Source: Halorussus ruber
Lineage (GTDB): Archaea; Halobacteriota; Halobacteria; Halobacteriales; Haladaptataceae
Length of the DNA stretch: 64,000 nucleotides
Direction of reading: 5' to 3'
NCBI RefSeq assembly: GCF_004765785.1
Contig: NZ_SBIT01000008.1
Coordinates: 1-64,000 of the forward strand
The number at the start of each line of letters is the position of its first letter. Position 1 is the stretch's first letter. Of the stretch, positions 1 through 64,000 are shown piece after piece. The notes beneath the pieces were generated by a model, which was not told the DNA's origin, did not search any database, and was given only the letters and a program-made list of their open reading frames with translations. The translations under genes were made by a program, and so were the position numbers.

Positions 1-101
1 CATACGGTATCGAGTGTTGCAACTCTCTGCACTGATCCGAACACACACATTCGGATCCAGGCGCAAACTGGATTGCACGTACACTACGGTCGAAATCGAA
101 C
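1..101 (+). other. 23S-5S rRNA spacer
   Basis: This stretch lies directly upstream of a 5S rRNA gene and its tRNA-like leader, so it is read as the spacer after a 23S rRNA gene that would lie left of the window. It contains a perfect 8-bp hairpin: GATCCGAA at 34-41 pairs with TTCGGATC at 50-57, around the loop CACACACA. Haloarchaeal 23S genes normally end near a CCATCAT sequence, which is not complete here. I therefore see no certain 23S bases. Confidence 0.6.
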
Positions 102-145
102 CACCGACATTGGATGAGATCGCGGTTCGAGTCCGCGAGTCGGCG
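102..145 (+). other. tRNA-like 5S rRNA leader (tRNase Z processing element)
   Basis: A 7-nt strand at 102-108 (CACCGAC) pairs with 139-145 (GTCGGCG) with one mismatch, like an acceptor stem. Inside it lies a perfect T-arm mimic, CGCGG-TTCGAGT-CCGCG at 121-137. The 3' side of the acceptor-like stem ends exactly where 5S rRNA begins. In Haloferax volcanii the 5' end of 5S rRNA is matured by tRNase Z acting on a tRNA-like structure in the precursor, and this element fits that role. There is no anticodon or D arm, so it is not a tRNA gene. Confidence 0.75.
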
Positions 146-267
146 TTAAGGCGGCCAGAGCGGCAGGGTGACACCCGTACCCATCCCGAACACGGAAGTT
201 AAGCCTGCCTGCGTTTCGGCGAGTACTGGAGTGCGCGAGCCTCTGGGAAATCCGATTCGCCGCCTCC
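146..267 (+). rRNA. rrf: 5S ribosomal RNA
   Basis: This is the 122-nt RNA of the large ribosomal subunit. The start TTAAGGCGGCC pairs with the end GGCGCC-like GCCGCCTCC to form helix I. The conserved internal blocks CCCATCCCGAACACGGAAG and GTACTGGAGTGCGCGAG-CCTCTGGGA are present. The gene follows the tRNA-like leader without a gap and is followed within 10 nt by a terminator. Many haloarchaeal rRNA operons carry a tRNA-Cys after 5S, but none is visible here. Confidence 0.97.
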
Positions 268-275
268 ACTCATAC

Positions 276-311
276 AACCCCCATCGCCACACCCGGCGAT
301 GGGGGTTTCTT
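276..311 (+). terminator. rRNA operon terminator
   Basis: A perfect hairpin pairs CCCCCATCGCC (278-288) with GGCGATGGGGG (295-305) around a 6-nt loop, extended by AA/TT, and is followed by a T-rich tail (TTTCTT). It sits just past the 5S gene and closes the rRNA operon. Confidence 0.85.
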
Positions 312-476
312 CATTTCGAACCAGTCCCACCCCGACCACCACGAGACAGTCTCGGCGACGACCGACCGAGGAGCGACGCGAACCCGCACAGTCGTCCGCG
401 GTCACTCGACGCCGGTGGCGTCGAGCGACCGCTGGGTCGGGACAACGTTCATCGTGGTGCCGTCCGTAGTCAAAAT

Positions 477-1700
477 ATGACGGTCGCGCAGACGGTGGAA
501 CTCGAGGGTCACATCATCGACTCGGGGATGATGCAGCGGTGTTTCGGCGTGGTGATGGACCTCGGCGGAAACTTCGACGTGGAAGTGTTCGAGGTCGGCA
601 AGCACAAGGACGCGGAGTCGTACTGTCGGATGACAGTTCAAGCAGACGACGAGGAGCGCCTCCGCGAAATCCTGCACGAACTTCACCAGAACGGGGCGCA
701 CCTCTCGGACCCGCCAAACGCGACGTTGAAGCCAGCGCCCGCGGACCGCGTGGTGCCGGACGGCTTCTACTCGACGACGAACCATCCGACGCAGGTCAGG
801 TACGACGGCGAGTGGTTGCCCGTCGAGAACATGGAGATGGACTGTGCGGTCGTCGTGGAACCCGACGGGCCGCGCGCGTACACCAAAGTCCTGAACGCGA
901 TAGAGGAGGGTGACCTCGTCGTCTCGGACGAGGCGGGCGTGCGCGTGGACCCGCCGGAGCGGCCGCGTGGCTCCGGCGGCCCATTCGGGTTCATGCAGGG
1001 GGGCGTCTCGGCCGAGCGCCCGTCCGAATCGCTCATCCGCGAAATCGCCGAGGCCGTCGCCGAGACCAAGGCCGAGGGCGGGTCGGTCCTCGCGGTCGCC
1101 GGACCCGCGGTCGTCCACTCCGGTGCGGGTGACGCGCTGGCTCGACTCGTCGGCGAGGGCTACGTCGATATGCTCTCGGCGGGCAACGGCTTCGCGGTCC
1201 ACGACTTGGAGAGCGGTCGGTACGGGACCTCGCTGGGGATGGACGTCGAGACGCGCGAAAACCCGCGGAAGGGTCACAAGCATCACATCTACACCATCAG
1301 CGAGGTCGTTCGCGCGGGCGGTATCCGCGAGGCGGTCGAGGAGGGCCTCGTGGACGAGGGCGTGATGTACGAGTGTATCCAGAACGACGTGCCCTACGTT
1401 CTCGCGGGGTCGATACGCGACGACGGCCCGCTTCCCGACACCATCACCGACGCGGTCGAGGCCCAGAACGCCATCCGCGAGCAGGCTCACGAGGCCGATT
1501 TAGTGTTGATGCTCGCCACCCTCCTCCACTCGGTCGCGGTCGGAAACTGCCTGCCGTCGACGACGCGCGTCGTCTGCGTGGACATCAACCCCGCGACAGT
1601 CACGCAGCTCTTAGACCGCGGGAGCGCGCAGGCAATCGGCATGGTCACGGACATCGGAACTTTCCTCCCGGCGCTGGCCGAGACGATTCTGGACGAGTAA
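477..1700 (+). CDS. LOR/SDH-family (TIGR00300-like) protein, probable ornithine cyclodeaminase
   Basis: This 407-aa protein has an N-terminal LOR/SDH-type region (about residues 5-100, with repeated E/D-rich beta strands) followed by a dinucleotide-binding C-terminal half (AGPAVVHSGAGDAL near 205 and ENPRKGHKHHIYTISE near 262). The family is known from archaea and from the C-terminal part of cyanobacterial AgrE/ArgZ. In those proteins it converts ornithine to proline and ammonia with bound NAD. The start at 477 was chosen because the upstream reading frame overlaps 5S rRNA and the first family-like residues are TVAQTVELEGHIIDSGMM. Function is inferred from the family. A lysine-oxoglutarate reductase-like role cannot be excluded. 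Confidence 0.8.
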   Translation: MTVAQTVELEGHIIDSGMMQRCFGVVMDLGGNFDVEVFEVGKHKDAESYCRMTVQADDEERLREILHELHQNGAHLSDPPNATLKPAPADRVVPDGFYSTTNHPTQVRYDGEWLPVENMEMDCAVVVEPDGPRAYTKVLNAIEEGDLVVSDEAGVRVDPPERPRGSGGPFGFMQGGVSAERPSESLIREIAEAVAETKAEGGSVLAVAGPAVVHSGAGDALARLVGEGYVDMLSAGNGFAVHDLESGRYGTSLGMDVETRENPRKGHKHHIYTISEVVRAGGIREAVEEGLVDEGVMYECIQNDVPYVLAGSIRDDGPLPDTITDAVEAQNAIREQAHEADLVLMLATLLHSVAVGNCLPSTTRVVCVDINPATVTQLLDRGSAQAIGMVTDIGTFLPALAETILDE

Positions 1701-1708
1701 ACGGTCGA

Positions 1709-3325
1709 TTACCGGCCCGAAATCGGCCATCGGCCCGCGAACGCCGCCCGATAGCGACTGGCCAGCGACTCCGCGAGCCGATGCTCGACCGGCGTGAATC
1801 CGAGCGTCCCGAGCGACTTCGCGTACGCGACCAGCCCCGCCGCGGTCCCGAGTAGCGGCCCGGCGGGACCCGGAATCGCCAACTTCGCTCCCAGCGCGAC
1901 CGCCGCCAGCGGAATCGCCGCGACCAGCGGCTTGGCGTGCAGGCGCGTGAACGGCTGAAGTCCTTCGAGGTAGTACAGCACCGCGACTTCCAGACCGTTG
2001 TTCACCGTCAGCATCAGCACGTAGCTCACCACCAGTCCCGGCAGGCCGAACCGCGTCGTCAGCGGAATCGCCGTCACGGCCAGAAACGCGGTAATCGCCA
2101 CGTTGACCACCAACAGCGCCCGCTGGTTGTCCGTCATCGTGAGCAAAATTCCGACCGACCCCGCGGCGCACGCCGCGTACTGGGCGACGATGAACCCCGG
2201 CAGTAGCGGCGCGTACTGCACGTACGTCGGTCCGAACAGCGCCATCACCGACTCCCGGTAGACGATGACCGGAATCGCCAGTCCCGTCACGCCGACCAGC
2301 ACCAGCCTGCTCGTGACGTGGTAGAGTCGCGCGAGCGCCTCCCGGTGGTCCTCCTCGTTGAGCGCGGCCGCGACCGGCGGGATGAACTGGTTGATGCCCA
2401 TCAAGGGAAGTCGGACCAGCGTGCCCAACAGCACCCCGATAGCGAACACCCCGCCCGCGACGCTCGACAGGTAGACCGCGATGAGGGGGTAGAACCCGAG
2501 TCGCTGGGTCGTCGTGGCGAACCCGCCGACGAACAGCGGGAGCGTGAACGCGAAGTACTTCCGCCGGAGTCGCGCCGCGTCGGGACCTCGCAGCCGGGGC
2601 TTGAAGTCGCGCTTCCGAACGAGCCACGCCGCCGCGACGACGCCGACCAGCCCCATCGACAGCAGGACGCCCACCGCGGCCGCCGCCAAGTCCCGAAAGA
2701 CGAAGGCGGCGAGCGCGCCCGCGAGGAGTTGCGCGGTCGGGAACCCGACCCGGAGCGTGAGGTTCAGCGGGCCGACCGCCTCGATGCCTCGCAGGACCTC
2801 GGTGACGGTGAACAGCCAGACCCCGGCGGGCAGGCCGAGCGCGAAGACGCGCAGGAGCAACTCGAACTGCGCGCCCTCGTTGGCCACGCGCGTCACGAAC
2901 GGGGCGGCGAGAAAGAGGCCGACTCCGAAGACGGTGGCGACCCCGACCAGCAGGAGGCTGGCGAACGTCGCCAGCGCGTCCCGCTCGGCCCGCGAGTCGG
3001 CGTTGGGCAAAAATCGGCTCAGGCCGCTCCGGAATCCGAGCGTGAGTCGGAGGAGGAACCGCTGGAGTCGCCGGGCGAGCGCGAACGCCCCGTAGGAACT
3101 CGCCGCGAACCCGTTGGTGAGAATCGCGGTGAACGCGAGGGTCAGCCCGCGCTGGAGGAGAATCGACGGGACCGAAATCGTCGCGCCGTGGGCGACTCGC
3201 TCCAAGGCGTCTTCGAGTCGCTCCTCGGCGGGGTCGTCGGGGCCGTTGGGGTCGTCGGCGTCGTCGGAGTGCGTTTCCGATGCCGGACTCTCGGCGAGGT
3301 CCGGGTCGTTCGATTCGGTGGCCAC
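1709..3325 (-). CDS. Polysaccharide/oligosaccharide flippase (Wzx/RfbX-like membrane protein)
   Basis: This 538-aa polytopic membrane protein has roughly 12-14 hydrophobic segments from residue 50 to the C-terminus, after an acidic soluble N-terminal tail of about 40 residues. The arrangement and length match flippases of the MOP superfamily that move lipid-linked sugars across the membrane, for example in N-glycan or exopolysaccharide assembly. Typical family stretches include SSYGAFALARRLQRF near 75-89 and GINQFIPPVAAALNEEDH near 312-329. No glycosyltransferase lies next to it, so the substrate is unknown. It converges with the upstream gene, with only 8 nt between the two stops. Confidence 0.82.
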   Translation of the reverse strand: MATESNDPDLAESPASETHSDDADDPNGPDDPAEERLEDALERVAHGATISVPSILLQRGLTLAFTAILTNGFAASSYGAFALARRLQRFLLRLTLGFRSGLSRFLPNADSRAERDALATFASLLLVGVATVFGVGLFLAAPFVTRVANEGAQFELLLRVFALGLPAGVWLFTVTEVLRGIEAVGPLNLTLRVGFPTAQLLAGALAAFVFRDLAAAAVGVLLSMGLVGVVAAAWLVRKRDFKPRLRGPDAARLRRKYFAFTLPLFVGGFATTTQRLGFYPLIAVYLSSVAGGVFAIGVLLGTLVRLPLMGINQFIPPVAAALNEEDHREALARLYHVTSRLVLVGVTGLAIPVIVYRESVMALFGPTYVQYAPLLPGFIVAQYAACAAGSVGILLTMTDNQRALLVVNVAITAFLAVTAIPLTTRFGLPGLVVSYVLMLTVNNGLEVAVLYYLEGLQPFTRLHAKPLVAAIPLAAVALGAKLAIPGPAGPLLGTAAGLVAYAKSLGTLGFTPVEHRLAESLASRYRAAFAGRWPISGR

Positions 3326-3474
3326 GGGCCAACTTGCTCGAACGCTCGAATAAATCCGCTGATGTCGGGGGACCGTTGCCGTTTTTTCCGCACCGAGCTC
3401 GTCGCCAACAGTCTTGACCCCATTATAATCCTGTGCCGACCGGCAAATTTTACATATTAACCCGTGATTAGATT

Positions 3475-3488
3475 TAGGAATAAATTGT
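3475..3488 (+). promoter_or_regulatory. TATA-type promoter of the esterase pair
   Basis: An AT-rich stretch containing AATAAAT is centred about 26 nt upstream of the ATG at 3507. That is the spacing expected if transcription starts at or within a few bases of the start codon, as in a leaderless haloarchaeal mRNA. Confidence 0.5.
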
Positions 3489-3506
3489 GGTATGTAGTGT
3501 CACGTC

Positions 3507-4499
3507 ATGAATTCCGACAGACGGACGTTCATCAAGTCGGCAGGAAGCGCGATCGGTGCGGCGACCCTCCTCGGCGCGGCCGGAACTGCGGCGGCCTCCG
3601 GGTCGTACACGAACCACTACTACAGCGGCTTCGACTACTGGAAGTACGTCCCGGACGGAGTCGGGGCGGGCGACCCGCTGGTGGTGATGCTCCACGGGTG
3701 TTCCCAGAACGCGGACCAGTTCCGCGAGGAGACCCAGATGAACGCGGTAGCCGACCAGGAAGGCTTCGCGGTCATCTACCCCGACCAGTACAACGCCAGA
3801 AACAGCGCCCAGTGCTGGAACTGGTACTACGACTCGAATACCACGCGCGGCGAGGGCGAGGCCGCGGTCATCGCCGGGATGACCCAAGAGACCCTCGACG
3901 CCGAGGGCCTCGACCCCGAGCGAGTCTACATCGCGGGGCTGTCCGCTGGCGCGGCGATGGTCCCGAACATGCTCGCGGAGTACGCCGACATCTACGCCGC
4001 GGGCGGCATCCACTCCGGACTGGAGTACGACGCCGCCGAGACCGCGACCGGCGGCACGACCGCGATGACTTACGGCGGTCCCGACCCCCAGGACCAGGGC
4101 ACGCAGGCCTACAACGCGATGGAGTACTACGGCATCACGAGCAACCTCCCGACGATGGTGATTCACGGCACCGACGACACCACCGTCTACCCCATCAACG
4201 GCCATCAGGCCGCCGAGCAGGCGACTCAGACCAACGACCTCGCCACCGACGACGCCGACGACGACGGCACGGACTACACCGCCGACGCGGTGACCGACGG
4301 CTCGTCGGCCTCCTACGCGTACACGACCTACGACTACCACGACGAGAACGGCGAGACGATAGTCAAGAAGCTGATGGTAGACGGCATGGGCCACGCCTGG
4401 TCCGGCGGCGTGTCGGGCGGCGAGTACACCGCGCCGGGCGGTCCCGACGCGAGTCAGCTCCTCTGGAACTTCTTCGAGGGCAAAACGCGAGGTGAGTGA
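3507..4499 (+). CDS. Secreted PHB-depolymerase-family esterase (short form)
   Basis: This 330-aa alpha/beta-hydrolase begins with a Tat-type signal ([10 protein letters not shown] at 4-13, then a hydrophobic Ala/Gly stretch to about 32). Hallmarks of type 1 extracellular short-chain PHA depolymerases are present: the oxyanion motif [13 protein letters not shown] near 60, the nucleophile box [11 protein letters not shown] near 147, an aspartate in [10 protein letters not shown], and the histidine in MGHAWSGG. It probably cleaves ester polymers or esters outside the cell. It is followed immediately by a paralogue with the same catalytic domain plus extra C-terminal modules, with the stop and next start practically touching. 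Substrate is not provable from sequence. Confidence 0.88.
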
Positions 4500-4501
4500 G
4501 C

Positions 4502-5974
4502 ATGGATATGCAACGACGCACCCTGTTGAAGTCGCTCGGCAGCTCGGTCGCGGCGGCCTCCTTCGCCGGAGTCGGAACCGCGGCGGCGGGAAGCTACACC
4601 TCCGAGAGCTACGACGGTCGGACCTACACGAAGTACGTCCCGACCGGGGCGGACGGTTCGACCGACGTCCCCCTCGTCGTCATGCTCCACGGCTGTACCC
4701 AGAGTCCCGACCAGTTCAAGGACGAGACGCAGATGAACGCGATTGCCGAACAGGAGACGTTCATCGCCATCTACCCCGACCAGACCACCACCGCCCACTA
4801 CAACGAGTGCTGGCAGTGGTTCAACGACGCCAACACGACGCGGGGCAACGGCGAGTTGGCGCTCATCAAGGGCATGGTCGACCAAGTGAAGTCGAACCAC
4901 GCCGTCGACGACCAGAAGGTCTACGCCGCCGGGTTCTCGGCGGGCGCGGCGTTCGTCCCGAACCTCGTCGCGGAGTACGCCGACGTGTTCGCCGCGGGCG
5001 GGGTCCACTCCGGACTGGCCTACGACATCGCCGAGACCGAGTCGGACGGCTCGACCGCCATGACGGATTGCAGTCACGGCCCGTCGCCCGAGGAGCTCGG
5101 CCAGCACGCCTACGACCGGATGGAGAGCTTCGGCATCACCACTCCCGTCCCGACCGTCGCGTTCCACGGTACTAGCGACTACACGGTCTACCCGTGCAAC
5201 GGCGACGAGGTAGCCGAGCAGGCAGTCGTGACGACCGACCTCGCGCTCGACGGAGCCGACGACGGGAGTCCGGACTACGCCGACGCCGACACGACGACTG
5301 GCTCCGGGTCGAGCTTGAGCTACACCAAGTACGAGTACGCCGACGACGCCGGAACCGCGTGGGTCGAACACTACGAGGTCGATAGCATGGGCCACGCCTG
5401 GTCCGGCGGTGCCTCGGGCGGGTCGTACACCGCGCCGGGTGGCCCCGACGCCAGCCAAATCATGTGGGACTTCTTCGACCGCTTCGACCTGAGCGGCGTG
5501 GACGACGGCTCGGGCGGCGACGGCAACTCGGCTCCGACCGCCTCCGCGAGCGCCTCCCCGACCGACCCCGCGGTGGACGAGACGGTCTCGTTCGACGGGT
5601 CGAACTCCTCGGACTCCGACGGTTCTATCTCGTCCTACGAGTGGGACTTCGGCGACGGGACCACGGCCACGGGCCAGACCGCGAGCCACAGTTACAGCTC
5701 CTCGGGCGACTACACCGCCACGCTGACGGTCACCGACGACGACGGTGCGACCGACACCGACTCGGTGACGATTTCGGTCGGCGGCGGGAGCTTCGAGGGC
5801 TACTGCGGCACCACCGACAACTACACCCACGTTCAGGAGAACCGCGCGTGGACCGACGGAAGCTACGCCTACGCGGAAGGCTCGGACGAGAACATGGGCC
5901 TGTACAACACCTACGAGACCACGACGCTGAAAGAGACCTCGGAAGGGTACTACGAAATCGTGGATAGTTGCTGA
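4502..5974 (+). CDS. Secreted PHB-depolymerase-family esterase with PKD domain
   Basis: This protein of about 490 aa has a Tat signal (MQRRTLLKS) and a catalytic domain with [10 protein letters not shown], the nucleophile box [11 protein letters not shown] and MGHAWSGG. A Ser/Asp-rich linker follows, then a PKD (beta-sandwich) domain near 345-430 ([28 protein letters not shown]). The last about 60 residues contain [18 protein letters not shown], a module often found at the C-terminus of bacterial extracellular PHA depolymerases and probably involved in substrate contact. ATG 4502 is preferred. A GTG at 4496 overlaps the upstream stop, and ATG 4508 is also possible. It is a tandem paralogue of the preceding gene. 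Confidence 0.88.
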
Positions 5975-6119
5975 CCGGACGATAAGGTAGCGGTGTGGCA
6001 TGACTCTATATTTCTCTTCAAACTATCTAGAAACCCTAAACGAAGGATATTATTGCTCTGTACGAACGTCTCCGCTCGGCAAGACGCCAGCACGCGCTCG
6101 GCGAACCAATCCTCCTCGG

Positions 6120-6244
6120 GTGGATGAAGGGGCCGCGCGCTCGCGGCCGGAGGCCGTGGTCGTCTCAGCGACCACTATCCGCAGGTGAGCGAAGCGAACC
6201 AAGGATATGTCGCTGAGCGACCGCGAGCGGGCGGGGGCTTCAGG
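6120..6244 (+). repeat. Dispersed modular palindromic element, divergent copy
   Basis: This copy shares the inner blocks seen at 33.5 and 42.5 kb: GTCGTCTCAGCG, then a variable core, then GGATATGTCGCTGAG followed by CGACCGCGAG. Its outer ends (GGATGAAGGGGC and GCGGGGGCTTCAGG) are diverged forms of the ends elsewhere. Inner hairpins include GTGGTCG-TCTCAG-CGACCAC and GCCGGAGGC-type stems. The rest of the 399-bp gap between the esterase gene and hisD holds no gene that I recognise. Confidence 0.6.
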
Positions 6245-6373
6245 AGGTGTTCACAACGCAGACCCTCGCGTCGCTGTCGTCGGTCGTTTCGATGCGCGAC
6301 GAGCAGGCGGAGACTTCAGAAGTGTTCTCCCCGAGTAGAAACCGTTTTTCGCCCGCGTCGCAAAGCCTCGCCC

Positions 6374-7648
6374 ATGGAAGTACGCAATCTGGCGGACCTC
6401 GGCCCCGACGAGCGCCGCGCCTTCTTCGACCGCGACGCGGGCATCGAGGAGGTCCGCGAAGACGTGCGCGACATCGTCGCCCGAGTCCGCGAGGAGGGCG
6501 ACGTGGCCGTCCGTGAGTTCTCCGAGGAGTTCGACGGCGTCTCGGTCGGCAACCTCGACATCACCGACGAGGCCGAGCGCGCTTACGACGAGCTGGACGA
6601 CGAGATGCGCGAGACCATCGAGGCCGCCGCACAGAACATCCGCGAGTTCCACGAGGCACAACTCCCCGAGGACTGGACCGAGGAGTTCTCCGCGGGCCGA
6701 GAACTCGGCCGCCGGTTCCGGCCGCTCGAACGCGTCGGCGTCTACGTTCCCGGCGGGGCCGCGGCCTACCCCTCCAGCGCGCTGATGGGCGTGATTCCGG
6801 CGAACGTCGCGGGCGTCGAGCAGGTTGCGGTCGCCACCCCGCCCGCCGAAGAGATGAACCCCGTCACGCTGGCGGCCATCCATGCCGCGGGCGCGGACCG
6901 CGTCTTCAACGTCGGCGGCGCGCAGGGGGTCGCCGCGCTGGCCTACGGCACCGAGCAAATCGACCGCGTCCAGAAAGTCGTCGGCCCGGGCAACAAGTGG
7001 GTCACCGCCGCCAAGGCCGAGGTCCAAGGCGACGTGGCAATCGACTTCCTCGCGGGACCGAGCGAGGTCCTCGTCGTCGCCGACGAGACGGCGGACCCCG
7101 AGTTCGTCGCCGCGGACCTCCTCGCGCAGGCCGAACACGACCCCGAGGCCTCGGTCGTCGCCGTCACCGCCGACGAGGAGACCGCCGAGGCAATCGCCAG
7201 CGAAGTCGAGGCCCAACTCCCCGACCGCGAGCGCGCCGACGTGGCCCGCGAGGCTCTCGACGGCGACGCGAGCGGGGTTCTCCTCGCTCGCTCGCCCAGC
7301 GAGGCCATCCTCTTCGCCGAGGAGTACGCCGCCGAACACCTCTCGATTCAGGCCGACGACGACGAGGAGATTCTCGACCGCATCGACAGCGCCGGGAGCG
7401 TCTTCCTCGGCCCCTACACCCCGGTCGCGGCGGGCGACTACGCCAGCGGGACCAACCACGTCCTGCCGACCAACGGGCTGGCGAAGATTACGGGCGGCCT
7501 CTCGGTCGATACCTTCCTGCGGGAGACCACGGTCCAGCGACTCGACGAGGGCGCGCTGGGGGACTTAGAGGAGACGATTACGACGCTAGCCGAGGCTGAA
7601 GGGCTGGAGGCGCACGCCGAGAGCGTCAGGAAGCGGTTCGAGGACTGA
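6374..7648 (+). CDS. hisD: Histidinol dehydrogenase
   Basis: This 424-aa NAD-dependent, zinc-binding cytosolic enzyme catalyses the last two steps of histidine biosynthesis (L-histidinol to L-histidine). Family motifs are clear in order: YVPGGAAAYPSSALMGVIPA near 122, VVGPGNKWVTAAK near 202, DFLAGPSEVLVVAD near 224, AQAEHDPEA, EEYAAEHLSIQ and SGTNHVLPTNG near 360. Its length is typical. ATG 6374 gives the family N-terminus, and the longer upstream frame runs through the intergenic repeat. It stands alone, as haloarchaeal his genes are scattered. Confidence 0.96.
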   Translation: MEVRNLADLGPDERRAFFDRDAGIEEVREDVRDIVARVREEGDVAVREFSEEFDGVSVGNLDITDEAERAYDELDDEMRETIEAAAQNIREFHEAQLPEDWTEEFSAGRELGRRFRPLERVGVYVPGGAAAYPSSALMGVIPANVAGVEQVAVATPPAEEMNPVTLAAIHAAGADRVFNVGGAQGVAALAYGTEQIDRVQKVVGPGNKWVTAAKAEVQGDVAIDFLAGPSEVLVVADETADPEFVAADLLAQAEHDPEASVVAVTADEETAEAIASEVEAQLPDRERADVAREALDGDASGVLLARSPSEAILFAEEYAAEHLSIQADDDEEILDRIDSAGSVFLGPYTPVAAGDYASGTNHVLPTNGLAKITGGLSVDTFLRETTVQRLDEGALGDLEETITTLAEAEGLEAHAESVRKRFED

Positions 7649-7672
7649 GACTCCGAACACCACCGTCTTGTC

Positions 7673-9061
7673 TTAGCTCACCTGTTCGTCTTCCGGCCGT
7701 GCGGGTGGCTGTTCTCCGTCCGTCTCCTCGTGCGCTCTCCGGGCCTCGACTTCCCGAAGCACGACCGTCGAGACCCGAGCGCCGTCTATCTCGGTGACTT
7801 CGAGGTCGTAGCCGTCGGCTTCGATTCGGTCGCCGACCTCCGGCGCGCGCCCGAGTCGGTCGAGTACCAGTCCGCCGATGGTGTCGAAGTCCGCGACCTC
7901 GAAGTCGGCGTCGAGCGTCTCGTTGACCTCCGAGATGGCGAGTCCGCCGTCCACGGTGTAGGTTCCGTCGCCTCGCCGGTCGATGGACGGTTCGTATTTG
8001 TCCACGTCGAAATCGTCGCGGAGGTCGCCGACGACCACCTCGACGAGGTCCTCGACCGTCACGATGCCCTCGAACGACCCCCACTCGTCGATGACCGCGG
8101 CCATCTGACTCTGCTCGTCCTGAAACTTGGCGAGGAGGTCGTTGACCCGACCGGTCTCGGGGATGACGGCCAAGTCGCGCGCGAGGTCCCCGGCGGTGAC
8201 GGCCTCGTCCGTCCGGTCGGCGGAGTCGTCCGCCGCCAGCACGTCTTTCACGTCCACGAACCCGACCACTTGGTCGCTGTCGTCGGCCTCCACGACCGGG
8301 TAGCGGGTGTGTCCCTCCTCGATTATCAGCGTTCGGAGGTCGGCCAGCGGGAGGTCCGCCGGGGCGCTCACCACGTCCGGGCGCGGAACCATGACCTCTC
8401 GGACGGTGATGTCGTCGAGGTCGAACACGCGCTCTATCATCTCGACCTCGTCCTTGTCGATGTGGCCCTGCTTGCCCGACCGCGTCAGCACCATCAGGAG
8501 TTCCTCCTCTTCGAGGCTCTCCTCGCTCTCGGTCACCGGCGGGACGCCGATGAGTCGCGTGAAGGCGTTCGCCGTGCCGTTGAACACGACGATACCGGGG
8601 ATGAACAGGTAGTAGAAGAACTTCATCGGCGTCGCGGCCAGCAGGGAGACGCGCTCGGCCTGCGCGATGGCTATCGTCTTGGGCGCGAGTTCGCCGAAGA
8701 CGACGTGCAGGAAGGTGATGAAGCCGAATCCGACCGCGAAGGCGACGAGGTGGACGAGGTTCCCCGGAAGAACCGACCCCAAGAAGGGTTCGATGAGCGC
8801 CGCCACGGCCGGTTCGCCGATCCATCCGAGACCCAGCGAGGAGATGGTGATGCCGAGTTGGGTCACCGCGAGGTAGTCGTCCAGATTCTGAATCGCTTCC
8901 TGTAAGGTGGCCGACCCCGCCTTGCCCTCCTCTGCCAGCGTATCGACGGTAGTGGACCTGATTCGCACGAAGGCGAACTCCGTGGCGACGAAGAAGCCGT
9001 TCAGTACGACTAGCAAGAGCGCGAGCAGGACTCGCCCGATAGAGAACGCGAGGTCTACCAT
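7673..9061 (-). CDS. CNNM/CorC-type transporter (hemolysin-family protein)
   Basis: This 462-aa membrane protein has a DUF21/CNNM transmembrane domain (about 1-190, beginning with a helix that ends in NGFFVATEFAFVRIR). A pair of CBS domains follows (about 205-325, with VMVPRPDVV and GHTRYPVVEADD), then a CorC/HlyC C-terminal domain (about 340-430). The family is linked to magnesium or other cation transport or homeostasis, with CBS domains sensing nucleotides. The name hemolysin is historical. It converges with hisD. Confidence 0.88.
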   Translation of the reverse strand: MVDLAFSIGRVLLALLLVVLNGFFVATEFAFVRIRSTTVDTLAEEGKAGSATLQEAIQNLDDYLAVTQLGITISSLGLGWIGEPAVAALIEPFLGSVLPGNLVHLVAFAVGFGFITFLHVVFGELAPKTIAIAQAERVSLLAATPMKFFYYLFIPGIVVFNGTANAFTRLIGVPPVTESEESLEEEELLMVLTRSGKQGHIDKDEVEMIERVFDLDDITVREVMVPRPDVVSAPADLPLADLRTLIIEEGHTRYPVVEADDSDQVVGFVDVKDVLAADDSADRTDEAVTAGDLARDLAVIPETGRVNDLLAKFQDEQSQMAAVIDEWGSFEGIVTVEDLVEVVVGDLRDDFDVDKYEPSIDRRGDGTYTVDGGLAISEVNETLDADFEVADFDTIGGLVLDRLGRAPEVGDRIEADGYDLEVTEIDGARVSTVVLREVEARRAHEETDGEQPPARPEDEQVS

Positions 9062-9200
9062 TCACTCCCTCTGTGCGCAGTCGCGGCGCGGACTGACTCG
9101 ACGGGCGCGTGTTGTCTCATGCTTTCACCTAGCGCTCTCGATGTGATAAGAATGACCCTCTCTGCTCGCGCAAAACGGACTCAAAAGCGTTCGCGTGACC

Positions 9201-9569
9201 TTACGTTCGGAAACTCTCGCCGCATCCGCACTCACTAACCACGTTCGGGTTGTCCACGTGGAAGCCCGCGCCCTGCAGGCCGTCCTCGTAGTCCACGACG
9301 CTTCCCTCGATGTAGTTCATGCTCGCGGGGTCCACGAACACGCGGAGTTCGTGATGCTCGTAGACGGTGTCGTCTTCCTCTGGCTCCTCGTCGAATCGCA
9401 TCCCGTAGGAGAGACCCGCACAGCCGCCCTGCTGGACGAACAACCGGAGTCCGGCGATGTCGGTGTCGAGGTCCTCGCCCTCCAGCAGCGAGAGGGCTTC
9501 GGCGGCGGCGTCCTCCGTCACCTCGATTTTCGGCGTGGGGTCGCCCTCGGGGGCGGTATCGGTACTCAT
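9201..9569 (-). CDS. IscA/ErpA-type iron-sulfur cluster carrier
   Basis: This 122-aa A-type Fe-S carrier delivers clusters to apoproteins in the cytosol. The three ligand cysteines of the family are visible, one in QQGGCAGLSYGM near 50 and two in SECGCGESF at the C-terminus. The acidic N-terminal extension of about 15 residues is typical of haloarchaea. It is a single gene, divergent from nothing obvious and upstream of dodecin on the same strand with a gap of about 100 nt. Confidence 0.93.
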   Translation of the reverse strand: MSTDTAPEGDPTPKIEVTEDAAAEALSLLEGEDLDTDIAGLRLFVQQGGCAGLSYGMRFDEEPEEDDTVYEHHELRVFVDPASMNYIEGSVVDYEDGLQGAGFHVDNPNVVSECGCGESFRT

Positions 9570-9672
9570 ACCTCCCTAGTTTCGGTTCCGGGGTGTTAAC
9601 CTTGGCGCTGGGTAGCGACCCCCGGATACCGACTCCTCGACTCCGAACCGCTCCACGATTCCGAACCGTGAA

Positions 9673-9882
9673 TCACTCCCGCGGCTCTTCCAACTCGAAG
9701 GCCACCGTGACCTCGGCTTGGTACTCGCGGTTCGGCGCGTTGGCGACTTCGACCCCGAGTTCGTCCACTTCCACCCACTTGACGTTGTTCAGCGTCTGTT
9801 CGGCCCGCTCGATGGCGTCGTCCGCGGCGGCGTCGAAGCTCTCCTCGCTCGTCCCGATGAGCGTGATTTTCTTGAAAACCAT
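9673..9882 (-). CDS. Dodecin family flavin-binding protein
   Basis: This 69-aa protein has the dodecin fold signature: [35 protein letters not shown] and [13 protein letters not shown]. Dodecins assemble into hollow dodecamers that store flavins (riboflavin/lumichrome in Halobacterium). The tryptophan that stacks on the flavin is W36. Length and spacing match haloarchaeal homologues. Confidence 0.9.
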
Positions 9883-9957
9883 GGCGCATCAGCGATACCA
9901 CGCAGAGCATCTTAAAGCCAACCGGCGAGAGGAGTCCCGGGCGGGGGTTCGCCGCCC

Positions 9958-10611
9958 TCAGTCCGCGCGGCGCTTGCGCCCGTCGAGGCGGTCGGTGAGC
10001 GCGCCGACCACGTCCGAGAGGTAGGCGGTGCCCCAGACCGCGACCAGCACGCCGCCGACGATGTCGAACATGAGGTCCAGCATCGTGTCTTCGAGGCCGT
10101 ACTGGGTCAGTATCTTGCTACTCCCGAGGAGGGCCGCCAGTCCGCCGACGCCGAACTCGATGACCTCCCAGATGACGCCGAACGCCACGACGAACATGAG
10201 GATGAAGACGAAGGTGAACCGCGGCGGGAAGTAGATGTCCTCGGTGTGGGCGTCGAGCGACCGCGTCGTGGCGTAGCCGATGGCCGCGACCAGCGACGAC
10301 GAGAGCGCGTGGGTCAGGTGGTCCCACCACCAGAACGTGTCGTTGCTGTAGGGTCCGAGGGTGCCGACCGCGTGGAGGAACACCGCGGTCGTAATCCAGA
10401 GGGTGAGACCGGCGTCCATCGGGATGTCGTAGTCGCGTTCGAGCATCGCCGGGAGGAAGGTGACCGCCAAGGCGATGGCGGCGTTGACCACGATGCCGAC
10501 GTTCCCCCGGTCGAGGCCGATGAAGAGGATGCCGACGAGGCTCAACTCCATCGCGCGCGTCAGTTGTCGCTGCCGTTGTGCGGAGATGTGGAGTCGGTCG
10601 CGGAGTTTCAC
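9958..10611 (-). CDS. Conserved haloarchaeal membrane protein (DUF2238/YjdF-like)
   Basis: This 217-aa protein has about five to six membrane helices. It carries histidine- and acid-containing motifs within membrane regions: WWWDHLTHALSSSLVA near 94, GVIWEVIEFG near 150 and DTMLDLMFDIVGG near 178. These resemble the DUF2238/YjdF family of unknown function. Its start overlaps the end of the upstream membrane-protein gene by 4 nt (ATGA), so the two are co-translated. Confidence 0.7.
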   Translation of the reverse strand: MKLRDRLHISAQRQRQLTRAMELSLVGILFIGLDRGNVGIVVNAAIALAVTFLPAMLERDYDIPMDAGLTLWITTAVFLHAVGTLGPYSNDTFWWWDHLTHALSSSLVAAIGYATTRSLDAHTEDIYFPPRFTFVFILMFVVAFGVIWEVIEFGVGGLAALLGSSKILTQYGLEDTMLDLMFDIVGGVLVAVWGTAYLSDVVGALTDRLDGRKRRAD

Positions 10612-11294
10612 GGCTGCTCACCGCGTCCCGTCTCGTTCTGCCCCCTCTCGCTTCGTCCCGCCTCGTTCTGACCGGTCTCGTCGCGTTCGAGCGATTTGCC
10701 GTGGTCGCCGGGGAGTCGCGTCTCGACTCGCGCGAACCGCCGGAAGTACCACTCGAAGACGACCCCCGCCATCCCGCCGATTATCGTGGCGGCCACGAAG
10801 TCCCACATCAGGCGCTCCTCGCTCCGGATGAACGCCGTGCCGAGGTAGACGTCCGAGAGCCACTGGACCACCGCCCAGACGCCCGCGGTGGCGATGGTGG
10901 CGACGACCACGAACAGGACCGCGAACCAGTAGGTCATCTCGACCGGCGTGAAGACGTGGAGTTCGACCGCGACGATGAGCGCCAGCGCGGCCACCGAGAG
11001 GTAGGTCGCGGCCTGCGAGGCGAACACCTCGTTGGCCAGCGCCCGGCCGAGGATGGGGAGCGCCGACAGCGCCAAGACCTCCCACGGGAGCATCACGGTC
11101 CAGTCGCGGTGCGAAATGGAGGGGACCAGCGCGATTCCGGCGACGAACACCGTGAACCCCGCCCAGAGGAGGTGGCCGTCGAGGACCTCCTCGACCGCGA
11201 CGAGCGCGAGAAACGCGACTAGCGCCCACCCGAGTCCGGCGTTGACACGCTCGTCCTCCACGACTCGGTCGAGCGTGCCAGCGCGACGTGCCAT
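10608..11294 (-). CDS. Hypothetical membrane protein
   Basis: This 228-aa protein has about five to six hydrophobic segments between residues 20 and 185. A hydrophilic C-terminal tail follows, made of a degenerate repeat (units of the type GQNEAGRSER and GQNETGRGEQ). It forms a two-gene unit with the downstream membrane protein through a 4-nt stop/start overlap. No function is recognised. Confidence 0.65.
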   Translation of the reverse strand: MARRAGTLDRVVEDERVNAGLGWALVAFLALVAVEEVLDGHLLWAGFTVFVAGIALVPSISHRDWTVMLPWEVLALSALPILGRALANEVFASQAATYLSVAALALIVAVELHVFTPVEMTYWFAVLFVVVATIATAGVWAVVQWLSDVYLGTAFIRSEERLMWDFVAATIIGGMAGVVFEWYFRRFARVETRLPGDHGKSLERDETGQNEAGRSERGQNETGRGEQP

Positions 11295-11370
11295 GTGCGC
11301 TCGTAGACAACCGTCCGATAAGAAAGCACGGGTGACGGGGACGGTCGAGCGTGTCGAGTCCGGAGCGGAA

Positions 11371-12342
11371 TCACGGGAAGGGATACATCACGTAGACCAG
11401 CGTGTAGGTCAGTCCGGCGACGCTGACCGCTGTCAGCCCCGTCATCACCCACGTCACGCCCTCGTCCCACTCCGCGGAAAGGACCGACCGCGAGGGCAGG
11501 AGGTTGGGCGCGACCCCGACCATCCCGACCGCTAGAATCGAGAACACGAAGTGGTACGACACCTCCATCGTCGGCGCGGGCATCGCAATCGCGGCGATGG
11601 CGTAGGCGACCCCGACCGCGGCGCGGGTGTCGATGTGCGCGAACAGTCGCCGGTCGGTCGCCCGGAGGTAGACGTAGCCCGCGAGCCAAATCGTCGCCAG
11701 CTCGACGCCGAACACCGCCAGCAGGTTGAGCGTCGGGTCGGCCAGCAGGACCACGCGCTCGGTCAGAAGTCGAACGTCGAGCGGGTAGAGGAACCGCGGC
11801 GGCGCTCCCGTGAACAGGTCGCCGAAGGGGTGGCTCAGCAGGCCGACCAGCGCGGCGACGACCAGCGCCCGCGGCCCGAGGTCGGTCGCCCGTCGGAGGG
11901 CGAGGGCGATAGCGATGCCCGCCAGCAAGAAGACGAGCATGACCGCGCCGCCGAGAAGGCCGCTCTCGACGAACGCGACGGCCGCGAGTCCGGCCAGCAG
12001 GAGGCCAGCGAGTGGTCGCCCGCGATTCGCTTGCCCGCGGTCCGCGCCGCGGTCAGCCGTGAGGCCCACGAACGCTGGCGCGGCGACGACGCCGACGACC
12101 AGCGAGTGGGTCACCGCGCGGTGGACGAGGTGGGAACTCCCCCAGAACGCGGCGGTCATCTCCCAGACGCCGCCGACCCCGGCCTGCGCGAGGCCGACCA
12201 CCGCGTAGAACATGTCTACGTCCGGTGCGGCCGCGAACGCGCCCGCCGCGATGCCGAACGCCAGCGCGCGCTCTCGGGGCCAGCGCCGGGACGCCACGGC
12301 GGTGGCGATGGCGAACGCCGCCATTGCGTGGCCGACCATCAT
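11371..12342 (-). CDS. DUF457/YdjM-like membrane-bound metal-dependent hydrolase
   Basis: This 323-aa polytopic protein has the histidine/aspartate pattern of the YdjM/DUF457 family. MVGHAMAAFAIA stands at the start, APDVDMFY near 40, HLVHRAVTHSL near 71-81, and LLSHPFGDLFTG near 158. In bacteria such proteins are described as inner-membrane, putatively metal-dependent hydrolases. The substrate is unknown. The gene precedes the two membrane-protein genes on the same strand but is separated by about 76 nt. Confidence 0.75.
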   Translation of the reverse strand: MMVGHAMAAFAIATAVASRRWPRERALAFGIAAGAFAAAPDVDMFYAVVGLAQAGVGGVWEMTAAFWGSSHLVHRAVTHSLVVGVVAAPAFVGLTADRGADRGQANRGRPLAGLLLAGLAAVAFVESGLLGGAVMLVFLLAGIAIALALRRATDLGPRALVVAALVGLLSHPFGDLFTGAPPRFLYPLDVRLLTERVVLLADPTLNLLAVFGVELATIWLAGYVYLRATDRRLFAHIDTRAAVGVAYAIAAIAMPAPTMEVSYHFVFSILAVGMVGVAPNLLPSRSVLSAEWDEGVTWVMTGLTAVSVAGLTYTLVYVMYPFP

Positions 12343-12501
12343 GGAACCGAGGATTGGCGCTTGTGAGATATAAGCTTCTCCCTGCTCGTGAGGTTTGGTA
12401 TCGTGGTTCTAGGGTGTTGTCGGGTCGATTTCCGGATTCCGGAAAGTCGTCGGAAGTGTGGCTGTGATTTCGAAAGCTAGCCCTTGAGACCGTAGAAACC
12501 G

Positions 12502-12564
12502 ACTGGACGGCAATGTCCTCGAAAGCCCTCGCGCGGTTCGCGGTCGCCCTTTCAGTCCGCCAGG
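12502..12564 (-). repeat. Dispersed modular element, short (solo) copy
   Basis: This 63-bp stretch matches 42353-42415 with only four differences. On the minus strand it joins the two conserved ends of the element directly: CCTGGCGGACTGAAAGGGCG at one side and GCGAGGGCTTTCGA at the other, with CGACCGCGAACCGCGC between. It looks like a form with the core missing. It lies in the 854-bp gap between the DUF457 gene and the aminotransferase gene. Confidence 0.8.
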
Positions 12565-12659
12565 AGAGTGGTCAGTCCACCGGCCAAAGCTTGTCGGTTG
12601 CTTCCCGGTAAATCCGTTAGCTAGTGCGCAGTTCTCGCCACCCAGCCAGAGAAACCTCT

Positions 12660-13020
12660 ACATTGATTAGAAAAATAATATTATTTCCTTACAATACAAA
12701 AATATTGCCGAAAACAGCACGGTTGGCGGGCAAACACGCCCGCCGTGGTGTCGAAAGAGACGGCTCGGGTCGCCGCGCAAGCGGGTTGCGACCGTCGAAC
12801 GGCCGCCCGTAGTGGGCGATGCTGGGTGCCCGCACGGGGCCGAACCAACCTCCCCCGTTTGATTCGGCCCGCGTGCGCGCTCGAAAGTCGATGGCCGTCC
12901 TCGGTCGCTCCCGCGGTGGCGGCCCCCGCGGGTCCGGTCGTGCCGTTTCGAAGTTCTCGCCCGTCGAACGCGCCCCCGTCGCGTCCTTCGGGGCGTTCAC
13001 TCGTACAGCAGAGACCGAAA
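12660..13020 (+). other. Structured, GC-rich intergenic region, possible ncRNA
   Basis: An AT-rich promoter-like stretch (12660-12715) is followed by about 300 bp of GC-rich sequence without a credible gene. Two strong hairpins are visible. GGCGGGC/GCCCGCC lies at 12725-12744. A stem of about 14 bp pairs 12831-12844 with 12863-12877, with one bulged G and a loop rich in C and T. No 7S or RNase P signature was recognised. The proposal that it is a transcript is an inference. Confidence 0.3.
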
Positions 13021-13196
13021 TAAACCGCTACGACCGTTTCTGCTGTTCAGTCATCGCAACGACGTGTTTCCCCGAGTCTCGTGGTTCTGGACTCTGGAAA
13101 CGCCGCGTTACGTCCCGGCCGCTCGGCGACAACGGTCGAATAACGCGGGTTCGCCGGTGCAATTTTTTAAGTCGCCACGGGTGGATACCACGCCAC

Positions 13197-14387
13197 ATGG
13201 TGGAGAAACCCGACGTTGGCGAGTTGACACCGCCGGACAGGACGCTGATGGGTCCCGGACCGAGCGAGGTCCATCCGCGGGTGCTTCGCGCGATGAGCAC
13301 CCCGCTGGTCGGCCACCTCGACCCCTCGTTCATCGAAATCATGAACGAGGTCCAAGACCTGCTTCGCTACACCTTCCGGACCGACAACCAGTGGACGATT
13401 CCCGTCTCGGGCACCGGGTCCGCGGCGATGGAGGCCGCCATCGGCAACGTCGTGGAACCCGGCGACACGATGCTGGTCCCGGCGAACGGCTACTTCGGCG
13501 GGCGGATGGAGGAGATGGCGACCCGCGCGGGCGGCGAAGTCGTCCACGTGGACGCGCCGTGGGGCGAACCCTTGGACCCCGCCGACGTGGCCGCGGCGTT
13601 CGACGAACACCAGCCGGACGTGTTCGGCTTCGTCCACGCCGAGACCAGCACGGGCGTCCTCCAGCCCGAGGTGTCCGAACTGACGAGCATCGCCCACGAA
13701 CACGACGCGCTGACCATCGCCGACACCGTCACCTCGCTCGGCGGCGTCGAACTGAAGGTAGACGACTGGGGCATCGACGTGGCCTACTCCGGCCCGCAGA
13801 AGTGCCTCTCGTGCCCGCCGGGCGCGGCCCCCCTCACGCTCAACGACCGCGCGATGGACAAGGTCCTCTCGCGCGAGGAGGACGCCCGCTCGTGGTACCT
13901 CGACCTCTCCCTGCTTGAGGGCTACTGGGGCGACGACCGGTCGTATCACCACACCGCGCCGATCACGAACGTCTACGCGCTCCGGGAGGCCCTGCGCCTC
14001 GTCGCCGAGGAGGGCATCGAGGACCGGTGGGAGCGCCACCGCGAGAACGCCGCGGCCCTGAAGGCTGGCGTCGAGGCGATGGGCTTGGAGATGAACGCGC
14101 CCGACGAGTACTGGCTCCCGAGCCTCAACGCCGTCCGGGTGCCAGACGGCGCGACCGACACCGACGTGACCAGCTACCTCATCGACCAGTACGACCTCGA
14201 AATCGCCACCGGCCTCGGCGACTTGGAGGGCGACATCTTCCGCATCGGCTGCATGGGCTACTCCTCGCGCGCCGAGACGATTTCGTACCTGATGACCGCG
14301 CTCGGCGACGCCTTGGAGAAGCAGGGCGCTGACGTGGACGTGGACGCCGGACTCGCCGCGACGGCGGAGAAACTCGGCGAGCGCTGA
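13197..14387 (+). CDS. Class V aminotransferase (alanine-glyoxylate/serine-pyruvate type)
   Basis: This 396-aa PLP enzyme of fold type I probably transfers the amino group of alanine or serine to glyoxylate or pyruvate. Visible motifs: MGPGPSEVHPRVLRAM near 19, SGTGSAAMEAAI near 75, HAETSTGVLQPE near 149, TIADTVTSLGGVEL near 175 with the PLP aspartate, and YSGPQKCLSCPPG near 199 with the Schiff-base lysine. The start is ATG 13197, about 30 nt after the AT-rich element AATTTTTTAA. The longer upstream frame lies in non-coding sequence. Substrate assignment is by family only. Confidence 0.9.
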   Translation: MVEKPDVGELTPPDRTLMGPGPSEVHPRVLRAMSTPLVGHLDPSFIEIMNEVQDLLRYTFRTDNQWTIPVSGTGSAAMEAAIGNVVEPGDTMLVPANGYFGGRMEEMATRAGGEVVHVDAPWGEPLDPADVAAAFDEHQPDVFGFVHAETSTGVLQPEVSELTSIAHEHDALTIADTVTSLGGVELKVDDWGIDVAYSGPQKCLSCPPGAAPLTLNDRAMDKVLSREEDARSWYLDLSLLEGYWGDDRSYHHTAPITNVYALREALRLVAEEGIEDRWERHRENAAALKAGVEAMGLEMNAPDEYWLPSLNAVRVPDGATDTDVTSYLIDQYDLEIATGLGDLEGDIFRIGCMGYSSRAETISYLMTALGDALEKQGADVDVDAGLAATAEKLGER

Positions 14388-14467
14388 CTCGCCGGGGAAG
14401 TCGCAGGCTGAGGAAAATCGCGGGCCGAAGAAAGATTGCGGGCCGGGAACGCCCGGCCGAAATCAGT

Positions 14468-14788
14468 TCAAATCGCGGTGGCCACGCTCGGTGGAGCGCG
14501 AAGCACTTCGTAGTCGTCGTCCTCCCTGACCCCGATTATGGCCCACTCGTACTCGGGGTCTGTCCGCCGAAGCTGAGTTCGTAATTCGGATGCGTACTCC
14601 TTCCACGTTACGAAACAGCGCAGTTCGCCGTCGTCCGGAGTCTCGTCCGAATCGGTCAGAGCCGTGACGCGCACGACTCGCCATTTTCGCTCGGCTCGGA
14701 ACTCGTCGCCGTCGCCGGAGACGGAGTAGCCCAAGTCGGTGAAGATGGACCTCGCCTGGTCGATGGGCGGTGTGCTAACAGTGGCCAT
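14468..14788 (-). CDS. Small conserved haloarchaeal protein (DUF7116-like)
   Basis: This 106-aa acidic cytosolic protein starts MATVSTPPIDQARSIF and contains GYSVSGDGDEFRAERKW, which I recall as typical of a haloarchaeal family of unknown function (DUF7116, number unchecked). A frame open upstream belongs to non-coding sequence, and ATG 14788 is the natural start. No catalytic motif is visible. Confidence 0.75.
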   Translation of the reverse strand: MATVSTPPIDQARSIFTDLGYSVSGDGDEFRAERKWRVVRVTALTDSDETPDDGELRCFVTWKEYASELRTQLRRTDPEYEWAIIGVREDDDYEVLRAPPSVATAI

Positions 14789-14832
14789 CCGCGTGGAGGT
14801 TACACGGAGAAGGTAATAAACGTTTTTGCGAG

Positions 14833-15366
14833 TTACGTCAGTCTGACCGTCGGGTCCCGGTTCTGGGACGCGAACGTCTCTATTTCGTCGTTTTCCTCCA
14901 GTTCGGCGAGGCGGTCGCGGGTGGTCTCGGGGTCGATGCCCGCGACCGCCTCGCCGACCCACGCCACTTTCGGCCGCGGGACGCCGCGCTCGTCCGTGAC
15001 CGCCTCGCGCTGGTCGCCCTCCGCCTCCTCGACCTCGTTCTGAAGCACTTCCACCACGTCCCGAACGTCGGCACCGTCGCCGAGTCGCTCGTGCCAGTCG
15101 GGCGGGTAGTCGCTGATTCTGCCGTCGGCGAGTTCGTAGAGGTGTTCGCCCGACTCCCAGCTGTCGCTGTCGGTGAGTCGGTCGTCTATCGCGGCGGTGT
15201 CCACCTCGAAGTAGACCGCCTCGGCGTAGGCGTCCAGCAGTTCGCGCTCGACGCCCGGCCCGTCGTCCCGGTGGTAAATCTCCACTCGGCGGACGAACTC
15301 GTCGAGGCGCATGGTCTCCTCGTGCTTTTCGAGTTGCGTGAGTACCTCGTCTTTCAGGTCCACCAT
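14833..15366 (-). CDS. Conserved haloarchaeal hypothetical protein
   Basis: This 177-aa soluble acidic protein is predicted mainly helical (VLTQLEKHEETMRLDEFVRRVEIY at the N-terminus, read in two parts), with no membrane segment. The C-terminal half (PKVAWVGEAVAGIDPETTRD) suggests a small winged-helix-like domain, but this is only an impression. It sits in a run of small minus-strand genes with no shared function evident. Confidence 0.65.
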   Translation of the reverse strand: MVDLKDEVLTQLEKHEETMRLDEFVRRVEIYHRDDGPGVERELLDAYAEAVYFEVDTAAIDDRLTDSDSWESGEHLYELADGRISDYPPDWHERLGDGADVRDVVEVLQNEVEEAEGDQREAVTDERGVPRPKVAWVGEAVAGIDPETTRDRLAELEENDEIETFASQNRDPTVRLT

Positions 15367-15449
15367 CAGCGGTGGTTAGGGAAGGGTCCGCAAAAGTCGA
15401 GTGGCCGAATCGACGCGAGGAGTCCGGCGATTCGCTCGCGGGCGGCGAG

Positions 15450-15689
15450 TCACTCGTGGGCGGCGTCCCACTCGGTCGGCTTCCGGACGTTGCCACAGAC
15501 GTTGCACTCGATGCGACCCATCGGGTCCATCGCGTTGTCGATGCGCTCGCAGTTCCCGCAGAGGTAGCCGTACCGACTGTTCCGACCCTCGTCGCTGTAG
15601 ACGACGAAGAAGGGTCCCTTCGACCCCCGGTCGCCCTCCTCGCGGGAGACGTACACCGTCTGGCCGTCCCTCGTCGTAGTCGCGTCCAT
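15450..15689 (-). CDS. Small zinc-ribbon protein (DUF5816-like)
   Basis: This 79-aa protein carries two CxxC pairs, LCGNCERIDNAM and IECNVCGNVRKPTEW, forming a likely zinc ribbon at its C-terminal half. Its N-terminal half is a beta-rich stretch (GPFFVVYSDEG). It resembles a haloarchaeal family I recall as DUF5816. The start at 15689 is preferred over upstream codons because MDATTTRDGQTVYV is the family-like N-terminus. Function is unknown. Confidence 0.75.
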   Translation of the reverse strand: MDATTTRDGQTVYVSREEGDRGSKGPFFVVYSDEGRNSRYGYLCGNCERIDNAMDPMGRIECNVCGNVRKPTEWDAAHE

Positions 15690-15780
15690 CACGCCTCCGT
15701 AGGCCCTGCGGGGGTTTAGGCGTGCTGACTCTCGCTCCGTGCCGAAGGAATCATACCGCCCGCATGGCAACCTCGGGTAC

Positions 15781-17172
15781 ATGGCTCCCCGTCTCGTCCA
15801 CTACTCCGACGTGGAGAACGTCTACGACACCCCAGAGCGCGCGGGCCGACTCGCCGGTCTCCTCCGGGACCTCCGAGGAGACGACGCAGTTCTGGCGGGG
15901 TCGGGCGACAATACCTCGCCGGGCGTCCTCTCGCTGGTCGAGGAGGGCGCGCAGGCGCTCGATTTCTTCGATGCAGTCGAACCCGACGTCGAGACCTTCG
16001 GCAACCACGAGTTCGACCACGGCGTCTCTGCTCTCCGGCGTCTCATCTCCGACTCGCCCCAGACGTGGGTGAGCGCCAACGTTTGGGACGCAGACGCCAC
16101 GACGAGAACGGATTCGGACCGATTCGCCGCGGACTCCGGCGTCGTCCCCTCGACAGTCGTGGGGGCCGACGGCGAGCGCGTCGGATTCGTCGGCGTCACC
16201 ACCGAGCGCACCGCCTCCATCAACCCCGGAGCCACGGGTATCGATTTCACCGACCCCATCGCGGCAGCCCGTGACGCGCTCGACGACCTCGACGCCGACT
16301 ACACCGTCGTCCTCTCGCACCTCGGACAGGGCGACGAGGAGTTGGCCCGCGAGGTCGAGGCCGACGCCATCCTCGGCGGTCACGTCCCGACCGAGCGCCG
16401 AGACTCGGTCGATGGCACCCTGCTGACCCGGCCCGGAGACGGCGGCTCTGTCGTCCTCGAAATCGACCTCGAAGACGGCGCGGTCACTCGCCACCGAGTC
16501 GCCGACGCGCCGCTGTGCGAGGAGGTCGCCGACGCCATGCGCGAGCGACTCGCCGAGACGGGTCTGAACGAGGTCGTCGGCACCGTCTCGGAACCGCTCG
16601 ACCGCGCCGAATCCACGCTGTTCGGCGGGGAGGCCCGACTCGGCAATCTGGTCGCCGACGCCTACCGGTGGAAGACCGGGGCCGACGTGGGCCTCCAGAA
16701 CAGCGGCGGGGTCCGGACCGGCGACGCCATCTCCGGGGAAATCACCGCGGCCGACCTCGTGAGCGTCACGCCCTTCGAGGAGCGAATCGTCCTCGCGGAG
16801 GTGCCGGGCAGCGCCCTCCGGGCGGCCTTCGAGTGGGCCGCGAGTCCGGACCTCGGCTTCGCCGAACCCGGTTGGTGGCACGCCCACGTCAGCGGCGCGC
16901 GAGTCGTCTGGAACCCCGAGAAAGCGGGCGTCGAGTCGGTCCGGGTGGGCGGCGAACCGCTCGACTCGGACCGGACCTACTCGGTCGCGCTCTCGGATTA
17001 CGTGCTTCACACCGACGACGAGTTCCCGACGCTCGAGGAGACCCACCGGGTCGAGGCGGTCGATATTCAGTACGACGTGCTGGTCGAGTACGTCCGCGAG
17101 AACGAGATTGCGCCCGAAATCGAGGGGCGAATCGTCGCCGGACAGTCCCCGATCGAAACGACCGAGAGGTAG
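15781..17172 (+). CDS. Bifunctional metallophosphatase/5'-nucleotidase family protein
   Basis: This 463-aa protein has a calcineurin-like metallophosphoesterase domain (about 1-230, with SGDNTSPGV and FGNHEFDHG metal-binding motifs). A 5'-nucleotidase C-terminal substrate domain follows (about 265-440, with QNSGGVRTGDAISGEI and VTPFEERIVLAEVPG). The first metal motif reads SDVEN rather than the usual DxH. The enzyme probably dephosphorylates nucleotides or cyclic nucleotides. No secretion signal is evident, so it may act in the cytosol. ATG 15781 is the family-like start. Confidence 0.85.
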   Translation: MAPRLVHYSDVENVYDTPERAGRLAGLLRDLRGDDAVLAGSGDNTSPGVLSLVEEGAQALDFFDAVEPDVETFGNHEFDHGVSALRRLISDSPQTWVSANVWDADATTRTDSDRFAADSGVVPSTVVGADGERVGFVGVTTERTASINPGATGIDFTDPIAAARDALDDLDADYTVVLSHLGQGDEELAREVEADAILGGHVPTERRDSVDGTLLTRPGDGGSVVLEIDLEDGAVTRHRVADAPLCEEVADAMRERLAETGLNEVVGTVSEPLDRAESTLFGGEARLGNLVADAYRWKTGADVGLQNSGGVRTGDAISGEITAADLVSVTPFEERIVLAEVPGSALRAAFEWAASPDLGFAEPGWWHAHVSGARVVWNPEKAGVESVRVGGEPLDSDRTYSVALSDYVLHTDDEFPTLEETHRVEAVDIQYDVLVEYVRENEIAPEIEGRIVAGQSPIETTER

Positions 17173-17187
17173 AAGGACCCGGGCGGC

Positions 17188-17604
17188 GTGGCTCGAAACG
17201 TGACTCGCGTCGTCGTCCCAGTCCGGTATCCGCTGACCGAACACTCCGAGCGAACGCTGGCCGAGGCCATCCGCATCGCCGACGAGCGCGACGCGGCGCT
17301 GACTGTCCTGCACGTCAATCTCTACCACCGGGGCCGGGAGGTGTCGCGCGCCGACCTCAAGCGCGCCGTCGAGGCCGAGTTCGGCCGGGTCGAGCACGCC
17401 CGGTACGTCGTCCGCGAGGGCTTTCTGGTCGAGGAGACCATCCTCGAAGAGGTCGCGGCCGAGGAGGCCGACGTGGTGGTCATCGGCCACAAGCAGGTCG
17501 GGCGCTGGCGGCAGATGCTCCAGAAGCTGACCTCGAACCCCGACATCGACGGCTACCTCCGCGGGAAGTTGGACGCGGACGTCGTCACGGTCGGCAAGGA
17601 CTGA
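17188..17604 (+). CDS. Universal stress protein (UspA family)
   Basis: This 138-aa single-domain protein has the Usp fold: VTRVVVPVRYPLTEHSERTLAEA at the N-terminus (read in parts), ALTVLHVNLYHRG, and EEADVVVIGHKQVG near 94. The nucleotide-binding GxxGxxxGS loop is not canonical, so ATP binding is doubtful. The start is a GTG at 17188, only 15 nt after the nucleotidase stop, suggesting co-transcription. Confidence 0.82.
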   Translation: MARNVTRVVVPVRYPLTEHSERTLAEAIRIADERDAALTVLHVNLYHRGREVSRADLKRAVEAEFGRVEHARYVVREGFLVEETILEEVAAEEADVVVIGHKQVGRWRQMLQKLTSNPDIDGYLRGKLDADVVTVGKD

Positions 17605-17610
17605 CCGTTC

Positions 17611-18549
17611 TCAGTCTGGCGGGTCGAACTCCTCGGGTCGAGACCGGCGCTCGCGCCGTTCGACTTCGACGCGGGCGGTCCCGCTGGTCTCGTCGAAGAC
17701 GAGGTGCTGGTGGGGGTAGGCGATTTCCACGTCGGCCTCCTCGATTTCGCTCCAGATGCGCTCCTGAATCTTCGACTCGACGCGCGGGAGGTAGTAGGGG
17801 TCTTTGACCCAGTAGCGCAGGTCCAGCAGGACGCCGTGGTCCGCGAACTCCTTGATGTAGCTGACTGGCGCGGAGGGGTAGCGCGCGCTCCCGATGCGGA
17901 TGTCCGGGCCGCCTTCCACGACCTCCTGTGTTTCGCGGGCCGCCCGCTCCATGATGGCGCGGGCCTCGTCCAAGTCGCCCTCGTAGGTGACGAGGAGTTC
18001 GAGCGAGAGGCGCGAGCGGGTGTCCTCGGCGGAGTAGTTGATGACGTCCCGGTCGCGCATGTTGGAGTTGGGAATCACGAGGAAGGTGTTTTCGAGCGTG
18101 AAAATCTTCGTGTACCGGAGCGTGATGTCCTCGATGTAGCCCCGCCTGCCCCGGTCCACGAGTTCTATCATGTCGCCGATTTCGTAGGGCTGGTCGGCCA
18201 GCAGGAACAGGCCGTTGATGACGCTCCCGATGATGGGCGCGAGGACCAGACCCAGCACGGCCGAAAACACCGTGACAGAGAGGAGGATGTCACCGGGCTT
18301 GAACCCGAAATAACTGGCGGCGACCGACGCCGCGAACACCATCACGATGGCCCGAACCCCGCCGAGGACGGTCTTGGTCAGACTCGGGCGCTGGAACCGC
18401 CGGGCCACGGGCCGACCCAGAAACCGGATGAGCAGTTGGCTCCCGTACCATCCGGCGACGAGTACGAGCGTGGCCGCGATGAGTGGTGCCCCCGGAAGGC
18501 TCCAGAAGGTTCGGACTGCCTCGTCGAATACGTCCGCGACACCGACCAT
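17611..18549 (-). CDS. Small-conductance mechanosensitive channel (MscS family)
   Basis: This 312-aa membrane protein has three hydrophobic segments in the first about 125 residues, the third rich in Gly/Ala as in the MscS pore. A beta domain follows (GDMIELVDRGRRGYIEDITL near 132, VIPNSNMRDRDVINYS near 163) and then an alpha/beta C-terminal domain. It likely opens on membrane tension to release solutes during hypo-osmotic shock. ATG 18549 was preferred to an upstream ATG at 18576. Confidence 0.92.
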   Translation of the reverse strand: MVGVADVFDEAVRTFWSLPGAPLIAATLVLVAGWYGSQLLIRFLGRPVARRFQRPSLTKTVLGGVRAIVMVFAASVAASYFGFKPGDILLSVTVFSAVLGLVLAPIIGSVINGLFLLADQPYEIGDMIELVDRGRRGYIEDITLRYTKIFTLENTFLVIPNSNMRDRDVINYSAEDTRSRLSLELLVTYEGDLDEARAIMERAARETQEVVEGGPDIRIGSARYPSAPVSYIKEFADHGVLLDLRYWVKDPYYLPRVESKIQERIWSEIEEADVEIAYPHQHLVFDETSGTARVEVERRERRSRPEEFDPPD

Positions 18550-18707
18550 GGAACCAACCTTTCTCCCAGTTGGCAAAATCCTTTCCCCACGACTCGTCGC
18601 TCTCCCCCGATTCGCTCGCCAGCGAGGCGACTCGACACTTCGTTTCGTCCGGTCGAACCGCTGTCGGCGTACAAAGACTCAAGGCCGATTTCGGCGTATT
18701 GGAGTGC

Positions 18708-19448
18708 ATGAATCGGGAATCGCGTTCAGCAGGCGCTTCGTTCGAGATTACCGCCGAGAACCCACAGGACACCGTCATCGCCGGGTTCTCGCAGTTCGGC
18801 CTCGCCGGACTGACCGCGGTCGATTACCTCGTGGACCGCCTCGACTTCCAGCAGGTCGGGCACATCTCCGCCGACCAACTGCCCGCCATCACGCCCTTCG
18901 AGAACGGCCAACCCCGCCACCACACGCGGGTCTTCTCCCACGAAGGCGCGGGCCTGTCGGTCGTCGTCGGCGAACTGTTCGTCCCGCCGTTCGCGGCCCA
19001 ACCGTTCAGCGAGGCCGTGCTGGAGTGGACCGAATCCGAGGACGTCGACGAAATCGCCATCCTCCACGGGGTCTCGATTCCCCACGCGCCCGAGGAGCAT
19101 CAGGTGTTCTACGTCGCCACCGACGACTACCTGGACCACCGACTCGCCGACACCGACATTCCGGCGATGGGCAAAGGCTTCTTGGACGGGATGAACGCCG
19201 AAATCATGGCCCGCGGAATGGAGTCGGACCTCCGGACCGGCCTGTTCGTCACGCCGGTCCACGCCCAAGCGCCTGACGTCGAGGCCGCGATTCGCCTCCT
19301 CGAAGCGGTTCAGGGCACCTACGACCTCGAACTCGACACCGGGCCGCTCGAAGAGTTCGCTACCGAAGTACAGGGCTACTACGAGGAGTTGGCCGAACGC
19401 CTCAGCGAGCGCACCGAGGAACGACCGGAAGACCGGATGTTCATGTAG
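18708..19448 (+). CDS. PAC2 family protein (proteasome assembly chaperone-like)
   Basis: This 246-aa soluble protein has the PAC2 pattern: NPQDTVIAGFSQFGLAGLTA near 15, HISADQLPAITPFENGQPRH near 48 and AILHGVSIPHAPEE near 106. Archaeal PAC2 (PbaA/PbaB-like) proteins are related to proteasome assembly chaperones. The actual client here is unknown. ATG 18708 fits the family start and avoids overlap with the divergent mscS-like gene. Confidence 0.85.
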   Translation: MNRESRSAGASFEITAENPQDTVIAGFSQFGLAGLTAVDYLVDRLDFQQVGHISADQLPAITPFENGQPRHHTRVFSHEGAGLSVVVGELFVPPFAAQPFSEAVLEWTESEDVDEIAILHGVSIPHAPEEHQVFYVATDDYLDHRLADTDIPAMGKGFLDGMNAEIMARGMESDLRTGLFVTPVHAQAPDVEAAIRLLEAVQGTYDLELDTGPLEEFATEVQGYYEELAERLSERTEERPEDRMFM

Positions 19449-19467
19449 AGCGAGACCGTGACGGGAC

Positions 19468-20298
19468 TCAGTAGTGACCCATCACGCCTCGGTCGCGGGC
19501 GACGTGCAAGCAGAGCATGAAGATGAGGTACCCCACGACCGAGTAGACGACGGCAGTTCCGACGAGCGTGCCGAGTTGGAGGGGCGAGAACTCCCAGAGG
19601 CGGACGCCCTCACGCATCGTCGCCTGTAGCATCTCGGACCCCTGCACGAGCGGAAGGACGCTGAGAATCGGGAGTTCCGCGACCGGCGCGGCGATAAGCC
19701 CGATCAGGACGAACTGCATGAGTTGGGACACGTTAGATATCTGCTTGTAGACGAGCGCCAACCCGGCGAACACGTATCCGAGGCCCACGACCGACAGCAA
19801 CGTCAGCACGACGATAGGGAAGACCGAGACGAAATCGAGCGCGAGGGTTCGTCCCGTCGTGAGCAACATCAGCGCGAGCATCAGCGAGCCAATCACCATG
19901 CTGAGCAGCATGTTGACGAAGACTTTCACGCCGAGAACCGTCCCGAACCCGTGCGGGGACATGAACAGCTGTTCGAGGGTCCCCCAGCGGGACTCCTGGG
20001 TGATTTCGGTCGACAGGCTGGAGTAGGCGCTCTGAGCCATCGTCCACAGGAACCAACCGACGATGAGGGCGTCGAGCGTTCCACCGAGCGCACCCATTCC
20101 GCCACCGACGTTCTGGACGGCGGCCCGCCCGCCGAAGAAGATGACCGCGAAGAACAGGTACATCCCGACGATTTGGGCCGCGAAGTTCACCTTGTATCGG
20201 GCCATCAGCAGGAAGTTCATCCGGAAAATCGTCCAGATCAGGAGCAGTAGCCCGGAGCCGTCGTCCTGCTCGGCGTCCGTGACCGAGGCGTTACTCAT
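19468..20298 (-). CDS. ABC-2 type transporter permease
   Basis: This 276-aa integral membrane protein has six hydrophobic segments and the ABC-2 core pattern (WGTLEQLFMSPHGFGTVLGVKVF near 101-123, read in parts). It pairs with the ATPase gene directly upstream, with an 8-nt overlap. The two should form a NatAB-like exporter. The substrate is unknown, possibly a lipid, drug, ion or peptide. Confidence 0.87.
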   Translation of the reverse strand: MSNASVTDAEQDDGSGLLLLIWTIFRMNFLLMARYKVNFAAQIVGMYLFFAVIFFGGRAAVQNVGGGMGALGGTLDALIVGWFLWTMAQSAYSSLSTEITQESRWGTLEQLFMSPHGFGTVLGVKVFVNMLLSMVIGSLMLALMLLTTGRTLALDFVSVFPIVVLTLLSVVGLGYVFAGLALVYKQISNVSQLMQFVLIGLIAAPVAELPILSVLPLVQGSEMLQATMREGVRLWEFSPLQLGTLVGTAVVYSVVGYLIFMLCLHVARDRGVMGHY

Positions 20299-21358
20299 GG
20301 GCCGTCACCTCCTGTGCGCGGCGTTCGTCTTCCTCCGCTTGGTCGGTGAGGTGGAGGAACACGTCGTCGAAGTCCATCTCGACCTCCGAGAACGACTCGA
20401 CGCTGAGGCCGGACTCCTCGAGGGTATCGACCAACCGATAGAACTCGTCGCCGTCGGTTTCGACTTCGAGGGCGGTCTTCCCGGACCGGCGGTCGACGTT
20501 CTTCAGGAAGAACTCCGACGCGAGTCGCTGCTCGGCGGCCTCGTCGAGGTCTCCGTCCACGACCACGTCGTAGGTCTTCGCGTCGAACAGGTCGATGAGG
20601 CTCTCGACCGTGTCGTCGGCGACGATTTCCCCGTCGTTCATGATAATCGCCCGGTCGCAAACCGTCCGGATGACGTCCATGTCGTGACTCGAGAGGATAA
20701 TCGTCCGACCGTCGTCCTCGGCGAGGCGTCGGATTTCCCGCTGTAGCCTGCGAGTGCTCTCGACGTCGAGGCCGAGCGTCGGTTCGTCGAGGAAGACGAC
20801 GTCCGTGTCACGTGCCAGCGCACAGGCCAGCGAGACCTTCTGTTTCTGGCCCCGAGAGAGTTCCCGAACGACGGTGTCGGCCTTCTCTGCGAGTCCGAAC
20901 TGCTCGATGAGCGATTCGATTTCTTCGGTTCGCTTTCGATAGTCGTTGCCACCGATAACCGAGAATATCTCCAGATTTTCGCGGACGGTCAGTCGCCAGT
21001 AGGTGTTTCGCGCCCCCTCCAGGGTCGCACCCATGTGTTCGTGGGCGGTGGTGGTGTTCTTGTGGACGTTCACGTCGCTGACCTCGATATCTCCCTCGGA
21101 CGGGTAGATGAGTCCCAGTATGGATTTAATCGTCGTCGTCTTTCCCGCGCCGTTCGGGCCGAGCAGTCCCACGACCGAACCGGGCTGAATGCTCAAATCG
21201 ACTCCCGTGACGGCCTCGACGGCGTCGTCTCCTTTGCCGTACTCCTTTCGGAGCCCTTGCACCGACACCACCGGGTCCGTCGTCTGTTCGGTTTCGTTAC
21301 TGCTGGAGCGCGAACGGTCCGACGTTCCGTCGCGTTCCATACTCGATTCCAAGGACAT
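20291..21358 (-). CDS. ABC transporter ATP-binding protein (ABC-2 exporter)
   Basis: This 355-aa ATPase has Walker A GPNGAGKT at 67-74, a signature variant LSRGQKQKV, Walker B VVFLDEPTLGLD, and a C-terminal extension of about 100 residues with LASEFFLKNVDRRSGKTALE. An acidic, Ser-rich N-terminal tail precedes the domain. It drives the permease encoded immediately downstream. An AT-rich promoter-like region (21359-21430) lies upstream. Confidence 0.92.
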   Translation of the reverse strand: MSLESSMERDGTSDRSRSSSNETEQTTDPVVSVQGLRKEYGKGDDAVEAVTGVDLSIQPGSVVGLLGPNGAGKTTTIKSILGLIYPSEGDIEVSDVNVHKNTTTAHEHMGATLEGARNTYWRLTVRENLEIFSVIGGNDYRKRTEEIESLIEQFGLAEKADTVVRELSRGQKQKVSLACALARDTDVVFLDEPTLGLDVESTRRLQREIRRLAEDDGRTIILSSHDMDVIRTVCDRAIIMNDGEIVADDTVESLIDLFDAKTYDVVVDGDLDEAAEQRLASEFFLKNVDRRSGKTALEVETDGDEFYRLVDTLEESGLSVESFSEVEMDFDDVFLHLTDQAEEDERRAQEVTAHE

Positions 21359-21603
21359 GATACTACTTTTTAATTTTACTTTAATAAGAACTTCGGTATA
21401 AAAATGAATTTTTATAGTTTGACGGTTAATTCGTCGTTTATAGCCGCTGGACGGTATCGTAGCCGAGGAATGGCAGATATTGTCAACACAAATATTTTGC
21501 TGTCTATAGCAGTTTTGAATAGTTTCAAAAGGATTGGGTAGATTGCTCCAGAACTCTCCTCCCGCACGCCCTCGAAACGAAAAACCAACTGTCGCGGACG
21601 CGA

Positions 21604-21657
21604 CCCCGCAGCGCCTCGACAGGGCGCTACCCCCGCAGCGCCTCGACAGGGCGCTTA
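21604..21657. repeat. 27-bp tandem duplication spanning a stop codon
   Basis: Two near-identical 27-bp units (21604-21630 and 21631-21657) differ only at their last bases. In the minus-strand frame the inner unit encodes KRPVEALRG, the true end of the permease. The second unit begins with the TAG stop where the first has AAG, then repeats RPVEALRG in the now untranslated frame. It reads as a 9-codon duplication in which the stop falls at the duplicated lysine codon. Confidence 0.85.
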
Positions 21658-22751
21658 CTGGAGGCCTTCCAGGCGGGGTAGAGTCCGGCGACGATGCTAG
21701 CGCCGATGCCGAAGGCGAACGCGAGGACCATGTACATGACCGTCGCCGACCGGAAGTCGAAGGGGCCGTCCAGCATCAGGCTGTTGATTCCCATCGTCGC
21801 CAGCAGGCTCAGGGCGACGCCGACGATGGCACCGATTATGCCGAGCAGCATGGCCTCCGCGAGCATGATTCCGAGTACGTCGATGCGCTGGTAGCCCACC
21901 GCGCGGAGGACGCCGATTTCCTCGCGGCGCTCGATTGCGGACATGAGCATCACGTTGGCAATCGAGATGCCCGCCACGAGCAGCGAGATTCCCCCGACGC
22001 CCAGCAGGAACATCCGAATTTGCCGGAACGCCTGGTCGAACTGCTCGGCGAACTTCGAGAAGTCCAGCACGTCCACGCGCTCCTTGCGCTCGTTGAGGTT
22101 CGCGCGAATCTCGTCGGCGAGCGCGCTCGCTTCGCGCGGACTCTCGGTCTTGACGACCAAGTTGTTGTACCCGTCCACGTCGATTTCCCCGGGCGGAACG
22201 ACCACGGCCTCGTTCGGGTTGGCGACGCTGGTCTGACCCTCCTCTTCGAGGACGGCTTGGACGCGATAGGTACGTCCGTCGAGACGAATCGACTGGCCGG
22301 GTTCAATCTCGTGTTTCTCGGCGAACTCCGACCCTACGATTGCGCCCGACCGCCAACTGTCGGGAATCGAACCCTCGCGGATTTGGTACAGGGCCTTGGG
22401 ATTGCCCACGCCCCGAACCGTTACGGTTTCACCGGTCGATTCCAGCTGCCACTGGGCCACCAGTAGCGGGATAACCTCCTTCCCGCTGGCGAGTCGCTCG
22501 ACGTCTCGCCGGTCGCGCTCGTCGAGTAACTGGCCGTTGTCCTCGCCGGGACTGATCAACAATTCGTTGCCGAAGCCGCCGATTGCGTCGGTCTGAGCCT
22601 CCTGAAAGGCCACGCCGAAGCTCCCGAGGCTCGCAATTGCGACCACGCCGATGATAATAGTCAACACGGCGAGGCCGGAGCGGGCCTTCGCCCGCAGGAG
22701 GTTCCGCCGGGCCATGTACGTCCGGGGGAACAGTCGCCGCAACAGGCTCAT
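21627..22751 (-). CDS. MacB/FtsX-like ABC transporter permease
   Basis: This 374-aa protein has one N-terminal membrane helix (about 28-50), an extracellular MacB periplasmic-core-like domain (about 55-245) and an FtsX domain with three helices (about 255-370, including MSAIERREEIGVLRAVGYQR). This is the four-helix type VII ABC architecture, used for mechanotransmission or export of proteins and lipids rather than classic transport. The start overlaps the ATPase stop by 4 nt, so it is co-translated. Its 3' end is affected by a 27-bp tandem duplication. Confidence 0.92.
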   Translation of the reverse strand: MSLLRRLFPRTYMARRNLLRAKARSGLAVLTIIIGVVAIASLGSFGVAFQEAQTDAIGGFGNELLISPGEDNGQLLDERDRRDVERLASGKEVIPLLVAQWQLESTGETVTVRGVGNPKALYQIREGSIPDSWRSGAIVGSEFAEKHEIEPGQSIRLDGRTYRVQAVLEEEGQTSVANPNEAVVVPPGEIDVDGYNNLVVKTESPREASALADEIRANLNERKERVDVLDFSKFAEQFDQAFRQIRMFLLGVGGISLLVAGISIANVMLMSAIERREEIGVLRAVGYQRIDVLGIMLAEAMLLGIIGAIVGVALSLLATMGINSLMLDGPFDFRSATVMYMVLAFAFGIGASIVAGLYPAWKASSKRPVEALRG

Positions 22752-23452
22752 TCGAACACACCTCCACCGACGGCCTCGACCGACGGGGCGTCGGTTCCCA
22801 GTTCCCCGTCGACTAAGTGAAGCACGCGGTCGGCGAAGCTGGCGACGTACTCGTCGTGGGTGACGGTGACGACCGCGACGCCCTCGTCCGTGACGCGGTC
22901 GAACTCGTCGAGTACCCGTTCGCCTGTCTCCCGGTCGAGGTTGCCCGTCGGCTCGTCGGTCAGCAGGACGTCGGGCTCGTTGATGAGCGAACGGGCGATG
23001 GCCACCCGCTGTTTCTGGCCGCCCGAAAGCTCGTCGGGGTAGTGGTCGAGTCGGTCGCCCAAGCCGACCCGTTCGAGCAGGTCGACCGCCCGCTGTTCGG
23101 CCTCGGCGGGATTCCGGTCGAGGAGACACGGGACGACGACGTTCTCGAGGGCGGTGAGCGTGGGAATCAGGTAGTAGCTCTGGAAGACGAAGCCCACGAC
23201 GCTCTTGCGAACGCTCGTTCGTTCGCGGTCGCTGTGGTCCTCGATGTCCTCGCCAGCGACCCGGACGGTCCCCGACGTCGGCGTATCGAGTAGCCCCACC
23301 AGGTTCAGCAGGGTGGACTTGCCGCTGCCCGAGGGGCCGACGATTGCGACGAACTCACCGGCCTCGATTTCGAAGTTCACGCCCTTGAGCGCCCGGACCG
23401 TCTCGCCGCTCTCGTACTCCTTGACGACGTCGGTAGCCTCGACGACCACCAT
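22748..23452 (-). CDS. MacB/LolD-like ABC transporter ATP-binding protein
   Basis: This 234-aa ATPase has Walker A GPSGSGKST at 39-47, signature ELSGGQKQRVAIARSL near 142 and Walker B DVLLTDEPTGNLD near 161, typical of the LolD/MacB group. It powers the FtsX-type permease that follows with a 4-nt overlap. The upstream surface-protein gene ends 2 nt before its start, so all three form one operon. Confidence 0.94.
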   Translation of the reverse strand: MVVVEATDVVKEYESGETVRALKGVNFEIEAGEFVAIVGPSGSGKSTLLNLVGLLDTPTSGTVRVAGEDIEDHSDRERTSVRKSVVGFVFQSYYLIPTLTALENVVVPCLLDRNPAEAEQRAVDLLERVGLGDRLDHYPDELSGGQKQRVAIARSLINEPDVLLTDEPTGNLDRETGERVLDEFDRVTDEGVAVVTVTHDEYVASFADRVLHLVDGELGTDAPSVEAVGGGVFE

Positions 23453-23454
23453 GG

Positions 23455-24945
23455 TTATCGGAGTCGCCGGTAGCTGATTCCGAAGGCGGCTAGCCCGAGG
23501 ACGAGCGCCCCGCCGACTGTTACCGATAGCGGGACTCCACCGTTCTGGTCGCTCGCCGCGCCTTCGTCAGCTTCGTTCCCGCCCGCGTCGTAGCGCACCT
23601 CGGTCGTGGCGGTGTGCTCGACGCCGTCGACGCGGTAGGTCACCGTCAGCGGAATCGTCGTCTCGTTGCCCTCGACTTCGGCGGTGACGGTGAAGGAAGC
23701 GAAGTCACTCTCGGCGACTTCGCCGACGAAGAACTCCGGCTGGGGACCCGTCGGCACGACGTTCTCCGCGTCGCCGACGGCGACGACGACGCTCTGGGCG
23801 TCGACGGTGCCGATGTTGGCGGCGCTCCCCGTGATTTCGACGACATCCGACGACGCGCTGGCGCTGACGCCCGTCAGTTCGATGGCGTCGGCACCGGGTG
23901 CGCCAGCGTACTTGACTTCGGCCGTGGTAGTGCGCTCGACGCCGTCGACGCGGTAGGTCACCGTCAGCGGAATCGTCGCGCCCTCGGTGTCGACGTCTGC
24001 GAGGAGGTCGAACTGAGTGGCGTTGTTCGCGGAAATCGACCCGACGAACGTCTCGGCACCCTCGCCCGAGGCCTCGACACTCGGTGCGTCGCCGACGGCG
24101 ACGACGACGCTCTCGACTTTGCTGTCACCGACGTTCGACGCGGTGCCAGCAATCTTGACGCCGTCGGCAGTCGTCGTGAGGTTGACGTCGGTCAGTCGCA
24201 TCTCGCCGGGGCGGTCGGGTTCGGTGAAGTCCGCCGAGACTGTCTGCTCGACGCGCCGGAGGTCGCCGTTGCGGTCCTCGTAGGTGAGTACGACCTCAAG
24301 GTCGTAGACGCCGGGCGACTCGGGGCGGGCCTCGAAGTCGAACGCGCGCTCCTCGTGGGGCCCAATCGTGGAGGCGACGCGCTCGCGCTCTCGGAACTGC
24401 AGGCCGTCGCCGTCGACCGACACCGACACGCCGTCGACGGACTCGTTGAGGCCGTTGGCGACGGTCAGGTCCACCGTTCGCCACGCGTTCCCGACGGCGG
24501 GTTCGGTATCGACGCTGATGAGCGGGTGCGGCCGGTAGACTTGGACGGTCACCGGAATGGAGACGACCCGGCGGTCGTCGTCGTTGACCAGCACAGCCTC
24601 GGCCCGGAGTTCGTGGAAGCCGGTGTCGTTGATTTCGACCTCGTCGAGCGTGACGGTGCGCTTGGTTCCGGGCATGAACGGCCCGGTAGGGTTGGCCTCG
24701 TCGAGCTCCTCGGCGTCGTCGCCGGGACCGTCGTAGAGGCGAACGTACTCGATTGCGTAGCTATCCTTTCCCCCGTCTGCACTTTCGAGCGTGACTTCGA
24801 CGCTGAACTTCTCGTCGACGGTGGGTTGGTCGGGCTCGACCTCGGCAGTCATCGTGACGAACGTCCCGTCAGCAACGACGCCAGTGACACCACCGCTGGT
24901 TATCAACAGGAGGGCCCATAAGAGAGCGGTGCTGGTTCTAGTCAT
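23455..24945 (-). CDS. Secreted, membrane-anchored protein with CARDB-like repeats
   Basis: This 496-aa protein has a signal peptide (TRTSTALLWALLLITSG), a beta-rich ectodomain and a C-terminal membrane helix ending in RR (ALVLGLAAFGISYRRLR). Two tandem units of about 105 residues near the C-terminal half share the pattern GTASNVGDSKVESVVVAVGD and GSAANIGTVDAQSVVVAVGD, followed by IPLTVTYRVDGVE. Such COG1361/S-layer-like proteins often accompany MacB-type ABC systems in archaea. It likely sits on the outer cell face and works with the ABC pair. ATG 24945 was preferred because it gives a clean signal peptide. Confidence 0.82.
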   Translation of the reverse strand: MTRTSTALLWALLLITSGGVTGVVADGTFVTMTAEVEPDQPTVDEKFSVEVTLESADGGKDSYAIEYVRLYDGPGDDAEELDEANPTGPFMPGTKRTVTLDEVEINDTGFHELRAEAVLVNDDDRRVVSIPVTVQVYRPHPLISVDTEPAVGNAWRTVDLTVANGLNESVDGVSVSVDGDGLQFRERERVASTIGPHEERAFDFEARPESPGVYDLEVVLTYEDRNGDLRRVEQTVSADFTEPDRPGEMRLTDVNLTTTADGVKIAGTASNVGDSKVESVVVAVGDAPSVEASGEGAETFVGSISANNATQFDLLADVDTEGATIPLTVTYRVDGVERTTTAEVKYAGAPGADAIELTGVSASASSDVVEITGSAANIGTVDAQSVVVAVGDAENVVPTGPQPEFFVGEVAESDFASFTVTAEVEGNETTIPLTVTYRVDGVEHTATTEVRYDAGGNEADEGAASDQNGGVPLSVTVGGALVLGLAAFGISYRRLR

Positions 24946-25110
24946 AAATTCTATTGTGTCATATAAAATATGACCGGAATGCAATAAAATAGCTTCGATT
25001 TCTTATTTGTAAATTAAAATTGACAAACGCGCGCCCGTGGCTGTTCCTCCTATCGGTCGAGTACAGCCGTCGTCACGTGGGTTCGCACCGGAGAAACCTA
25101 ACTCAAAAAA

Positions 25111-25120
25111 TTAATATTAT
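25111..25120 (+). promoter_or_regulatory. TATA box of the CPBP protease gene
   Basis: TTAATATTAT is centred 26 nt before the ATG at 25141, the spacing expected for a leaderless haloarchaeal transcript. The surrounding 195-bp gap is AT-rich and also carries the divergent promoter of the surface-protein operon. Confidence 0.55.
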
Positions 25121-25140
25121 CGGGTATAATAATCGCAATT

Positions 25141-25863
25141 ATGGTAGAAACGAAGTACAGTCGAGCAGCGGGTTTGTTAGGCAACGGGAAACAACTCGGC
25201 TTGGCTGCTGGGCTGATTCTACTCGCAAACGCCGTCACGGTGGTAATCGCGTTGGCGATTACCAATGCGGCCGGTTACCTCCGTCCGACGACCATCATCG
25301 GGATGATTTCGGGCGGGGTCGGGATGACGCTGGTCGGCGGAGTCTACCTCTGGAGGACGGACCGAGGAATCGAGTACGCCGATTTAGCGGTTCCGACTCC
25401 TCGTTCGGTCTCGCTCGGACTCGGGCTCGGCGTCGTCATATTTTCCGTTCAGGCGGCACTCGATTTCGGCGCACGACTGGCGGGTGTCCCGATGGGGTTC
25501 GACCAGGTTGCGATGCAGGTCATCGGCGACCCCCGCCTCTTCGTCACTGCGGCTGTACTTCACTTCCTCGTGGTCGGGCCGTCCGAGGAGTTCTTCTTCA
25601 GAAACGTCGTCCAGAAGCGCCTCACTGAGCGGTTCTCGGCGGCCGGTTCCATCATCGCCGTCAGCCTGCTTTTCGCGCCCCTGCATATCGCAAATTTCGG
25701 TGGTGAATCTACCGTCGCAATCTTGGTGTCCCTTACTGGTGTGTTCCTCGCTTCGGTACTCTACGGAACCGCGTTCGAGAAGTGGCGGCGGCTCGATATT
25801 ATAGCGATTGCGCACGGGGTGAACAACGTGGTGACGCTCGTCGTCATCTCCATCATGGCCTGA
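25141..25863 (+). CDS. CPBP family intramembrane glutamic endopeptidase
   Basis: This 240-aa membrane protein has about six to seven helices. The CPBP (Abi/CAAX-protease-like) catalytic motifs are complete: EExxxR as E149-E150-FFF-R154, the FAPLH motif with H182, and HGVNN with H225 and N229. Members cleave within membranes, and in bacteria many sit in bacteriocin loci as processing or self-immunity factors. Here it precedes a 27-aa membrane peptide, an ABC exporter and a tandem peptide array, so a role in peptide maturation or immunity is the most economical reading. That role is inference. Confidence 0.88.
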   Translation: MVETKYSRAAGLLGNGKQLGLAAGLILLANAVTVVIALAITNAAGYLRPTTIIGMISGGVGMTLVGGVYLWRTDRGIEYADLAVPTPRSVSLGLGLGVVIFSVQAALDFGARLAGVPMGFDQVAMQVIGDPRLFVTAAVLHFLVVGPSEEFFFRNVVQKRLTERFSAAGSIIAVSLLFAPLHIANFGGESTVAILVSLTGVFLASVLYGTAFEKWRRLDIIAIAHGVNNVVTLVVISIMA

Positions 25864-25947
25864 TATCTCCTCAGTTCGGTGGGCGAATCAATCTCCTTTC
25901 TAGCCAGTAATTCAAAAAAATTAAATATTAAACGTAGTAAACTGGTA

Positions 25948-26031
25948 ATGATGAACAAAGAGGACCTGGCGATGTGGATCGGGGTAGTGATCGGCGGGAG
26001 TGCCATGCTCATCGGCTACCTGGTCCTGTAG
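25948..26031 (+). CDS. 27-residue single-span membrane peptide
   Basis: The ORF encodes MMNKEDLAMWIGVVIGG followed by SAMLIGYLVL: a short charged head and one hydrophobic helix with a small-residue GxxxG-like face. Support for expression is the AT-rich TTAAATATTA box centred about 26 nt upstream of the ATG pair (25948/25951). It sits in the short gap between the CPBP protease and the ABC ATPase genes. It may be a peptide substrate, a small transporter subunit or an immunity peptide. No homologue is recognised. Confidence 0.55.
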   Translation: MMNKEDLAMWIGVVIGGSAMLIGYLVL

Positions 26032-26095
26032 GCTCGACCGCCCGACCGTCCCCGAGCAGTTCGTCACAGACAGACGAGACAGACCCAACGTTCCA

Positions 26096-26878
26096 ATGGT
26101 AGAATTCGCTATTCAGACCGAGAACCTCACCAAGCGGTACGGAGACGAGACGGCTGTCGATAGTCTCTCTCTGACCGTCCCCAGCGGCGCAGTGTACGGC
26201 CTGCTGGGACCGAATGGTGCCGGAAAGACGACCACGTTACGGATGCTGACGACGCTCACCGAACCGACGAGCGGCGAGGCCACCGTCGCGGGCGTGCCTA
26301 TCACTAATTGCGTAGGGGTCACCGAGCGCATCGGCTATCTCCCGGCCGAACCGCCGGTCTTCGAGGCGCTCACGGGGCGCGAACAGCTCCGGTACGCTGG
26401 CCGACTACAGGAACTGCCGACGGACGTGGCCACGGAGCGAATCGACTCGCTGCTCGAACAGTTCGACCTCGAAGCGGACGCCGACAGGCGAATCTCGGAT
26501 TACTCGACGGGGATGCGAAAGAAAGTCGGTATCATCGGGACGATTCTCCACGAGCCAGACGTCGTCTTTCTGGACGAACCGACGAGTGGACTCGACCCCC
26601 GAGCCGCCAGGACGGTGCGCGAGATGATCAAACAGTTAACTGAACGGGATACGACGGTCGTCCTCTGTTCGCACGTCCTCCCCGTCGTGGAGGAGATCGC
26701 CGACGTCGTCGGGGTCATCCACGACGGAGAACTGGTCGCCGAAGGGACGCCGACCGAGATTCGTTCCAGCGCGAACTCCGCTCCCGACCTCGAGACGGCG
26801 TTTCTCGACATTACCACGGACGAGGACGAAATCGACAGCGACGCCGACACGCTCGATTACCATGAAAAACCGAGCTAA
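26096..26878 (+). CDS. ABC transporter ATP-binding protein of the peptide locus
   Basis: This 260-aa ATPase has Walker A GPNGAGKT at 38-45, a divergent signature (DYSTGMRKKVGI, where LSGGQ is usual) and Walker B DVVFLDEPTSGLD. This is the CcmA/NatA-like class that serves ABC-2 exporters and bacteriocin self-protection pumps. ATG 26096 gives the family N-terminus VEFAIQTENLTKRYG. It overlaps the next gene by 17 nt, indicating translational coupling with the permease. Confidence 0.92.
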   Translation: MVEFAIQTENLTKRYGDETAVDSLSLTVPSGAVYGLLGPNGAGKTTTLRMLTTLTEPTSGEATVAGVPITNCVGVTERIGYLPAEPPVFEALTGREQLRYAGRLQELPTDVATERIDSLLEQFDLEADADRRISDYSTGMRKKVGIIGTILHEPDVVFLDEPTSGLDPRAARTVREMIKQLTERDTTVVLCSHVLPVVEEIADVVGVIHDGELVAEGTPTEIRSSANSAPDLETAFLDITTDEDEIDSDADTLDYHEKPS

Positions 26879-28508
26879 TCGTAAGCGTGGGTCGACGCGG
26901 CACGGACGGTTTCCGGACCCTCGGACCAGCGCGTCGATTGCACACGTCGAGTTGCGTCAGCGCATTCGGTCGCGGAGCAACAACGCCTGGATGTTCTTCC
27001 TCGCGCTCATACTCGCTGGCTTCAGTTTCGTGGTCTTCGATTTGGGACGCGAACTCGCACCCGGGAACGGCGAGTGGCAATCCTACGTCGCTCCGGTGTT
27101 CGTTCTCGGACTCCTTGGAATCATAGTGTACCAGGGACTGAACGGGGTGGGCCTCGCTCCGACGAACAAGTCCTGGTTGCTCACGGTTCGACCACCGAAA
27201 GACGTCATGGGCGGGCAACTACTGTTCCGGTTCTGCGAGACGTTGCTCGGCGCACTCGCCCCGACGGTGGCGTTCTTTCTCGGTCTCTCTCTCACTATTG
27301 GTTCGCCGCTGCCACTGTTGGGCGGCGTTGCCGTAGCGCTCCTCGTCAACGCCGTCGGGACAGTCATCGGACATCCTCTCGGACTGTGGTTGAAAGGAAT
27401 CTACAAACGGCACGGCATCTCCCGAAAGGTTGTCGTAATCGTCGGCATTCCGTTGGCCGTCGGTTACGCCGCGTTCCTGTACACTGGCGGCATCGCCGTC
27501 GCAATCGAGCGACTCCAGCCCGTCGTCGTGAACTCGCCGCTGGGGTGGATAGAGGACCTCGCTCTGGTGACGACTCCTGGGTCCGGAGCGAGAGCGAGTC
27601 GTGCTGCAGCGTTACTCCTCGGTTCGGTCGTGTTTTCGGCTATCGCCACGTTCGGTGCGGTTCGTATCAGTGTGTACACGTGGTACGCCGACGGTTCTTC
27701 CCAGGACGGCGACGAGACGCCAACCGACGACCAGTCCTCGACGGAACCGCTTCTCGGACAGGTGCTTCGGGTCGGTCCGCTCTCGGAGGGGACACGTGGC
27801 GTCGCAACGGCGTCGATACGCCGGACGTACCGGTCCGGACACGTCTTGGTACTCGTCCTCGGACTACTCCTCGTGGCCGGAGTTCCGGTGGCCGAACAGA
27901 TCATCACGACCGGGAAGGCCCCCCGGTACACGCCGTGGATCGTACTGTTTTACGGCGTGAGTCTCGCTGGCTCCTTCCACTCCCTCAACATCCTCGGCGT
28001 TCAGGGGAAGACGCTTCCGCTCGTCCTTACTGCGCGGGTGACCGGTCGGCAGTTCGTAAACGGCCACGTCGTCGCCGGGACGGCGGCGTTAGCGCCGATT
28101 GCGACCGTCCTGGTCGTCGCCTCCGGAATCGCTGCCCGATGGACTGTCTTCGAGATTGTTCTCGCCGGGGCGCTTTCGCCGCTTGCTGTTTGTCTGGGAG
28201 CGATGGTGGCGACCGGAATCGGAACGCGCCTGCCCCGATACCGCTCTCCTTCGGTCCATCGAAGTAGCGGGGTGATTCGACCGGACAAGGTCGCTACAGT
28301 CTCCTACTCGGTGTGGTGTTCGGTCACTCTCTTTGTGTTGTTCGTACTCGTCGATGCTAAGCTACGGTACGCTCTCGCCAGCGTTACTGGTCTCTCCGAG
28401 GCGCTGTACGCCGTGTCGGCACTCGCGGGACTCGCCGTGGTCGGACTCAGTGCGATTGTCTCGTACCGGTCCGCGGTTGCCCGTGTCAGCGAATATCGAC
28501 TCGACTAG
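26862..28508 (+). CDS. Large polytopic ABC-type permease of the peptide locus
   Basis: This 548-aa protein starts with a basic, soluble N-terminus (about 45 residues) and then has about 11-12 hydrophobic helices in two blocks separated by a polar stretch near 285-305. It resembles ABC-2-like exporters in which both halves are fused. The start lies inside the ATPase gene (17-nt overlap), so the pair should form one exporter. The tandem peptide genes lie 190 bp downstream, making them the obvious candidate cargo. I recognise no specific subfamily. Confidence 0.75.
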   Translation: MKNRANRKRGSTRHGRFPDPRTSASIAHVELRQRIRSRSNNAWMFFLALILAGFSFVVFDLGRELAPGNGEWQSYVAPVFVLGLLGIIVYQGLNGVGLAPTNKSWLLTVRPPKDVMGGQLLFRFCETLLGALAPTVAFFLGLSLTIGSPLPLLGGVAVALLVNAVGTVIGHPLGLWLKGIYKRHGISRKVVVIVGIPLAVGYAAFLYTGGIAVAIERLQPVVVNSPLGWIEDLALVTTPGSGARASRAAALLLGSVVFSAIATFGAVRISVYTWYADGSSQDGDETPTDDQSSTEPLLGQVLRVGPLSEGTRGVATASIRRTYRSGHVLVLVLGLLLVAGVPVAEQIITTGKAPRYTPWIVLFYGVSLAGSFHSLNILGVQGKTLPLVLTARVTGRQFVNGHVVAGTAALAPIATVLVVASGIAARWTVFEIVLAGALSPLAVCLGAMVATGIGTRLPRYRSPSVHRSSGVIRPDKVATVSYSVWCSVTLFVLFVLVDAKLRYALASVTGLSEALYAVSALAGLAVVGLSAIVSYRSAVARVSEYRLD

Positions 28509-28626
28509 AATCGGCACGTATGCGTCGACTGTCTGCTATATTTGGCACGTCCGACGTCGAGAACGGGAGAAGGCACTTCTGCGCTTACTTTTCCTATTTT
28601 AATAAATATAAATTAAAATAGATAAT

Positions 28627-28687
28627 TTTATAATACTGTATGAAATATGGTAGGATAGATGGTCCCGAAGAGCAGCGGGACCATCTA
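28627..28687 (+). promoter_or_regulatory. Promoter and 5'-terminal hairpin of the peptide array
   Basis: AT-rich sequence with TTTATAATA centred near 28631 predicts a transcription start near 28657. Exactly there begins a perfect 11-bp stem, TAGATGGTCCC (28656-28666) pairing with GGGACCATCTA (28677-28687), around the loop GAAGAGCAGC. The mRNA would thus open with a hairpin, leaving about 13 nt before the ATG at 28701. A 5'-terminal stem can stabilise a message or gate translation. A protein-binding site is an alternative. Confidence 0.55.
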
Positions 28688-28700
28688 GGAAAGAGAAACC

Positions 28701-28784
28701 ATGAACACGAACTGTCCCGCATGCTTCGTCGCAGGCGCCATCATCGGCGGCGGCGGCGTCGCTGCCATCTACCTGGCGACGTAA
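28701..28784 (+). CDS. Tandem small CxxC peptide 1
   Basis: The ORF encodes 27 residues beginning MNTNCPACFVAGAIIGGGG, with a CPAC motif right after a short MNTN head and a Gly/Ala/Ile-rich hydrophobic tail. It is the most divergent member of a four-gene array but keeps the MNTN start and the CxxC. It is the first gene after the hairpin leader. The small size, hydrophobic helix with small residues, and clustering with an ABC exporter and a CPBP protease suggest a secreted or membrane-active peptide such as a microhalocin. Function is inferred. Confidence 0.6.
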   Translation: MNTNCPACFVAGAIIGGGGVAAIYLAT

Positions 28785-28818
28785 CGCTAGCTAACCGACG
28801 ACCTTTCAACAGTCAATC

Positions 28819-28920
28819 ATGAACACGAACGCTTGTCTTCCGTGCGCGGCTGCGCTCATCAAGGGTGCTGCCGTCGGTGCGGGTATCGTCGGTGGCGCCA
28901 TCGCGGCTGCCAATTACTAA
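28819..28920 (+). CDS. Tandem small CxxC peptide 2
   Basis: The ORF encodes 33 residues. The first 16, MNTNACLPCAAALIKG, are identical in peptides 3 and 4, and a Gly/Ala/Val-rich tail (AAVGAGIVGGAIAAANY) follows. CLPC could bind metal, form a disulfide or be a modification site. The 34-nt spacer before it contains CTAGCTAACC and CCTTTCAAC, repeated before peptide 3. No Shine-Dalgarno sequence is seen. Conservation across copies at both protein and DNA level is the main evidence that it is coding. Confidence 0.68.
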   Translation: MNTNACLPCAAALIKGAAVGAGIVGGAIAAANY

Positions 28921-28962
28921 GGCGCATCACTAGCTAACCAACCTTTCAACTCGACACGAAGC

Positions 28963-29064
28963 ATGAACACGAACGCTTGTCTTCCGTGCGCGGCTGCGCT
29001 CATCAAGGGTGCTGCAGCCGGTGCGACCATCGTCGGTGCCGCCATCGCTGCCTACGAAGCGTAA
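28963..29064 (+). CDS. Tandem small CxxC peptide 3
   Basis: This 33-residue paralogue of peptide 2 has the same 16-residue N-terminal block and the tail AAAGATIVGAAIAAYEA. The first 48 nt are identical to peptide 2, while the C-terminal half differs by substitutions that keep small and hydrophobic residues. It lies 42 bp after peptide 2. The tail has GxxxG-like spacing suited to helix packing in membranes. Confidence 0.68.
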   Translation: MNTNACLPCAAALIKGAAAGATIVGAAIAAYEA

Positions 29065-29117
29065 GGGCGCACCAGAAGGTATCGTTCGCCAACTAACCAT
29101 TCAACCCAACGCTAAAC

Positions 29118-29219
29118 ATGAACACGAACGCCTGTCTTCCGTGCGCGGCTGCGCTCATCAAGGGTATTGGTGCCGGTGCGACCATCGTCGGTGCCGCCAT
29201 CGCTGCCTACGAAGCGTAA
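29118..29219 (+). CDS. Tandem small CxxC peptide 4
   Basis: This 33-residue paralogue differs from peptide 3 only at residues 17-19 (IGA for AAA after the KG). One synonymous change (GCC for GCT at codon 5) separates its first 48 nt from those of peptides 2 and 3. The downstream sequence repeats the spacer after peptide 3 (ACCAGAAGGTATCGTTCGC-like). A run of five T at 29252-29256 may mark the transcript end. It is the last copy of the array. Confidence 0.68.
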   Translation: MNTNACLPCAAALIKGIGAGATIVGAAIAAYEA

Positions 29220-29369
29220 GGCCGTACCAGAGGGTATCGTTCGCTAACCACTTTTTCAGGTATCGTCGGACGGAGACGTCCAGCGAGGAGCCTACTAGTT
29301 GGCCACAGTCGGCGATTCCGACGGGTACTCACTACCTCCGGAGAAGAAAGCCACCTCGAACTCGCGTCG

Positions 29370-29528
29370 CTACATCAGGACAACGAGGGCACCCAGCACT
29401 ATACTCCCGATCATCAGCGGGCGCCACTCTCCGGTCGTACCAGCGTAGTACGCGGCACCCGCGACGTAGATGATTCCTACGACGAGAAGACCGAGATACG
29501 CCGTGGTGTAGAGGTCGAATTGGGTCAT
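29370..29528 (-). CDS. 52-residue membrane protein next to the peptide array
   Basis: The ORF encodes MTQFDLYTTAYLGLLVVGII and a second hydrophobic span ending in LVVLM, with a short polar loop (TTGEWRP) between: two membrane helices in a hairpin. A purine-rich GAGGAG lies just upstream of the ATG. It converges on the peptide array and follows the Yip1-like gene on the same strand. Its size and location fit an immunity protein, but no homologue is recognised. The 239-bp gap between it and the next gene appears empty. Confidence 0.6.
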   Translation of the reverse strand: MTQFDLYTTAYLGLLVVGIIYVAGAAYYAGTTGEWRPLMIGSIVLGALVVLM

Positions 29529-29767
29529 CGATTTCTCTCCTCTTTTCTCACTTATGTCGTCTCGAATAAAAAACTTAGGGACCAAGACGGTGACGGTTCG
29601 GTCGCTTCGGGGCTGGCCTCCCGGTCGTGAGACGCCGACCACCACACTCGCCGTCGGCCAGTGTCGAGCGACCGGACGACATCGAACACGCGAAAGCAGA
29701 CGGCGCGTCTCGCCGACGGACGGATTCGATTGGCTGGCGACGCGAAGGAGGGCGACGTGTCTTTTGC

Positions 29768-30376
29768 TCAGGCACCGACCAAGAGATACCACATCACCGC
29801 GAGGAGAACGACGACGGGGCCAGCGACGATAGCAAACGCCCGCTTCTGTGACACGTCGTGTACCGACTGGACCGCGACTGCCCAAATGTCGGCACTCCAG
29901 ACGAGAAACGCGAGAAATAGGTACCCGACCGCGACAATCCTCCAATCGTTCGACAGCGCCGTCTGGGTGGCCTCGGCTGCCGAAGTCGGTGCCGACAGGT
30001 CGTTCACCACGACCATCGTCACGGCGAAACTGACGAGCGACCCGAGCGCGTACGGAACCATCCCGTACGCAGTCAACTGCAAGAGTCGCTTGAACGAGGC
30101 GTCACTCTCGTAGACTACGGTGGCGATGCCGTGGAAGCACGCCGTCACGAGGACCCACACGAGAATGGGGAGACCGCCGGAGACCAAGCCGGTGAGTACG
30201 TAGAGGATGGTCATGTTCATCTCCGTGTTCGAGAACTGCCAGTTGATGACGTAGATGTCGTTGACCACCGAAATCAAAGCCGTGAGCAGCACGATGGCTC
30301 CGGGGACCGCGAACCCGCTCGACGTCCGTCGGTCGAAGAACGATTCCGTGTCTCTGAATAGTTCTACACCTACCAT
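29768..30376 (-). CDS. Yip1-like integral membrane protein
   Basis: This 202-aa protein has about five hydrophobic helices. The layout (short polar N-terminus VELFRDTESFFDRRT, then closely packed spans, with GMVPYALGSLVSFAVTMVVV around the middle, read in parts) resembles the Yip1 superfamily found widely in haloarchaea beside ABC exporters. ATG 30376 was preferred to one 48 nt upstream because an AT-rich promoter lies in that interval. It may help secretion of, or tolerance to, the neighbouring peptides. Confidence 0.65.
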   Translation of the reverse strand: MVGVELFRDTESFFDRRTSSGFAVPGAIVLLTALISVVNDIYVINWQFSNTEMNMTILYVLTGLVSGGLPILVWVLVTACFHGIATVVYESDASFKRLLQLTAYGMVPYALGSLVSFAVTMVVVNDLSAPTSAAEATQTALSNDWRIVAVGYLFLAFLVWSADIWAVAVQSVHDVSQKRAFAIVAGPVVVLLAVMWYLLVGA

Positions 30377-30600
30377 AATTAAAAACGATATATGAGAGAA
30401 AAAGAAAATTTCGATTGGAGACAAGTCTCCGCGTGTGATGTCGTTTCGGTCGGCGACGGGGAGTTCGAGCGGAAATATCGGATTTGCTACCGAAGGGGAT
30501 AACTACCGAGATTCCCCGGCGTCCGACACGGCCGTTGGAGGACTCCGGGCGGCGCTCGTCCACAGTCGTCGTGCGCCGAGCCGCAGAGAATCATTTACAA

Positions 30601-30630
30601 GTTAATTGAACATCTATAGATGTCGTTAAC
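30601..30630. promoter_or_regulatory. Palindromic operator-like site upstream of the TrmB-family gene
   Basis: A perfect 14-bp palindrome ACATCTATAGATGT (30610-30623) sits inside a longer imperfect one bounded by GTTAA and TTAAC. It lies in the 394-bp divergent gap between the Yip1-like gene and the TrmB-family gene. The rest of that gap is unremarkable except for an AATAAAT-type box near 30735-30741. This is likely a binding site for a dimeric regulator. Which gene it controls is not clear. Confidence 0.45.
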
Positions 30631-30770
30631 AATTATATCTATTTCTATCGACTGTAGTCCCCTTCGTCGCTCGCCGCCGAGAACTACTCGAAGGATGAAA
30701 CGAGTTTACGGAAAACGGTGCTACTCGAAACCGGATAAATCATTTACCCCTTGCGAGTATGTCCAGATAT

Positions 30771-31826
30771 ATGACCTCAGAGGATTTGCACGCGACGATG
30801 GAACAGGTCGGTGACCGGTTCGACCTCGGGGAGTACGAAATCGACGCCTATCTCACCGTTCTCGAACACGGTGACCTGACCGCCAGCCAAATCGCCGACC
30901 GGACCGACATCCCGCAACCGCGGGTGTACGACACCGTCCGGAGTCTCAGCGACCGCGGTCTCGTGGAGTTGCGCGAGTCGCGCCCGATGAAAGTCATCGC
31001 GGTGGACCCCGACGAGGCCTTCTCGGGCATCCAGTCGTCGCTGATGGACATGGTTTCCGAGTTGGAGGCCCGCTACACCGCACCGGCGCGCGACACCGAG
31101 GCCGTCTCGCTGGTCAAGTCGCGCTCGACCATCCTGCGCTACTTCGAAGACGTGATTTCGGCGGCCGAGTTCGAGTTGGCGCTCTCGCTGACGCCCGACC
31201 TGTTGGACCGATTCGAGGAGGACCTCCGGGCCGCGGTCGAAGACGGCGTCAGCGTCGAACTGCTGGTCACGCCCGCCTCGGAAGCGCCCGAACCGGAGGA
31301 CTTCGACTACCTGAGCGTGGCGACCACGGCCCGCGCTCGCCGGGGCATCACCACGCCGGTCATCGCCGTCGCCGACGGCGAGTACTCCATCTACGCCACC
31401 CAAGACGCCCTGCGCGACGACGAGGACCGCTACGGCGTCATCTTCAACCGCTCGGCGCTCGGCTTCCTCGTCTCCGGGTTCTTCGGCACGGTGCTGTGGA
31501 CCACGGCCGAGCGCACCCTCGCCGCGAACGGCGAGGACCGACCCTTCCCCCGGCGGTACTCGTCCATCCGGCGCTGTGTCAAGGAACTCCAAGCCCTCGA
31601 CGGCGACTTCTACGCCACCATCGAGGGCCGAGACATCGAAACCGGCTCCTCGCGCGTCGTGCAGGGCGAGGTCGTCGGCTTCTCCTTCGAGGCGGGCGAG
31701 CGCGTCGCCGGGATGAAGATTCAGACCGACGAGGGCGAGGTCACGGTCGGCGGGCAAGTCGCCGCCTTGGAGGACATCGAAGCTCACGAGATTCGAGTCG
31801 GAAAGAACAGTCCGCCCGAGGTGTGA
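30771..31826 (+). CDS. TrmB-family transcriptional regulator
   Basis: This 351-aa regulator has an N-terminal winged helix (about 15-85: [38 protein letters not shown]) and a C-terminal TrmB-type effector domain (about 110-345, sugar-sensing in relatives). In Halobacterium TrmB senses glucose and controls central carbon and sugar genes through sites of the form TACT-N7-8-GAGTA. A sugar ABC operon lies 3-9 kb downstream. Start 30771 is preferred on promoter spacing, and an in-frame ATG at 30759 would add four residues. Confidence 0.9.
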
Positions 31827-31898
31827 GTTGCTGGAACCAATTGGGAAACATCTACCTTTCCCTTAGATACTTAATAAGTGGTGGTGTACGGGTTTCCT

Positions 31899-32105
31899 AT
31901 GGAGATTAAGGAGCAGGAGGAGAACGATAGCGAGTTCGTGTACGTGGAGGACGGTGCTGGGGAATACAAGTTCAAGAAAGAAGGCAATTCTGTCCTCCGC
32001 TTCTACGGATTCGGGGGGAACCGGAAAGACAAATACGGAGATGAAGGCCCTCCTACAGAAATCGTCAAGGAATTAGAATCCAAGGGCTGGGAAGTCCACC
32101 ACTAA
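31899..32105 (+). CDS. Small hypothetical protein
   Basis: This 68-aa very charged protein (EIKEQEENDSEFVYVEDG, later FYGFGGNRKDKYGDEG) has no membrane span or recognised motif. A TATA-like ACTTAATAA is centred 26 nt before ATG 31899, supporting a leaderless start. Codon use is less GC-rich than in neighbouring genes, as in the next small gene, hinting at acquired DNA. Confidence 0.6.
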   Translation: MEIKEQEENDSEFVYVEDGAGEYKFKKEGNSVLRFYGFGGNRKDKYGDEGPPTEIVKELESKGWEVHH

Positions 32106-32191
32106 TTTGACCGGTTCTGGGTTCGGTAGCCCGTATACTGAAATGGCCGCCATTACTGAATCTTTTTACGTATCTATTCTAACTGTTGCAT

Positions 32192-32470
32192 ATGGCGAAT
32201 TCAGACCCGGTCGAAGATGCACGCGAAATTTTAGATAATGTCAACGGGACGGAGGACCCGGTGGCCGTCTTTGCTGGCGATGAAAAAGGAGACATCCATG
32301 GTACCGTCCAACTTGGAGATCATGGCCCTAACGCACACATCCATCTCATGGCGACCTACCTCGCGTCGCTTGAGGAGAAAACGGATCAGGACCTGAACAC
32401 GCTTGCCCAACTCATACTAGAGGAGGCTCATAGCATCGGTGAGGGAGACGGATACATGGTGGTAGACTAA
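32192..32470 (+). CDS. Small hypothetical protein
   Basis: This 92-aa acidic soluble protein starts ANSDPVEDAREILDNVNG, with a central HIHLMATYLASLEEKTDQ helix. Several rare AT-ending codons suggest recent arrival. An AT-rich stretch (TTTTTACGTATCTATT) precedes it. It could be the second member of a two-gene cassette with the upstream 68-aa protein. No function is recognised. Confidence 0.6.
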   Translation: MANSDPVEDAREILDNVNGTEDPVAVFAGDEKGDIHGTVQLGDHGPNAHIHLMATYLASLEEKTDQDLNTLAQLILEEAHSIGEGDGYMVVD

Positions 32471-32516
32471 TTACTACGTTCTGTTCTAAGTCTTACTCCT
32501 CTAATCCCGAATCCAA

Positions 32517-33410
32517 CTACCGGAACGTATAGAGCCGCGAATCACACTCCCCGCAGGCCAGCACGTCGTCGGGGGCGTCGGCCTGCGTGCCGCCCGGTCC
32601 GCCACAGCACTCGACTTCGGTCGTCTCCTCGACCGGGCCGTCGCAGACCGGGCAGGATTCGAGGAGGGTCCGGAGCGGTCCGGCGGCCTGCGCCCGCCGG
32701 GTCGCGTCTAAATCCCCCCAATCGGCCAGCGCCCGCACCGCGCCGATTTCGGCCACGGCAATCGGCCGGGTCAGCCACTCCTCGCGGGCGGGGTCGCCGC
32801 TCCCGTCGGAGACGACGAACCAGCGTTTGGTCTCGCTGAATGGCCCGCCGTCCTGCTCGACCACGTCCGTGACGGTCCCCTCGGGCGCTGATTCGCGGAG
32901 CGCGTCGGCGAGACCCCGAGCGTCGCGTTCGCGGAGGTCCCGCATCTCCTCGCGCCACGCCTCGCGGAACTCCTCGGCGAGGTAGAGGGTTTCGCCCTCG
33001 GGGACGACTACACCGCGTTCGAGGAGCATCGTCAGGACCTCCTCGCCGGTCTCCTCGGCGGTGTCGCCGCCGAGCGACCCCGAGGAGTCGGGCGCTTGGC
33101 GCGATTTGCGCTCCTCGCCAGCGTCGCCGACGGCGGGGCCGGGCGTCTCACCGTCGGCGTGGAACAGATTTCCGGGTAGTCGGTCGGCGAGTCGCGGCGC
33201 GAACCGGGGCGTGAATGGCACCAGATACCCGCGGAGCGCAATCGCAAGTCCGCCGCCGACTCCGAGCGCGGCGGCGAATTTTCGGGAGCGCCGCCGGGAG
33301 AGGCCAGCACACGCGAGGCCTAACAGGACCGCGTTCGTCACGGTGCAGGGCCAGCATCGGCGCTCGCCGGTGTGATTCGGACTCCGGAGTCGGTCGAGGA
33401 GGGAGGTCAT
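32517..33410 (-). CDS. Hypothetical protein with N-terminal membrane segment and C-terminal zinc ribbon
   Basis: This 297-aa protein has a hydrophobic region near 25-65, an acidic linker, a helical middle and a C-terminal region with paired cysteines (SCPVCDGPVEETTEVECCGG and LACGECDSRLY) likely binding zinc. It seems restricted to haloarchaea. No enzyme motif is evident. Low hydrophobic content after residue 70 suggests a membrane-tethered soluble domain. Confidence 0.65.
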   Translation of the reverse strand: MTSLLDRLRSPNHTGERRCWPCTVTNAVLLGLACAGLSRRRSRKFAAALGVGGGLAIALRGYLVPFTPRFAPRLADRLPGNLFHADGETPGPAVGDAGEERKSRQAPDSSGSLGGDTAEETGEEVLTMLLERGVVVPEGETLYLAEEFREAWREEMRDLRERDARGLADALRESAPEGTVTDVVEQDGGPFSETKRWFVVSDGSGDPAREEWLTRPIAVAEIGAVRALADWGDLDATRRAQAAGPLRTLLESCPVCDGPVEETTEVECCGGPGGTQADAPDDVLACGECDSRLYTFR

Positions 33411-33505
33411 GGTACGTGTATCGACGCGACGGGGCTTCAGGCTTTGGCGGGTATCGGTTTGAGATGATACTATTCAGGCCAATAAACGAACTCGTGATTT
33501 CGGTC

Positions 33506-33646
33506 TCGAAAGCCCTCGCGCGGTTCGCGGTCGCTCAGCGGGATATTTCGCGCCTCTCCGCACCGCCCGGCACGAAATAGGGCCACGCTGAGACGACCAC
33601 GGGCCTGTCGGCCCGCGAACCGCGCTCGCCCTTTCAATCCGCCAGG
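33506..33646 (-). repeat. Dispersed modular palindromic element, full copy
   Basis: On the minus strand it starts CCTGGCGGATTGAAAGGGCG and passes through GTGGTCGTCTCAGCG, a variable core and GAAATATCCCGCTGAG. It ends with CGACCGCGAACCGCGCGAGG and GCTTTCGA. Its halves pair over long distance (GCGCGGTTCGCGG with CCGCGAACCGCGC). It fills the middle of the 381-bp gap between the zinc-ribbon gene and the aldo/keto reductase gene. No other feature is seen in that gap. Confidence 0.75.
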
Positions 33647-33791
33647 ACCGCACTAGATTCACCGAGCGTCTGCTGGTGGTTAGCGGGACTTAGCTGAATA
33701 CCACGTGAGTCGCGGAAATCGCCAGCGGCGATTTCCGCCCCGTACCGTTTTAACCGCCTTCGTCGTAGGCCGGGGCGTGACAGAAACCGAC

Positions 33792-34769
33792 ATGGAGTAC
33801 ACGAATCTCGGCGACACCGGCCTCGAAGTCTCGCGGTTCTGCCTCGGGTGCATGAACTTCGGGAGCGACCAAGAGTGGATGATAGCCGACGAGGAGAAGA
33901 GCCACGAAATCATCGACCGCGCAATCGAGTTGGGCGTCAACTTCCTCGACACCGCCAACGTCTACTCCCACGGCGAGAGCGAGGACATCGTCGGCGACGC
34001 CATCGAGGACCACGACCGCGAGGAGTTGGTCATCGCCACGAAGGTCTACGGCGCGATGGGCGAAGGGCCGAACAAGCAGGGCCTCTCGCGCAAGCACATC
34101 CTCGACCAAGTCGAGGGGAGCTTGGACCGCCTCGGCACCGACTACATCGACCTCTACCAGATTCACCGCTGGGACGAGAACACGCCGGTCGAGGAGACAC
34201 TCCACGCGCTCGACCACCTCGTCGAGACCGGCAAGGTGCGCTACATCGGGGCCTCCACGATGGCGGCGTGGCAGTTCACCAAGGCGCTCTACCAGAGCGA
34301 CCTGAACGACTACGCCCGGTTCACCTGCATGCAACCCCAGTACAACCTCGTGGACCGCCAAGAGGAACAGAACGTCCTGCCGGTCTGCGCCGCGGAGGGC
34401 GTCGGCGTCATCCCGTGGAGTCCCCTCGGCGGCGGGTTCCTGACCGGCAAGTACGACCGCGATTCGGAACCCGACGAGGGTCGGGCCGCGACCGACGAAC
34501 ACACCCACGAGCGATTCACCGACGAGAACTGGGCCGTCCTCGACGCAGTTCGGGAGGTCGCCGACCAGAAGGACGCCACTCCGGCGCAGGTCAGCCTCGC
34601 GTGGCTCCTCCACAAGGACGTCGTAGACGCGCCAATCGTCGGCCCGCGGAGCATCGACCATCTGGAGGAGAACGTCGGCGCGTTCGACGTGTCACTCTCC
34701 GACGATGAGATGGAACGTCTCGAAGCGCCGAAAGACCCGGTCTGGTCACGCTCGATAGCTGACTTGTAG
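33792..34769 (+). CDS. Aldo/keto reductase
   Basis: This 325-aa NAD(P)H-dependent oxidoreductase has a TIM-barrel fold. The catalytic tetrad is visible: D53 and Y58 in FLDTANVYSHGESE, K84 in VIATKVYG and H125 in YQIHRWD. The C-terminal cofactor loop GPRSIDHLEENV is present. It resembles the AKR11/12 (YajO/YhdN-like) group that acts on sugars or aldehydes. Its position just before a sugar importer suggests a role in carbohydrate turnover. ATG 33792 is the family start. Confidence 0.92.
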   Translation: MEYTNLGDTGLEVSRFCLGCMNFGSDQEWMIADEEKSHEIIDRAIELGVNFLDTANVYSHGESEDIVGDAIEDHDREELVIATKVYGAMGEGPNKQGLSRKHILDQVEGSLDRLGTDYIDLYQIHRWDENTPVEETLHALDHLVETGKVRYIGASTMAAWQFTKALYQSDLNDYARFTCMQPQYNLVDRQEEQNVLPVCAAEGVGVIPWSPLGGGFLTGKYDRDSEPDEGRAATDEHTHERFTDENWAVLDAVREVADQKDATPAQVSLAWLLHKDVVDAPIVGPRSIDHLEENVGAFDVSLSDDEMERLEAPKDPVWSRSIADL

Positions 34770-34980
34770 GCCGCGTTTAGAGGGTCGCTATCGAGTATAA
34801 CGCCTCCGAGAGGCGACGTGAAACAGTCGAAATGGTTACTTTCTGCACAGATGATAGTGTTCGTTTTCGGGGCGATACTCGCGCCGAGAAACCGACTTCC
34901 GAATTAGGCATCACACAATCGCCCACACCCGTTCGGAAACCCGACCTTACCCTCGACCTATTTGTAACAACGAATGTAGT

Positions 34981-35002
34981 TACTATCACTAGGGTATATA
35001 TG
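34981..35002 (+). promoter_or_regulatory. Promoter and TrmB-like operator of the sugar ABC operon
   Basis: TATATA at 34995-35000 lies about 30 nt before the ATG at 35028. Directly upstream is TACTATCACTAGGGTA (TACT-N7-GGGTA), one base away from the TACT-N7-8-GAGTA site of Halobacterium TrmB. CTATCACTAG within it recurs as CTACCACTAG before the oxidoreductase gene. The 258-bp gap otherwise shows nothing clear. Confidence 0.5.
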
Positions 35003-35027
35003 GGGAAACGCCGTGATACTGAGTGGA

Positions 35028-36575
35028 ATGGTTGACAGTAGTTCACACGAGTCTGATGACGACGCCGCGCGGGACGGGGGAGTCTCGCGCCGGAAGTTCG
35101 TCCAGGCTGTGGGGGCGTCAGGCGCAGCGGCGGGTATCGCAGGCTGCACGGGGAGTGACCAGCCGAAAAATCAGGGCGGGGGAGACCAAGCTAACGACGC
35201 CGGAAGCACGGTCGGAAACGTAGACAACCAAGGCAACAAGACGACGCTTCAGTGGGCGACCGACCCTGATTTCAAAGGAAAGACGTGGAATCAGGAACTC
35301 CAACCGATTCTGTACGAGAACGGCCTCTCGAAGGACATCGAAGTCGAGATTCTGGCGGGACCGTCGGTGACAGACAACCGTCGAGCGCAGTACCAGCAGT
35401 GGTTGTCGGCCGGGCGCTCGAAACCCGATATTCTCTACGTCGACAGTGGGTGGACGATTCCGTTCATCGTCCGGAACCAGTTGATGAACCTGAGTCAGGC
35501 GGGGAACTTCGGGCAGGAGTTCATGAGCCAGCTCGATAACCAGTACTTCGAGGCCAGCGTCTCGACTGCCAAGGGGCCGAACGGCGACCTGTACGCCGTT
35601 CCCCTGTTCCCGGACTTCCCGACGATGCAGTACAACAAGCAGTACCTGAAGCAGGCGGGATACGGGCAGTCGGACTTCGACAAGTGGGCCACGGACTCGA
35701 TGACCTGGCAGAAGTTCTCGCAGGTCACGAAGGAGGCGATGAACAACAACGACGTCCAGTACGGCTACACCTTCCAAGGGAGCGCCTACGAGGGGCTGTC
35801 GTGCTGTGACTTCAACGAGTTCATGTCGAGTTGGGGCGGGGCCTACTTCGGCAACCCCGAGAAGTACCTGTTCGGGCCGGTCGGCGACCGACCCATCACC
35901 GTGGACGAACAGCAGGTCGTCGACTCCATCAAGATGATTCGGACGTTCATCCACGGCTCGAACGCCAACAACACCCTGAACAACTATCAAGGCCAGATTG
36001 CCCCGCCCGCGGTGATGCAGTGGACTGAGGAACCGTCCCGCAAACCGTTCACCAACGGGGGCGCTATCATGCACCGCAACTGGCCCTACGCCATCAACAT
36101 CAGCGGTGCAGAGGACGCACTCGGCAAGGACCTCGGCGTGATGCCGATTCCGTACGCCAAGACCGAGCAAGAGGCCAAGTACCCGATGACGGGCGGTCCC
36201 GTCGCGGCGCTCGGTGGCTGGCACAATGCCGTCAACCCCAACTCCAACAACACGGAGGCGGCGGTCGAGGTGCTGAAGGCGATGATGAGCGACGACTTCA
36301 AGTACAAGCTCTTCGAGGTGCTGGGCTTCCTGCCGCCGGAACCCGAACTGCTGACCTCCCAACGCGCGAAAGAAGTGCCCATCATGGGCCGGTACCTCGA
36401 ACAGCTTCGCATCGCCGGGGAGAACGCGATTCCGCGACCGGTTACCGCGGTCTGGCCTTCCCAGTCGTCCAAAATCGCCCAGCAGGTCAACGGCGCGATG
36501 GCCAAGGGCGGCAACCCCAAGCAGGCGATGACCCAGCTCAAAGCACAACTCGAAGCAATCGAGAGCAGCGCATAG
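35028..36575 (+). CDS. Carbohydrate ABC transporter substrate-binding lipoprotein
   Basis: This 515-aa exported protein has a Tat signal (SRRKFVQAVGASG, RR at 21-22) and a lipobox IAGC with C40, so it is lipid-anchored outside the cell. A Gly/Asn-rich linker is followed by a family 1 (MalE-like) solute-binding fold. It is the first gene of an operon with two permeases and an ATPase. The ligand is probably a sugar or sugar derivative. Confidence 0.93.
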   Translation: MVDSSSHESDDDAARDGGVSRRKFVQAVGASGAAAGIAGCTGSDQPKNQGGGDQANDAGSTVGNVDNQGNKTTLQWATDPDFKGKTWNQELQPILYENGLSKDIEVEILAGPSVTDNRRAQYQQWLSAGRSKPDILYVDSGWTIPFIVRNQLMNLSQAGNFGQEFMSQLDNQYFEASVSTAKGPNGDLYAVPLFPDFPTMQYNKQYLKQAGYGQSDFDKWATDSMTWQKFSQVTKEAMNNNDVQYGYTFQGSAYEGLSCCDFNEFMSSWGGAYFGNPEKYLFGPVGDRPITVDEQQVVDSIKMIRTFIHGSNANNTLNNYQGQIAPPAVMQWTEEPSRKPFTNGGAIMHRNWPYAINISGAEDALGKDLGVMPIPYAKTEQEAKYPMTGGPVAALGGWHNAVNPNSNNTEAAVEVLKAMMSDDFKYKLFEVLGFLPPEPELLTSQRAKEVPIMGRYLEQLRIAGENAIPRPVTAVWPSQSSKIAQQVNGAMAKGGNPKQAMTQLKAQLEAIESSA

Positions 36576-36594
36576 ACATACCTTACACGTTTTT

Positions 36595-37578
36595 ATGGCA
36601 ACAACTGACGAGGGGATTCGTGACTCCGAGCGGTCGGGAGCCTACGTCTCAGCAGTGCGCTGGATGGAGAATCTCAGCGACCCCCAGTTCGCGTACCTGC
36701 TGCTGACGCCGGTACTGCTGTTGCTGGGACTCATCGCGTTCTGGCCGCTGTTGAGTACCTTCAGAATGTCACTGTTCGCCGACAACCTCGTCGGGAGTGC
36801 CGCCCTCGGCGAGTTCGTCGGATTGGAGAACTACGTCGCGCTGCTGACCGGCGAGCGAGACGCTCTGCTGGTCAGGCCCTTCCTCGACCCGTCGACGCCG
36901 TTCCGGAGCGCGCTGACCGTGACGCTCATCTTCACGCTGTTCAGCGTCTTCTTCGAGACGGTGGTCGGGTTCGCGCAGGCGCTGGTGCTGGACCAGGACT
37001 TCCGGGGTCGGCGGTGGGTCCGGGTCGCCATCATCATCCCGTGGGCCGTCCCCATCGTGATTCAGGGGATGATCTTCTTCCTGCTGTTCCAGCCGAACAT
37101 CGGGTTCCTCGTGGACCCGCTCCAGAACTGGGGCATCTTCAGCGCCACGCCGCTGTCGAACCCGGTCGACTCGATGATAATCCTCATCGTGGCCGACGTG
37201 TGGAAGACCTCGGCGTTCATGGCGCTCATCATCCTCGCGGGACTCCAGAGCGTCGACCGGAGCCTCTACGACGTGGGCAGAGTCGCCGGAGCCTCGAAGT
37301 ACCAGCAGTTCAAGATGATAACCCTGCCGCTGGTCCTGCCGTCGGTGCTGGTTGCGATGCTGTTCCGCACCATCGGCGCGATGCGAATCTACGGCCTCAT
37401 CGAGACGGTCGTGGGCTGCAACACGGTGCCCTCGCTGTCGTGTCTCGTCGTCACGACCTTCCGCGGGTCGCGGATGTACGGCACGTCGGCGGCGGTGGCG
37501 TTCATCACGGCGGGGCTCATCGGTCTCGTGGTTTCGGTCTACATCGTCAAGTACGCAGACACGGAGACGGGGGCATAA
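36595..37578 (+). CDS. Sugar ABC transporter permease (MalF/UgpA-like)
   Basis: This 327-aa protein has six membrane helices and the EAA loop near 225 (DVGRVAGASKYQQFKMITLP), which contacts the ATPase. It lies 19 nt after the binding-protein gene and 1 nt before the second permease gene. Together they form the heterodimeric membrane channel of the importer. Confidence 0.94.
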   Translation: MATTDEGIRDSERSGAYVSAVRWMENLSDPQFAYLLLTPVLLLLGLIAFWPLLSTFRMSLFADNLVGSAALGEFVGLENYVALLTGERDALLVRPFLDPSTPFRSALTVTLIFTLFSVFFETVVGFAQALVLDQDFRGRRWVRVAIIIPWAVPIVIQGMIFFLLFQPNIGFLVDPLQNWGIFSATPLSNPVDSMIILIVADVWKTSAFMALIILAGLQSVDRSLYDVGRVAGASKYQQFKMITLPLVLPSVLVAMLFRTIGAMRIYGLIETVVGCNTVPSLSCLVVTTFRGSRMYGTSAAVAFITAGLIGLVVSVYIVKYADTETGA

Positions 37579-37579
37579 C

Positions 37580-38503
37580 ATGGCTACAGAAAGCGATTCA
37601 AGTCAAGGTGCGTTCTCGCGGTGGGTAGACTCGGCGATAGAGAGCCCGGAGAAGGTGTACAGGGCGATGTTCTACGTCGTCATGCTGTTCTTCCTGTTCA
37701 CCACGTTGTTCCCGTTCTACTGGCTACTGGTGCTGGCGCTCACGCCGAACGAGGCCATCACCAGCTTCGGATTCCCGCCGGTGCCCAACGGGTTCAACCC
37801 CGAGGCGTTCGTGAACGTGTTCACGACGGTGCCGTTCCACGTCTACATGTTCAACAGCTTCGTCCTCGGCATCGCCACGACCGCGGTCGTGCTGGTACTG
37901 GCGAGTCTCGCGGGGTACGTGTTCGGCAGGCTCGACTTCCCCGGGAAGGGACCGCTGATGTTGCTGATACTGGCGGTGTCGTACTTCCCGCCAGCGGCGT
38001 TCATCATCCCGCTGTTCCGGCTGTTCACCGGGAACATCTCGCTGTTGGGCGTGTCGAGTCCGAACCTGTTCAACACACCGTTCTCCATGGTGCTCCCGTT
38101 CAGCGCGCTGTTCATGCCGCTGTCAATCTTTATCCTCTCGACGTTCTACGGCCAGATTCCGGACGGACTGGAGGACGCCGCGCGAATCGAGGGGACGACT
38201 CGACTGGGCGCGCTGTTCCGAGTCATCATGCCGCTGTCGGCACCGGGCGTGGCGACGGCGGGGGTGCTGACGTTCATCTCGGTGTACAACGAGTTCTTCT
38301 TCTCGTTCCTGATGACCTCGGGCGAGGCGAACAACTGGGCACCCATCGTCTGGGGTATCCTGAGCTATCAGGGTCAGTACACCCAACTGTACAACCTCAT
38401 GGCCGCGGCGAGTATCGTCGGGGTCCTGCCCGTCGCCATCCTCGTCGTCGTCGCGCAGGAGAAAATCGTCAGCGGACTCACCGCAGGAGCGCTCAAGGAG
38501 TGA
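37580..38503 (+). CDS. Sugar ABC transporter permease (MalG/UgpE-like)
   Basis: This 307-aa protein has six helices and the EAA loop IPDGLEDAARIEGTTRLGAL near 197. The start at 37580 was chosen because it directly follows the stop of the first permease and gives the family N-terminus. The larger open frame upstream is an artefact of overlapping coding. It pairs with the preceding MalF-like protein. Confidence 0.94.
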   Translation: MATESDSSQGAFSRWVDSAIESPEKVYRAMFYVVMLFFLFTTLFPFYWLLVLALTPNEAITSFGFPPVPNGFNPEAFVNVFTTVPFHVYMFNSFVLGIATTAVVLVLASLAGYVFGRLDFPGKGPLMLLILAVSYFPPAAFIIPLFRLFTGNISLLGVSSPNLFNTPFSMVLPFSALFMPLSIFILSTFYGQIPDGLEDAARIEGTTRLGALFRVIMPLSAPGVATAGVLTFISVYNEFFFSFLMTSGEANNWAPIVWGILSYQGQYTQLYNLMAAASIVGVLPVAILVVVAQEKIVSGLTAGALKE

Positions 38504-38509
38504 TTCACA

Positions 38510-39706
38510 ATGGGTAAAGTCATCTTGGAGGACGTCACGAAACGCTACGCGGACGTAACGGCAGTCGACAAAATGAACCTCGAAATCGAGGACGGCGAGT
38601 TCGTCACGCTCGTCGGCCCCTCGGGGTGCGGTAAATCGACGACCTTGGAGACCATCGCGGGGCTGACCATCCCCACCGACGGGAAGATTACGATTGCCGA
38701 CCGGGAGGTCACGAACCTCCCGCCGAAGGACCGCGGCATTGCGATGGTGTTCCAGAACATCGCGCTGTTCCCGCACATGGACGTCTACGACAACATCAGC
38801 TTCGGGTTGCGGCTTCGAGACTACCCGAAGGAGGAGATCGACCGCCGGGTGGACCGGGCCTCGGACATCGTCCAGTTGGAGGGGATGTTAGACCGGATGC
38901 CCGACGAGATGTCCGGCGGTCAGCGCCAGCGCGTTGCGATTGCCAGAGCAATCGTCCGCGAACCCGAAGTGTTCCTGATGGACGAACCGCTGGCGAACCT
39001 GGACGCGAAGCTCCGGGTCCACATGCGGACCGAACTCCAGCGACTCCACAAGGAACTGGACACCACCATCATCTACGTCACCCACGACCAGGCGGAGGCG
39101 ATGACGATGTCCGACCGCATCGCGGTCATCGACGGTGGCGAACTCCAGCAGATCGCACCGCCGCTGGTCTGTTACAACGAACCCGCCAACCTGTTCGTCG
39201 CGGGATTCATCGGGTCGCCGTCGATGAACTTCGTCGAGGGTGAGGTCACCTCGACCGGCCTCTCGACGCCCAACTTCGACGTGGAGTTCGACCCCGGCCA
39301 ACTCTCGGGAGTCGCAGAGGGCGACCACCTCACGCTCGGCGTCCGGCCCGAGGACGTGTATCTCAGGCAGGGTAGCGAGGGCGTCGCCAACCCCACCCAA
39401 TCGATTCCGGCGCGGACCGACGTGCTGGAACCGATGGGCGACGAGATATTCGTCTACCTGCTGACCGGCGACGCGGCCGAACCCAGCATGGAGGCCGACC
39501 CCGAGACGTCCAAGAACCAACTGCTGATGAGCGTGAGCCCCGACTCGGACATCGAGGCCGAACAAGACGTGGAAGTCGTCCTCGACCGCGAGCGAGTCCA
39601 CCTGTTCGACACCGAGACGGGCGACGCCATCAGCCACACGCTAGAGTTCCCGGCGACCGAGGCCGGAGCGGCCGAAACCGAGACCGAAGCGGAGGGCGAC
39701 GACTGA
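38510..39706 (+). CDS. Sugar ABC transporter ATP-binding protein (MalK/UgpC-like)
   Basis: This 398-aa ATPase has Walker A GPSGCGKS at 36-43, signature EMSGGQRQRVAIARAI near 136, Walker B EVFLMDEPLANLD and the switch histidine in THDQAEAM. It carries a C-terminal TOBE/OB regulatory domain (about 240-370). The last about 30 residues are Glu/Ala-rich. The stop overlaps the next start by 1 nt (TGATG). Confidence 0.96.
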   Translation: MGKVILEDVTKRYADVTAVDKMNLEIEDGEFVTLVGPSGCGKSTTLETIAGLTIPTDGKITIADREVTNLPPKDRGIAMVFQNIALFPHMDVYDNISFGLRLRDYPKEEIDRRVDRASDIVQLEGMLDRMPDEMSGGQRQRVAIARAIVREPEVFLMDEPLANLDAKLRVHMRTELQRLHKELDTTIIYVTHDQAEAMTMSDRIAVIDGGELQQIAPPLVCYNEPANLFVAGFIGSPSMNFVEGEVTSTGLSTPNFDVEFDPGQLSGVAEGDHLTLGVRPEDVYLRQGSEGVANPTQSIPARTDVLEPMGDEIFVYLLTGDAAEPSMEADPETSKNQLLMSVSPDSDIEAEQDVEVVLDRERVHLFDTETGDAISHTLEFPATEAGAAETETEAEGDD

Positions 39707-39909
39707 TGGTGTCGGCGCTCGGGTGGTTCTACCTGCTCGGCGGGACGGTGCTGTTTTTCTTCTGGGCCTACGGCATCGTCTCGTTCGCGCTCGACTGCAA
39801 GAACAAGTTCCTCCCGGCGATTCGGACGTGGCTGGCGGCCCGCCGCGAGCGCAAGCGGGACGCCGACCGCGAGAGCGAACGCGAGGAGAAAGAGCAACAA
39901 CTCTACTGA
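39706..39909 (+). CDS. Small membrane protein of the sugar ABC operon
   Basis: This 67-aa protein has one hydrophobic helix (WFYLLGGTVLFFFWAYGIVS) and a long basic/acidic C-terminal tail rich in Arg, Glu and Lys (predicted coiled). Its start shares a base with the ATPase stop, showing co-translation, so it is probably a subunit or accessory of the importer. No family is recognised. Confidence 0.75.
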   Translation: MVSALGWFYLLGGTVLFFFWAYGIVSFALDCKNKFLPAIRTWLAARRERKRDADRESEREEKEQQLY

Positions 39910-40021
39910 GGAATGTCCGGATTGTGCTCGAAGTGTCCGGAACTAAATCCTCGGGAAAGTTTACGTTCTGGCGCTCTGATAGACGCTCGAAGGGAAAAAC
40001 CTAACACCGCCTCAAGGTTGC

Positions 40022-40031
40022 CTACCACTAG
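40022..40031 (+). promoter_or_regulatory. CTAYCACTAG motif before the oxidoreductase gene
   Basis: CTACCACTAG lies 11 nt before the ATG at 40043 and matches CTATCACTAG at the sugar operon promoter in nine of ten positions. A shared regulator for both units is an inference. The position relative to the start differs from that in the operon. Confidence 0.35.
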
Positions 40032-40042
40032 TAACAATACTC

Positions 40043-41116
40043 ATGTCCAGACAGAATGAGCCGGTTCGAGTCGGGTTCGTCGGGTTGGGGAACATCGGTC
40101 ACTACCACGCCGACCGGCTCGTCGAACTAGACGGGGTGGATATCGTCGGCGGCGTGGACATCAATCCCGACGCCCGCGCCCGATTCGCCGAGAAGTACGG
40201 GGTGGAGTCGTTCGAGAGCTACGAAGACCTCTACGACGCGGCGGTGGACGCGGTCGTCGTCACGACGCCCAACAAGTTCCACGAGGAGTACGCCGTCGCC
40301 GCGCTCCGGAGCGGGTTGGACGTCCTCCTCGAAAAGCCCCTGGCCCACTCCTTGGAGAGCGCCGAGCGAATCGCCGAGGCGGCGCGCAACGCCGAGGGCT
40401 TCTGCATGGTCGGGTTCCACAACCGCTTCCGGAACCCGGTGGAAGTCGTCAAGTCCTACCAGGAGGAGGGCCGGTTCGGTCACACCCGCCACGTCGAGGC
40501 CAACTTCATCCGGCGGCGCGGGATTCCGGGCCGCGGGTCGTGGTTCACCAACCACGAAATCGCGGGCGGCGGCGCGCTCATCGACATCGGCGTCCACGCC
40601 ATCGACTTGGCGCTTCACTTCCACGACTTCCCCAAGGTGCAGGAGGTCTCGGGCACCATTCGGTCGCAGTTCGGGTCCCGCGACGACTACGCCTACCTCG
40701 AAATGTGGGGCGAGGACGCCCAGTCGGGCGAGTTCTCGGTGGACGACTCGGTCAGTGCGTTCGTCCGGTGTGAGAACGGCAAGACGTTCACGCTGGAAGT
40801 CGCGTGGGCCGCCAACCGCTCGCCCAACGAGGAGTTCGTCATCCGCGGCACCGAAGCGGGTGCGAACTTCGACAAGGCCGACGATTCGCTGACCATCTAC
40901 GAGACGGGTCGGCAGGGCACCGACCACTTTCAGGACTCCGAGATTCAGACCCGCCACGAGGACCCCCACAAGGCCGAACAGCGCGTCTTCTTCGAGGCGG
41001 TCCGCGACGGCGTGGCCCCGAACGTGAACACCGTGGACCAGGCGCTGGAGGTCCAGCGCGTCATCGACGCCATCTACCGGTCCCACGAGGAGCAACGGGC
41101 GATTCAGGTCGAGTAG
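40043..41116 (+). CDS. Gfo/Idh/MocA family oxidoreductase
   Basis: This 357-aa protein has an N-terminal Rossmann fold (RVGFVGLGNIGHYHADRL near 9), the EKPL motif near 100 with the catalytic lysine, and a C-terminal alpha/beta domain with GGGALIDIGVHAIDLALHF near 174. It oxidises a sugar, inositol or similar polyol with NAD(P). It follows the ABC importer and likely acts on the imported compound. The exact substrate is unknown. Confidence 0.93.
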   Translation: MSRQNEPVRVGFVGLGNIGHYHADRLVELDGVDIVGGVDINPDARARFAEKYGVESFESYEDLYDAAVDAVVVTTPNKFHEEYAVAALRSGLDVLLEKPLAHSLESAERIAEAARNAEGFCMVGFHNRFRNPVEVVKSYQEEGRFGHTRHVEANFIRRRGIPGRGSWFTNHEIAGGGALIDIGVHAIDLALHFHDFPKVQEVSGTIRSQFGSRDDYAYLEMWGEDAQSGEFSVDDSVSAFVRCENGKTFTLEVAWAANRSPNEEFVIRGTEAGANFDKADDSLTIYETGRQGTDHFQDSEIQTRHEDPHKAEQRVFFEAVRDGVAPNVNTVDQALEVQRVIDAIYRSHEEQRAIQVE

Positions 41117-41328
41117 TCGAACCGGCCTTCTGGACCCGCGGCGAGTCGGGACTTCTCCGAGTCCGTCGAGGAATTGCAGAGCGTTGCTTGACGATTGTAA
41201 TTGTTTTCTTTAGCAATCAGAATATTTCTTACCGCTGGAAACGAAGTTACGCGAATTTTCGAGAAAGCCAGCGTAGATGCCGGTCCTGTACGAAGGTTTA
41301 TTTATAGACGTGCGTAAAGCAGACACAT

Positions 41329-41622
41329 ATGTCCGATGCCGATACCGGGGCCGACGACGGACCGGAGATGGTCCAAATCAACCTTCGGTTGAGTCGGTCC
41401 TTCCTCGAAGACATCGACGCGACGTGGAAAGAGCAAGGTTTCAATTCCCGTAGCGAGTTCCTTCGCTACGCGGCCCGTGACGCGGTGAAGCATCCGGAGT
41501 TCTCCCGCGAGGGGTGGAAGCAAATCGCGGCGAGCGAACACGAGTTGCGGTCCGGCAACGCGGAGTTGGTTTCACGAGAGGAAGTCGTCGAGATGATGGA
41601 CCGGGACGAGGATGACGAGTGA
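41329..41622 (+). CDS. Ribbon-helix-helix antitoxin (CopG/ParD-like)
   Basis: This 97-aa protein has an RHH DNA-binding unit (MVQINLRLSRSFLEDIDATW, then GFNSRSEFLRYAARDAV). A C-terminal part with LVSREEVVEMMD probably wraps the toxin. A TATA-like TTTATTTAT is centred 26 nt before the ATG. The gene overlaps the downstream toxin gene by 11 nt. It likely neutralises the toxin and represses the pair. Confidence 0.88.
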   Translation: MSDADTGADDGPEMVQINLRLSRSFLEDIDATWKEQGFNSRSEFLRYAARDAVKHPEFSREGWKQIAASEHELRSGNAELVSREEVVEMMDRDEDDE

Positions 41623-41896
41623 GGAAGGTTGGACTTGGAAGTTCACGAAGCGCGCTGCCGACCAGTTCGACGGACTCGACCCACACGTCCAAGACCGCAT
41701 CGTCTCGAAGCTCGATGAGGTCGTAGATTCGGAGTGGCGCGAACCAGCGGACTTCCTCGAACCGCTGACTGGCGGACCGTTTTCCAAATTCCGCGTCGGG
41801 CAGTACAGACTCGCTTGCGTCCTCGACCACGGCGAGGAGGTCCTCGAAGTCCATCGAATCGAGCATCGAAGCGGTGCCTATACTGCCGACGACTGA
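41612..41896 (+). CDS. ParE/RelE-family toxin
   Basis: This 94-aa protein has the RelE/ParE fold: WTWKFTKRAADQFDGLDPHV, DFLEPLTGGPFSKFRVGQYR and VLEVHRIEHRSGAY. It would act as an mRNA interferase or gyrase poison; which one cannot be told from sequence. It is coupled to the RHH antitoxin by an 11-nt overlap, the usual order and arrangement of a type II system. Confidence 0.9.
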   Translation: MTSEEGWTWKFTKRAADQFDGLDPHVQDRIVSKLDEVVDSEWREPADFLEPLTGGPFSKFRVGQYRLACVLDHGEEVLEVHRIEHRSGAYTADD

Positions 41897-41924
41897 CGAA
41901 AAAAGACGAAGTGAATCCACCCAC

Positions 41925-42197
41925 TCAGGCCGAGGAGGCCGTATCGAGATGCCAACCGGGGTCGGTGCCCGTGCGGTCGAGGAGGTCCGACCGACACGCC
42001 GGGCAGTAGTCGGGGGTGCCCGCCACGCTTCGGGGGACGTAGACCCCGCCGCCGCACTCCACGCAGGCGTCCGCGACGATAGTCGCGCAGTCGGCGCAGA
42101 CGTTGAAGTCGTCTACCGTCAGCTCCCGCAGGGGTTCGAGTTGTTTGTCCAAGAGATACTCGTCGATGACCGCCTGACAGTTTTGGCACGGTTGCAT
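41925..42197 (-). CDS. Zinc-ribbon protein of a haloarchaeal family
   Basis: This 90-aa protein has four CxxC-type pairs: QPCQNCQAV, VCADCATIV, ACVECGGGVYVP and YCPACRSDLL. It should bind two zinc ions. It resembles a haloarchaeal family of unknown function (recalled as DUF7571, unchecked). ATG 42197 was chosen so that the protein starts just before the first cysteine pair, as in the family. It converges with the toxin gene. Confidence 0.75.
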   Translation of the reverse strand: MQPCQNCQAVIDEYLLDKQLEPLRELTVDDFNVCADCATIVADACVECGGGVYVPRSVAGTPDYCPACRSDLLDRTGTDPGWHLDTASSA

Positions 42198-42352
42198 GGC
42201 GATACGATTCGAGCCATGTGAACACGACACAAATACCTATCGGTTTCGGGGGTTTTTTGCATTGTTTTATCGTCTGCTGTGTTTAGACTCGTCGGAAGTC
42301 ACCGGATTTCGGGTGGTATTGGGACTCCTCGGGCTTGGAGTCGCAGGAGCGA

Positions 42353-42415
42353 ACTGGACAGCAGTATCCTCGAAAGCCCTCGCGCGGTTCGCGGTCGCCC
42401 TTTCAGTCCACCAGG
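42353..42415 (-). repeat. Dispersed modular element, solo copy
   Basis: This 63-bp copy is almost identical to that at 12502-12564. It lies head-to-head with a full copy at 42464-42644, so the two form nested inverted repeats. CGAAAGCCCTCGCG pairs with 42630-42643, and CGCCCTTTCAGTCCACCAGG pairs with 42464-42483 (19 of 20 bases). Confidence 0.8.
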
Positions 42416-42463
42416 GCCGCAGGTGTTGGGTCCGCCGGTCGAAGCTGGTTGACACACCCATCT

Positions 42464-42644
42464 CCTGGCGGACTGAAAGGGCGAGCGGACCTCGCGTTTA
42501 TCTTAGTCGTCTCAGCCGACCCCTCTCCGGGCGCGCAGTTCTGCGCGCCCGGATATGTCGCTGAGTCGCCGAAAATCGGAGATTTTCGAGATGACGAGCG
42601 CGTAGCGCTCGAACCACGACCGCGAGGTCCGCGAGGGCTTTCGA
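42464..42644 (+). repeat. Dispersed modular palindromic element, full copy
   Basis: In order it contains CCTGGCGGACTGAAAGGGCG, GTCGTCTCAGC, a 13-bp hairpin with TCCGGGCGCGCAG (42526-42538) and its complement (42541-42553), GGATATGTCGCTGAG, two small hairpins (GAAAATC-GGA-GATTTTC and GAGCGC-GTA-GCGCTC), and the end block CGACCGCGAGG plus GCGAGGGCTTTCGA. It occupies most of the 547-bp gap between the zinc-ribbon gene and the DUF255 gene. No gene is seen in that gap. Confidence 0.8.
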
Positions 42645-42744
42645 AACCTCGCTCCCTCTCCTTGAAGTCGGTACTCTATTACCTCTCCACACTATCCCCT
42701 TCCGAAGCCCCGCCTTTACGTCGCTCAAGCCCCTCCGTCGAGTC

Positions 42745-44889
42745 ATGAGCGACTCCGAGGACCCAACCGCGAGAAACCGACTCGACGAGGAGGAGAGTCC
42801 GTACCTCCGCCAGCACGCCGACAACCCGGTCAACTGGCAACCGTGGGACGACGCCGCGCTCGCCGCCGCCGAGGAGCGCGACGTGCCCATCTTCCTCTCG
42901 GTCGGCTACTCGGCCTGCCACTGGTGTCACGTCATGGAGGAGGAAAGCTTCGAGGACGAGGAAATCGCCCGACTCCTCAACGAGAACTTCGTCCCCGTCA
43001 AGGTGGACCGCGAGGAGCGCCCCGACGTGGACAGCATCTACCAGACCATCTGTCAGGCCGTCTCGGGCCGGGGCGGGTGGCCCCTGTCGGTCTGGCTCAC
43101 CCCCGACGGCAGGCCCTTCTACGTCGGCACCTACTTCCCGAAGGAACCCAAGCGCGGGCAACCCGGCTTCCGCGACCTGCTGGCGAGCATCGCCGACTCG
43201 TGGAGCGACGACGAGGACCGCCGGGAGATGCAGCGCCGGGCCGACCAGTGGACCGACGCCATCGAAGGCGAACTCGAATCCGTGCCCGACCCCGGCGAAA
43301 CTCCCGGCGAGGGCCTCCTCGGTTCGGCCGCCGACGCCGCAGTCCGGAGCGCCGACCGGGAACACGGCGGGTTCGGCACCGGCCAGAAGTTCCCGCAGGC
43401 CGGGCGCGTCCACCTGCTTCTGCGGGCCGCCGAGCGCGCTGACTCCGACGACGAGGCCGACGAGTACCGCGAGGTCGCAGACGAGGCCCTGACCGCGATG
43501 GCCGAGGGCGGCATCTTCGACCACGTCGGCGGCGGGTTCCACCGCTACACCGTGGACCGCGAGTGGGTCGTCCCCCACTTCGAGAAGATGCTCTACGACA
43601 ACGCCGAAATCTCCCGCGCGATGCTGGCGGGCTATCAGGTCTCGGGTGACGAAGCCTACGCCACCGCGGCCCGCCGGACCTTCGAGTTCGTGGAGCGCGA
43701 GATGACCCACCCCGAGGGAGGATTCTACAGCACCCTCGACGCCCAGAGCGAGGGCGAGGAGGGCAAGTTCTACGTCTGGACGCCCGAGGAGGTCCACGAC
43801 GCGGTGGACGACCCGACCGCCGCAGACCTTTTCTGCGACCGATTCGGCGTCACCGAGTCGGGCAACTTCGAGGGCAAGACGGTCCTGACCGAAAGCGAGT
43901 CCATCGCGGACCTCGCCGACGAGTACGGGATGGACGAGTCGGAAGCCGAGCAGACCGTCGAGGAGGCCCGCGAGCGGGTGTTCGAGGCCCGAACCGGGCG
44001 CGTCCGACCTCGGCGCGACGAGAAGGTGCTGGCCGGTTGGAACGGCCTCATGATTTCGGCGCTCGCCGAGGGCGCGCTCGTCCTCCCCGAGGAGAGCGAC
44101 CGCTACGTCGGCCTCGCAACCGACGCGCTCGATTTCGTCCGCGAGACGCTCTGGAAACCGGCTGAAGGGGAAAACGATGCCGGAACGCTCTACCGACGGT
44201 TCAAAGCAGGAGACGTCGCCATTCCGGGCTACCTCGAAGACTACGCCTTCCTCGCCCGCGGCGCGCTGAACTGCTACGAGGCGACTGGGAACCCCGACCA
44301 CCTCGGGTTCGCGCTCGACCTCGCCGACGCAATCGCGGCCGAGTTCTGGGACGAAGACGCCGGAACCATCTACTTCACGCCCGAGAGCGGCGAGGAGTTG
44401 GTCGCTCGCCCGCAGGAACCACACGACCAATCGACGCCCTCCAGTCTCGGGGTCGCCACCGAGACCCTGCTGGCGCTCGACCACTTCCGAACTGACGACG
44501 AGTTCGAGGCCATCGCCGAGAAGGTTCTCGAACGCCGCGGCCAGCAGATTCAGTCCAACCCCCTCCAGCACGCCTCGCTCGCGCTGGCCGCCGACCGCTA
44601 CGCGCAGGGGTCGCTGGAGGTGACCGCGGTCGCCGACGAACTCCCCGACTCGTGGCGCGAGGAGATCGCCGCGCGCTACCTCCCGACGCGACTGCTGTCG
44701 CGCCGACCGCCGGGTGACGACCAATTGGAGGAGTGGCTCGACCGACTCGACCTCGCCGAAGCACCACCGATTTGGGCCGACCGGACCCGACGCGAGGGCG
44801 AACCGACCGCCTACGTCTGCCGCAACTTCACCTGTTCGCCGCCGAAATCGGACCTCGGCGAGGCGCTCGACTGGTCGGGGGGAGAATAG
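42745..44889 (+). CDS. YyaL/DUF255 thioredoxin-domain protein
   Basis: This 714-aa protein has an N-terminal thioredoxin-like domain with the family motif VGYSACHWCHVMEEESFE (C58, C61) and VKVDREERPDVDSIYQ. A long alpha/alpha toroid region follows (about 190-600, with HVGGGFHRYTVDREWVVPHF and LAGWNGLMISALAEGAL). It is the homologue of human SPATA20 and bacterial YyaL, whose biochemical role is not settled. Length and order match the family. Confidence 0.93.
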   Translation: MSDSEDPTARNRLDEEESPYLRQHADNPVNWQPWDDAALAAAEERDVPIFLSVGYSACHWCHVMEEESFEDEEIARLLNENFVPVKVDREERPDVDSIYQTICQAVSGRGGWPLSVWLTPDGRPFYVGTYFPKEPKRGQPGFRDLLASIADSWSDDEDRREMQRRADQWTDAIEGELESVPDPGETPGEGLLGSAADAAVRSADREHGGFGTGQKFPQAGRVHLLLRAAERADSDDEADEYREVADEALTAMAEGGIFDHVGGGFHRYTVDREWVVPHFEKMLYDNAEISRAMLAGYQVSGDEAYATAARRTFEFVEREMTHPEGGFYSTLDAQSEGEEGKFYVWTPEEVHDAVDDPTAADLFCDRFGVTESGNFEGKTVLTESESIADLADEYGMDESEAEQTVEEARERVFEARTGRVRPRRDEKVLAGWNGLMISALAEGALVLPEESDRYVGLATDALDFVRETLWKPAEGENDAGTLYRRFKAGDVAIPGYLEDYAFLARGALNCYEATGNPDHLGFALDLADAIAAEFWDEDAGTIYFTPESGEELVARPQEPHDQSTPSSLGVATETLLALDHFRTDDEFEAIAEKVLERRGQQIQSNPLQHASLALAADRYAQGSLEVTAVADELPDSWREEIAARYLPTRLLSRRPPGDDQLEEWLDRLDLAEAPPIWADRTRREGEPTAYVCRNFTCSPPKSDLGEALDWSGGE

Positions 44890-44973
44890 GAAGCCACACT
44901 TTCGACTGCGTCCAGATTTCCGCGGTCCGTCGTGCGAAAGTTTATTAACTCTACATCTTTAACGATTCGGCGA

Positions 44974-45768
44974 ATGAGTGCAGGGAGTTCCGACAGCCGG
45001 GGTGGTAACACGGGGAGCGACGCCGCTTCGTCGGAGGCCGACACCGCGTCGGACGGCGGCGAGCGATTTCTCGACGTGCTTCGAGAGCTGAAATCCGAGG
45101 GGTGTAACCTCCTCGTCGTGGGCGACGCGCCTCGACAGTTGTTCACCGCAGCCAGCGCGGGCCTGCTCGGCGGGGCCGACGAACGCCGGTACCGTCTGCT
45201 GGCGGTCACGGACGCCAGTCCACAGAGCGTGGTCGAGCGACTGCCCGACCCCGAGGAGATGCCGGGCGAGTTCGCCGAGACGACCGAAATCGTCAACCAC
45301 GCCTCGCCGCCGCGCTCGGTCGTGAGCGCCGACGACGCCGCAGACTACCCGTCCGAACTGTCCCCGCTCGGCGACGTCTCCGAACGCCGGGTCGTGGACC
45401 CGCAACTCGCGGGCTTGCAGGCCGAACTCGCCGAGTCGATGGCGGCGTTCAACCGCCACGCTGGCGGCCTCCGCCCGGCCCAGTTGCGCGTCTGCGTCGA
45501 TTCGCTCGGCGCGCTCTTCGAACACTACGACGAGGACGTGGTGCGTCGGTGCCTCCAGGTCGTCACCGGCTACGTCAGCGACTACCGGGCGATGGGTCAC
45601 TACGTGCTGGCCGAACCCTTCGGGAGCGAGCGCGTCCAGCACCTCGCCGACACGTTCGACGCCGTGGTCGAGATTCGCGCGGTGGACTCCGCCAAGCGCA
45701 ACCACGACGCCGAGGAGCGCTGGCACGTGTCGAGTCGAGACCTGACCACCGAGTGGTTCCCGCTATGA
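44974..45768 (+). CDS. DUF7504-like haloarchaeal protein
   Basis: This 264-aa protein starts with a Ser/Asp/Gly-rich tail of about 30 residues. It then has an alpha/beta domain (FLDVLRELKSEGCNLLVVGD, YRLLAVTDASPQSVVERL, LRVCVDSLGALFEHYDEDVV) resembling a RecA/KaiC-like fold that lacks Walker motifs. I recall this as DUF7504. It precedes the CHAT-protein gene by 48 nt and may act as its sensor or adaptor. The start at 44974 lies about 28 nt after a TTTATTAAC box. Confidence 0.7.
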   Translation: MSAGSSDSRGGNTGSDAASSEADTASDGGERFLDVLRELKSEGCNLLVVGDAPRQLFTAASAGLLGGADERRYRLLAVTDASPQSVVERLPDPEEMPGEFAETTEIVNHASPPRSVVSADDAADYPSELSPLGDVSERRVVDPQLAGLQAELAESMAAFNRHAGGLRPAQLRVCVDSLGALFEHYDEDVVRRCLQVVTGYVSDYRAMGHYVLAEPFGSERVQHLADTFDAVVEIRAVDSAKRNHDAEERWHVSSRDLTTEWFPL

Positions 45769-45816
45769 CCGCGGTCGTCCCCCAGCGAACGCGATTCGGA
45801 AAGAGCATCTCTCAGC

Positions 45817-47961
45817 ATGGGTCCCCGAATTAACTCGCTCGGCGAGCGAACCGGCGTCGAGATACTCGACCCCATCGAGAGCAACCGCTACGTCTTCTAC
45901 ACGCCGGAATCGGTGTCGCCGACCCCGACCGACACCGAGGCGTTCACCTACCCGGTGTCGGTGGCCCGCGAAATCACCGTCTCGGGAATCACGTTTCCGA
46001 ACAACGTCACGGCCGTCGTCCGCGAAGACGACGGGTCGCACCTCCGCGACGTGGGCCACGAGCGGACCCACGAACTCGACGCCGACGACTACCTGCTGGA
46101 AGTGAGCGCGCCGATGAAACTCTACCTCCGGGTGTCGTCGTCGCTCGCAATCGACGCCACGACCGACCGCATCCGCATCGAGTTCGGCGACCCGACCCCG
46201 GTCGAAGTCGGCACGCGGTCGTCGCACAACTCCCCCGCCGCCACGATTACCGTGCCCGACGACGCCGAGTCGGCGCTGGCGGCGATTTCGGCGTTCTCCT
46301 CGGCGCTCAAGACCACCTCGCCCGAGCGGTCGTGGCCCACGCTCCGGGGGCACCCGCCCCGCATCGAGCGCGGCGACGAGTTGGCGATTCCCAGCGAGTT
46401 GGACGTTCCCGACACCGGAATCACGATTCGCGTCCCGGCCGACTACGAGTACGTCTACCCGGTCGCGCCGCTGGCGTACTACCTCGGTGCAGACGTCGTG
46501 CCGGGCGAGGAGCCGACGCTGAAGACCGACGAGGGGTTCGAGCATCGCCTCGACACCGACCGTGGCTTCGAGGACGAGGTGGCGCGAGTGCTGAAGCAGG
46601 TGTTCGTCCTCGACTGCGCGACTCGGACCGAGGGCTTCCACCCGATGGACTTAGACGAGCGCCGGGCGGTCGAGGCGGTCGCAAGTCTCGACTTTTCGGC
46701 GCTCTACGACGCCTCGCTCGCCGAGCGATTGGCGACGTACCTCTCGGTCCCCGCGTCGGTGCTGACCGACGCGATGCCGGTCTGGAACCGGGTGACTCAC
46801 GTCCGACCGAACCCCGGGAGCCTCGAACTCCTCCCGTTCGTCGTCGAGGAACTCTCGCTGGTCCGGGTCAAATCCGGCGCGTCCGAACCGTCGCCGACCA
46901 CCGACGCCCGGCGCGCCGAGAAGCGCGACGCGCTGCGTTCGTTCAAGCGCAGTTCGCAGTTCGCCGACCTCGGCCTGCCCTCGGAGTCCGACGAGCGAGC
47001 GACCGGCGTCCCCGAGGAGAGCGAGTACGTCCCGCTGCCCGAGGCCGACGCGATGGAGCGGGCGTGGGTCGGCGACGGGACGCCGGTCCACGGCGCGAAA
47101 CTCCTCGCGTCGGCGTTCGACCGCAATCGAGTCGAACCGACCGACAGCGTCATCGACGTCATCGTGGTCTGCAACGACGAGCAGATGCGCGAGGAGTGGG
47201 ACGCCGTCTCGGAGGTCTACGGCACGCGAGACGTGGTCGCGTTCGACGTGGACTGCCGGTTCGGCGTCTCGACCGACGAACTCCGGGACTTGCTGGCCGA
47301 GGACCACGACCTGTTTCACTTCATCGGCCACATCGACGGTCGGGGGTTCGCCTGTCCCGACGGAATTGTGGACGCCGAGACGCTCTCGGAGACCGGCGCG
47401 AAGACCATCCTGCTCAACGCCTGTCGGTCCCACGACCAAGGGATTGCGCTGGTCGAGGCCGGAGCGCGGGCGGCCATCGTGAGCTGGGGCGACGTGGACA
47501 ACCTCGGAGCGGTCGAGGTCGGCGAGACGTTCGCGCGCCTGCTCAACTACGGCTTCAGCGTCGGCATCGCGCTCGAAATCGTCGAGGAGTACACGAGCAT
47601 CGGTCGCCACTACGTGGTGGTCGGCGACCCGAGCGTGTCGCTGGCCCAGTGCGAGGACAGGGGGCCGAGGCTGTTCGACCTGAAGTGGGACTCGGAGACG
47701 CCGCCGGGTCCCGACGACGAACTCGACACGGTCGTCACGAACCACCCGTCTCCGGCCTACTCCATCGGGTCGGTGGCGAACTCCTTCCTCATGAGCGAGG
47801 AGGACCCCGATTTCGGCATCGTCCCCGGTTCTCAGCGGTTCACGAACACGGGCGAGGAACTCGAAGAGGTGTTGGGCGATTACTCCGCGCCGATAGTCGT
47901 TCGAGACGAACTCCGGTGGAGCGATAAGTGGTTCGGCGGCGACGACGCCGCCGAGGAATAG
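45817..47961 (+). CDS. CHAT-domain (caspase-like) protein
   Basis: This 714-aa protein has a beta-rich N-terminal part (1-170), a middle alpha/beta part and a C-terminal caspase-like CHAT domain (about 440-640). The catalytic pair is in place: H505 in HFIGHIDGRGFACPDG and C536 in ILLNACRSHDQG, with a following GARAAIVSWGDVDNLGAVEV strand. CHAT proteases in bacteria act in defence and programmed death. Here there are no TPR repeats and no gasdermin neighbour. It lies between a DUF7504-like gene and a small membrane-protein gene, suggesting one functional unit. Confidence 0.78.
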   Translation: MGPRINSLGERTGVEILDPIESNRYVFYTPESVSPTPTDTEAFTYPVSVAREITVSGITFPNNVTAVVREDDGSHLRDVGHERTHELDADDYLLEVSAPMKLYLRVSSSLAIDATTDRIRIEFGDPTPVEVGTRSSHNSPAATITVPDDAESALAAISAFSSALKTTSPERSWPTLRGHPPRIERGDELAIPSELDVPDTGITIRVPADYEYVYPVAPLAYYLGADVVPGEEPTLKTDEGFEHRLDTDRGFEDEVARVLKQVFVLDCATRTEGFHPMDLDERRAVEAVASLDFSALYDASLAERLATYLSVPASVLTDAMPVWNRVTHVRPNPGSLELLPFVVEELSLVRVKSGASEPSPTTDARRAEKRDALRSFKRSSQFADLGLPSESDERATGVPEESEYVPLPEADAMERAWVGDGTPVHGAKLLASAFDRNRVEPTDSVIDVIVVCNDEQMREEWDAVSEVYGTRDVVAFDVDCRFGVSTDELRDLLAEDHDLFHFIGHIDGRGFACPDGIVDAETLSETGAKTILLNACRSHDQGIALVEAGARAAIVSWGDVDNLGAVEVGETFARLLNYGFSVGIALEIVEEYTSIGRHYVVVGDPSVSLAQCEDRGPRLFDLKWDSETPPGPDDELDTVVTNHPSPAYSIGSVANSFLMSEEDPDFGIVPGSQRFTNTGEELEEVLGDYSAPIVVRDELRWSDKWFGGDDAAEE

Positions 47962-47965
47962 GCGG

Positions 47966-48115
47966 TTACGGCCCCTGCGACCCGCCGCCGCCGGACGCCA
48001 CGACCGGTGCGACTTCCGCGAACACTAGCGTGAGTGCCCAGAGGGCACCGAGCAGTTTCGGATTCTCTGCGACCCAATTCCGGATTTCGGTTCGGTCGAT
48101 AGTGTCACGTCGCAT
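47966..48115 (-). CDS. 49-residue DUF7503-like small membrane protein
   Basis: A short minus-strand ORF encodes RRDTIDRTEIRNWVAENPK, a hydrophobic span (LLGALWALTLVFAEVAPVVA) and a Gly/Ser tail. The pattern of an N-terminal amphipathic part with AENPK and then one helix matches small haloarchaeal proteins I recall as DUF7503. It converges with the CHAT gene, with 4 nt between the stops. It may be a membrane-located partner of the CHAT protein. Confidence 0.6.
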   Translation of the reverse strand: MRRDTIDRTEIRNWVAENPKLLGALWALTLVFAEVAPVVASGGGGSQGP

Positions 48116-48322
48116 CGCAGATTAGCCTTCCAAAGCTCTGAAATTCTAATTTTCTAATAATTTTCAAAAGAAAAATTAAATTTAAAACTAGATGAGAGGT
48201 GTGGATGAATTGGGCAGTTGTGACGAAGAAACTCGATTTGCGGGATGTGGCGCTGCTCCGGAGGGAATTACTGGCGATAACGGGTCAGTCTGGCCGTTCC
48301 GGGGACGGTCGAGTGTGCCCGC

Positions 48323-48374
48323 GGTTCCGTCCGGAACGCTCCCGGGTCGGCGGCAATCGCCGACCCGGGAGCGT
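48323..48374. other. Two adjacent strong hairpins
   Basis: A perfect 17-bp stem (48336-48352 with 48358-48374, core CTCCCGGGTCGGCG, loop GCAAT) lies next to GTTCCG-TC-CGGAAC (48324-48337). They sit in the 359-bp gap between the 49-aa gene and the thioredoxin gene. An AT-rich promoter-like stretch (48140-48190) is also in that gap. They may end the minus-strand thioredoxin transcript, though no T-run follows. Confidence 0.5.
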
Positions 48375-48474
48375 CGCGCGGTGGAACTTACTGCGCATTT
48401 CCTAAAGAAACGAGAACAATGCTCAAGGAGCGAATTTTCGCCCCGGCAACTCGCTCCCCAGTCCGTCACGCCCC

Positions 48475-48846
48475 TCAGACCATCACGTCGGCGTCGAGGA
48501 GGCGGTCGGCGAGGTACTGGGCGGCGGGGGTGTCCTCGCTCTCCTCGAAGCGCGCGATCTCCTCGCCGTCCTGCTCGACGACGATGGTCGGGATGAGCGT
48601 CACGTCGTACTCCTCGACGCCCTCGCCGTCCTTGTTCCGGTCTACCTCGTGGATTCCCACGTCGTCGTCCGGCACGCCCGCGGCCTCCAGCGCGGCGAAG
48701 AAGTCCGGCAGGGCCGACCGGCAGTCCTTGCACCAGTCTGCACCCCAAATCTCGTAACTGACCCCGCCGACGCTGGCTTCGAGTGCGTCTACGACTTGGC
48801 TGTGCGCCTCGGCGTCCCACGTCGGATTCGGTTGGGCGGCTTCCAT
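48475..48846 (-). CDS. Thioredoxin-family thiol reductase
   Basis: This 123-aa protein has the active site WCKDC (C39, C42) in YEIWGADWCKDCRSALPDFF and the cis-proline segment DVTLIPTIVVEQDG. It resembles small haloarchaeal thioredoxin-like proteins and should reduce disulfides in the cytosol. ATG 48846 was chosen because the frame upstream has no family-like sequence. Confidence 0.88.
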   Translation of the reverse strand: MEAAQPNPTWDAEAHSQVVDALEASVGGVSYEIWGADWCKDCRSALPDFFAALEAAGVPDDDVGIHEVDRNKDGEGVEEYDVTLIPTIVVEQDGEEIARFEESEDTPAAQYLADRLLDADVMV

Positions 48847-49036
48847 GCACGTGGGTTGTCGCTTGAAGGGTTTAGGCACACGGGTCCCGGGAGGTAGTGT
48901 CCGGATGCGAAGCGAGTCGCGGGGTCGAGTCGAGAAACCCGAGTTTCGAAGGCCATCGCGGCCTCGCGCCGAAACATCCGGCATATCCTGCCCGCAGTCG
49001 TCATTCGTTTAAACGGTCCGTGCGTATCCGCAGACA

Positions 49037-50053
49037 ATGCAAGACTCTATCCTCGACGCGGTGGGGTCGCCGCTCGTCCAAATCTCCTCGCCGGAGGGGG
49101 CGACGATTGCGGCCAAAATCGAGGGGTTCAACCCCGGCGGGTCGGCCAAGGACCGACCGGCCCGCGAGATGATAGCGGCCGCCGAGCGCGAGGGGACCAT
49201 CTCGCCGGGCGACCGCCTCGTGGAACCGACCAGCGGCAACACCGGCATCGGCCTCGCCGTCGCCTCGGCGGCCCGCGGCTACGACCTGACCATCGTGATG
49301 CCCGAGTCGAAGTCCCCCGAGCGCCGGAAACTCCTGAAAGCCTACGGCGCTGACCTCGAACTCGTGGACGGCGAGATGGAGGACGCCCGCCAGCGCGCCG
49401 ACCGCATCGCCGAGGAGGAAGGCGCGGTCCAGATGGGCCAGTTCGAGAACCCCGCGAACGCCGAGGCACACTACCGGACCACAGCGGAGGAAATCCTCCA
49501 GCAAGTCGAGGGCCGCGAAATCGACGCCTTCGTCGCGGGCGTCGGCACCGGCGGCACCATCACCGGCACGGCCTCCCGACTCCGCGAGGAGTTCCCCGAC
49601 ATGGAAGTCGTCGCGGTCGAACCCGAGCGAAACGCGGTCCTCACGAGGGAACTGAGTGAGGGCTCGTCGGACGAGTCCGACGGCGTCCTCTCGACCGGCG
49701 AGGACGAGTATCAGGGGATGGGGCCGGGATTCGTCAGCGACCTCCTCGACACCGACCTCATCTCCTCCGTCGAGACCGTCGCGCTGGAGGACGCCGAGGC
49801 GGAGGCCCGCCGACTCGCCCGCGAGGAGGGCATTCTGGTCGGGCAGTCCTCGGGCGCGGCGTCGGTCGCGGCCCGCCGCGTCGCCGAGCGCCTCGCCAAG
49901 CCGGAACTGAACTGCTCCGAGGCCTCGACGGACCTCGGCGAATCCGCGGCCTCCGACGGCGGCCCGCGCGACGGCCGCGACGACTGCCCGCTGGTCGTGA
50001 CCGTCTTCCCCGACAGCGGCGAGCGCTACCTCTCGACCGGGATGTTCGACTAA
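49037..50053 (+). CDS. cysK: Cysteine synthase (PLP-dependent)
   Basis: This 338-aa fold-type II PLP enzyme makes cysteine from O-acetylserine (or a phosphorylated analogue) and sulfide. Motifs: GFNPGGSAKDRPA with the Schiff-base K38, EPTSGNTGIGLAVA at 63-76, GVGTGGTITGTA near 170 and GQSSGAAS near 272. An acidic insertion near 290-315 (Ser/Asp/Gly-rich) is unusual compared with bacterial CysK. The start is ATG 49037. Confidence 0.93.
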   Translation: MQDSILDAVGSPLVQISSPEGATIAAKIEGFNPGGSAKDRPAREMIAAAEREGTISPGDRLVEPTSGNTGIGLAVASAARGYDLTIVMPESKSPERRKLLKAYGADLELVDGEMEDARQRADRIAEEEGAVQMGQFENPANAEAHYRTTAEEILQQVEGREIDAFVAGVGTGGTITGTASRLREEFPDMEVVAVEPERNAVLTRELSEGSSDESDGVLSTGEDEYQGMGPGFVSDLLDTDLISSVETVALEDAEAEARRLAREEGILVGQSSGAASVAARRVAERLAKPELNCSEASTDLGESAASDGGPRDGRDDCPLVVTVFPDSGERYLSTGMFD

Positions 50054-50166
50054 TCGAGTCGGGAGTCTCTTTTCTCGCCCGCCGGACGCGGCGATAATTT
50101 CGTCTGAGAGACCGCCACCGAAAAGCATATGCTGGCCCCCGATTCGACGTAGCCAGAGCCACTTCG

Positions 50167-50475
50167 ATGATACTCTGGCAGACCGCGAAGCGATGGAGGT
50201 ACAGGGGCCGACAGTGCGAGATTCAGCGGACCGACGTGGACGACGCGACCCAGTACCGCGGCCTCGTGGAGGTCGAGACCGGCCTCTCGGACCGCGCGCT
50301 CGACGCCGCCCCGGTGGACGACCCCCGGCGGAAGAACCGGCCCGAGCGCCACGAGGAGGGCGAGTACCGCGAGTGGGTCTGCTTCGGGTGGGCCGACGAG
50401 GAGAGTACCGAACGCTCGTCGCTCCGCGAGGCGGTCAACGACCTCGCGGAACACGTCCGCGAGACCGAGGGCTGA
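50167..50475 (+). CDS. Small hypothetical protein
   Basis: This 102-aa protein is rich in Arg and Glu (RRKNRPERHEEGEYREWVCF). Its helical C-terminus ends in REAVNDLAEHVRETEG. It has no membrane span. It appears to be haloarchaeal and uncharacterised. It lies convergent to the DUF5804-like gene. Confidence 0.6.
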   Translation: MILWQTAKRWRYRGRQCEIQRTDVDDATQYRGLVEVETGLSDRALDAAPVDDPRRKNRPERHEEGEYREWVCFGWADEESTERSSLREAVNDLAEHVRETEG

Positions 50476-50532
50476 GCGTCGGTCGTTCTCCAATCCGACT
50501 GTCTCGCCCGTCGTCCGGCGCGAAGGAGAAAC

Positions 50533-50988
50533 TCAGCCGCTGAACTCAGATTCGGTCACGCGAACGACCACGGTGTCCGCCACGTCTCGGAGGTCGTAGG
50601 CCGGAATTTCGCCGTCGCGGCGCGAGAGGTACATCGGTTCGACCAGTTCTCGGTCCTCGGTCAGGCCGTAGACTTTCAGGTACTCGCCGGTCTCGTCGGG
50701 GTCGATTGCGCCGTCGCGGACCGCCTCCGCGAGGTCCCGGGAGAGCCACTCGGTCTCGCTCACGCTCGGTTCCAGCACCAGCGCGTCGTCGGTGAACCGG
50801 ACCAGATACCAGTTCAGGTCGTTCAGGAGCGCGACAGCGGAGCCGAGGCTGATGGTCTCGACCGACAGCGAGTTGCGGTACTCCTCGGCGAGGCTGTAGG
50901 TCGAGAGCGCCTCGCGGGCCGTCTCCCGCGAGACGAGTTCGCCGCGCAAGTCCACGCCCTCGGAACCGACGAGACAGACCCGAGTCAC
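50533..50988 (-). CDS. DUF5804-like haloarchaeal protein
   Basis: This 151-aa soluble protein starts MTRVCLVGSEGVDLRGELVS. Its middle reads LGSAVALLNDLNWYLVRFTD, a signature I recall for DUF5804, conserved only in haloarchaea. No active-site pattern is seen. Function is unknown. Confidence 0.75.
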   Translation of the reverse strand: MTRVCLVGSEGVDLRGELVSRETAREALSTYSLAEEYRNSLSVETISLGSAVALLNDLNWYLVRFTDDALVLEPSVSETEWLSRDLAEAVRDGAIDPDETGEYLKVYGLTEDRELVEPMYLSRRDGEIPAYDLRDVADTVVVRVTESEFSG

Positions 50989-51040
50989 GTCTCGTAGGTG
51001 GTTCCCGCCGTCCTAAAGCGATTTCGTTCCGCGGCGACTC

Positions 51041-51547
51041 TCAGGCGTCGAGTGCGCGAATCTGCCCCCGAATCTCGCCCGACGGGTGGGCGGTAGTGTG
51101 GACGTTGACGTAGACGTTCTCGTCGCGCATCTGGTCGGCCATCTCGGCCGCGCTCGTCAGCGGCCAAATCACGTCCTCGTCGGTCAGCGCGCCCGCGGAG
51201 AGCAGGCCGGTTTTCGACACGGGTTCCTGCGCCGGGCCGAACAGGTACGCCACGACGTTGCCGTTCAGGTCCGGCGGTCCCTTGTGGATGTGGGCCTCCT
51301 CGATACCGTCGAGTTCGGCGACGACCAGCCAGTAGTCGATGGTCTCCTCGGCGGGGGCGACTCGGAAGACTGCGAATCCGAGCGCGTCGGCCTCGACCGG
51401 CGGGACCTCGTTCGCGCCGGTCAGCCACGCGCCGAAGGTGCGAGTTCCAGAATTCGTGGTCTGTCGGTTGGTCTGTGGGTGTAGCACTCCGCCCGCCGCG
51501 GCGGTCCCGAGCGACGCGAGAACGTCCCGTCTGGTGCGTGCGGTCAT
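51041..51547 (-). CDS. Secreted CHRD-domain protein
   Basis: This 168-aa protein has a Tat signal (RTRRDVLASLGTAAAGG) and one CHRD domain: FGAWLTGANEVPPVEADALG, EEAHIHKGPPDLNGNVVAYL and NVYVNVHTTAHPSGEIRGQI. CHRD domains occur in chordin and in many exported prokaryotic proteins, where their role is poorly defined. It is probably extracellular. Confidence 0.88.
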   Translation of the reverse strand: MTARTRRDVLASLGTAAAGGVLHPQTNRQTTNSGTRTFGAWLTGANEVPPVEADALGFAVFRVAPAEETIDYWLVVAELDGIEEAHIHKGPPDLNGNVVAYLFGPAQEPVSKTGLLSAGALTDEDVIWPLTSAAEMADQMRDENVYVNVHTTAHPSGEIRGQIRALDA

Positions 51548-51710
51548 TCTTGCCGTCCTCGCCAGAGAGGCGACGGACGCGGTGAAAACGGTTTCGCCAA
51601 CTCTGTAGATAGGTAGGTATTTATTTAGAAAATAAGGATATTTCTTTCACAATTATATAGATGTCTTCGTCGCCAGCACTACAAGTATCGCTAGCACTGC
51701 CCGCACAGTA

Positions 51711-51800
51711 CCGCCACTATCGCCGAAGCCTAGGCGTCACTGCACCGCCAGCGAGCCACTACCGCCAGCACCGCTACTATCGCCGAAGCCTAGGCGTCAC
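51711..51800. repeat. 60-bp-period direct repeat
   Basis: A unit of about 30 bp containing TATCGCCGAAGCCTAGGCG and then TCAC occurs at 51711-51740 and again at 51771-51800 with one base change. Each unit embeds the palindrome-like GCCTAGGC. It lies in the 438-bp gap between the CHRD gene and thiI, which also has an AT-rich stretch near 51610-51660 and further inverted motifs (GGCGTGAC-ACAAG-GTCACGCC). No gene was recognised in the gap. Confidence 0.75.
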
Positions 51801-51985
51801 CGCACAGCACCGCACCGCGACCGCAGGCCACGTCCTCCCCAACCGACTGCGTTGCTCAGTCGTCGCTCCCTTCGGTCGCTCCTTCCTGCGCTACTCATCC
51901 CTCGCACGCCGATGGCGTGACACAAGGTCACGCCAGCGCGCGCCGACGGCCGGAGAAAGAGAAAATCGACTGCTCGGTTGCTGGC

Positions 51986-53167
51986 TCAGATATCCACAAT
52001 CGTCGCGTTCTCGGCCGCTTCCTCTGCACGCTCGTAGAGGCCCGCCGGTTCCGCGCTGTCCACGATTTCGGCGGTCGCGTTCGTCTCGGGGTAGTCGGGC
52101 GCGATGCGGTTGCACCCCGCCGGAATCGTCGAGTCCCGAAAGGTCCCGATGCGCCGGGCGCGCTCGGTGATGGCGGACTTGTCCATCGTGAGGAGGGGTC
52201 GCAGAATCGGCATCTCGGTCGCCGTGCTGGTCACGCCCAGATTCCGGGCGGTCTGGGAGGACTTCTGGCCGATGGCCTCGCCGGTCACGATGCCGGTGGC
52301 GTCCGCCTCGCGGGCGATGTGCTCCGCGGCGCGGTACATGAACCGGCGGTAGACCAACATTCTGGCCGGGCCGACCTCCTCGGCGAGGGTCTCCATCGTA
52401 TCGCCTGCCGGAATCTTCCGGACGCGCATGTCGTAGTTCGGCGCGAACTCGGCGAGTCGCCGGACGGTCTCCATCGCGCGGGCCTCGTGGTCCGGGCCGC
52501 CGTAGTCGCCCAGTTCGAGGTAGACCGGCACGATGGGCGCGCCGCGTTTCATGACCTCCCACGCCGCGACGGGCGAGTCGATGCCCCCCGAGACGAGCGC
52601 GACGACCTTCGCCTGCGAGCCGAGTGGAAGCCCGCCGGGGCCGTCGCGCTGTTCGGTGTAGACGAACGCCTCCTTCTCCCGGCACTCGACCGAGAAGGTG
52701 GTATCCGGGTCGGTTAGGTCCACATCGGGGTCGGGTAGCTCCTCGAAGACGGCCGCGCCGCCCTCGCGCTCCAAGTCCTCGCTGGTGAAGGGATGGGCGT
52801 CGGCGGTGCCAGCGCGCCGAGCGCGGACGGCGAAGGTGTCACCGACCGAATTTCGATGTTCACGCGCAGTCCGAGCCAGCGCGTCCACGATGGCCTCCTT
52901 CTCGGCCGAGACGACGAGCGCCGGACTCGCCGACTGCACGCCGAAGGTGTCGGCGGCGGCGTCGGTCGCGGCGTCCACCGACTCTTCGTCGGCGTGGAGG
53001 AGAATGCGCGACCAGCGGCGCTCGACCTCGGCGTCAACGGCCCGGTCGCGGACGATTGCTTCGATGTTGTCCCGGAGCCGTCGCTCCATCTCGGCTTGGA
53101 CTTTTCCGCTCTTGACGCCGACGTCGGCGTGGCGGACGAGGACCGTGTCGGCTCCTGGGGGTCGCAT
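51986..53167 (-). CDS. thiI: tRNA 4-thiouridine sulfurtransferase ThiI
   Basis: This 393-aa protein has an N-terminal ferredoxin-like and THUMP region (about 1-165) and an AANH-type PP-loop ATPase (VVALVSGGIDSPVAAWEVMK near 188). It adenylates and sulfurates U8 of tRNA. The rhodanese domain of bacterial ThiI is absent, as usual in archaea. Other conserved bits are GQKSSQTARNLGV and IPAGCNRIAPDYP. Confidence 0.93.
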   Translation of the reverse strand: MRPPGADTVLVRHADVGVKSGKVQAEMERRLRDNIEAIVRDRAVDAEVERRWSRILLHADEESVDAATDAAADTFGVQSASPALVVSAEKEAIVDALARTAREHRNSVGDTFAVRARRAGTADAHPFTSEDLEREGGAAVFEELPDPDVDLTDPDTTFSVECREKEAFVYTEQRDGPGGLPLGSQAKVVALVSGGIDSPVAAWEVMKRGAPIVPVYLELGDYGGPDHEARAMETVRRLAEFAPNYDMRVRKIPAGDTMETLAEEVGPARMLVYRRFMYRAAEHIAREADATGIVTGEAIGQKSSQTARNLGVTSTATEMPILRPLLTMDKSAITERARRIGTFRDSTIPAGCNRIAPDYPETNATAEIVDSAEPAGLYERAEEAAENATIVDI

Positions 53168-53218
53168 GTCCGGGGGTAGACGCGAGTCGAATAAACGGCC
53201 TTCGATTGCGAGTCCGAC

Positions 53219-53464
53219 CTATAGTCCGGCGCGTTCGCGGTGTTCGCCAGCCGACGCCTTGGCTTCGGCCTTGGTCTGGCAGGTTTCCCACCGAACTTGG
53301 TCGCCCGACCCGTAGGCCAGTGCGTCCTTGAGTTCGTCGCGCAGGACGCCCCACCCGACTTCGAGGACCTCGCCGTCGTCACCGAGTTCGTAGACGCCGT
53401 ACTGCTCGGGCGCGGACCCGACCGTCGTCCGATTCAGCGCCTGCCAGCGTTTTCGAAGTGGCAT
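53219..53464 (-). CDS. Small conserved haloarchaeal protein (DUF7508-like)
   Basis: This 81-aa soluble protein contains PEQYGVYELGDDGEVLEVGW and a DQVRWETCQTKAEA segment, reminiscent of a shortened GIY-YIG-type domain. I recall the family as DUF7508 (unchecked). The catalytic residues of a nuclease are not evident. It stands between thiI and the DUF5796-like gene on the same strand. Confidence 0.65.
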   Translation of the reverse strand: MPLRKRWQALNRTTVGSAPEQYGVYELGDDGEVLEVGWGVLRDELKDALAYGSGDQVRWETCQTKAEAKASAGEHRERAGL

Positions 53465-53486
53465 CGTGATTTGCCTCGACTCCGCG

Positions 53487-53915
53487 TTACTCCTCGTTGA
53501 CCAGTTCGTAGGAGGACTCGCCGCGGGAGTCCTCCGCGAAGACGAACACCCGACCGCGGGCCACCTCGGGGTCGGCCTCGACCTCGACGGCGTACCCGTC
53601 CAGTCGGACCGTGACGCCGGGGAACAGTTCTTCCTCCTCGCCGGGGTCCATCAGCACGCGACCGATGCCGGTCGATTCGAGGATTTCGTCGTGGGTGTCC
53701 CGGTCGTTGACGTACATCATCACGCCTTCGGTCTCGCTCGGGTCGGTCACGAGGACCTGGACGAGTTTGCCCGGTTGGGTCCGGAGCGTGTCCGCGACCT
53801 TCTCGGGGACGCCCCGGTAGTAGGCCTCCCGACCGTCGGTGTACTCCACGACGATGCCGTCCTCGGCCAACTCGACGCCGAGCGTGTCGGGGGGAACGTC
53901 GTTGCGTGCGCTCAT
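53487..53915 (-). CDS. DUF5796-like haloarchaeal protein
   Basis: This 142-aa soluble protein begins MSARNDVPPDTLGVELAEDG and contains VMMYVNDRDTHDEILESTG and EEEELFPGVTVRLDGY, a pattern I recall as DUF5796. The family is limited to haloarchaea and has no known function. ATG 53915 fits the family start better than the upstream codon at 53999, which would lie in the divergent promoter. Confidence 0.78.
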   Translation of the reverse strand: MSARNDVPPDTLGVELAEDGIVVEYTDGREAYYRGVPEKVADTLRTQPGKLVQVLVTDPSETEGVMMYVNDRDTHDEILESTGIGRVLMDPGEEEELFPGVTVRLDGYAVEVEADPEVARGRVFVFAEDSRGESSYELVNEE

Positions 53916-54047
53916 GCCGAGAATTTCGCTCGGGGTCGGGAAAAGGGGTGCGCTTCCACTCTCTGCGATGCGAATCGGCTGAAAGCGGATTCGCCCCAAC
54001 TTGCATCAACCACCAGCGTCATTACGCCACGCGAGAGAGTCCCCTCC

Positions 54048-54905
54048 ATGGAGGGCCGAGCATCCGCGCCCGCCGCGGGGACCGTCCTGAACGCGCTGGC
54101 CTCCGGCAAGGGGTCGGCGTTCGCCATCGACGCCGAGACGACCGCGACGGTCGAACTCGACTCCTCGGAGTCCCTGTCGGGCGAGGTCGCGGGCGAACCC
54201 GACGCCGACACGCGACTCGTGGAGCGGTGCGTCGAACTCGCGGTCGCGGAGTACGGCCCCGAGGAGGTCTCGGGCGGTCGGGTCCGGACCGAGAGCGAGG
54301 TCCCGATGGCGGCCGGTCTCAAGAGTTCCAGCGCCGCCGCGAACGCGACGGTGCTGGCGACGCTCGACGCACTCGGCGTCGCCGAGGAGGTCTCCCGCGA
54401 GGAGGCCTGCCTCCTCGGCGTGCGGGCCGCCTGCGACGTGGGAGTCACCGTGACCGGCGCGTTCGACGACGCCAGCGCGAGCATGCTCGGCGGCGTCACC
54501 GTCACCGACAACCGGAGCGACGAACTGCTGGCCCGCGAGCCAATCGACTGGGACGTGCTGGTCTGGACGCCGCCCGAGCGCGCTTTCAGCGCCGACGCCG
54601 ACGTGTCTCGGTGCGAAAGGATTGCGCCGGTCGCGGAACTCGTGGCCGACCTCGCGCTCGACGGTCGGTACGCCGACGCGATGACGGTCAACGGTTTCGC
54701 CTTCTGCGCGGCGCTTTCCTTCCCGGCCGACCCGATGCTGGAAGCGCTCCCCGACGCCCGCGGCGTCTCGCTGTCGGGTACCGGCCCGAGTTTCGTCGCG
54801 GTCGGGTCGCGTGAACAACTGCGAGCGGTCCGCGACAACTGGAATCAACGGAAAGGTACGACATGGCTGACGACGACTCGCAACGACGGCGCCCGGACGA
54901 TATGA
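54048..54905 (+). CDS. aroK: Archaeal shikimate kinase (GHMP type)
   Basis: This 285-aa GHMP-superfamily kinase phosphorylates shikimate in aromatic amino-acid synthesis; archaea use this unrelated enzyme instead of bacterial AroK. Motifs: VPMAAGLKSSSAAANA (the GHMP ATP-binding loop) near 86, AFDDASASMLGGVTVTDN near 141, and GVSLSGTGPSFVAVG near 240. It overlaps the chorismate mutase gene, so the two pathway steps are coupled. Start ATG 54048 gives the family N-terminus EGRASAPAAGTVLNAL. Confidence 0.93.
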   Translation: MEGRASAPAAGTVLNALASGKGSAFAIDAETTATVELDSSESLSGEVAGEPDADTRLVERCVELAVAEYGPEEVSGGRVRTESEVPMAAGLKSSSAAANATVLATLDALGVAEEVSREEACLLGVRAACDVGVTVTGAFDDASASMLGGVTVTDNRSDELLAREPIDWDVLVWTPPERAFSADADVSRCERIAPVAELVADLALDGRYADAMTVNGFAFCAALSFPADPMLEALPDARGVSLSGTGPSFVAVGSREQLRAVRDNWNQRKGTTWLTTTRNDGARTI

Positions 54906-55168
54906 GCCTCGCGGAACTCCGCGAGGAGATAGAGAGCATCGACAGAGAGATAGTGGAACTCATCGCCCGCCGGACCTACGTCGCCGAGACGGTCGCGCAG
55001 GTCAAGGCCGAGCGGGAGATGCCGACGACCGACGAGAAGCAGGAAGAGCAGGTGATGGAGCGCGCCGGAGAGAACGCCGAGCGCTTCGACGTGGACGCGA
55101 ATCTGGTGAAGGCGATTTTCCGGCTACTGATAGAGCTGAACAAAGTAGAGCAACGCGAGACGCGGTGA
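54863..55168 (+). CDS. Chorismate mutase (AroQ class)
   Basis: This all-helical protein of about 100 aa converts chorismate to prephenate. The family pattern LAELREEIESIDREIVELIA, then RTYVAETVAQVK and LVKAIFRLLIELNKVEQ, is complete. Two starts are possible: 54863, which overlaps the shikimate kinase gene by 43 nt, and 54902, which gives the common 4-nt ATGA overlap and loses 13 residues. Confidence 0.92.
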   Translation: MADDDSQRRRPDDMSLAELREEIESIDREIVELIARRTYVAETVAQVKAEREMPTTDEKQEEQVMERAGENAERFDVDANLVKAIFRLLIELNKVEQRETR

Positions 55169-55181
55169 GTTCTTCCCCGCG

Positions 55182-56069
55182 TCACTTTGCCTCGCTCGAC
55201 TCCGGCTTCCGGCCCGTAATCGCCGCGGAGACGATGTACTCGTCCAAGTCGAGGGAGTCGTCCCACTCGCGGATGAACTCCTCGCTGTCCTCCTTCGGCG
55301 AGATGTCCACGTCCACGAACCCGGCCTCGGTCAGCATCTCCCGCAGTTCGTCCACGCTCGACGCGCCGCCGACGCAGGCGGCGACCGACTCGGGGTCTCG
55401 CCGGACCTCGTCCGGAATCGGGGCGGTCATCACCACGTCCGAAATCGCCAGACGGCCGCCGGGTCGGAGCGCGCGGAACGCCTCGCGGAAGACTTGGGGC
55501 TTGTCGGGCGAGAGGTTGACGACGCAGTTCGAGATGACGACGTCGATTTCCTCGTCGGAGACCGGGAGGTGTTCGATTTCGCCGAGGCGGAACTCGACGT
55601 TCGAGGCGTCGTTCTTCCCGACGTTCTCGCGGGCCTTCTCGACCATCTCGGGCGTCATGTCGACGCCGATTACCCGCCCGGACTCGCCGACCTCCTGTGC
55701 GGCGAGAAAGCAGTCGAACCCCGCGCCGGACCCGAGGTCCAGCACCGTCTCGCCGGATTCGAGCGACGCGATGGCGTTGGGATTGCCGCACCCGAGGCCC
55801 AGGTCCGCGCCGTCCGCCACCGAGTCGAGTTCGGCGTCGTCGTAGCCGAGTTTCTGGGAGTCCGTCGCCGCCGACTCGTCGTCGCAGCAGTTGCTGCTGG
55901 TGCTGGAACCGCTACTACTACCGGAGCAACAGCCTCCTTCGTCGGGGCCTGTGGCGATGTCCGCGTATCGGTTGCGGACCGCGTTTCGCTGTTCCGCGGC
56001 GTCGAGACCGCCCTGTTTTTCGGCGTCGAGACCGCCCTGTTCGTCGCTGTCGTCTGCGCGTTCGCTCAT
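55182..56069 (-). CDS. arsM: Arsenite S-adenosylmethionine methyltransferase
   Basis: This 295-aa methyltransferase has the SAM-binding motif LDLGSGAGFDCF (about 110-121). Conserved cysteines include C182 (SNCVVNLSPDK) and C232 (VAACVGGA), plus cysteine pairs at 47-48 and 61-62 in a Ser/Gly-rich insert, suited to hold As(III). It would methylate arsenite to less toxic or volatile forms. A short QGGLDA duplication lies near the N-terminus. It overlaps the arsR gene by 4 nt, so it is expressed under metalloid control. Confidence 0.92.
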   Translation of the reverse strand: MSERADDSDEQGGLDAEKQGGLDAAEQRNAVRNRYADIATGPDEGGCCSGSSSGSSTSSNCCDDESAATDSQKLGYDDAELDSVADGADLGLGCGNPNAIASLESGETVLDLGSGAGFDCFLAAQEVGESGRVIGVDMTPEMVEKARENVGKNDASNVEFRLGEIEHLPVSDEEIDVVISNCVVNLSPDKPQVFREAFRALRPGGRLAISDVVMTAPIPDEVRRDPESVAACVGGASSVDELREMLTEAGFVDVDISPKEDSEEFIREWDDSLDLDEYIVSAAITGRKPESSEAK

Positions 56070-56464
56070 TCGTTGTCACCTCGTGTCGCGTCGAGTGCTT
56101 CGACTAACTGGTCGGCCAGTTCGGTCGTCCGGTAGTACCGCCACGTGCCCTCCTTTCGGCGGGCGAGGAGTCCCGCGTCGGTGAGGTCAGAGAGCGCGTG
56201 GCTGACGGCGCTCTCGCTCACGTCGAACAGCGGCGTAATCTCGCAGACGCAGCGTTCGTCCTCCGCGGCGGCGAGCAACCGAACGATTCGGTAGCGCGTC
56301 TCGTTTCCGAGCGTCTTGAAGGCGGTCACGTCGCTCTCGCAGTCGTCCGGAATCGCTTCTCCGAGCGAGACGAGGGCGTCGAGCCGGGCCTCCACCTCGG
56401 CGTCACAGCAACTGCCGGTCTCGTCCTCGATGAAGCGGCGGAGTCTGGTCGTGTCCTGAGCCAC
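56066..56464 (-). CDS. ArsR-family metalloregulator
   Basis: This protein of about 132 aa has a winged helix (ALGNETRYRIVRLL-like segment, then ESAVSHALSDLTDAGLLARR). A CVCEITPLFDV motif near 72 places cysteines in helix 3 as in As(III)-sensing ArsR, and a CCDAE pair lies near the N-terminus. It should repress the arsR-arsM unit until arsenite binds. The GTG at 56464 is the likely start; a TTG at 56482 would add six residues. Confidence 0.88.
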   Translation of the reverse strand: MAQDTTRLRRFIEDETGSCCDAEVEARLDALVSLGEAIPDDCESDVTAFKTLGNETRYRIVRLLAAAEDERCVCEITPLFDVSESAVSHALSDLTDAGLLARRKEGTWRYYRTTELADQLVEALDATRGDNE

Positions 56465-56467
56465 GCT

Positions 56468-56489
56468 TGAGTAATTGAACAACTACTCA
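56468..56489 (-). promoter_or_regulatory. Operator-like inverted repeat of the arsR-arsM unit
   Basis: TGAGTA-N10-TACTCA spans 56468-56489, just before the regulator's probable start codon. A dyad in this position is what an ArsR-type repressor would bind. An ATATGAG element overlaps its upstream side. Confidence 0.5.
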
Positions 56490-56584
56490 TATTAGCGTTT
56501 CGACGGCCGTCGCGCTCCGAACAGATAGTTGCCACTCGCGGTTGCGAGCGATTTCGCCGAAAACTCTGTTTTCGAATTCGCGCC

Positions 56585-57265
56585 TCAGTACTCCCAGAGC
56601 CGCCGGATTCGGTCCTCGATTTCCGGATGGGCCTCGCGCAGGCTCTCTACGTCGGTCTCGCCATCGACGTTGATGACCTGCACCTCGCCGCGGCGCTCGG
56701 AGTAGACGTCTTGGAAGTCGTAGACGACGCCGACGACGGTCACCTCCTCCGGCACGTCGTCGCTCTCGCGCAGGAACTCGACTTGCCGGTCGACGTTGTA
56801 CTCGACCAGTCGGTTGATGGCCCCGGTCCGGTCCACGCCCTCGGGGAGCGCCTCGACGCCGGATTCGAGGCGGGGCTTCAGCAGGCCGATGCAGTGTTCG
56901 ATGCCCGCGGGTTCCGAGAGGCCGTCTGTCAAGTCGTCGTAGGTCGCCGTGACGGCCCCACAGCCGGTGTGACCCACGACGACGGCGGTGTCGGTGCCGG
57001 TGTGTGCGATGGGGTAGAGGACGTCGCCAGAGACGGCTTCGCCGGAGTCGGTCCGCTGGACGACCCGATTGCCGATGTTGCCGCAGGTGAAGATGTGGCC
57101 GGTCGTCTCGTTGCCCCACATGGCGTCCTGTAGCACCCGCGAGTCCGAGCAACAGACCGTGACGACGTCGGGTTGCTGGCCGTCCTGCACGTCGTCGAAT
57201 CGGGACTGGAACTCGTCGGCGTGGTCGGCGTTGCCCTCGAGGAGGTCGATGAACGTCTGGTGCAT
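56585..57265 (-). CDS. Beta-class carbonic anhydrase
   Basis: This 226-aa zinc enzyme interconverts CO2 and bicarbonate. The zinc ligands are clear: C39 in CCSDSRV, H99 and C102 in VVGHTGCGAV, with the catalytic dyad D41-R43. ITCGNIGN-like text (FTCGNIGNRV) follows the family. The length is typical. It is a stand-alone gene. Confidence 0.95.
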   Translation of the reverse strand: MHQTFIDLLEGNADHADEFQSRFDDVQDGQQPDVVTVCCSDSRVLQDAMWGNETTGHIFTCGNIGNRVVQRTDSGEAVSGDVLYPIAHTGTDTAVVVGHTGCGAVTATYDDLTDGLSEPAGIEHCIGLLKPRLESGVEALPEGVDRTGAINRLVEYNVDRQVEFLRESDDVPEEVTVVGVVYDFQDVYSERRGEVQVINVDGETDVESLREAHPEIEDRIRRLWEY

Positions 57266-57371
57266 AGTCGTGTGGAGAACGGTGTTTCAAATAGATTCCT
57301 CGGTTTTGTCACGTCGTCGCCCTCTCCCGGTAGGCGACCCACGACTCCTCGCCGAGGAGGGAGCCGAGGCG

Positions 57372-58409
57372 CTACTGTGCGCCCGTGTTCGAGTGGCCGG
57401 TGACGCCGCTGTCTGCCGCCTCGTTCTTCGCGGTGACTCGGAAGGTCGCCGTGGTCGAGAGGACTCCGACGTGACCGTCCGCGTTCGCTCGGAGACTGGC
57501 GTAGGGAATCCCGGTCGGGTCCGCGAAGTTAGCGTTCCCGTCCTCGCCGTTCATCACGATGGCCGAGTTCCCGTCGTCGATGTCCGACGGTTCGACGCCG
57601 TCGATTTCCGCGGCGAGTTCCTCCTTCGTGGCGCTCGAACCGAGACCGCTCCGACTCTCCGCCCACGAGCGATTCGGCCGCTGAAGCTCGAACGTGTACC
57701 GGAGGACGACCTCGGTCTCGCTCTCGGTTCCGTCCGCGTCGTTGTCCAGCGGCGTCGTGTCGGAGGCCGCGCCGTAGTATCCCGAGTTGATGTCCGGGTA
57801 GTTGTTCTGGAGGACGAACCCTTCGTCGCCGACGAGGAAGTCCTCGGCCGCCGACGCCGACCCCATCGAGACGCCGTTCATGTACGTGGTCTCGTCCGCC
57901 GGGCCGTAGCTCGACCAGTCCGCAGACGAGTAGTCCGGCGCGCCGTTCTCGTCTGCGACGACGAGGGGACTCGCTGACTCGTCCGGGCCGTCCCCGTCCC
58001 AGAACCGGGGGTCCTGATTGAGGACCTTCGAGAGGGGGTGCTTGAGCGTGTACTCGCCGGTCGTTCCGGACTCGGCCTTCAGGTAGCTGTCGTTAGTCGC
58101 GTTCGAGCCGGGGAGCCACGGCGTCGCCCGGAAGAGCGGGAGAAATTCGCTCCCGCCGACGCTGGCCTCGACGAGGTAGAACACCTTCGCCACCGCGTCG
58201 TCGAGGTTCTTCCACCGCACGCTGAACTGGGGGTCGGTGGTGACTCGGGCGATGTCTCCTCGGTCGTTGGTCACCGTGCCCGGATTGCCCGCGCTAATCG
58301 AGACCTGCGAGGCCGCGGCCCCGCCCGACATGGCGAGGAGACTCGTGGCGCCGATTGCTGTTGCCGCTCCGATACCGCCGATTGATTGCAAGAACTTGCG
58401 TCGTTCCAT
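57372..58409 (-). CDS. Secreted protein of unknown function (Tat signal)
   Basis: This 345-aa protein starts with a twin-arginine signal (ERRKFLQSIGGIGAATAIG) and then an Asp/Ser/Gly-rich mature part without cysteines or repeats. It has aromatic, beta-type strands such as FSVRWKNLDDAVAKVFYLVE and EVVLRYTFELQRPNRSW. It appears as a halophile-specific surface or extracellular protein. No family is recognised. Confidence 0.7.
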   Translation of the reverse strand: MERRKFLQSIGGIGAATAIGATSLLAMSGGAAASQVSISAGNPGTVTNDRGDIARVTTDPQFSVRWKNLDDAVAKVFYLVEASVGGSEFLPLFRATPWLPGSNATNDSYLKAESGTTGEYTLKHPLSKVLNQDPRFWDGDGPDESASPLVVADENGAPDYSSADWSSYGPADETTYMNGVSMGSASAAEDFLVGDEGFVLQNNYPDINSGYYGAASDTTPLDNDADGTESETEVVLRYTFELQRPNRSWAESRSGLGSSATKEELAAEIDGVEPSDIDDGNSAIVMNGEDGNANFADPTGIPYASLRANADGHVGVLSTTATFRVTAKNEAADSGVTGHSNTGAQ

Positions 58410-58537
58410 TGTGTTCCGTCGGGGAGTCCGACGTACCAGTTCGCAATGGTAACGGAGTTAGTCATAAGCCGCGAGAAAACCGTGTTACGCTCTATGTAGA
58501 AGATTGAGGCGAAGCCTGAAAGAGCGGTAGGCTCCGA

Positions 58538-58960
58538 TTACCGCCGCTCCGGTTGCACCGACCGCCGAGGAGTCGAGGCCGAGTCGGGGGCCGACTCGTG
58601 GTAGAACGACAGCAACTCCTCCAGAAGCACCGCGTCGCGCTCGTGGGGGTCGTAGTGGTGGTCGATGAAGTCCTCGGCGTCTTGGATGTTGCCCCGGAGG
58701 GCGTACTTCCGGACGACGAGGACGGATTCGAGGAAGGAGACGCTGTCGGCGTCCGTGGGGCCGGAGGACTGAGCGATGAGTTCGTCTTTGAGGGCCTCGA
58801 AGTCGAGGGTCTCGGGTTCGTAGTCCGAATCCAGTTGCGCGAGGACGTACTCCGAGCAGAAGCGGTGGAACTCGGACTTGCTCTCGACGACGCCCTCATC
58901 GACGAGTGCTTCGATTTCCTCGACGACGGGTTCGGGAAATCGGACTGTACTCTTGACCAT
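58538..58960 (-). CDS. Ribbon-helix-helix DNA-binding protein
   Basis: This 140-aa protein has an N-terminal RHH motif (KSTVRFPEPVVEEIEALVDE, then VESKSEFHRFCSEYV) and a longer helical C-terminus ending in a basic tail (TPRRSVQPERR). A TATA-type GATTTATCT lies about 26 nt before the ATG, giving a leaderless message. No toxin gene is adjacent, so it is more likely a regulator than an antitoxin. Confidence 0.82.
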   Translation of the reverse strand: MVKSTVRFPEPVVEEIEALVDEGVVESKSEFHRFCSEYVLAQLDSDYEPETLDFEALKDELIAQSSGPTDADSVSFLESVLVVRKYALRGNIQDAEDFIDHHYDPHERDAVLLEELLSFYHESAPDSASTPRRSVQPERR

Positions 58961-59126
58961 GCTATGCTATTCTCAATCCCGTTAGATAAATCTTGCCTAC
59001 GAGCACCTAGGTACCCGTTTCTGAGCGTTTCAGCGGATACCGAATCGCCGACGGGGACCGGGATTCGCCCGGTCGCGGGCCGACTCGCGCCCCTACAAAT
59101 TTAACTACTGATTGTGTAGGTTTCGT

Positions 59127-59297
59127 ATGACCACCTGCGAGCGATGCGGTGAGAAAATCGTCGGTGACAGGGGATGTTCGTACTGCGAGGGTACGTACTG
59201 CTCCGCGCATCAACTCCCCGAGAAACACGACTGTCCGGGCGTGAAGGACCTCGACAAGACCGGCGAGCGGTTCGACAGCGGGTTCGAAGACTCGTAG
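59127..59297 (+). CDS. AN1-type zinc finger protein
   Basis: This 56-aa protein has paired Cys/His ligands in the AN1 order: TCERCGEKI, GCSYCEGTYCSAH and EKHDCPG, binding two zinc ions. ATTTAACTA is centred about 26 nt upstream of ATG 59127, a leaderless arrangement. In eukaryotes AN1 fingers occur in stress-related proteins. The archaeal role is unknown. Confidence 0.85.
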   Translation: MTTCERCGEKIVGDRGCSYCEGTYCSAHQLPEKHDCPGVKDLDKTGERFDSGFEDS

Positions 59298-59525
59298 ATC
59301 GAGTTCGAGGACCGCAGCCGACTCCGAGGACTCGTAGAGCGACCTCCCGGAGTCAGGGGCGATTCCGTCGGAAGCGCCCCGACCGAGCGCGCGGTCGGCA
59401 GTCGCCGCGCAGAGATTTCGCAGGTCTACGGTCGGTGGTTCTCGAAGCCATACATAACTATACAATTTCTAAGAAAACAAAATCGTTTCCAAAGGGAATG
59501 ATTTTATTTCTTTCTCGGCGCTCGC

Positions 59526-60338
59526 TCAGTACCGCTCGGCGAGGTCGTCCAGCGCGTCGTGATGCTCGGTCGTGTGGGGTGCGGTCAGCGGCGAGACGCT
59601 GATTTTGCCCTCGTAGACCGCCCGGCGGTCGGTCCCCTCGGGGTCGGGCAGGTTCTCGCCCTCCATCTGCTCCCACGTGTTGTCGTGGAGCGTGACCCGG
59701 CCGTCCTCCTCGGTGGCGTCCATGTCGTAGACGTGCGAGGGGCGCGTGACGACCATCGGCGCTCGCTCCGCGGCGTCCGCCGCTCCGCCTTCGCGGTCTT
59801 CGACCGCGCTCTCACTCGGGAGCGGCGCGTTGACGTTCAGGTACTCGGCCTCCTCGAAGACGCCCGCGTCGGGGGCGTGTTCCACGAGGTAGCGGACGGC
59901 CTCGGCGACCTCGTCGTACTCCTCGACGGTCGTGTCCCGCGGCCACTCGCTCTGGGGGATGTGGAGCGAGGCCGCGATGGCTGGCACGCCGAAGAAGGCG
60001 GCCTCGACGGCGGCGCTGACGGTCCCCGAGCGGCCGAGGATGTGCGCGCCGATGTTCGCGCCCTCGTTGCACCCCGAGACCACGATGTCGGGGTACGGAC
60101 CGAGTTCGGCGAGTCCGGCCACCACGCAGTCGGTCGGCGTCCCCTCGACGGCGTAGCCCAGTTCGTGTTCGTGGACGGCGAACTCGTAGGTCATCGCCCG
60201 CCCGACCGCGCTCTGGTCGTTTGCGGGCGCGACGGTCGTGACGTTGCCGACCTCCGAGAGGGCGTCGTAGAGGGCGCGAATGCCGGGACTGTCTATCCCG
60301 TCGTCGTTCGTCAGGACGATTTCGCGGGTCGCGGTCAT
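59526..60338 (-). CDS. surE: 5'/3'-nucleotidase SurE
   Basis: This 270-aa metal-dependent phosphatase acts on nucleoside monophosphates. Key motifs: EIVLTNDDGIDSPGI (metal-binding D-D) near 5, ANDQSAVGRAMT near 38 and VVSGCNEGANIG near 85. The start at 60338 gives the family N-terminus; an upstream ATG at 60365 would add nine residues. A Ser/Glu/Ala-rich insertion near 180-195 is a halophilic feature. Confidence 0.94.
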   Translation of the reverse strand: MTATREIVLTNDDGIDSPGIRALYDALSEVGNVTTVAPANDQSAVGRAMTYEFAVHEHELGYAVEGTPTDCVVAGLAELGPYPDIVVSGCNEGANIGAHILGRSGTVSAAVEAAFFGVPAIAASLHIPQSEWPRDTTVEEYDEVAEAVRYLVEHAPDAGVFEEAEYLNVNAPLPSESAVEDREGGAADAAERAPMVVTRPSHVYDMDATEEDGRVTLHDNTWEQMEGENLPDPEGTDRRAVYEGKISVSPLTAPHTTEHHDALDDLAERY

Positions 60339-60486
60339 GTGCGGGACGTTGCGCCCACCGGGCAAAAGTTCTCGGTTCGGCGACGTGCCTCGCCGTCACA
60401 CTCTGAGTGGGTCGCGGTCACACCTTGCGCCCACGCCTTGACGAGAAAGCATTTACCGGTCCGGCGTCCACCGACACACAACTCAG

Positions 60487-61056
60487 ATGACACGCCAACG
60501 CATCGGCGGGGCCGTCGTCACCGCCGTCGGAATCGCCCTGACGGTCCGCGGCGACGCCTCGGGGGTGTTCCCCCTGGGTCTGCTCTTCGCCGTCGTCGGC
60601 CTCCTCACGCTAGCAGATTCCGTCGCGGACCGGCGAGTGACCTCGCTTCGGACGGCTCTCGGCGTCGTCGCGGCGTGGCTCCTGCTCGCCGTGGTCCTCC
60701 GCGTTCGGGCGCTGTCTGCCGCGCGACCGGAACTGGGTATGCTCGACGCGCAGGTCTGGGAGGTCGTCCTGCTCGACCCGTGGTTCCTGGCCGCGTTCGT
60801 CGGCGCGCTCGTCCTCCCGTTCGCGCTCGGCGGGCGACTCGTCCGGGCGGCGGTCGGTCTGGTCGCGCTCGGACTGTTCTCGCTCACGCTGGTCCGGTAC
60901 GGCGGCGGCGGCGGGTTCGGAGTCCGATTCAACCTCCTGCTGTATTTAGGAACCTACGCCGCCGGGGCCGTCGCCGGTCTCGTGGCGTACGCCCCGCTAC
61001 TGATGGCCGACTCCGGCGGCGCTCTCAGAGCCGGACGTAGACCATCACGAAAATAA
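60487..61056 (+). CDS. Hypothetical membrane protein
   Basis: This 189-aa protein has five to six hydrophobic helices and short loops. It has a basic C-terminus (RAGRRPSRK) and a Gly-run near 141 (RYGGGGGFGV). It overlaps the convergent membrane-protein gene by 32 nt. No function is recognised. Confidence 0.65.
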   Translation: MTRQRIGGAVVTAVGIALTVRGDASGVFPLGLLFAVVGLLTLADSVADRRVTSLRTALGVVAAWLLLAVVLRVRALSAARPELGMLDAQVWEVVLLDPWFLAAFVGALVLPFALGGRLVRAAVGLVALGLFSLTLVRYGGGGGFGVRFNLLLYLGTYAAGAVAGLVAYAPLLMADSGGALRAGRRPSRK

Positions 61057-61765
61057 TCGCCAACTGGAGGAGACCCTGCACGCCCGCCAACTTGGCGTTT
61101 CGCATCCCGATGGCACCGAGTAGCTCCTCGTCGGGGTCCGCCGAGGTCATCTCCAGGTACATCCGAATCTCGCCGGGCAGCAGGACGCCGAAGCCCAGCA
61201 CCGACAGCAGGACGACGATGCCGAGCGCGGCCGCAATCGCGTGGTCGGTCATGGCGAACGACGGCAGGGTCTGGGCCAACCACGCGGCGTGGCCGACGCC
61301 CGCGACGCCGAGGGCGGCGAGCGCGCGGCGGTCGGTCAGCGCGCCGAACTGGGACGCGACGAGCGCGACGACCGGTAGGATAATCGCGGTACTCGTCAGG
61401 GCAATCCACGGGTCGGCGTGGGGGAACTTGCCGAGTCGCCGGGCCAGCGTCATCCCGCCGAAGATGGTGACGGTCGCCAGCGCGGGCATCAGGAAGGTGG
61501 TCTTGGGCGTGAGTCGCCGGAACACCGACGCCTTCTCGGACTCGTCGAGGCCGCCGACGACCGGCCCCAGGACCAGTCCCATGAACAGGTCGATGCCGGT
61601 CCACAGTACTCCGGCCATAACGTGAACGTACATCAGGTGCCGGAGCGACCCGGCCGTGACGGCGTAGGCGAGCGCGACCAGTGGAACCGCGACGACGCCC
61701 GCCGCGAACGCGGGGTTGGCCCGGTTGGCCATGCCGCCGACGAAGCCTCGTGATTTGGTAGCCAT
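61025..61765 (-). CDS. Integral membrane protein (CopD/DUF2269-like)
   Basis: This 246-aa protein has about seven helices. The first half contains HLMYVHVMAGVLWTGIDLFM, a His-containing membrane motif like those in CopD- and DUF2269-type proteins, and RRLTPKTTFLMPALATVTIF follows. The histidines could bind heme or copper. This is only suggestive. The gene ends within the convergent upstream gene. Confidence 0.68.
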   Translation of the reverse strand: MATKSRGFVGGMANRANPAFAAGVVAVPLVALAYAVTAGSLRHLMYVHVMAGVLWTGIDLFMGLVLGPVVGGLDESEKASVFRRLTPKTTFLMPALATVTIFGGMTLARRLGKFPHADPWIALTSTAIILPVVALVASQFGALTDRRALAALGVAGVGHAAWLAQTLPSFAMTDHAIAAALGIVVLLSVLGFGVLLPGEIRMYLEMTSADPDEELLGAIGMRNAKLAGVQGLLQLAIIFVMVYVRL

Positions 61766-61868
61766 GTGCTAACAAGTCCGGCACACGGAATCAAGTTAAA
61801 ATTTCTGGTATTTCATATTCTTGTGCTGTACCGGGGGACCGAACGAGTCCCGATTCGGACGACTTCGC

Positions 61869-63230
61869 TCAGTCCCACGCCGGGTGGTCGTCCGCCAAGC
61901 GCGTCCGACCCTCCTCCTCGAACAGGTTCTCGCGCAGGGTGTCGCCCTCGTACTCCTCGCGGACGAGTCCTCGCTCGCGCAACTCCGGCACCACCATGTC
62001 CACGAAGTCCCGGAGGGTGCCCGGCCGGACGACCTCCTTGAGGTTGAACCCGTCTACGCCCACGTCCTCGTACCAGTACTGGAGTTCGTCGGCGACCTGC
62101 TCGGGGTCGCCGACGACGACCGGCGAGGTGGACCCCAGACCGGCGAACTCCGCGACCTCGCCCACGGTCCAGTCGCGCTCGGGGTCGTTCTTCGTGAAGG
62201 CGTTGACCGCGCCCTGAATCGCGTCGGTCTCGATGTGTTCGACGCTCTGGTCGGGGTCCAGTTCGGAGAAGTCCACGTCGATGAAACCGGCAAGTAATGC
62301 CAGCGTCGCCTCGTAGTCGACGTTCTCGGCGTAGGTCTCGTACTTTTCGAGCGCGACGGCCTCGGTTTCGCCCACGATGGGCACGATGCCGGGGAAAAAC
62401 CGGAGGTCGTCGGGATTTCGGCCTCGTTCTTTCGCGCGCGAGCGAAGGTCCCCAATATAGCTCCGCACGCCCTCCTCGGTCGGTTGGCTCACGAAGACGG
62501 CCTCGGCGTTGTTCGCGGCGAAGTCCCGCCCGCGGTCCGAGGAGCCAGCCTGATACAGGACCGGCGTGCGCTGGGGCGAGGGTTCGCAACTGTGGGCGTC
62601 GGGGACCGAGAAGTACTCGCCCTCGAAGTCGATGCCCGAGACCCTCTCGGGGTCGGTGTAGACGCCCGCCTCCCTGTCGCGGACCACCGCGTCCTCGTCC
62701 CAGCTCTCCTCCCAGAGGCGGTGGCAGACCGCCATGAACTCGTCGGCGCGGTCGTATCTGGTCTGGCGGTCCATCCGCTCGTCCAACCCGAGGTTCCGGG
62801 CCGCGCTTTCGAGGTAGGAGGTCACGATGTTGAACGCGACTCGACCGTCGGTCAGGTGGTCGAGTGTCGAGAGTTCGCGGGCCAACTGGTAGGGGTGGAC
62901 GTAGGTGGTCGAGCGCGTCACTGCGAATCCGAGGTGGTCGGTGACGGTGGCCATCGCCGGGACGAGGGCTTGGGGGTCGTTGGCGGGCGTCTGAACTGCC
63001 TTCTCGACCGCGGTCTCGCTGTCGCCGCCGTAGACGTCGTAGATGCCCCGCACGTCGGCGAAGAACACGGCGTCGAAGCCCCCGCGCTCGGCGGTCCGGG
63101 CCACGTCGAGCCAGTACTCCACGTCGGTGTAGCGGTGGGACTGGTCGCCCGGCGTCCGCCAGTTGCCGGTCGTGACGTGTTCGACCGAGTTCATTGTGAA
63201 CAGGTTGAGGTGGATGTAGTCGCTGGTCAT
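61869..63230 (-). CDS. LLM-class flavin-dependent monooxygenase (NtaA/DszA-like)
   Basis: This 453-aa enzyme has a bacterial luciferase-like TIM barrel. Patterns of the NtaA/SnaA/DszA group are present: HVTTGNWRTPGDQSHRYTDV near 18, RGGFDAVFFADVRGIYDVYG near 49, NIVTSYLESAARNLGLDE and LYQAGSSDRGRDFAANNAEA near 239. It uses reduced FMN from a partner reductase to oxidise an organic sulfur or amine compound. ATG 63230 is the family start. Confidence 0.9.
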   Translation of the reverse strand: MTSDYIHLNLFTMNSVEHVTTGNWRTPGDQSHRYTDVEYWLDVARTAERGGFDAVFFADVRGIYDVYGGDSETAVEKAVQTPANDPQALVPAMATVTDHLGFAVTRSTTYVHPYQLARELSTLDHLTDGRVAFNIVTSYLESAARNLGLDERMDRQTRYDRADEFMAVCHRLWEESWDEDAVVRDREAGVYTDPERVSGIDFEGEYFSVPDAHSCEPSPQRTPVLYQAGSSDRGRDFAANNAEAVFVSQPTEEGVRSYIGDLRSRAKERGRNPDDLRFFPGIVPIVGETEAVALEKYETYAENVDYEATLALLAGFIDVDFSELDPDQSVEHIETDAIQGAVNAFTKNDPERDWTVGEVAEFAGLGSTSPVVVGDPEQVADELQYWYEDVGVDGFNLKEVVRPGTLRDFVDMVVPELRERGLVREEYEGDTLRENLFEEEGRTRLADDHPAWD

Positions 63231-63319
63231 CGTCGTTTCAGTGGGCGTTCGCGGGGGAAAAGACGGGGATACCGGCGAGACGTGGGGTCGAACTCTGACG
63301 CCCACAAACGCCTCTCGCC

Positions 63320-64000
63320 TCAACAGCTACAGTAGTACTCCGAGGTCCCGAACTCGGTGCTGAGAAGCTGATACGCCGGGTCGGGGTCGCTCGGCCGATA
63401 CACCCCGGTCGTGAGGTCGCCACCGGCCTCGAAGTCGCCCGAGAGGAGCGCCCGCCAGTCGCTCCGGGCCAGCACGTCCGCGAAGGTGTCGTCCGAGGAG
63501 AGCAGTTTGAGGTAGTCCGCGAGGGAGACCCACTTGGCATCTCGAAGCCCTCCCGACTCGTACGCCTCGCCGACAGCATCGCTGTAGGCCGCCAGCGGGA
63601 GGTTCGCACCGGCCTGCACGGGCAGGGAAATCCACTTCCACGGCCGGGTGTTCACGTCGAGGAGGACGTACTCCTCGCGCTCGTAGTCGTAGACGAACTC
63701 GGCCTCGCTGATGCCGTAGTAGCCCGTCTCTTCGAGGACCGCGAGCGCGTTCTCCTCGACCTCGCGGGCGGCGTCGCCGGTCGCTCGCTGGACCACGCAG
63801 GAGGTGCCGTATCCCAGCGGGTACCGGACGCGGGCGTTCCCGACGAACGAGACCGGGTCGCCCGACTCGGGGACGTACGAGGCCAGCGAGCAGTCCGCAC
63901 CGCGCTCGACGGGGACTTTCTCTTGGGCCATGACGCGGATGCCCTCCGCGGCGGCGTTGGCGACCACGTCCTCGAACTCGGCCTCGTCTGCGACTTCGAT
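63320..64000 (-). CDS. ATP-grasp family ligase, partial (N-terminus outside window)
   Basis: The C-terminal 226 residues of a protein run off the right edge. It resembles ATP-grasp enzymes: VRYPLGYGTSCVVQRA, GYYGISEAEFVYDYEREEY and LLDVNTRPWKWISL supply the metal- and ATP-binding acid and asparagine residues. Carbamoyl-phosphate-synthase-like carboxylate-amine ligases share this end. Substrates are unknown. The stop lies 89 nt downstream of the LLM gene start on the same strand, so the two may be co-transcribed. Confidence 0.75.
   Translation of the reverse strand: MEVADEAEFEDVVANAAAEGIRVMAQEKVPVERGADCSLASYVPESGDPVSFVGNARVRYPLGYGTSCVVQRATGDAAREVEENALAVLEETGYYGISEAEFVYDYEREEYVLLDVNTRPWKWISLPVQAGANLPLAAYSDAVGEAYESGGLRDAKWVSLADYLKLLSSDDTFADVLARSDWRALLSGDFEAGGDLTTGVYRPSDPDPAYQLLSTEFGTSEYYCSC

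Follow-up and report, generated by a model that had tools for sequence, protein, structure and literature searches.

A gene cluster of Halorussus ruber, read from its sequence, is best called a bacteriocin-like peptide locus; on the defining features tested it fits no described family. The explanation that we consider probable, with moderate confidence, is a halocin-like system of leaderless, two-cysteine peptides of the glycine-zipper type, with a dedicated exporter and means of self-protection. Four tandem small peptides define the locus, and three of its accessory genes lead, independently of one another, to other loci that encode either small peptides rich in Cys, Gly and Ala or halocin C8.

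Organization and extent of the locus

The window analysed was the whole 64,000-nucleotide stretch of contig NZ_SBIT01000008.1, in which the following features were recognized:

21627..22751, minus strand, MacB/FtsX-type ABC permease, YknZ-like (PF12704, 4e-21; PF02687, 7e-18)
22748..23452, minus strand, MacB-type ABC ATPase, YknY-like (open reading frame)
23455..24945, minus strand, secreted or anchored CARDB-like protein (N-terminal signal-like and C-terminal hydrophobic spans)
25141..25863, plus strand, CPBP (Rce1-like) intramembrane glutamic protease (PF02517, 7e-15)
25948..26031, plus strand, 27-aa single-span membrane peptide (codon score 19, hydrophobic span)
26096..26878, plus strand, ABC ATPase of a putative peptide transporter (PF00005, 2.7e-29)
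26862..28508, plus strand, 548-aa permease (11-12 spans) that partners the ATPase
28657..28688, plus strand, perfect 12-bp-stem hairpin between an AT-rich, TATA-like stretch and peptide A
28701..28784, plus strand, peptide A (27 aa, MNTNCPACFVAGAIIGGGGVAAIYLAT)
28819..28920, plus strand, peptide B (33 aa, CLPC then Gly/Ala helix)
28963..29064, plus strand, peptide C (33 aa)
29118..29219, plus strand, peptide D (33 aa)
29370..29528, minus strand, 52-aa small membrane protein (hydropathy)
29768..30376, minus strand, Yip1-family membrane protein, YknW-like (PF04893, 1e-18)

Open-reading-frame calls confirmed every gene that the first-pass annotation had listed between 25141 and 30376, namely the CPBP gene, the 27-aa peptide, the ATPase and permease, the four tandem peptides, the 52-aa protein and Yip1. 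The bounds themselves held only in part: the genes lie there, but the flanking MacB-type transporter genes had been overlooked, and it is with these that the Yip1 protein becomes interpretable. The MacB gene is a probable member of the locus, and the functional unit probably extends left as far as ~21627. The genes for CPBP, the 27-aa peptide, the ATPase, the permease and the four peptides make up a plus-strand unit, flanked by the two minus-strand halves of a set that resembles YknWXYZ, with Yip1 on one side and CARDB-ATPase-MacB on the other.

The GC content was 0.55-0.63 across the locus versus up to 0.69 in the flanks, and the CPBP gene and the peptides were missing in 17 congeners, both of which fit an acquired accessory cluster. 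An Rfam search gave no match, and the sole match of a PLSDB near search (5%) was to unrelated genes. A phage-defence system is not favoured, because PADLOC returned only generic ATPase and LolE/FtsX-type matches. The NCBIfam scan covered CPBP, the ABC pair, peptides A and B, the 52-aa protein, Yip1 and an adjacent TrmB gene; MacB, CARDB and the far-left ATPase were scanned with Pfam only.

The four-peptide array

All four peptides share an N-terminal MNTN, a CxxC motif (CPAC or CLPC) and then a Gly/Ala-rich hydrophobic stretch, with two Cys each, a GRAVY of 1.1-1.2 and 41-48% Gly+Ala. Codon scores of the stated frame ranged from 7.7 to 13.0 in the four open reading frames, while the remaining five frames of each scored -25.6 to +1.5, so that no other frame was clearly positive. 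Together with the motifs, these scores upheld the four tandem small CxxC peptides of the first-pass annotation. Each 33-aa copy occupies 102 nt including the stop, the spacers are 34, 42 and 53 nt, and the repeat unit is 144-155 bp; a constant reading-frame length with variable spacers is what would be expected of coding duplicates. ColabFold on the peptide alignment gave a single helix over residues 6-31 at moderate confidence (pLDDT 68), and no recognised export leader was found in the peptides. Upstream, the region 28632-28705 that contains the hairpin had a folding z of -5.1, and the hairpin is a candidate 5' leader RNA or palindromic operator.

The peptides had no match in the family libraries (A and B were run against NCBIfam). 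Among 392 Halobacteria genomes no convincing homologue was found outside their own genome at E values up to 1, the best foreign match (E 0.012) lying inside a larger open frame, and none was found in 28 family genomes beyond their own. Since the class sample is an even draw from a larger group, this absence holds within the sample. The first-pass annotation had named peptides widespread without the CPBP or exporter genes as the outcome contrary to its reading; across the 392 plus 28 genomes they occurred in their own genome only.

Two other origins of such an array were weighed. Haloarchaea possess many small CPxCG zinc proteins, and CPAC and CLPC are reminiscent of redox or metal motifs, so the peptides could be tiny CxxC redox or metal-binding proteins with no role in antagonism; a single CxxC followed by a hydrophobic Gly/Ala helix is, however, unlike a zinc finger, and with no Pfam or NCBIfam match to a protein of that kind we regard this as very improbable. 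Chance juxtaposition of a housekeeping ABC pair, an unrelated CPBP gene and a spurious duplicated reading frame draws on the facts that repeats can generate parallel reading frames and that most members of the common permease family have no link to peptides, but it is hard to square with the codon scores, the fixed reading-frame length with variable spacers and the convergent context of three accessory genes described below, and it too is highly unlikely.

The CPBP protease and the small membrane proteins

The motifs EEFFFR, FAPLH and HGVNN were intact in the CPBP protein, which thus combines PF02517 with EExxxR and two His motifs, as expected from the intact active site claimed at first pass. 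CPBP relatives were sought in the 392 genomes, in the relative's host family (125 genomes) and in a GTDB r220 scan, and in all three together a single close homologue emerged, at 48% identity (next best, 37%), in locus L134 of Natronolimnohabitans innermongolicus JCM 12255; a contig scan with the CPBP pair likewise returned N. innermongolicus alone. The two CPBP proteins have the N-terminal sequence MVETxYSRAA in common. Tandem Gly/Ala-rich reading frames of 38 and 39 aa lie ~1 kb (within 1.3 kb) from the L134 CPBP gene, one with Cx5C and the other, peptide a, without Cys, and the locus also holds a 71-aa two-span protein; the nearby L134 ABC genes belong to a different family. CPBP genes ~5 kb from halocin C8 genes (L255, L256 and L258) encode longer proteins and were excluded as support. 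In some bacterial bacteriocin loci CPBP proteins have been proposed as immunity proteins.

An AT-rich, TATA-like stretch, a possible promoter element by its sequence, precedes the 27-aa reading frame. The 52-aa protein is a candidate immunity protein; 59-aa small membrane proteins, likened to it by position, lie upstream of the CARDB operons of two congeners (L175 and L176). Small membrane proteins often adjoin transporters, the peptides have no leader and the 27-aa peptide sits between CPBP and the ATPase, all of which would suit peptides that remain in the producing cell and, as small membrane proteins, regulate the ABC transporter or answer envelope stress. It would nevertheless be unusual for a regulatory subunit to come in four tandem copies that conserve a CxxC block, and the surrounding gene families recur near antimicrobial precursors elsewhere; we therefore consider intracellular regulation quite unlikely.

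The ATPase-permease pair and its relatives

The ATPase and permease genes overlap by 17 bases and are translationally coupled, and a hydropathy scan of the permease resolved 11 clear spans, in line with the coupled ATPase and 12-helix-type permease described at first pass. The permease had no Pfam, NCBIfam or PDB relative (the PDB profile search used the permease family), a genome contig scan with it gave no match, and a single-sequence structure prediction was unusable (pLDDT 42). The ATPase-permease pairing was kept in most homologous loci. The permease family occurred in 264 of the 392 genomes, mostly beside housekeeping genes (e.g., an apparent methionyl-tRNA synthetase gene). Because the family is this common and usually lies away from such peptides, the ABC pair has no diagnostic value by itself, and the locus is defined by its peptides rather than by the pair.

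One permease relative (G116, locus L069) adjoins two precursors directly upstream of it, which carry LCPHVCGAYVGAGFAAGAAAG and LCPPVCLGYGAGAFVAGYGA with CPHVC or CPPVC and Gly-rich stretches. An SdpB-like gene lies nearby (TIGR04033, 1.6e-4), and there is no adjacent ATPase. The permeases of the window and of L069 fall into one subfamily of the permease tree, where theirs are the two branches that split off first.

The Yip1 gene and the left flank

The Yip1-like assignment made at first pass was borne out by the PF04893 match; against the YknW_fam model (NF052650) the protein scored 1.8e-9 and 37 of 110 bits, under the curated cut-off, and it is a candidate immunity or assembly factor. Homologues of the left-flank ATPase (56-68% identity) sit between CARDB and MacB genes in relatives. 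The CARDB-like protein had no Pfam match; its homologues lie upstream of the ATPase and MacB genes both in congeners and in four YIP operons, and it probably occupies the place of the adaptor YknX, which makes the set YknWXYZ-like rather than a member by every feature. In L206, L213, L215 and L217, Yip1, CARDB, ATPase and MacB form a single operon headed by Yip1. The minus strand of the window has the same transcription order: Yip1 (29768-30376) comes first and CARDB, ATPase and MacB follow (from 24945 to 21627), separated from Yip1 by the 52-aa gene and the plus-strand peptide unit. Judged from this gene order, on which the colinearity rests, a peptide operon may have been inserted into a YknWXYZ-like operon. 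The insertion breaks co-transcription of the window Yip1 gene with CARDB-ATPase-MacB.

By E value, the best two Yip1 relatives outside the genome itself were found in L174 (same genus) and L204 (another family). Both operons contain Yip1, a YydG/EpeE-like radical SAM enzyme (8.6e-21 and 2.7e-33), an ABC ATPase and permease, and a precursor of 168 or 177 aa that ends in Cx5C (CTAVAVC or CSAVAAC) and an Ala/Val/Gly stretch. Several other Yip1-family members adjoin housekeeping genes. A SpoIIM-family gene lies beside Yip1 in L208, L216 and L218, and no SpoIIM-family partner of the kind found with circular DUF95/SpoIIM bacteriocins was detected among the scanned window genes.

In Bacillus, the YknWXYZ transporter, whose YknW component belongs to the Yip1 family, gives protection from SDP, a peptide of 42 aa with one disulfide (PMC4887032), and in the epipeptide system EpeAB confers partial self-resistance (PMC7614699). 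By analogy with these two systems, we read the flanking set as putative self-protection and the inner ATPase-permease pair as the putative exporter; the reverse assignment could hold.

Association with halocin C8

A permease-family member was present in 8 of 40 halocin C8-domain regions versus 0 of 20 random regions (Fisher p = 0.043), statistics that are indicative, the survey genomes being mutually related; the genome-average expectation is roughly 0.004 per region, assuming 1.5 copies per positive genome. At L180, which was found through its Yip1 gene, an ATPase-permease pair, the Yip1 gene and a halocin C8-domain gene occur together, and the Cys-rich gene exceeds the curated cut-off of the halocin C8 model. 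The halocin C8-linked permeases fall on other long branches of the tree, apart from the window/L069 subfamily, a topology that suggests one exporter family repeatedly recruited to peptide loci and does not establish a single orthologous system. Peptides A and B had no TIGR04449 match in NCBIfam, which agrees with the initial statement that they are unlike halocin C8, and the genome's own halocin C8 domain is located elsewhere (G000:C4).

Cross-locus context of the accessory genes

The relatives of each accessory gene (CPBP, permease and Yip1) were traced separately, with the peptides left out of the search, and each gene independently led to loci encoding small Cys/Gly/Ala-rich peptides or halocin C8. 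A scan for two Cys plus a Gly/Ala-rich motif over 1.30 Mb of haloarchaeal DNA, a total that includes some overlapping fetched loci, picked out only the window, L069, L134, L174, L204 and L180, the last through a halocin C8-type precursor; two further matches with zinc-finger-like Cys patterns were apparent false positives. The peptides of the different loci are not homologous in sequence and are linked by composition, Cys motif and context.

The first-pass annotation had proposed a microhalocin-like or signalling-peptide locus, a reading that this comparative context supports well, with the qualification that it loses the ABC pair as a diagnostic feature in its own right. Secreted signals (pheromones), released through CPBP cleavage and ABC export and with four genes raising the dose, are the main rival to the halocin-like explanation: small peptide pheromone systems have the same parts list, and near-identical tandem copies fit dosage. 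Yet the genes examined beside the array include neither a receptor kinase nor a dedicated response regulator, the neighbouring TrmB gene scores as a haloarchaeal sugar regulator (NF047392, NCBIfam), very hydrophobic peptides make poor diffusible signals and the context relatives are toxin-like (EpeX-like, SdpB-linked or halocin C8). Signalling thus appears unlikely, though it deserves some weight.

Comparison with known systems

The locus resembles the SDP/YknWXYZ system of Bacillus in its short hydrophobic peptides with one Cys pair, in the nearby Yip1, ATPase and MacB-like permease (YknZ; PF12704 and PF02687) and in the SdpB-like gene of the related locus L069. SDP, however, is cut from the longer SdpC precursor with the help of SdpAB, whereas the window peptides are 27-33 aa and leaderless, and no Sdp toxin, SdpA or SdpB was found among the scanned locus genes (NCBIfam). 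Unlike YknWXYZ, the window has CARDB where YknX is expected and adds CPBP and a separate ABC pair.

A membrane protease, an ABC pair and a small hydrophobic peptide are also combined in EpeX/YydF, to which a link is provided by the archaeal operons that hold the best two Yip1 relatives together with a YydG-like radical SAM enzyme; the precursor is nevertheless unrelated in sequence, and no YydG-type radical SAM epimerase was present among the scanned genes of 21.6-31.8 kb. Halocin C8 (TIGR04449) is likewise a haloarchaeal peptide, and permease relatives lie beside halocin C8-domain genes, but there a Cys-rich domain ends a long precursor, while the window peptides have two Cys and no leader. 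Leaderless and two-peptide class II bacteriocins may be analogous: they are small, act on membranes, lack a leader or carry a glycine zipper, and have dedicated ABC transporters. The window peptides differ in being archaeal, two-Cys and Gly/Ala-dominated, and the likeness drawn here is one of description.

Proposed mechanism and implications

Under the halocin-like explanation, we infer that the peptides are exported, form disulfides, insert into membranes and act as antagonists to which the producer is immune. The four near-neutral, hydrophobic, two-cysteine peptides (27-33 aa) would be made without a cleaved leader and carried out of the cytoplasm by the dedicated ABC ATPase-permease. Outside the cell the CxxC pair would form a disulfide, and the Gly/Ala-rich helix would insert into neighbouring haloarchaeal membranes through glycine-zipper packing and dissipate ion gradients, similarly to SDP in Bacillus. 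The Yip1 protein and the MacB-type transporter would expel the peptide from the producer's membrane as self-protection, in which the 52-aa and 27-aa membrane proteins may assist, and CPBP would either trim the peptides within the membrane or serve as an immunity protein.

A wider proposal, possible though doubtful, is that the locus represents an undescribed modular class of haloarchaeal toxins, an archaeal counterpart of the Bacillus cannibalism toxins, in which very small, leaderless two-Cys glycine-zipper peptides would be secreted by a dedicated ABC system, opposed by a YknWXYZ-like transporter and served by interchangeable CPBP, SdpB-like or YydG-like maturation modules grouped about a single type of membrane-inserting core. 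Small-peptide fighting or signalling in archaea is poorly known. If the halocin-like explanation is right, the locus would offer four candidate peptides short enough to synthesize, with candidate genes for export and immunity close by, so that killing, export and protection would be separately testable, and Yip1 genes beside MacB-type or ABC genes may anchor the mining of haloarchaeal genomes for peptide systems missed by peptide homology.

Candidate regulatory elements

24999-25026, AT-rich 28-nt stretch upstream of the divergent CARDB and CPBP genes
28598-28625, AT-rich 28-nt stretch upstream of the peptide array
28657-28688, strong hairpin within what is presumably the 5' leader of the array

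The two AT-rich stretches of the window were 75% identical over 28 nt, and they possibly represent a regulatory element common to CARDB/CPBP and the peptide array. The hairpin had no match in Rfam.

Neighbourhoods of permease and Yip1 relatives, and a halocin C8-domain gene elsewhere in the genome

L069 (G116:C3), 5944-11284, locus with an SdpB-like gene
L180 (genome G397), 5480-12314, halocin C8-domain neighbourhood
G000:C4:335915-336112 (L246, L278), halocin C8-domain gene (6.6e-7)
L174 (genome G402), 2078-8345, EpeX/YydF-like archaeal operon
L204 (genome G073), 5086-10048, EpeX/YydF-like archaeal operon
L208, 7654-10731; L216, 6394-8440; L218, 6592-8400, Yip1 and SpoIIM (DUF95) clusters

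The SdpB-like gene of L069 was accompanied by two glycine-rich CPxxC precursors, a permease without an adjacent ATPase, and a nearby gene, matching DUF5819 weakly, that is possibly an SdpA counterpart.

L180 united a halocin C8-domain protein, an ATPase, a Yip1 gene and a window-family permease in one neighbourhood; the Halorussus ruber genome itself carried a further halocin C8-domain gene on C4, away from the peptide locus.

L174 and L204 each comprised Yip1, an ABC pair, a YydG-like radical SAM gene and a precursor ending C-terminally in Cx5C plus an Ala/Val/Gly stretch, and are archaeal operons akin to EpeX/YydF. In L208, L216 and L218, Yip1 genes adjoined SpoIIM (DUF95) proteins and hydrophobic 92-112-aa proteins (Gly/Ala-rich in L208 and L218), neighbourhoods that resemble circular-bacteriocin clusters.
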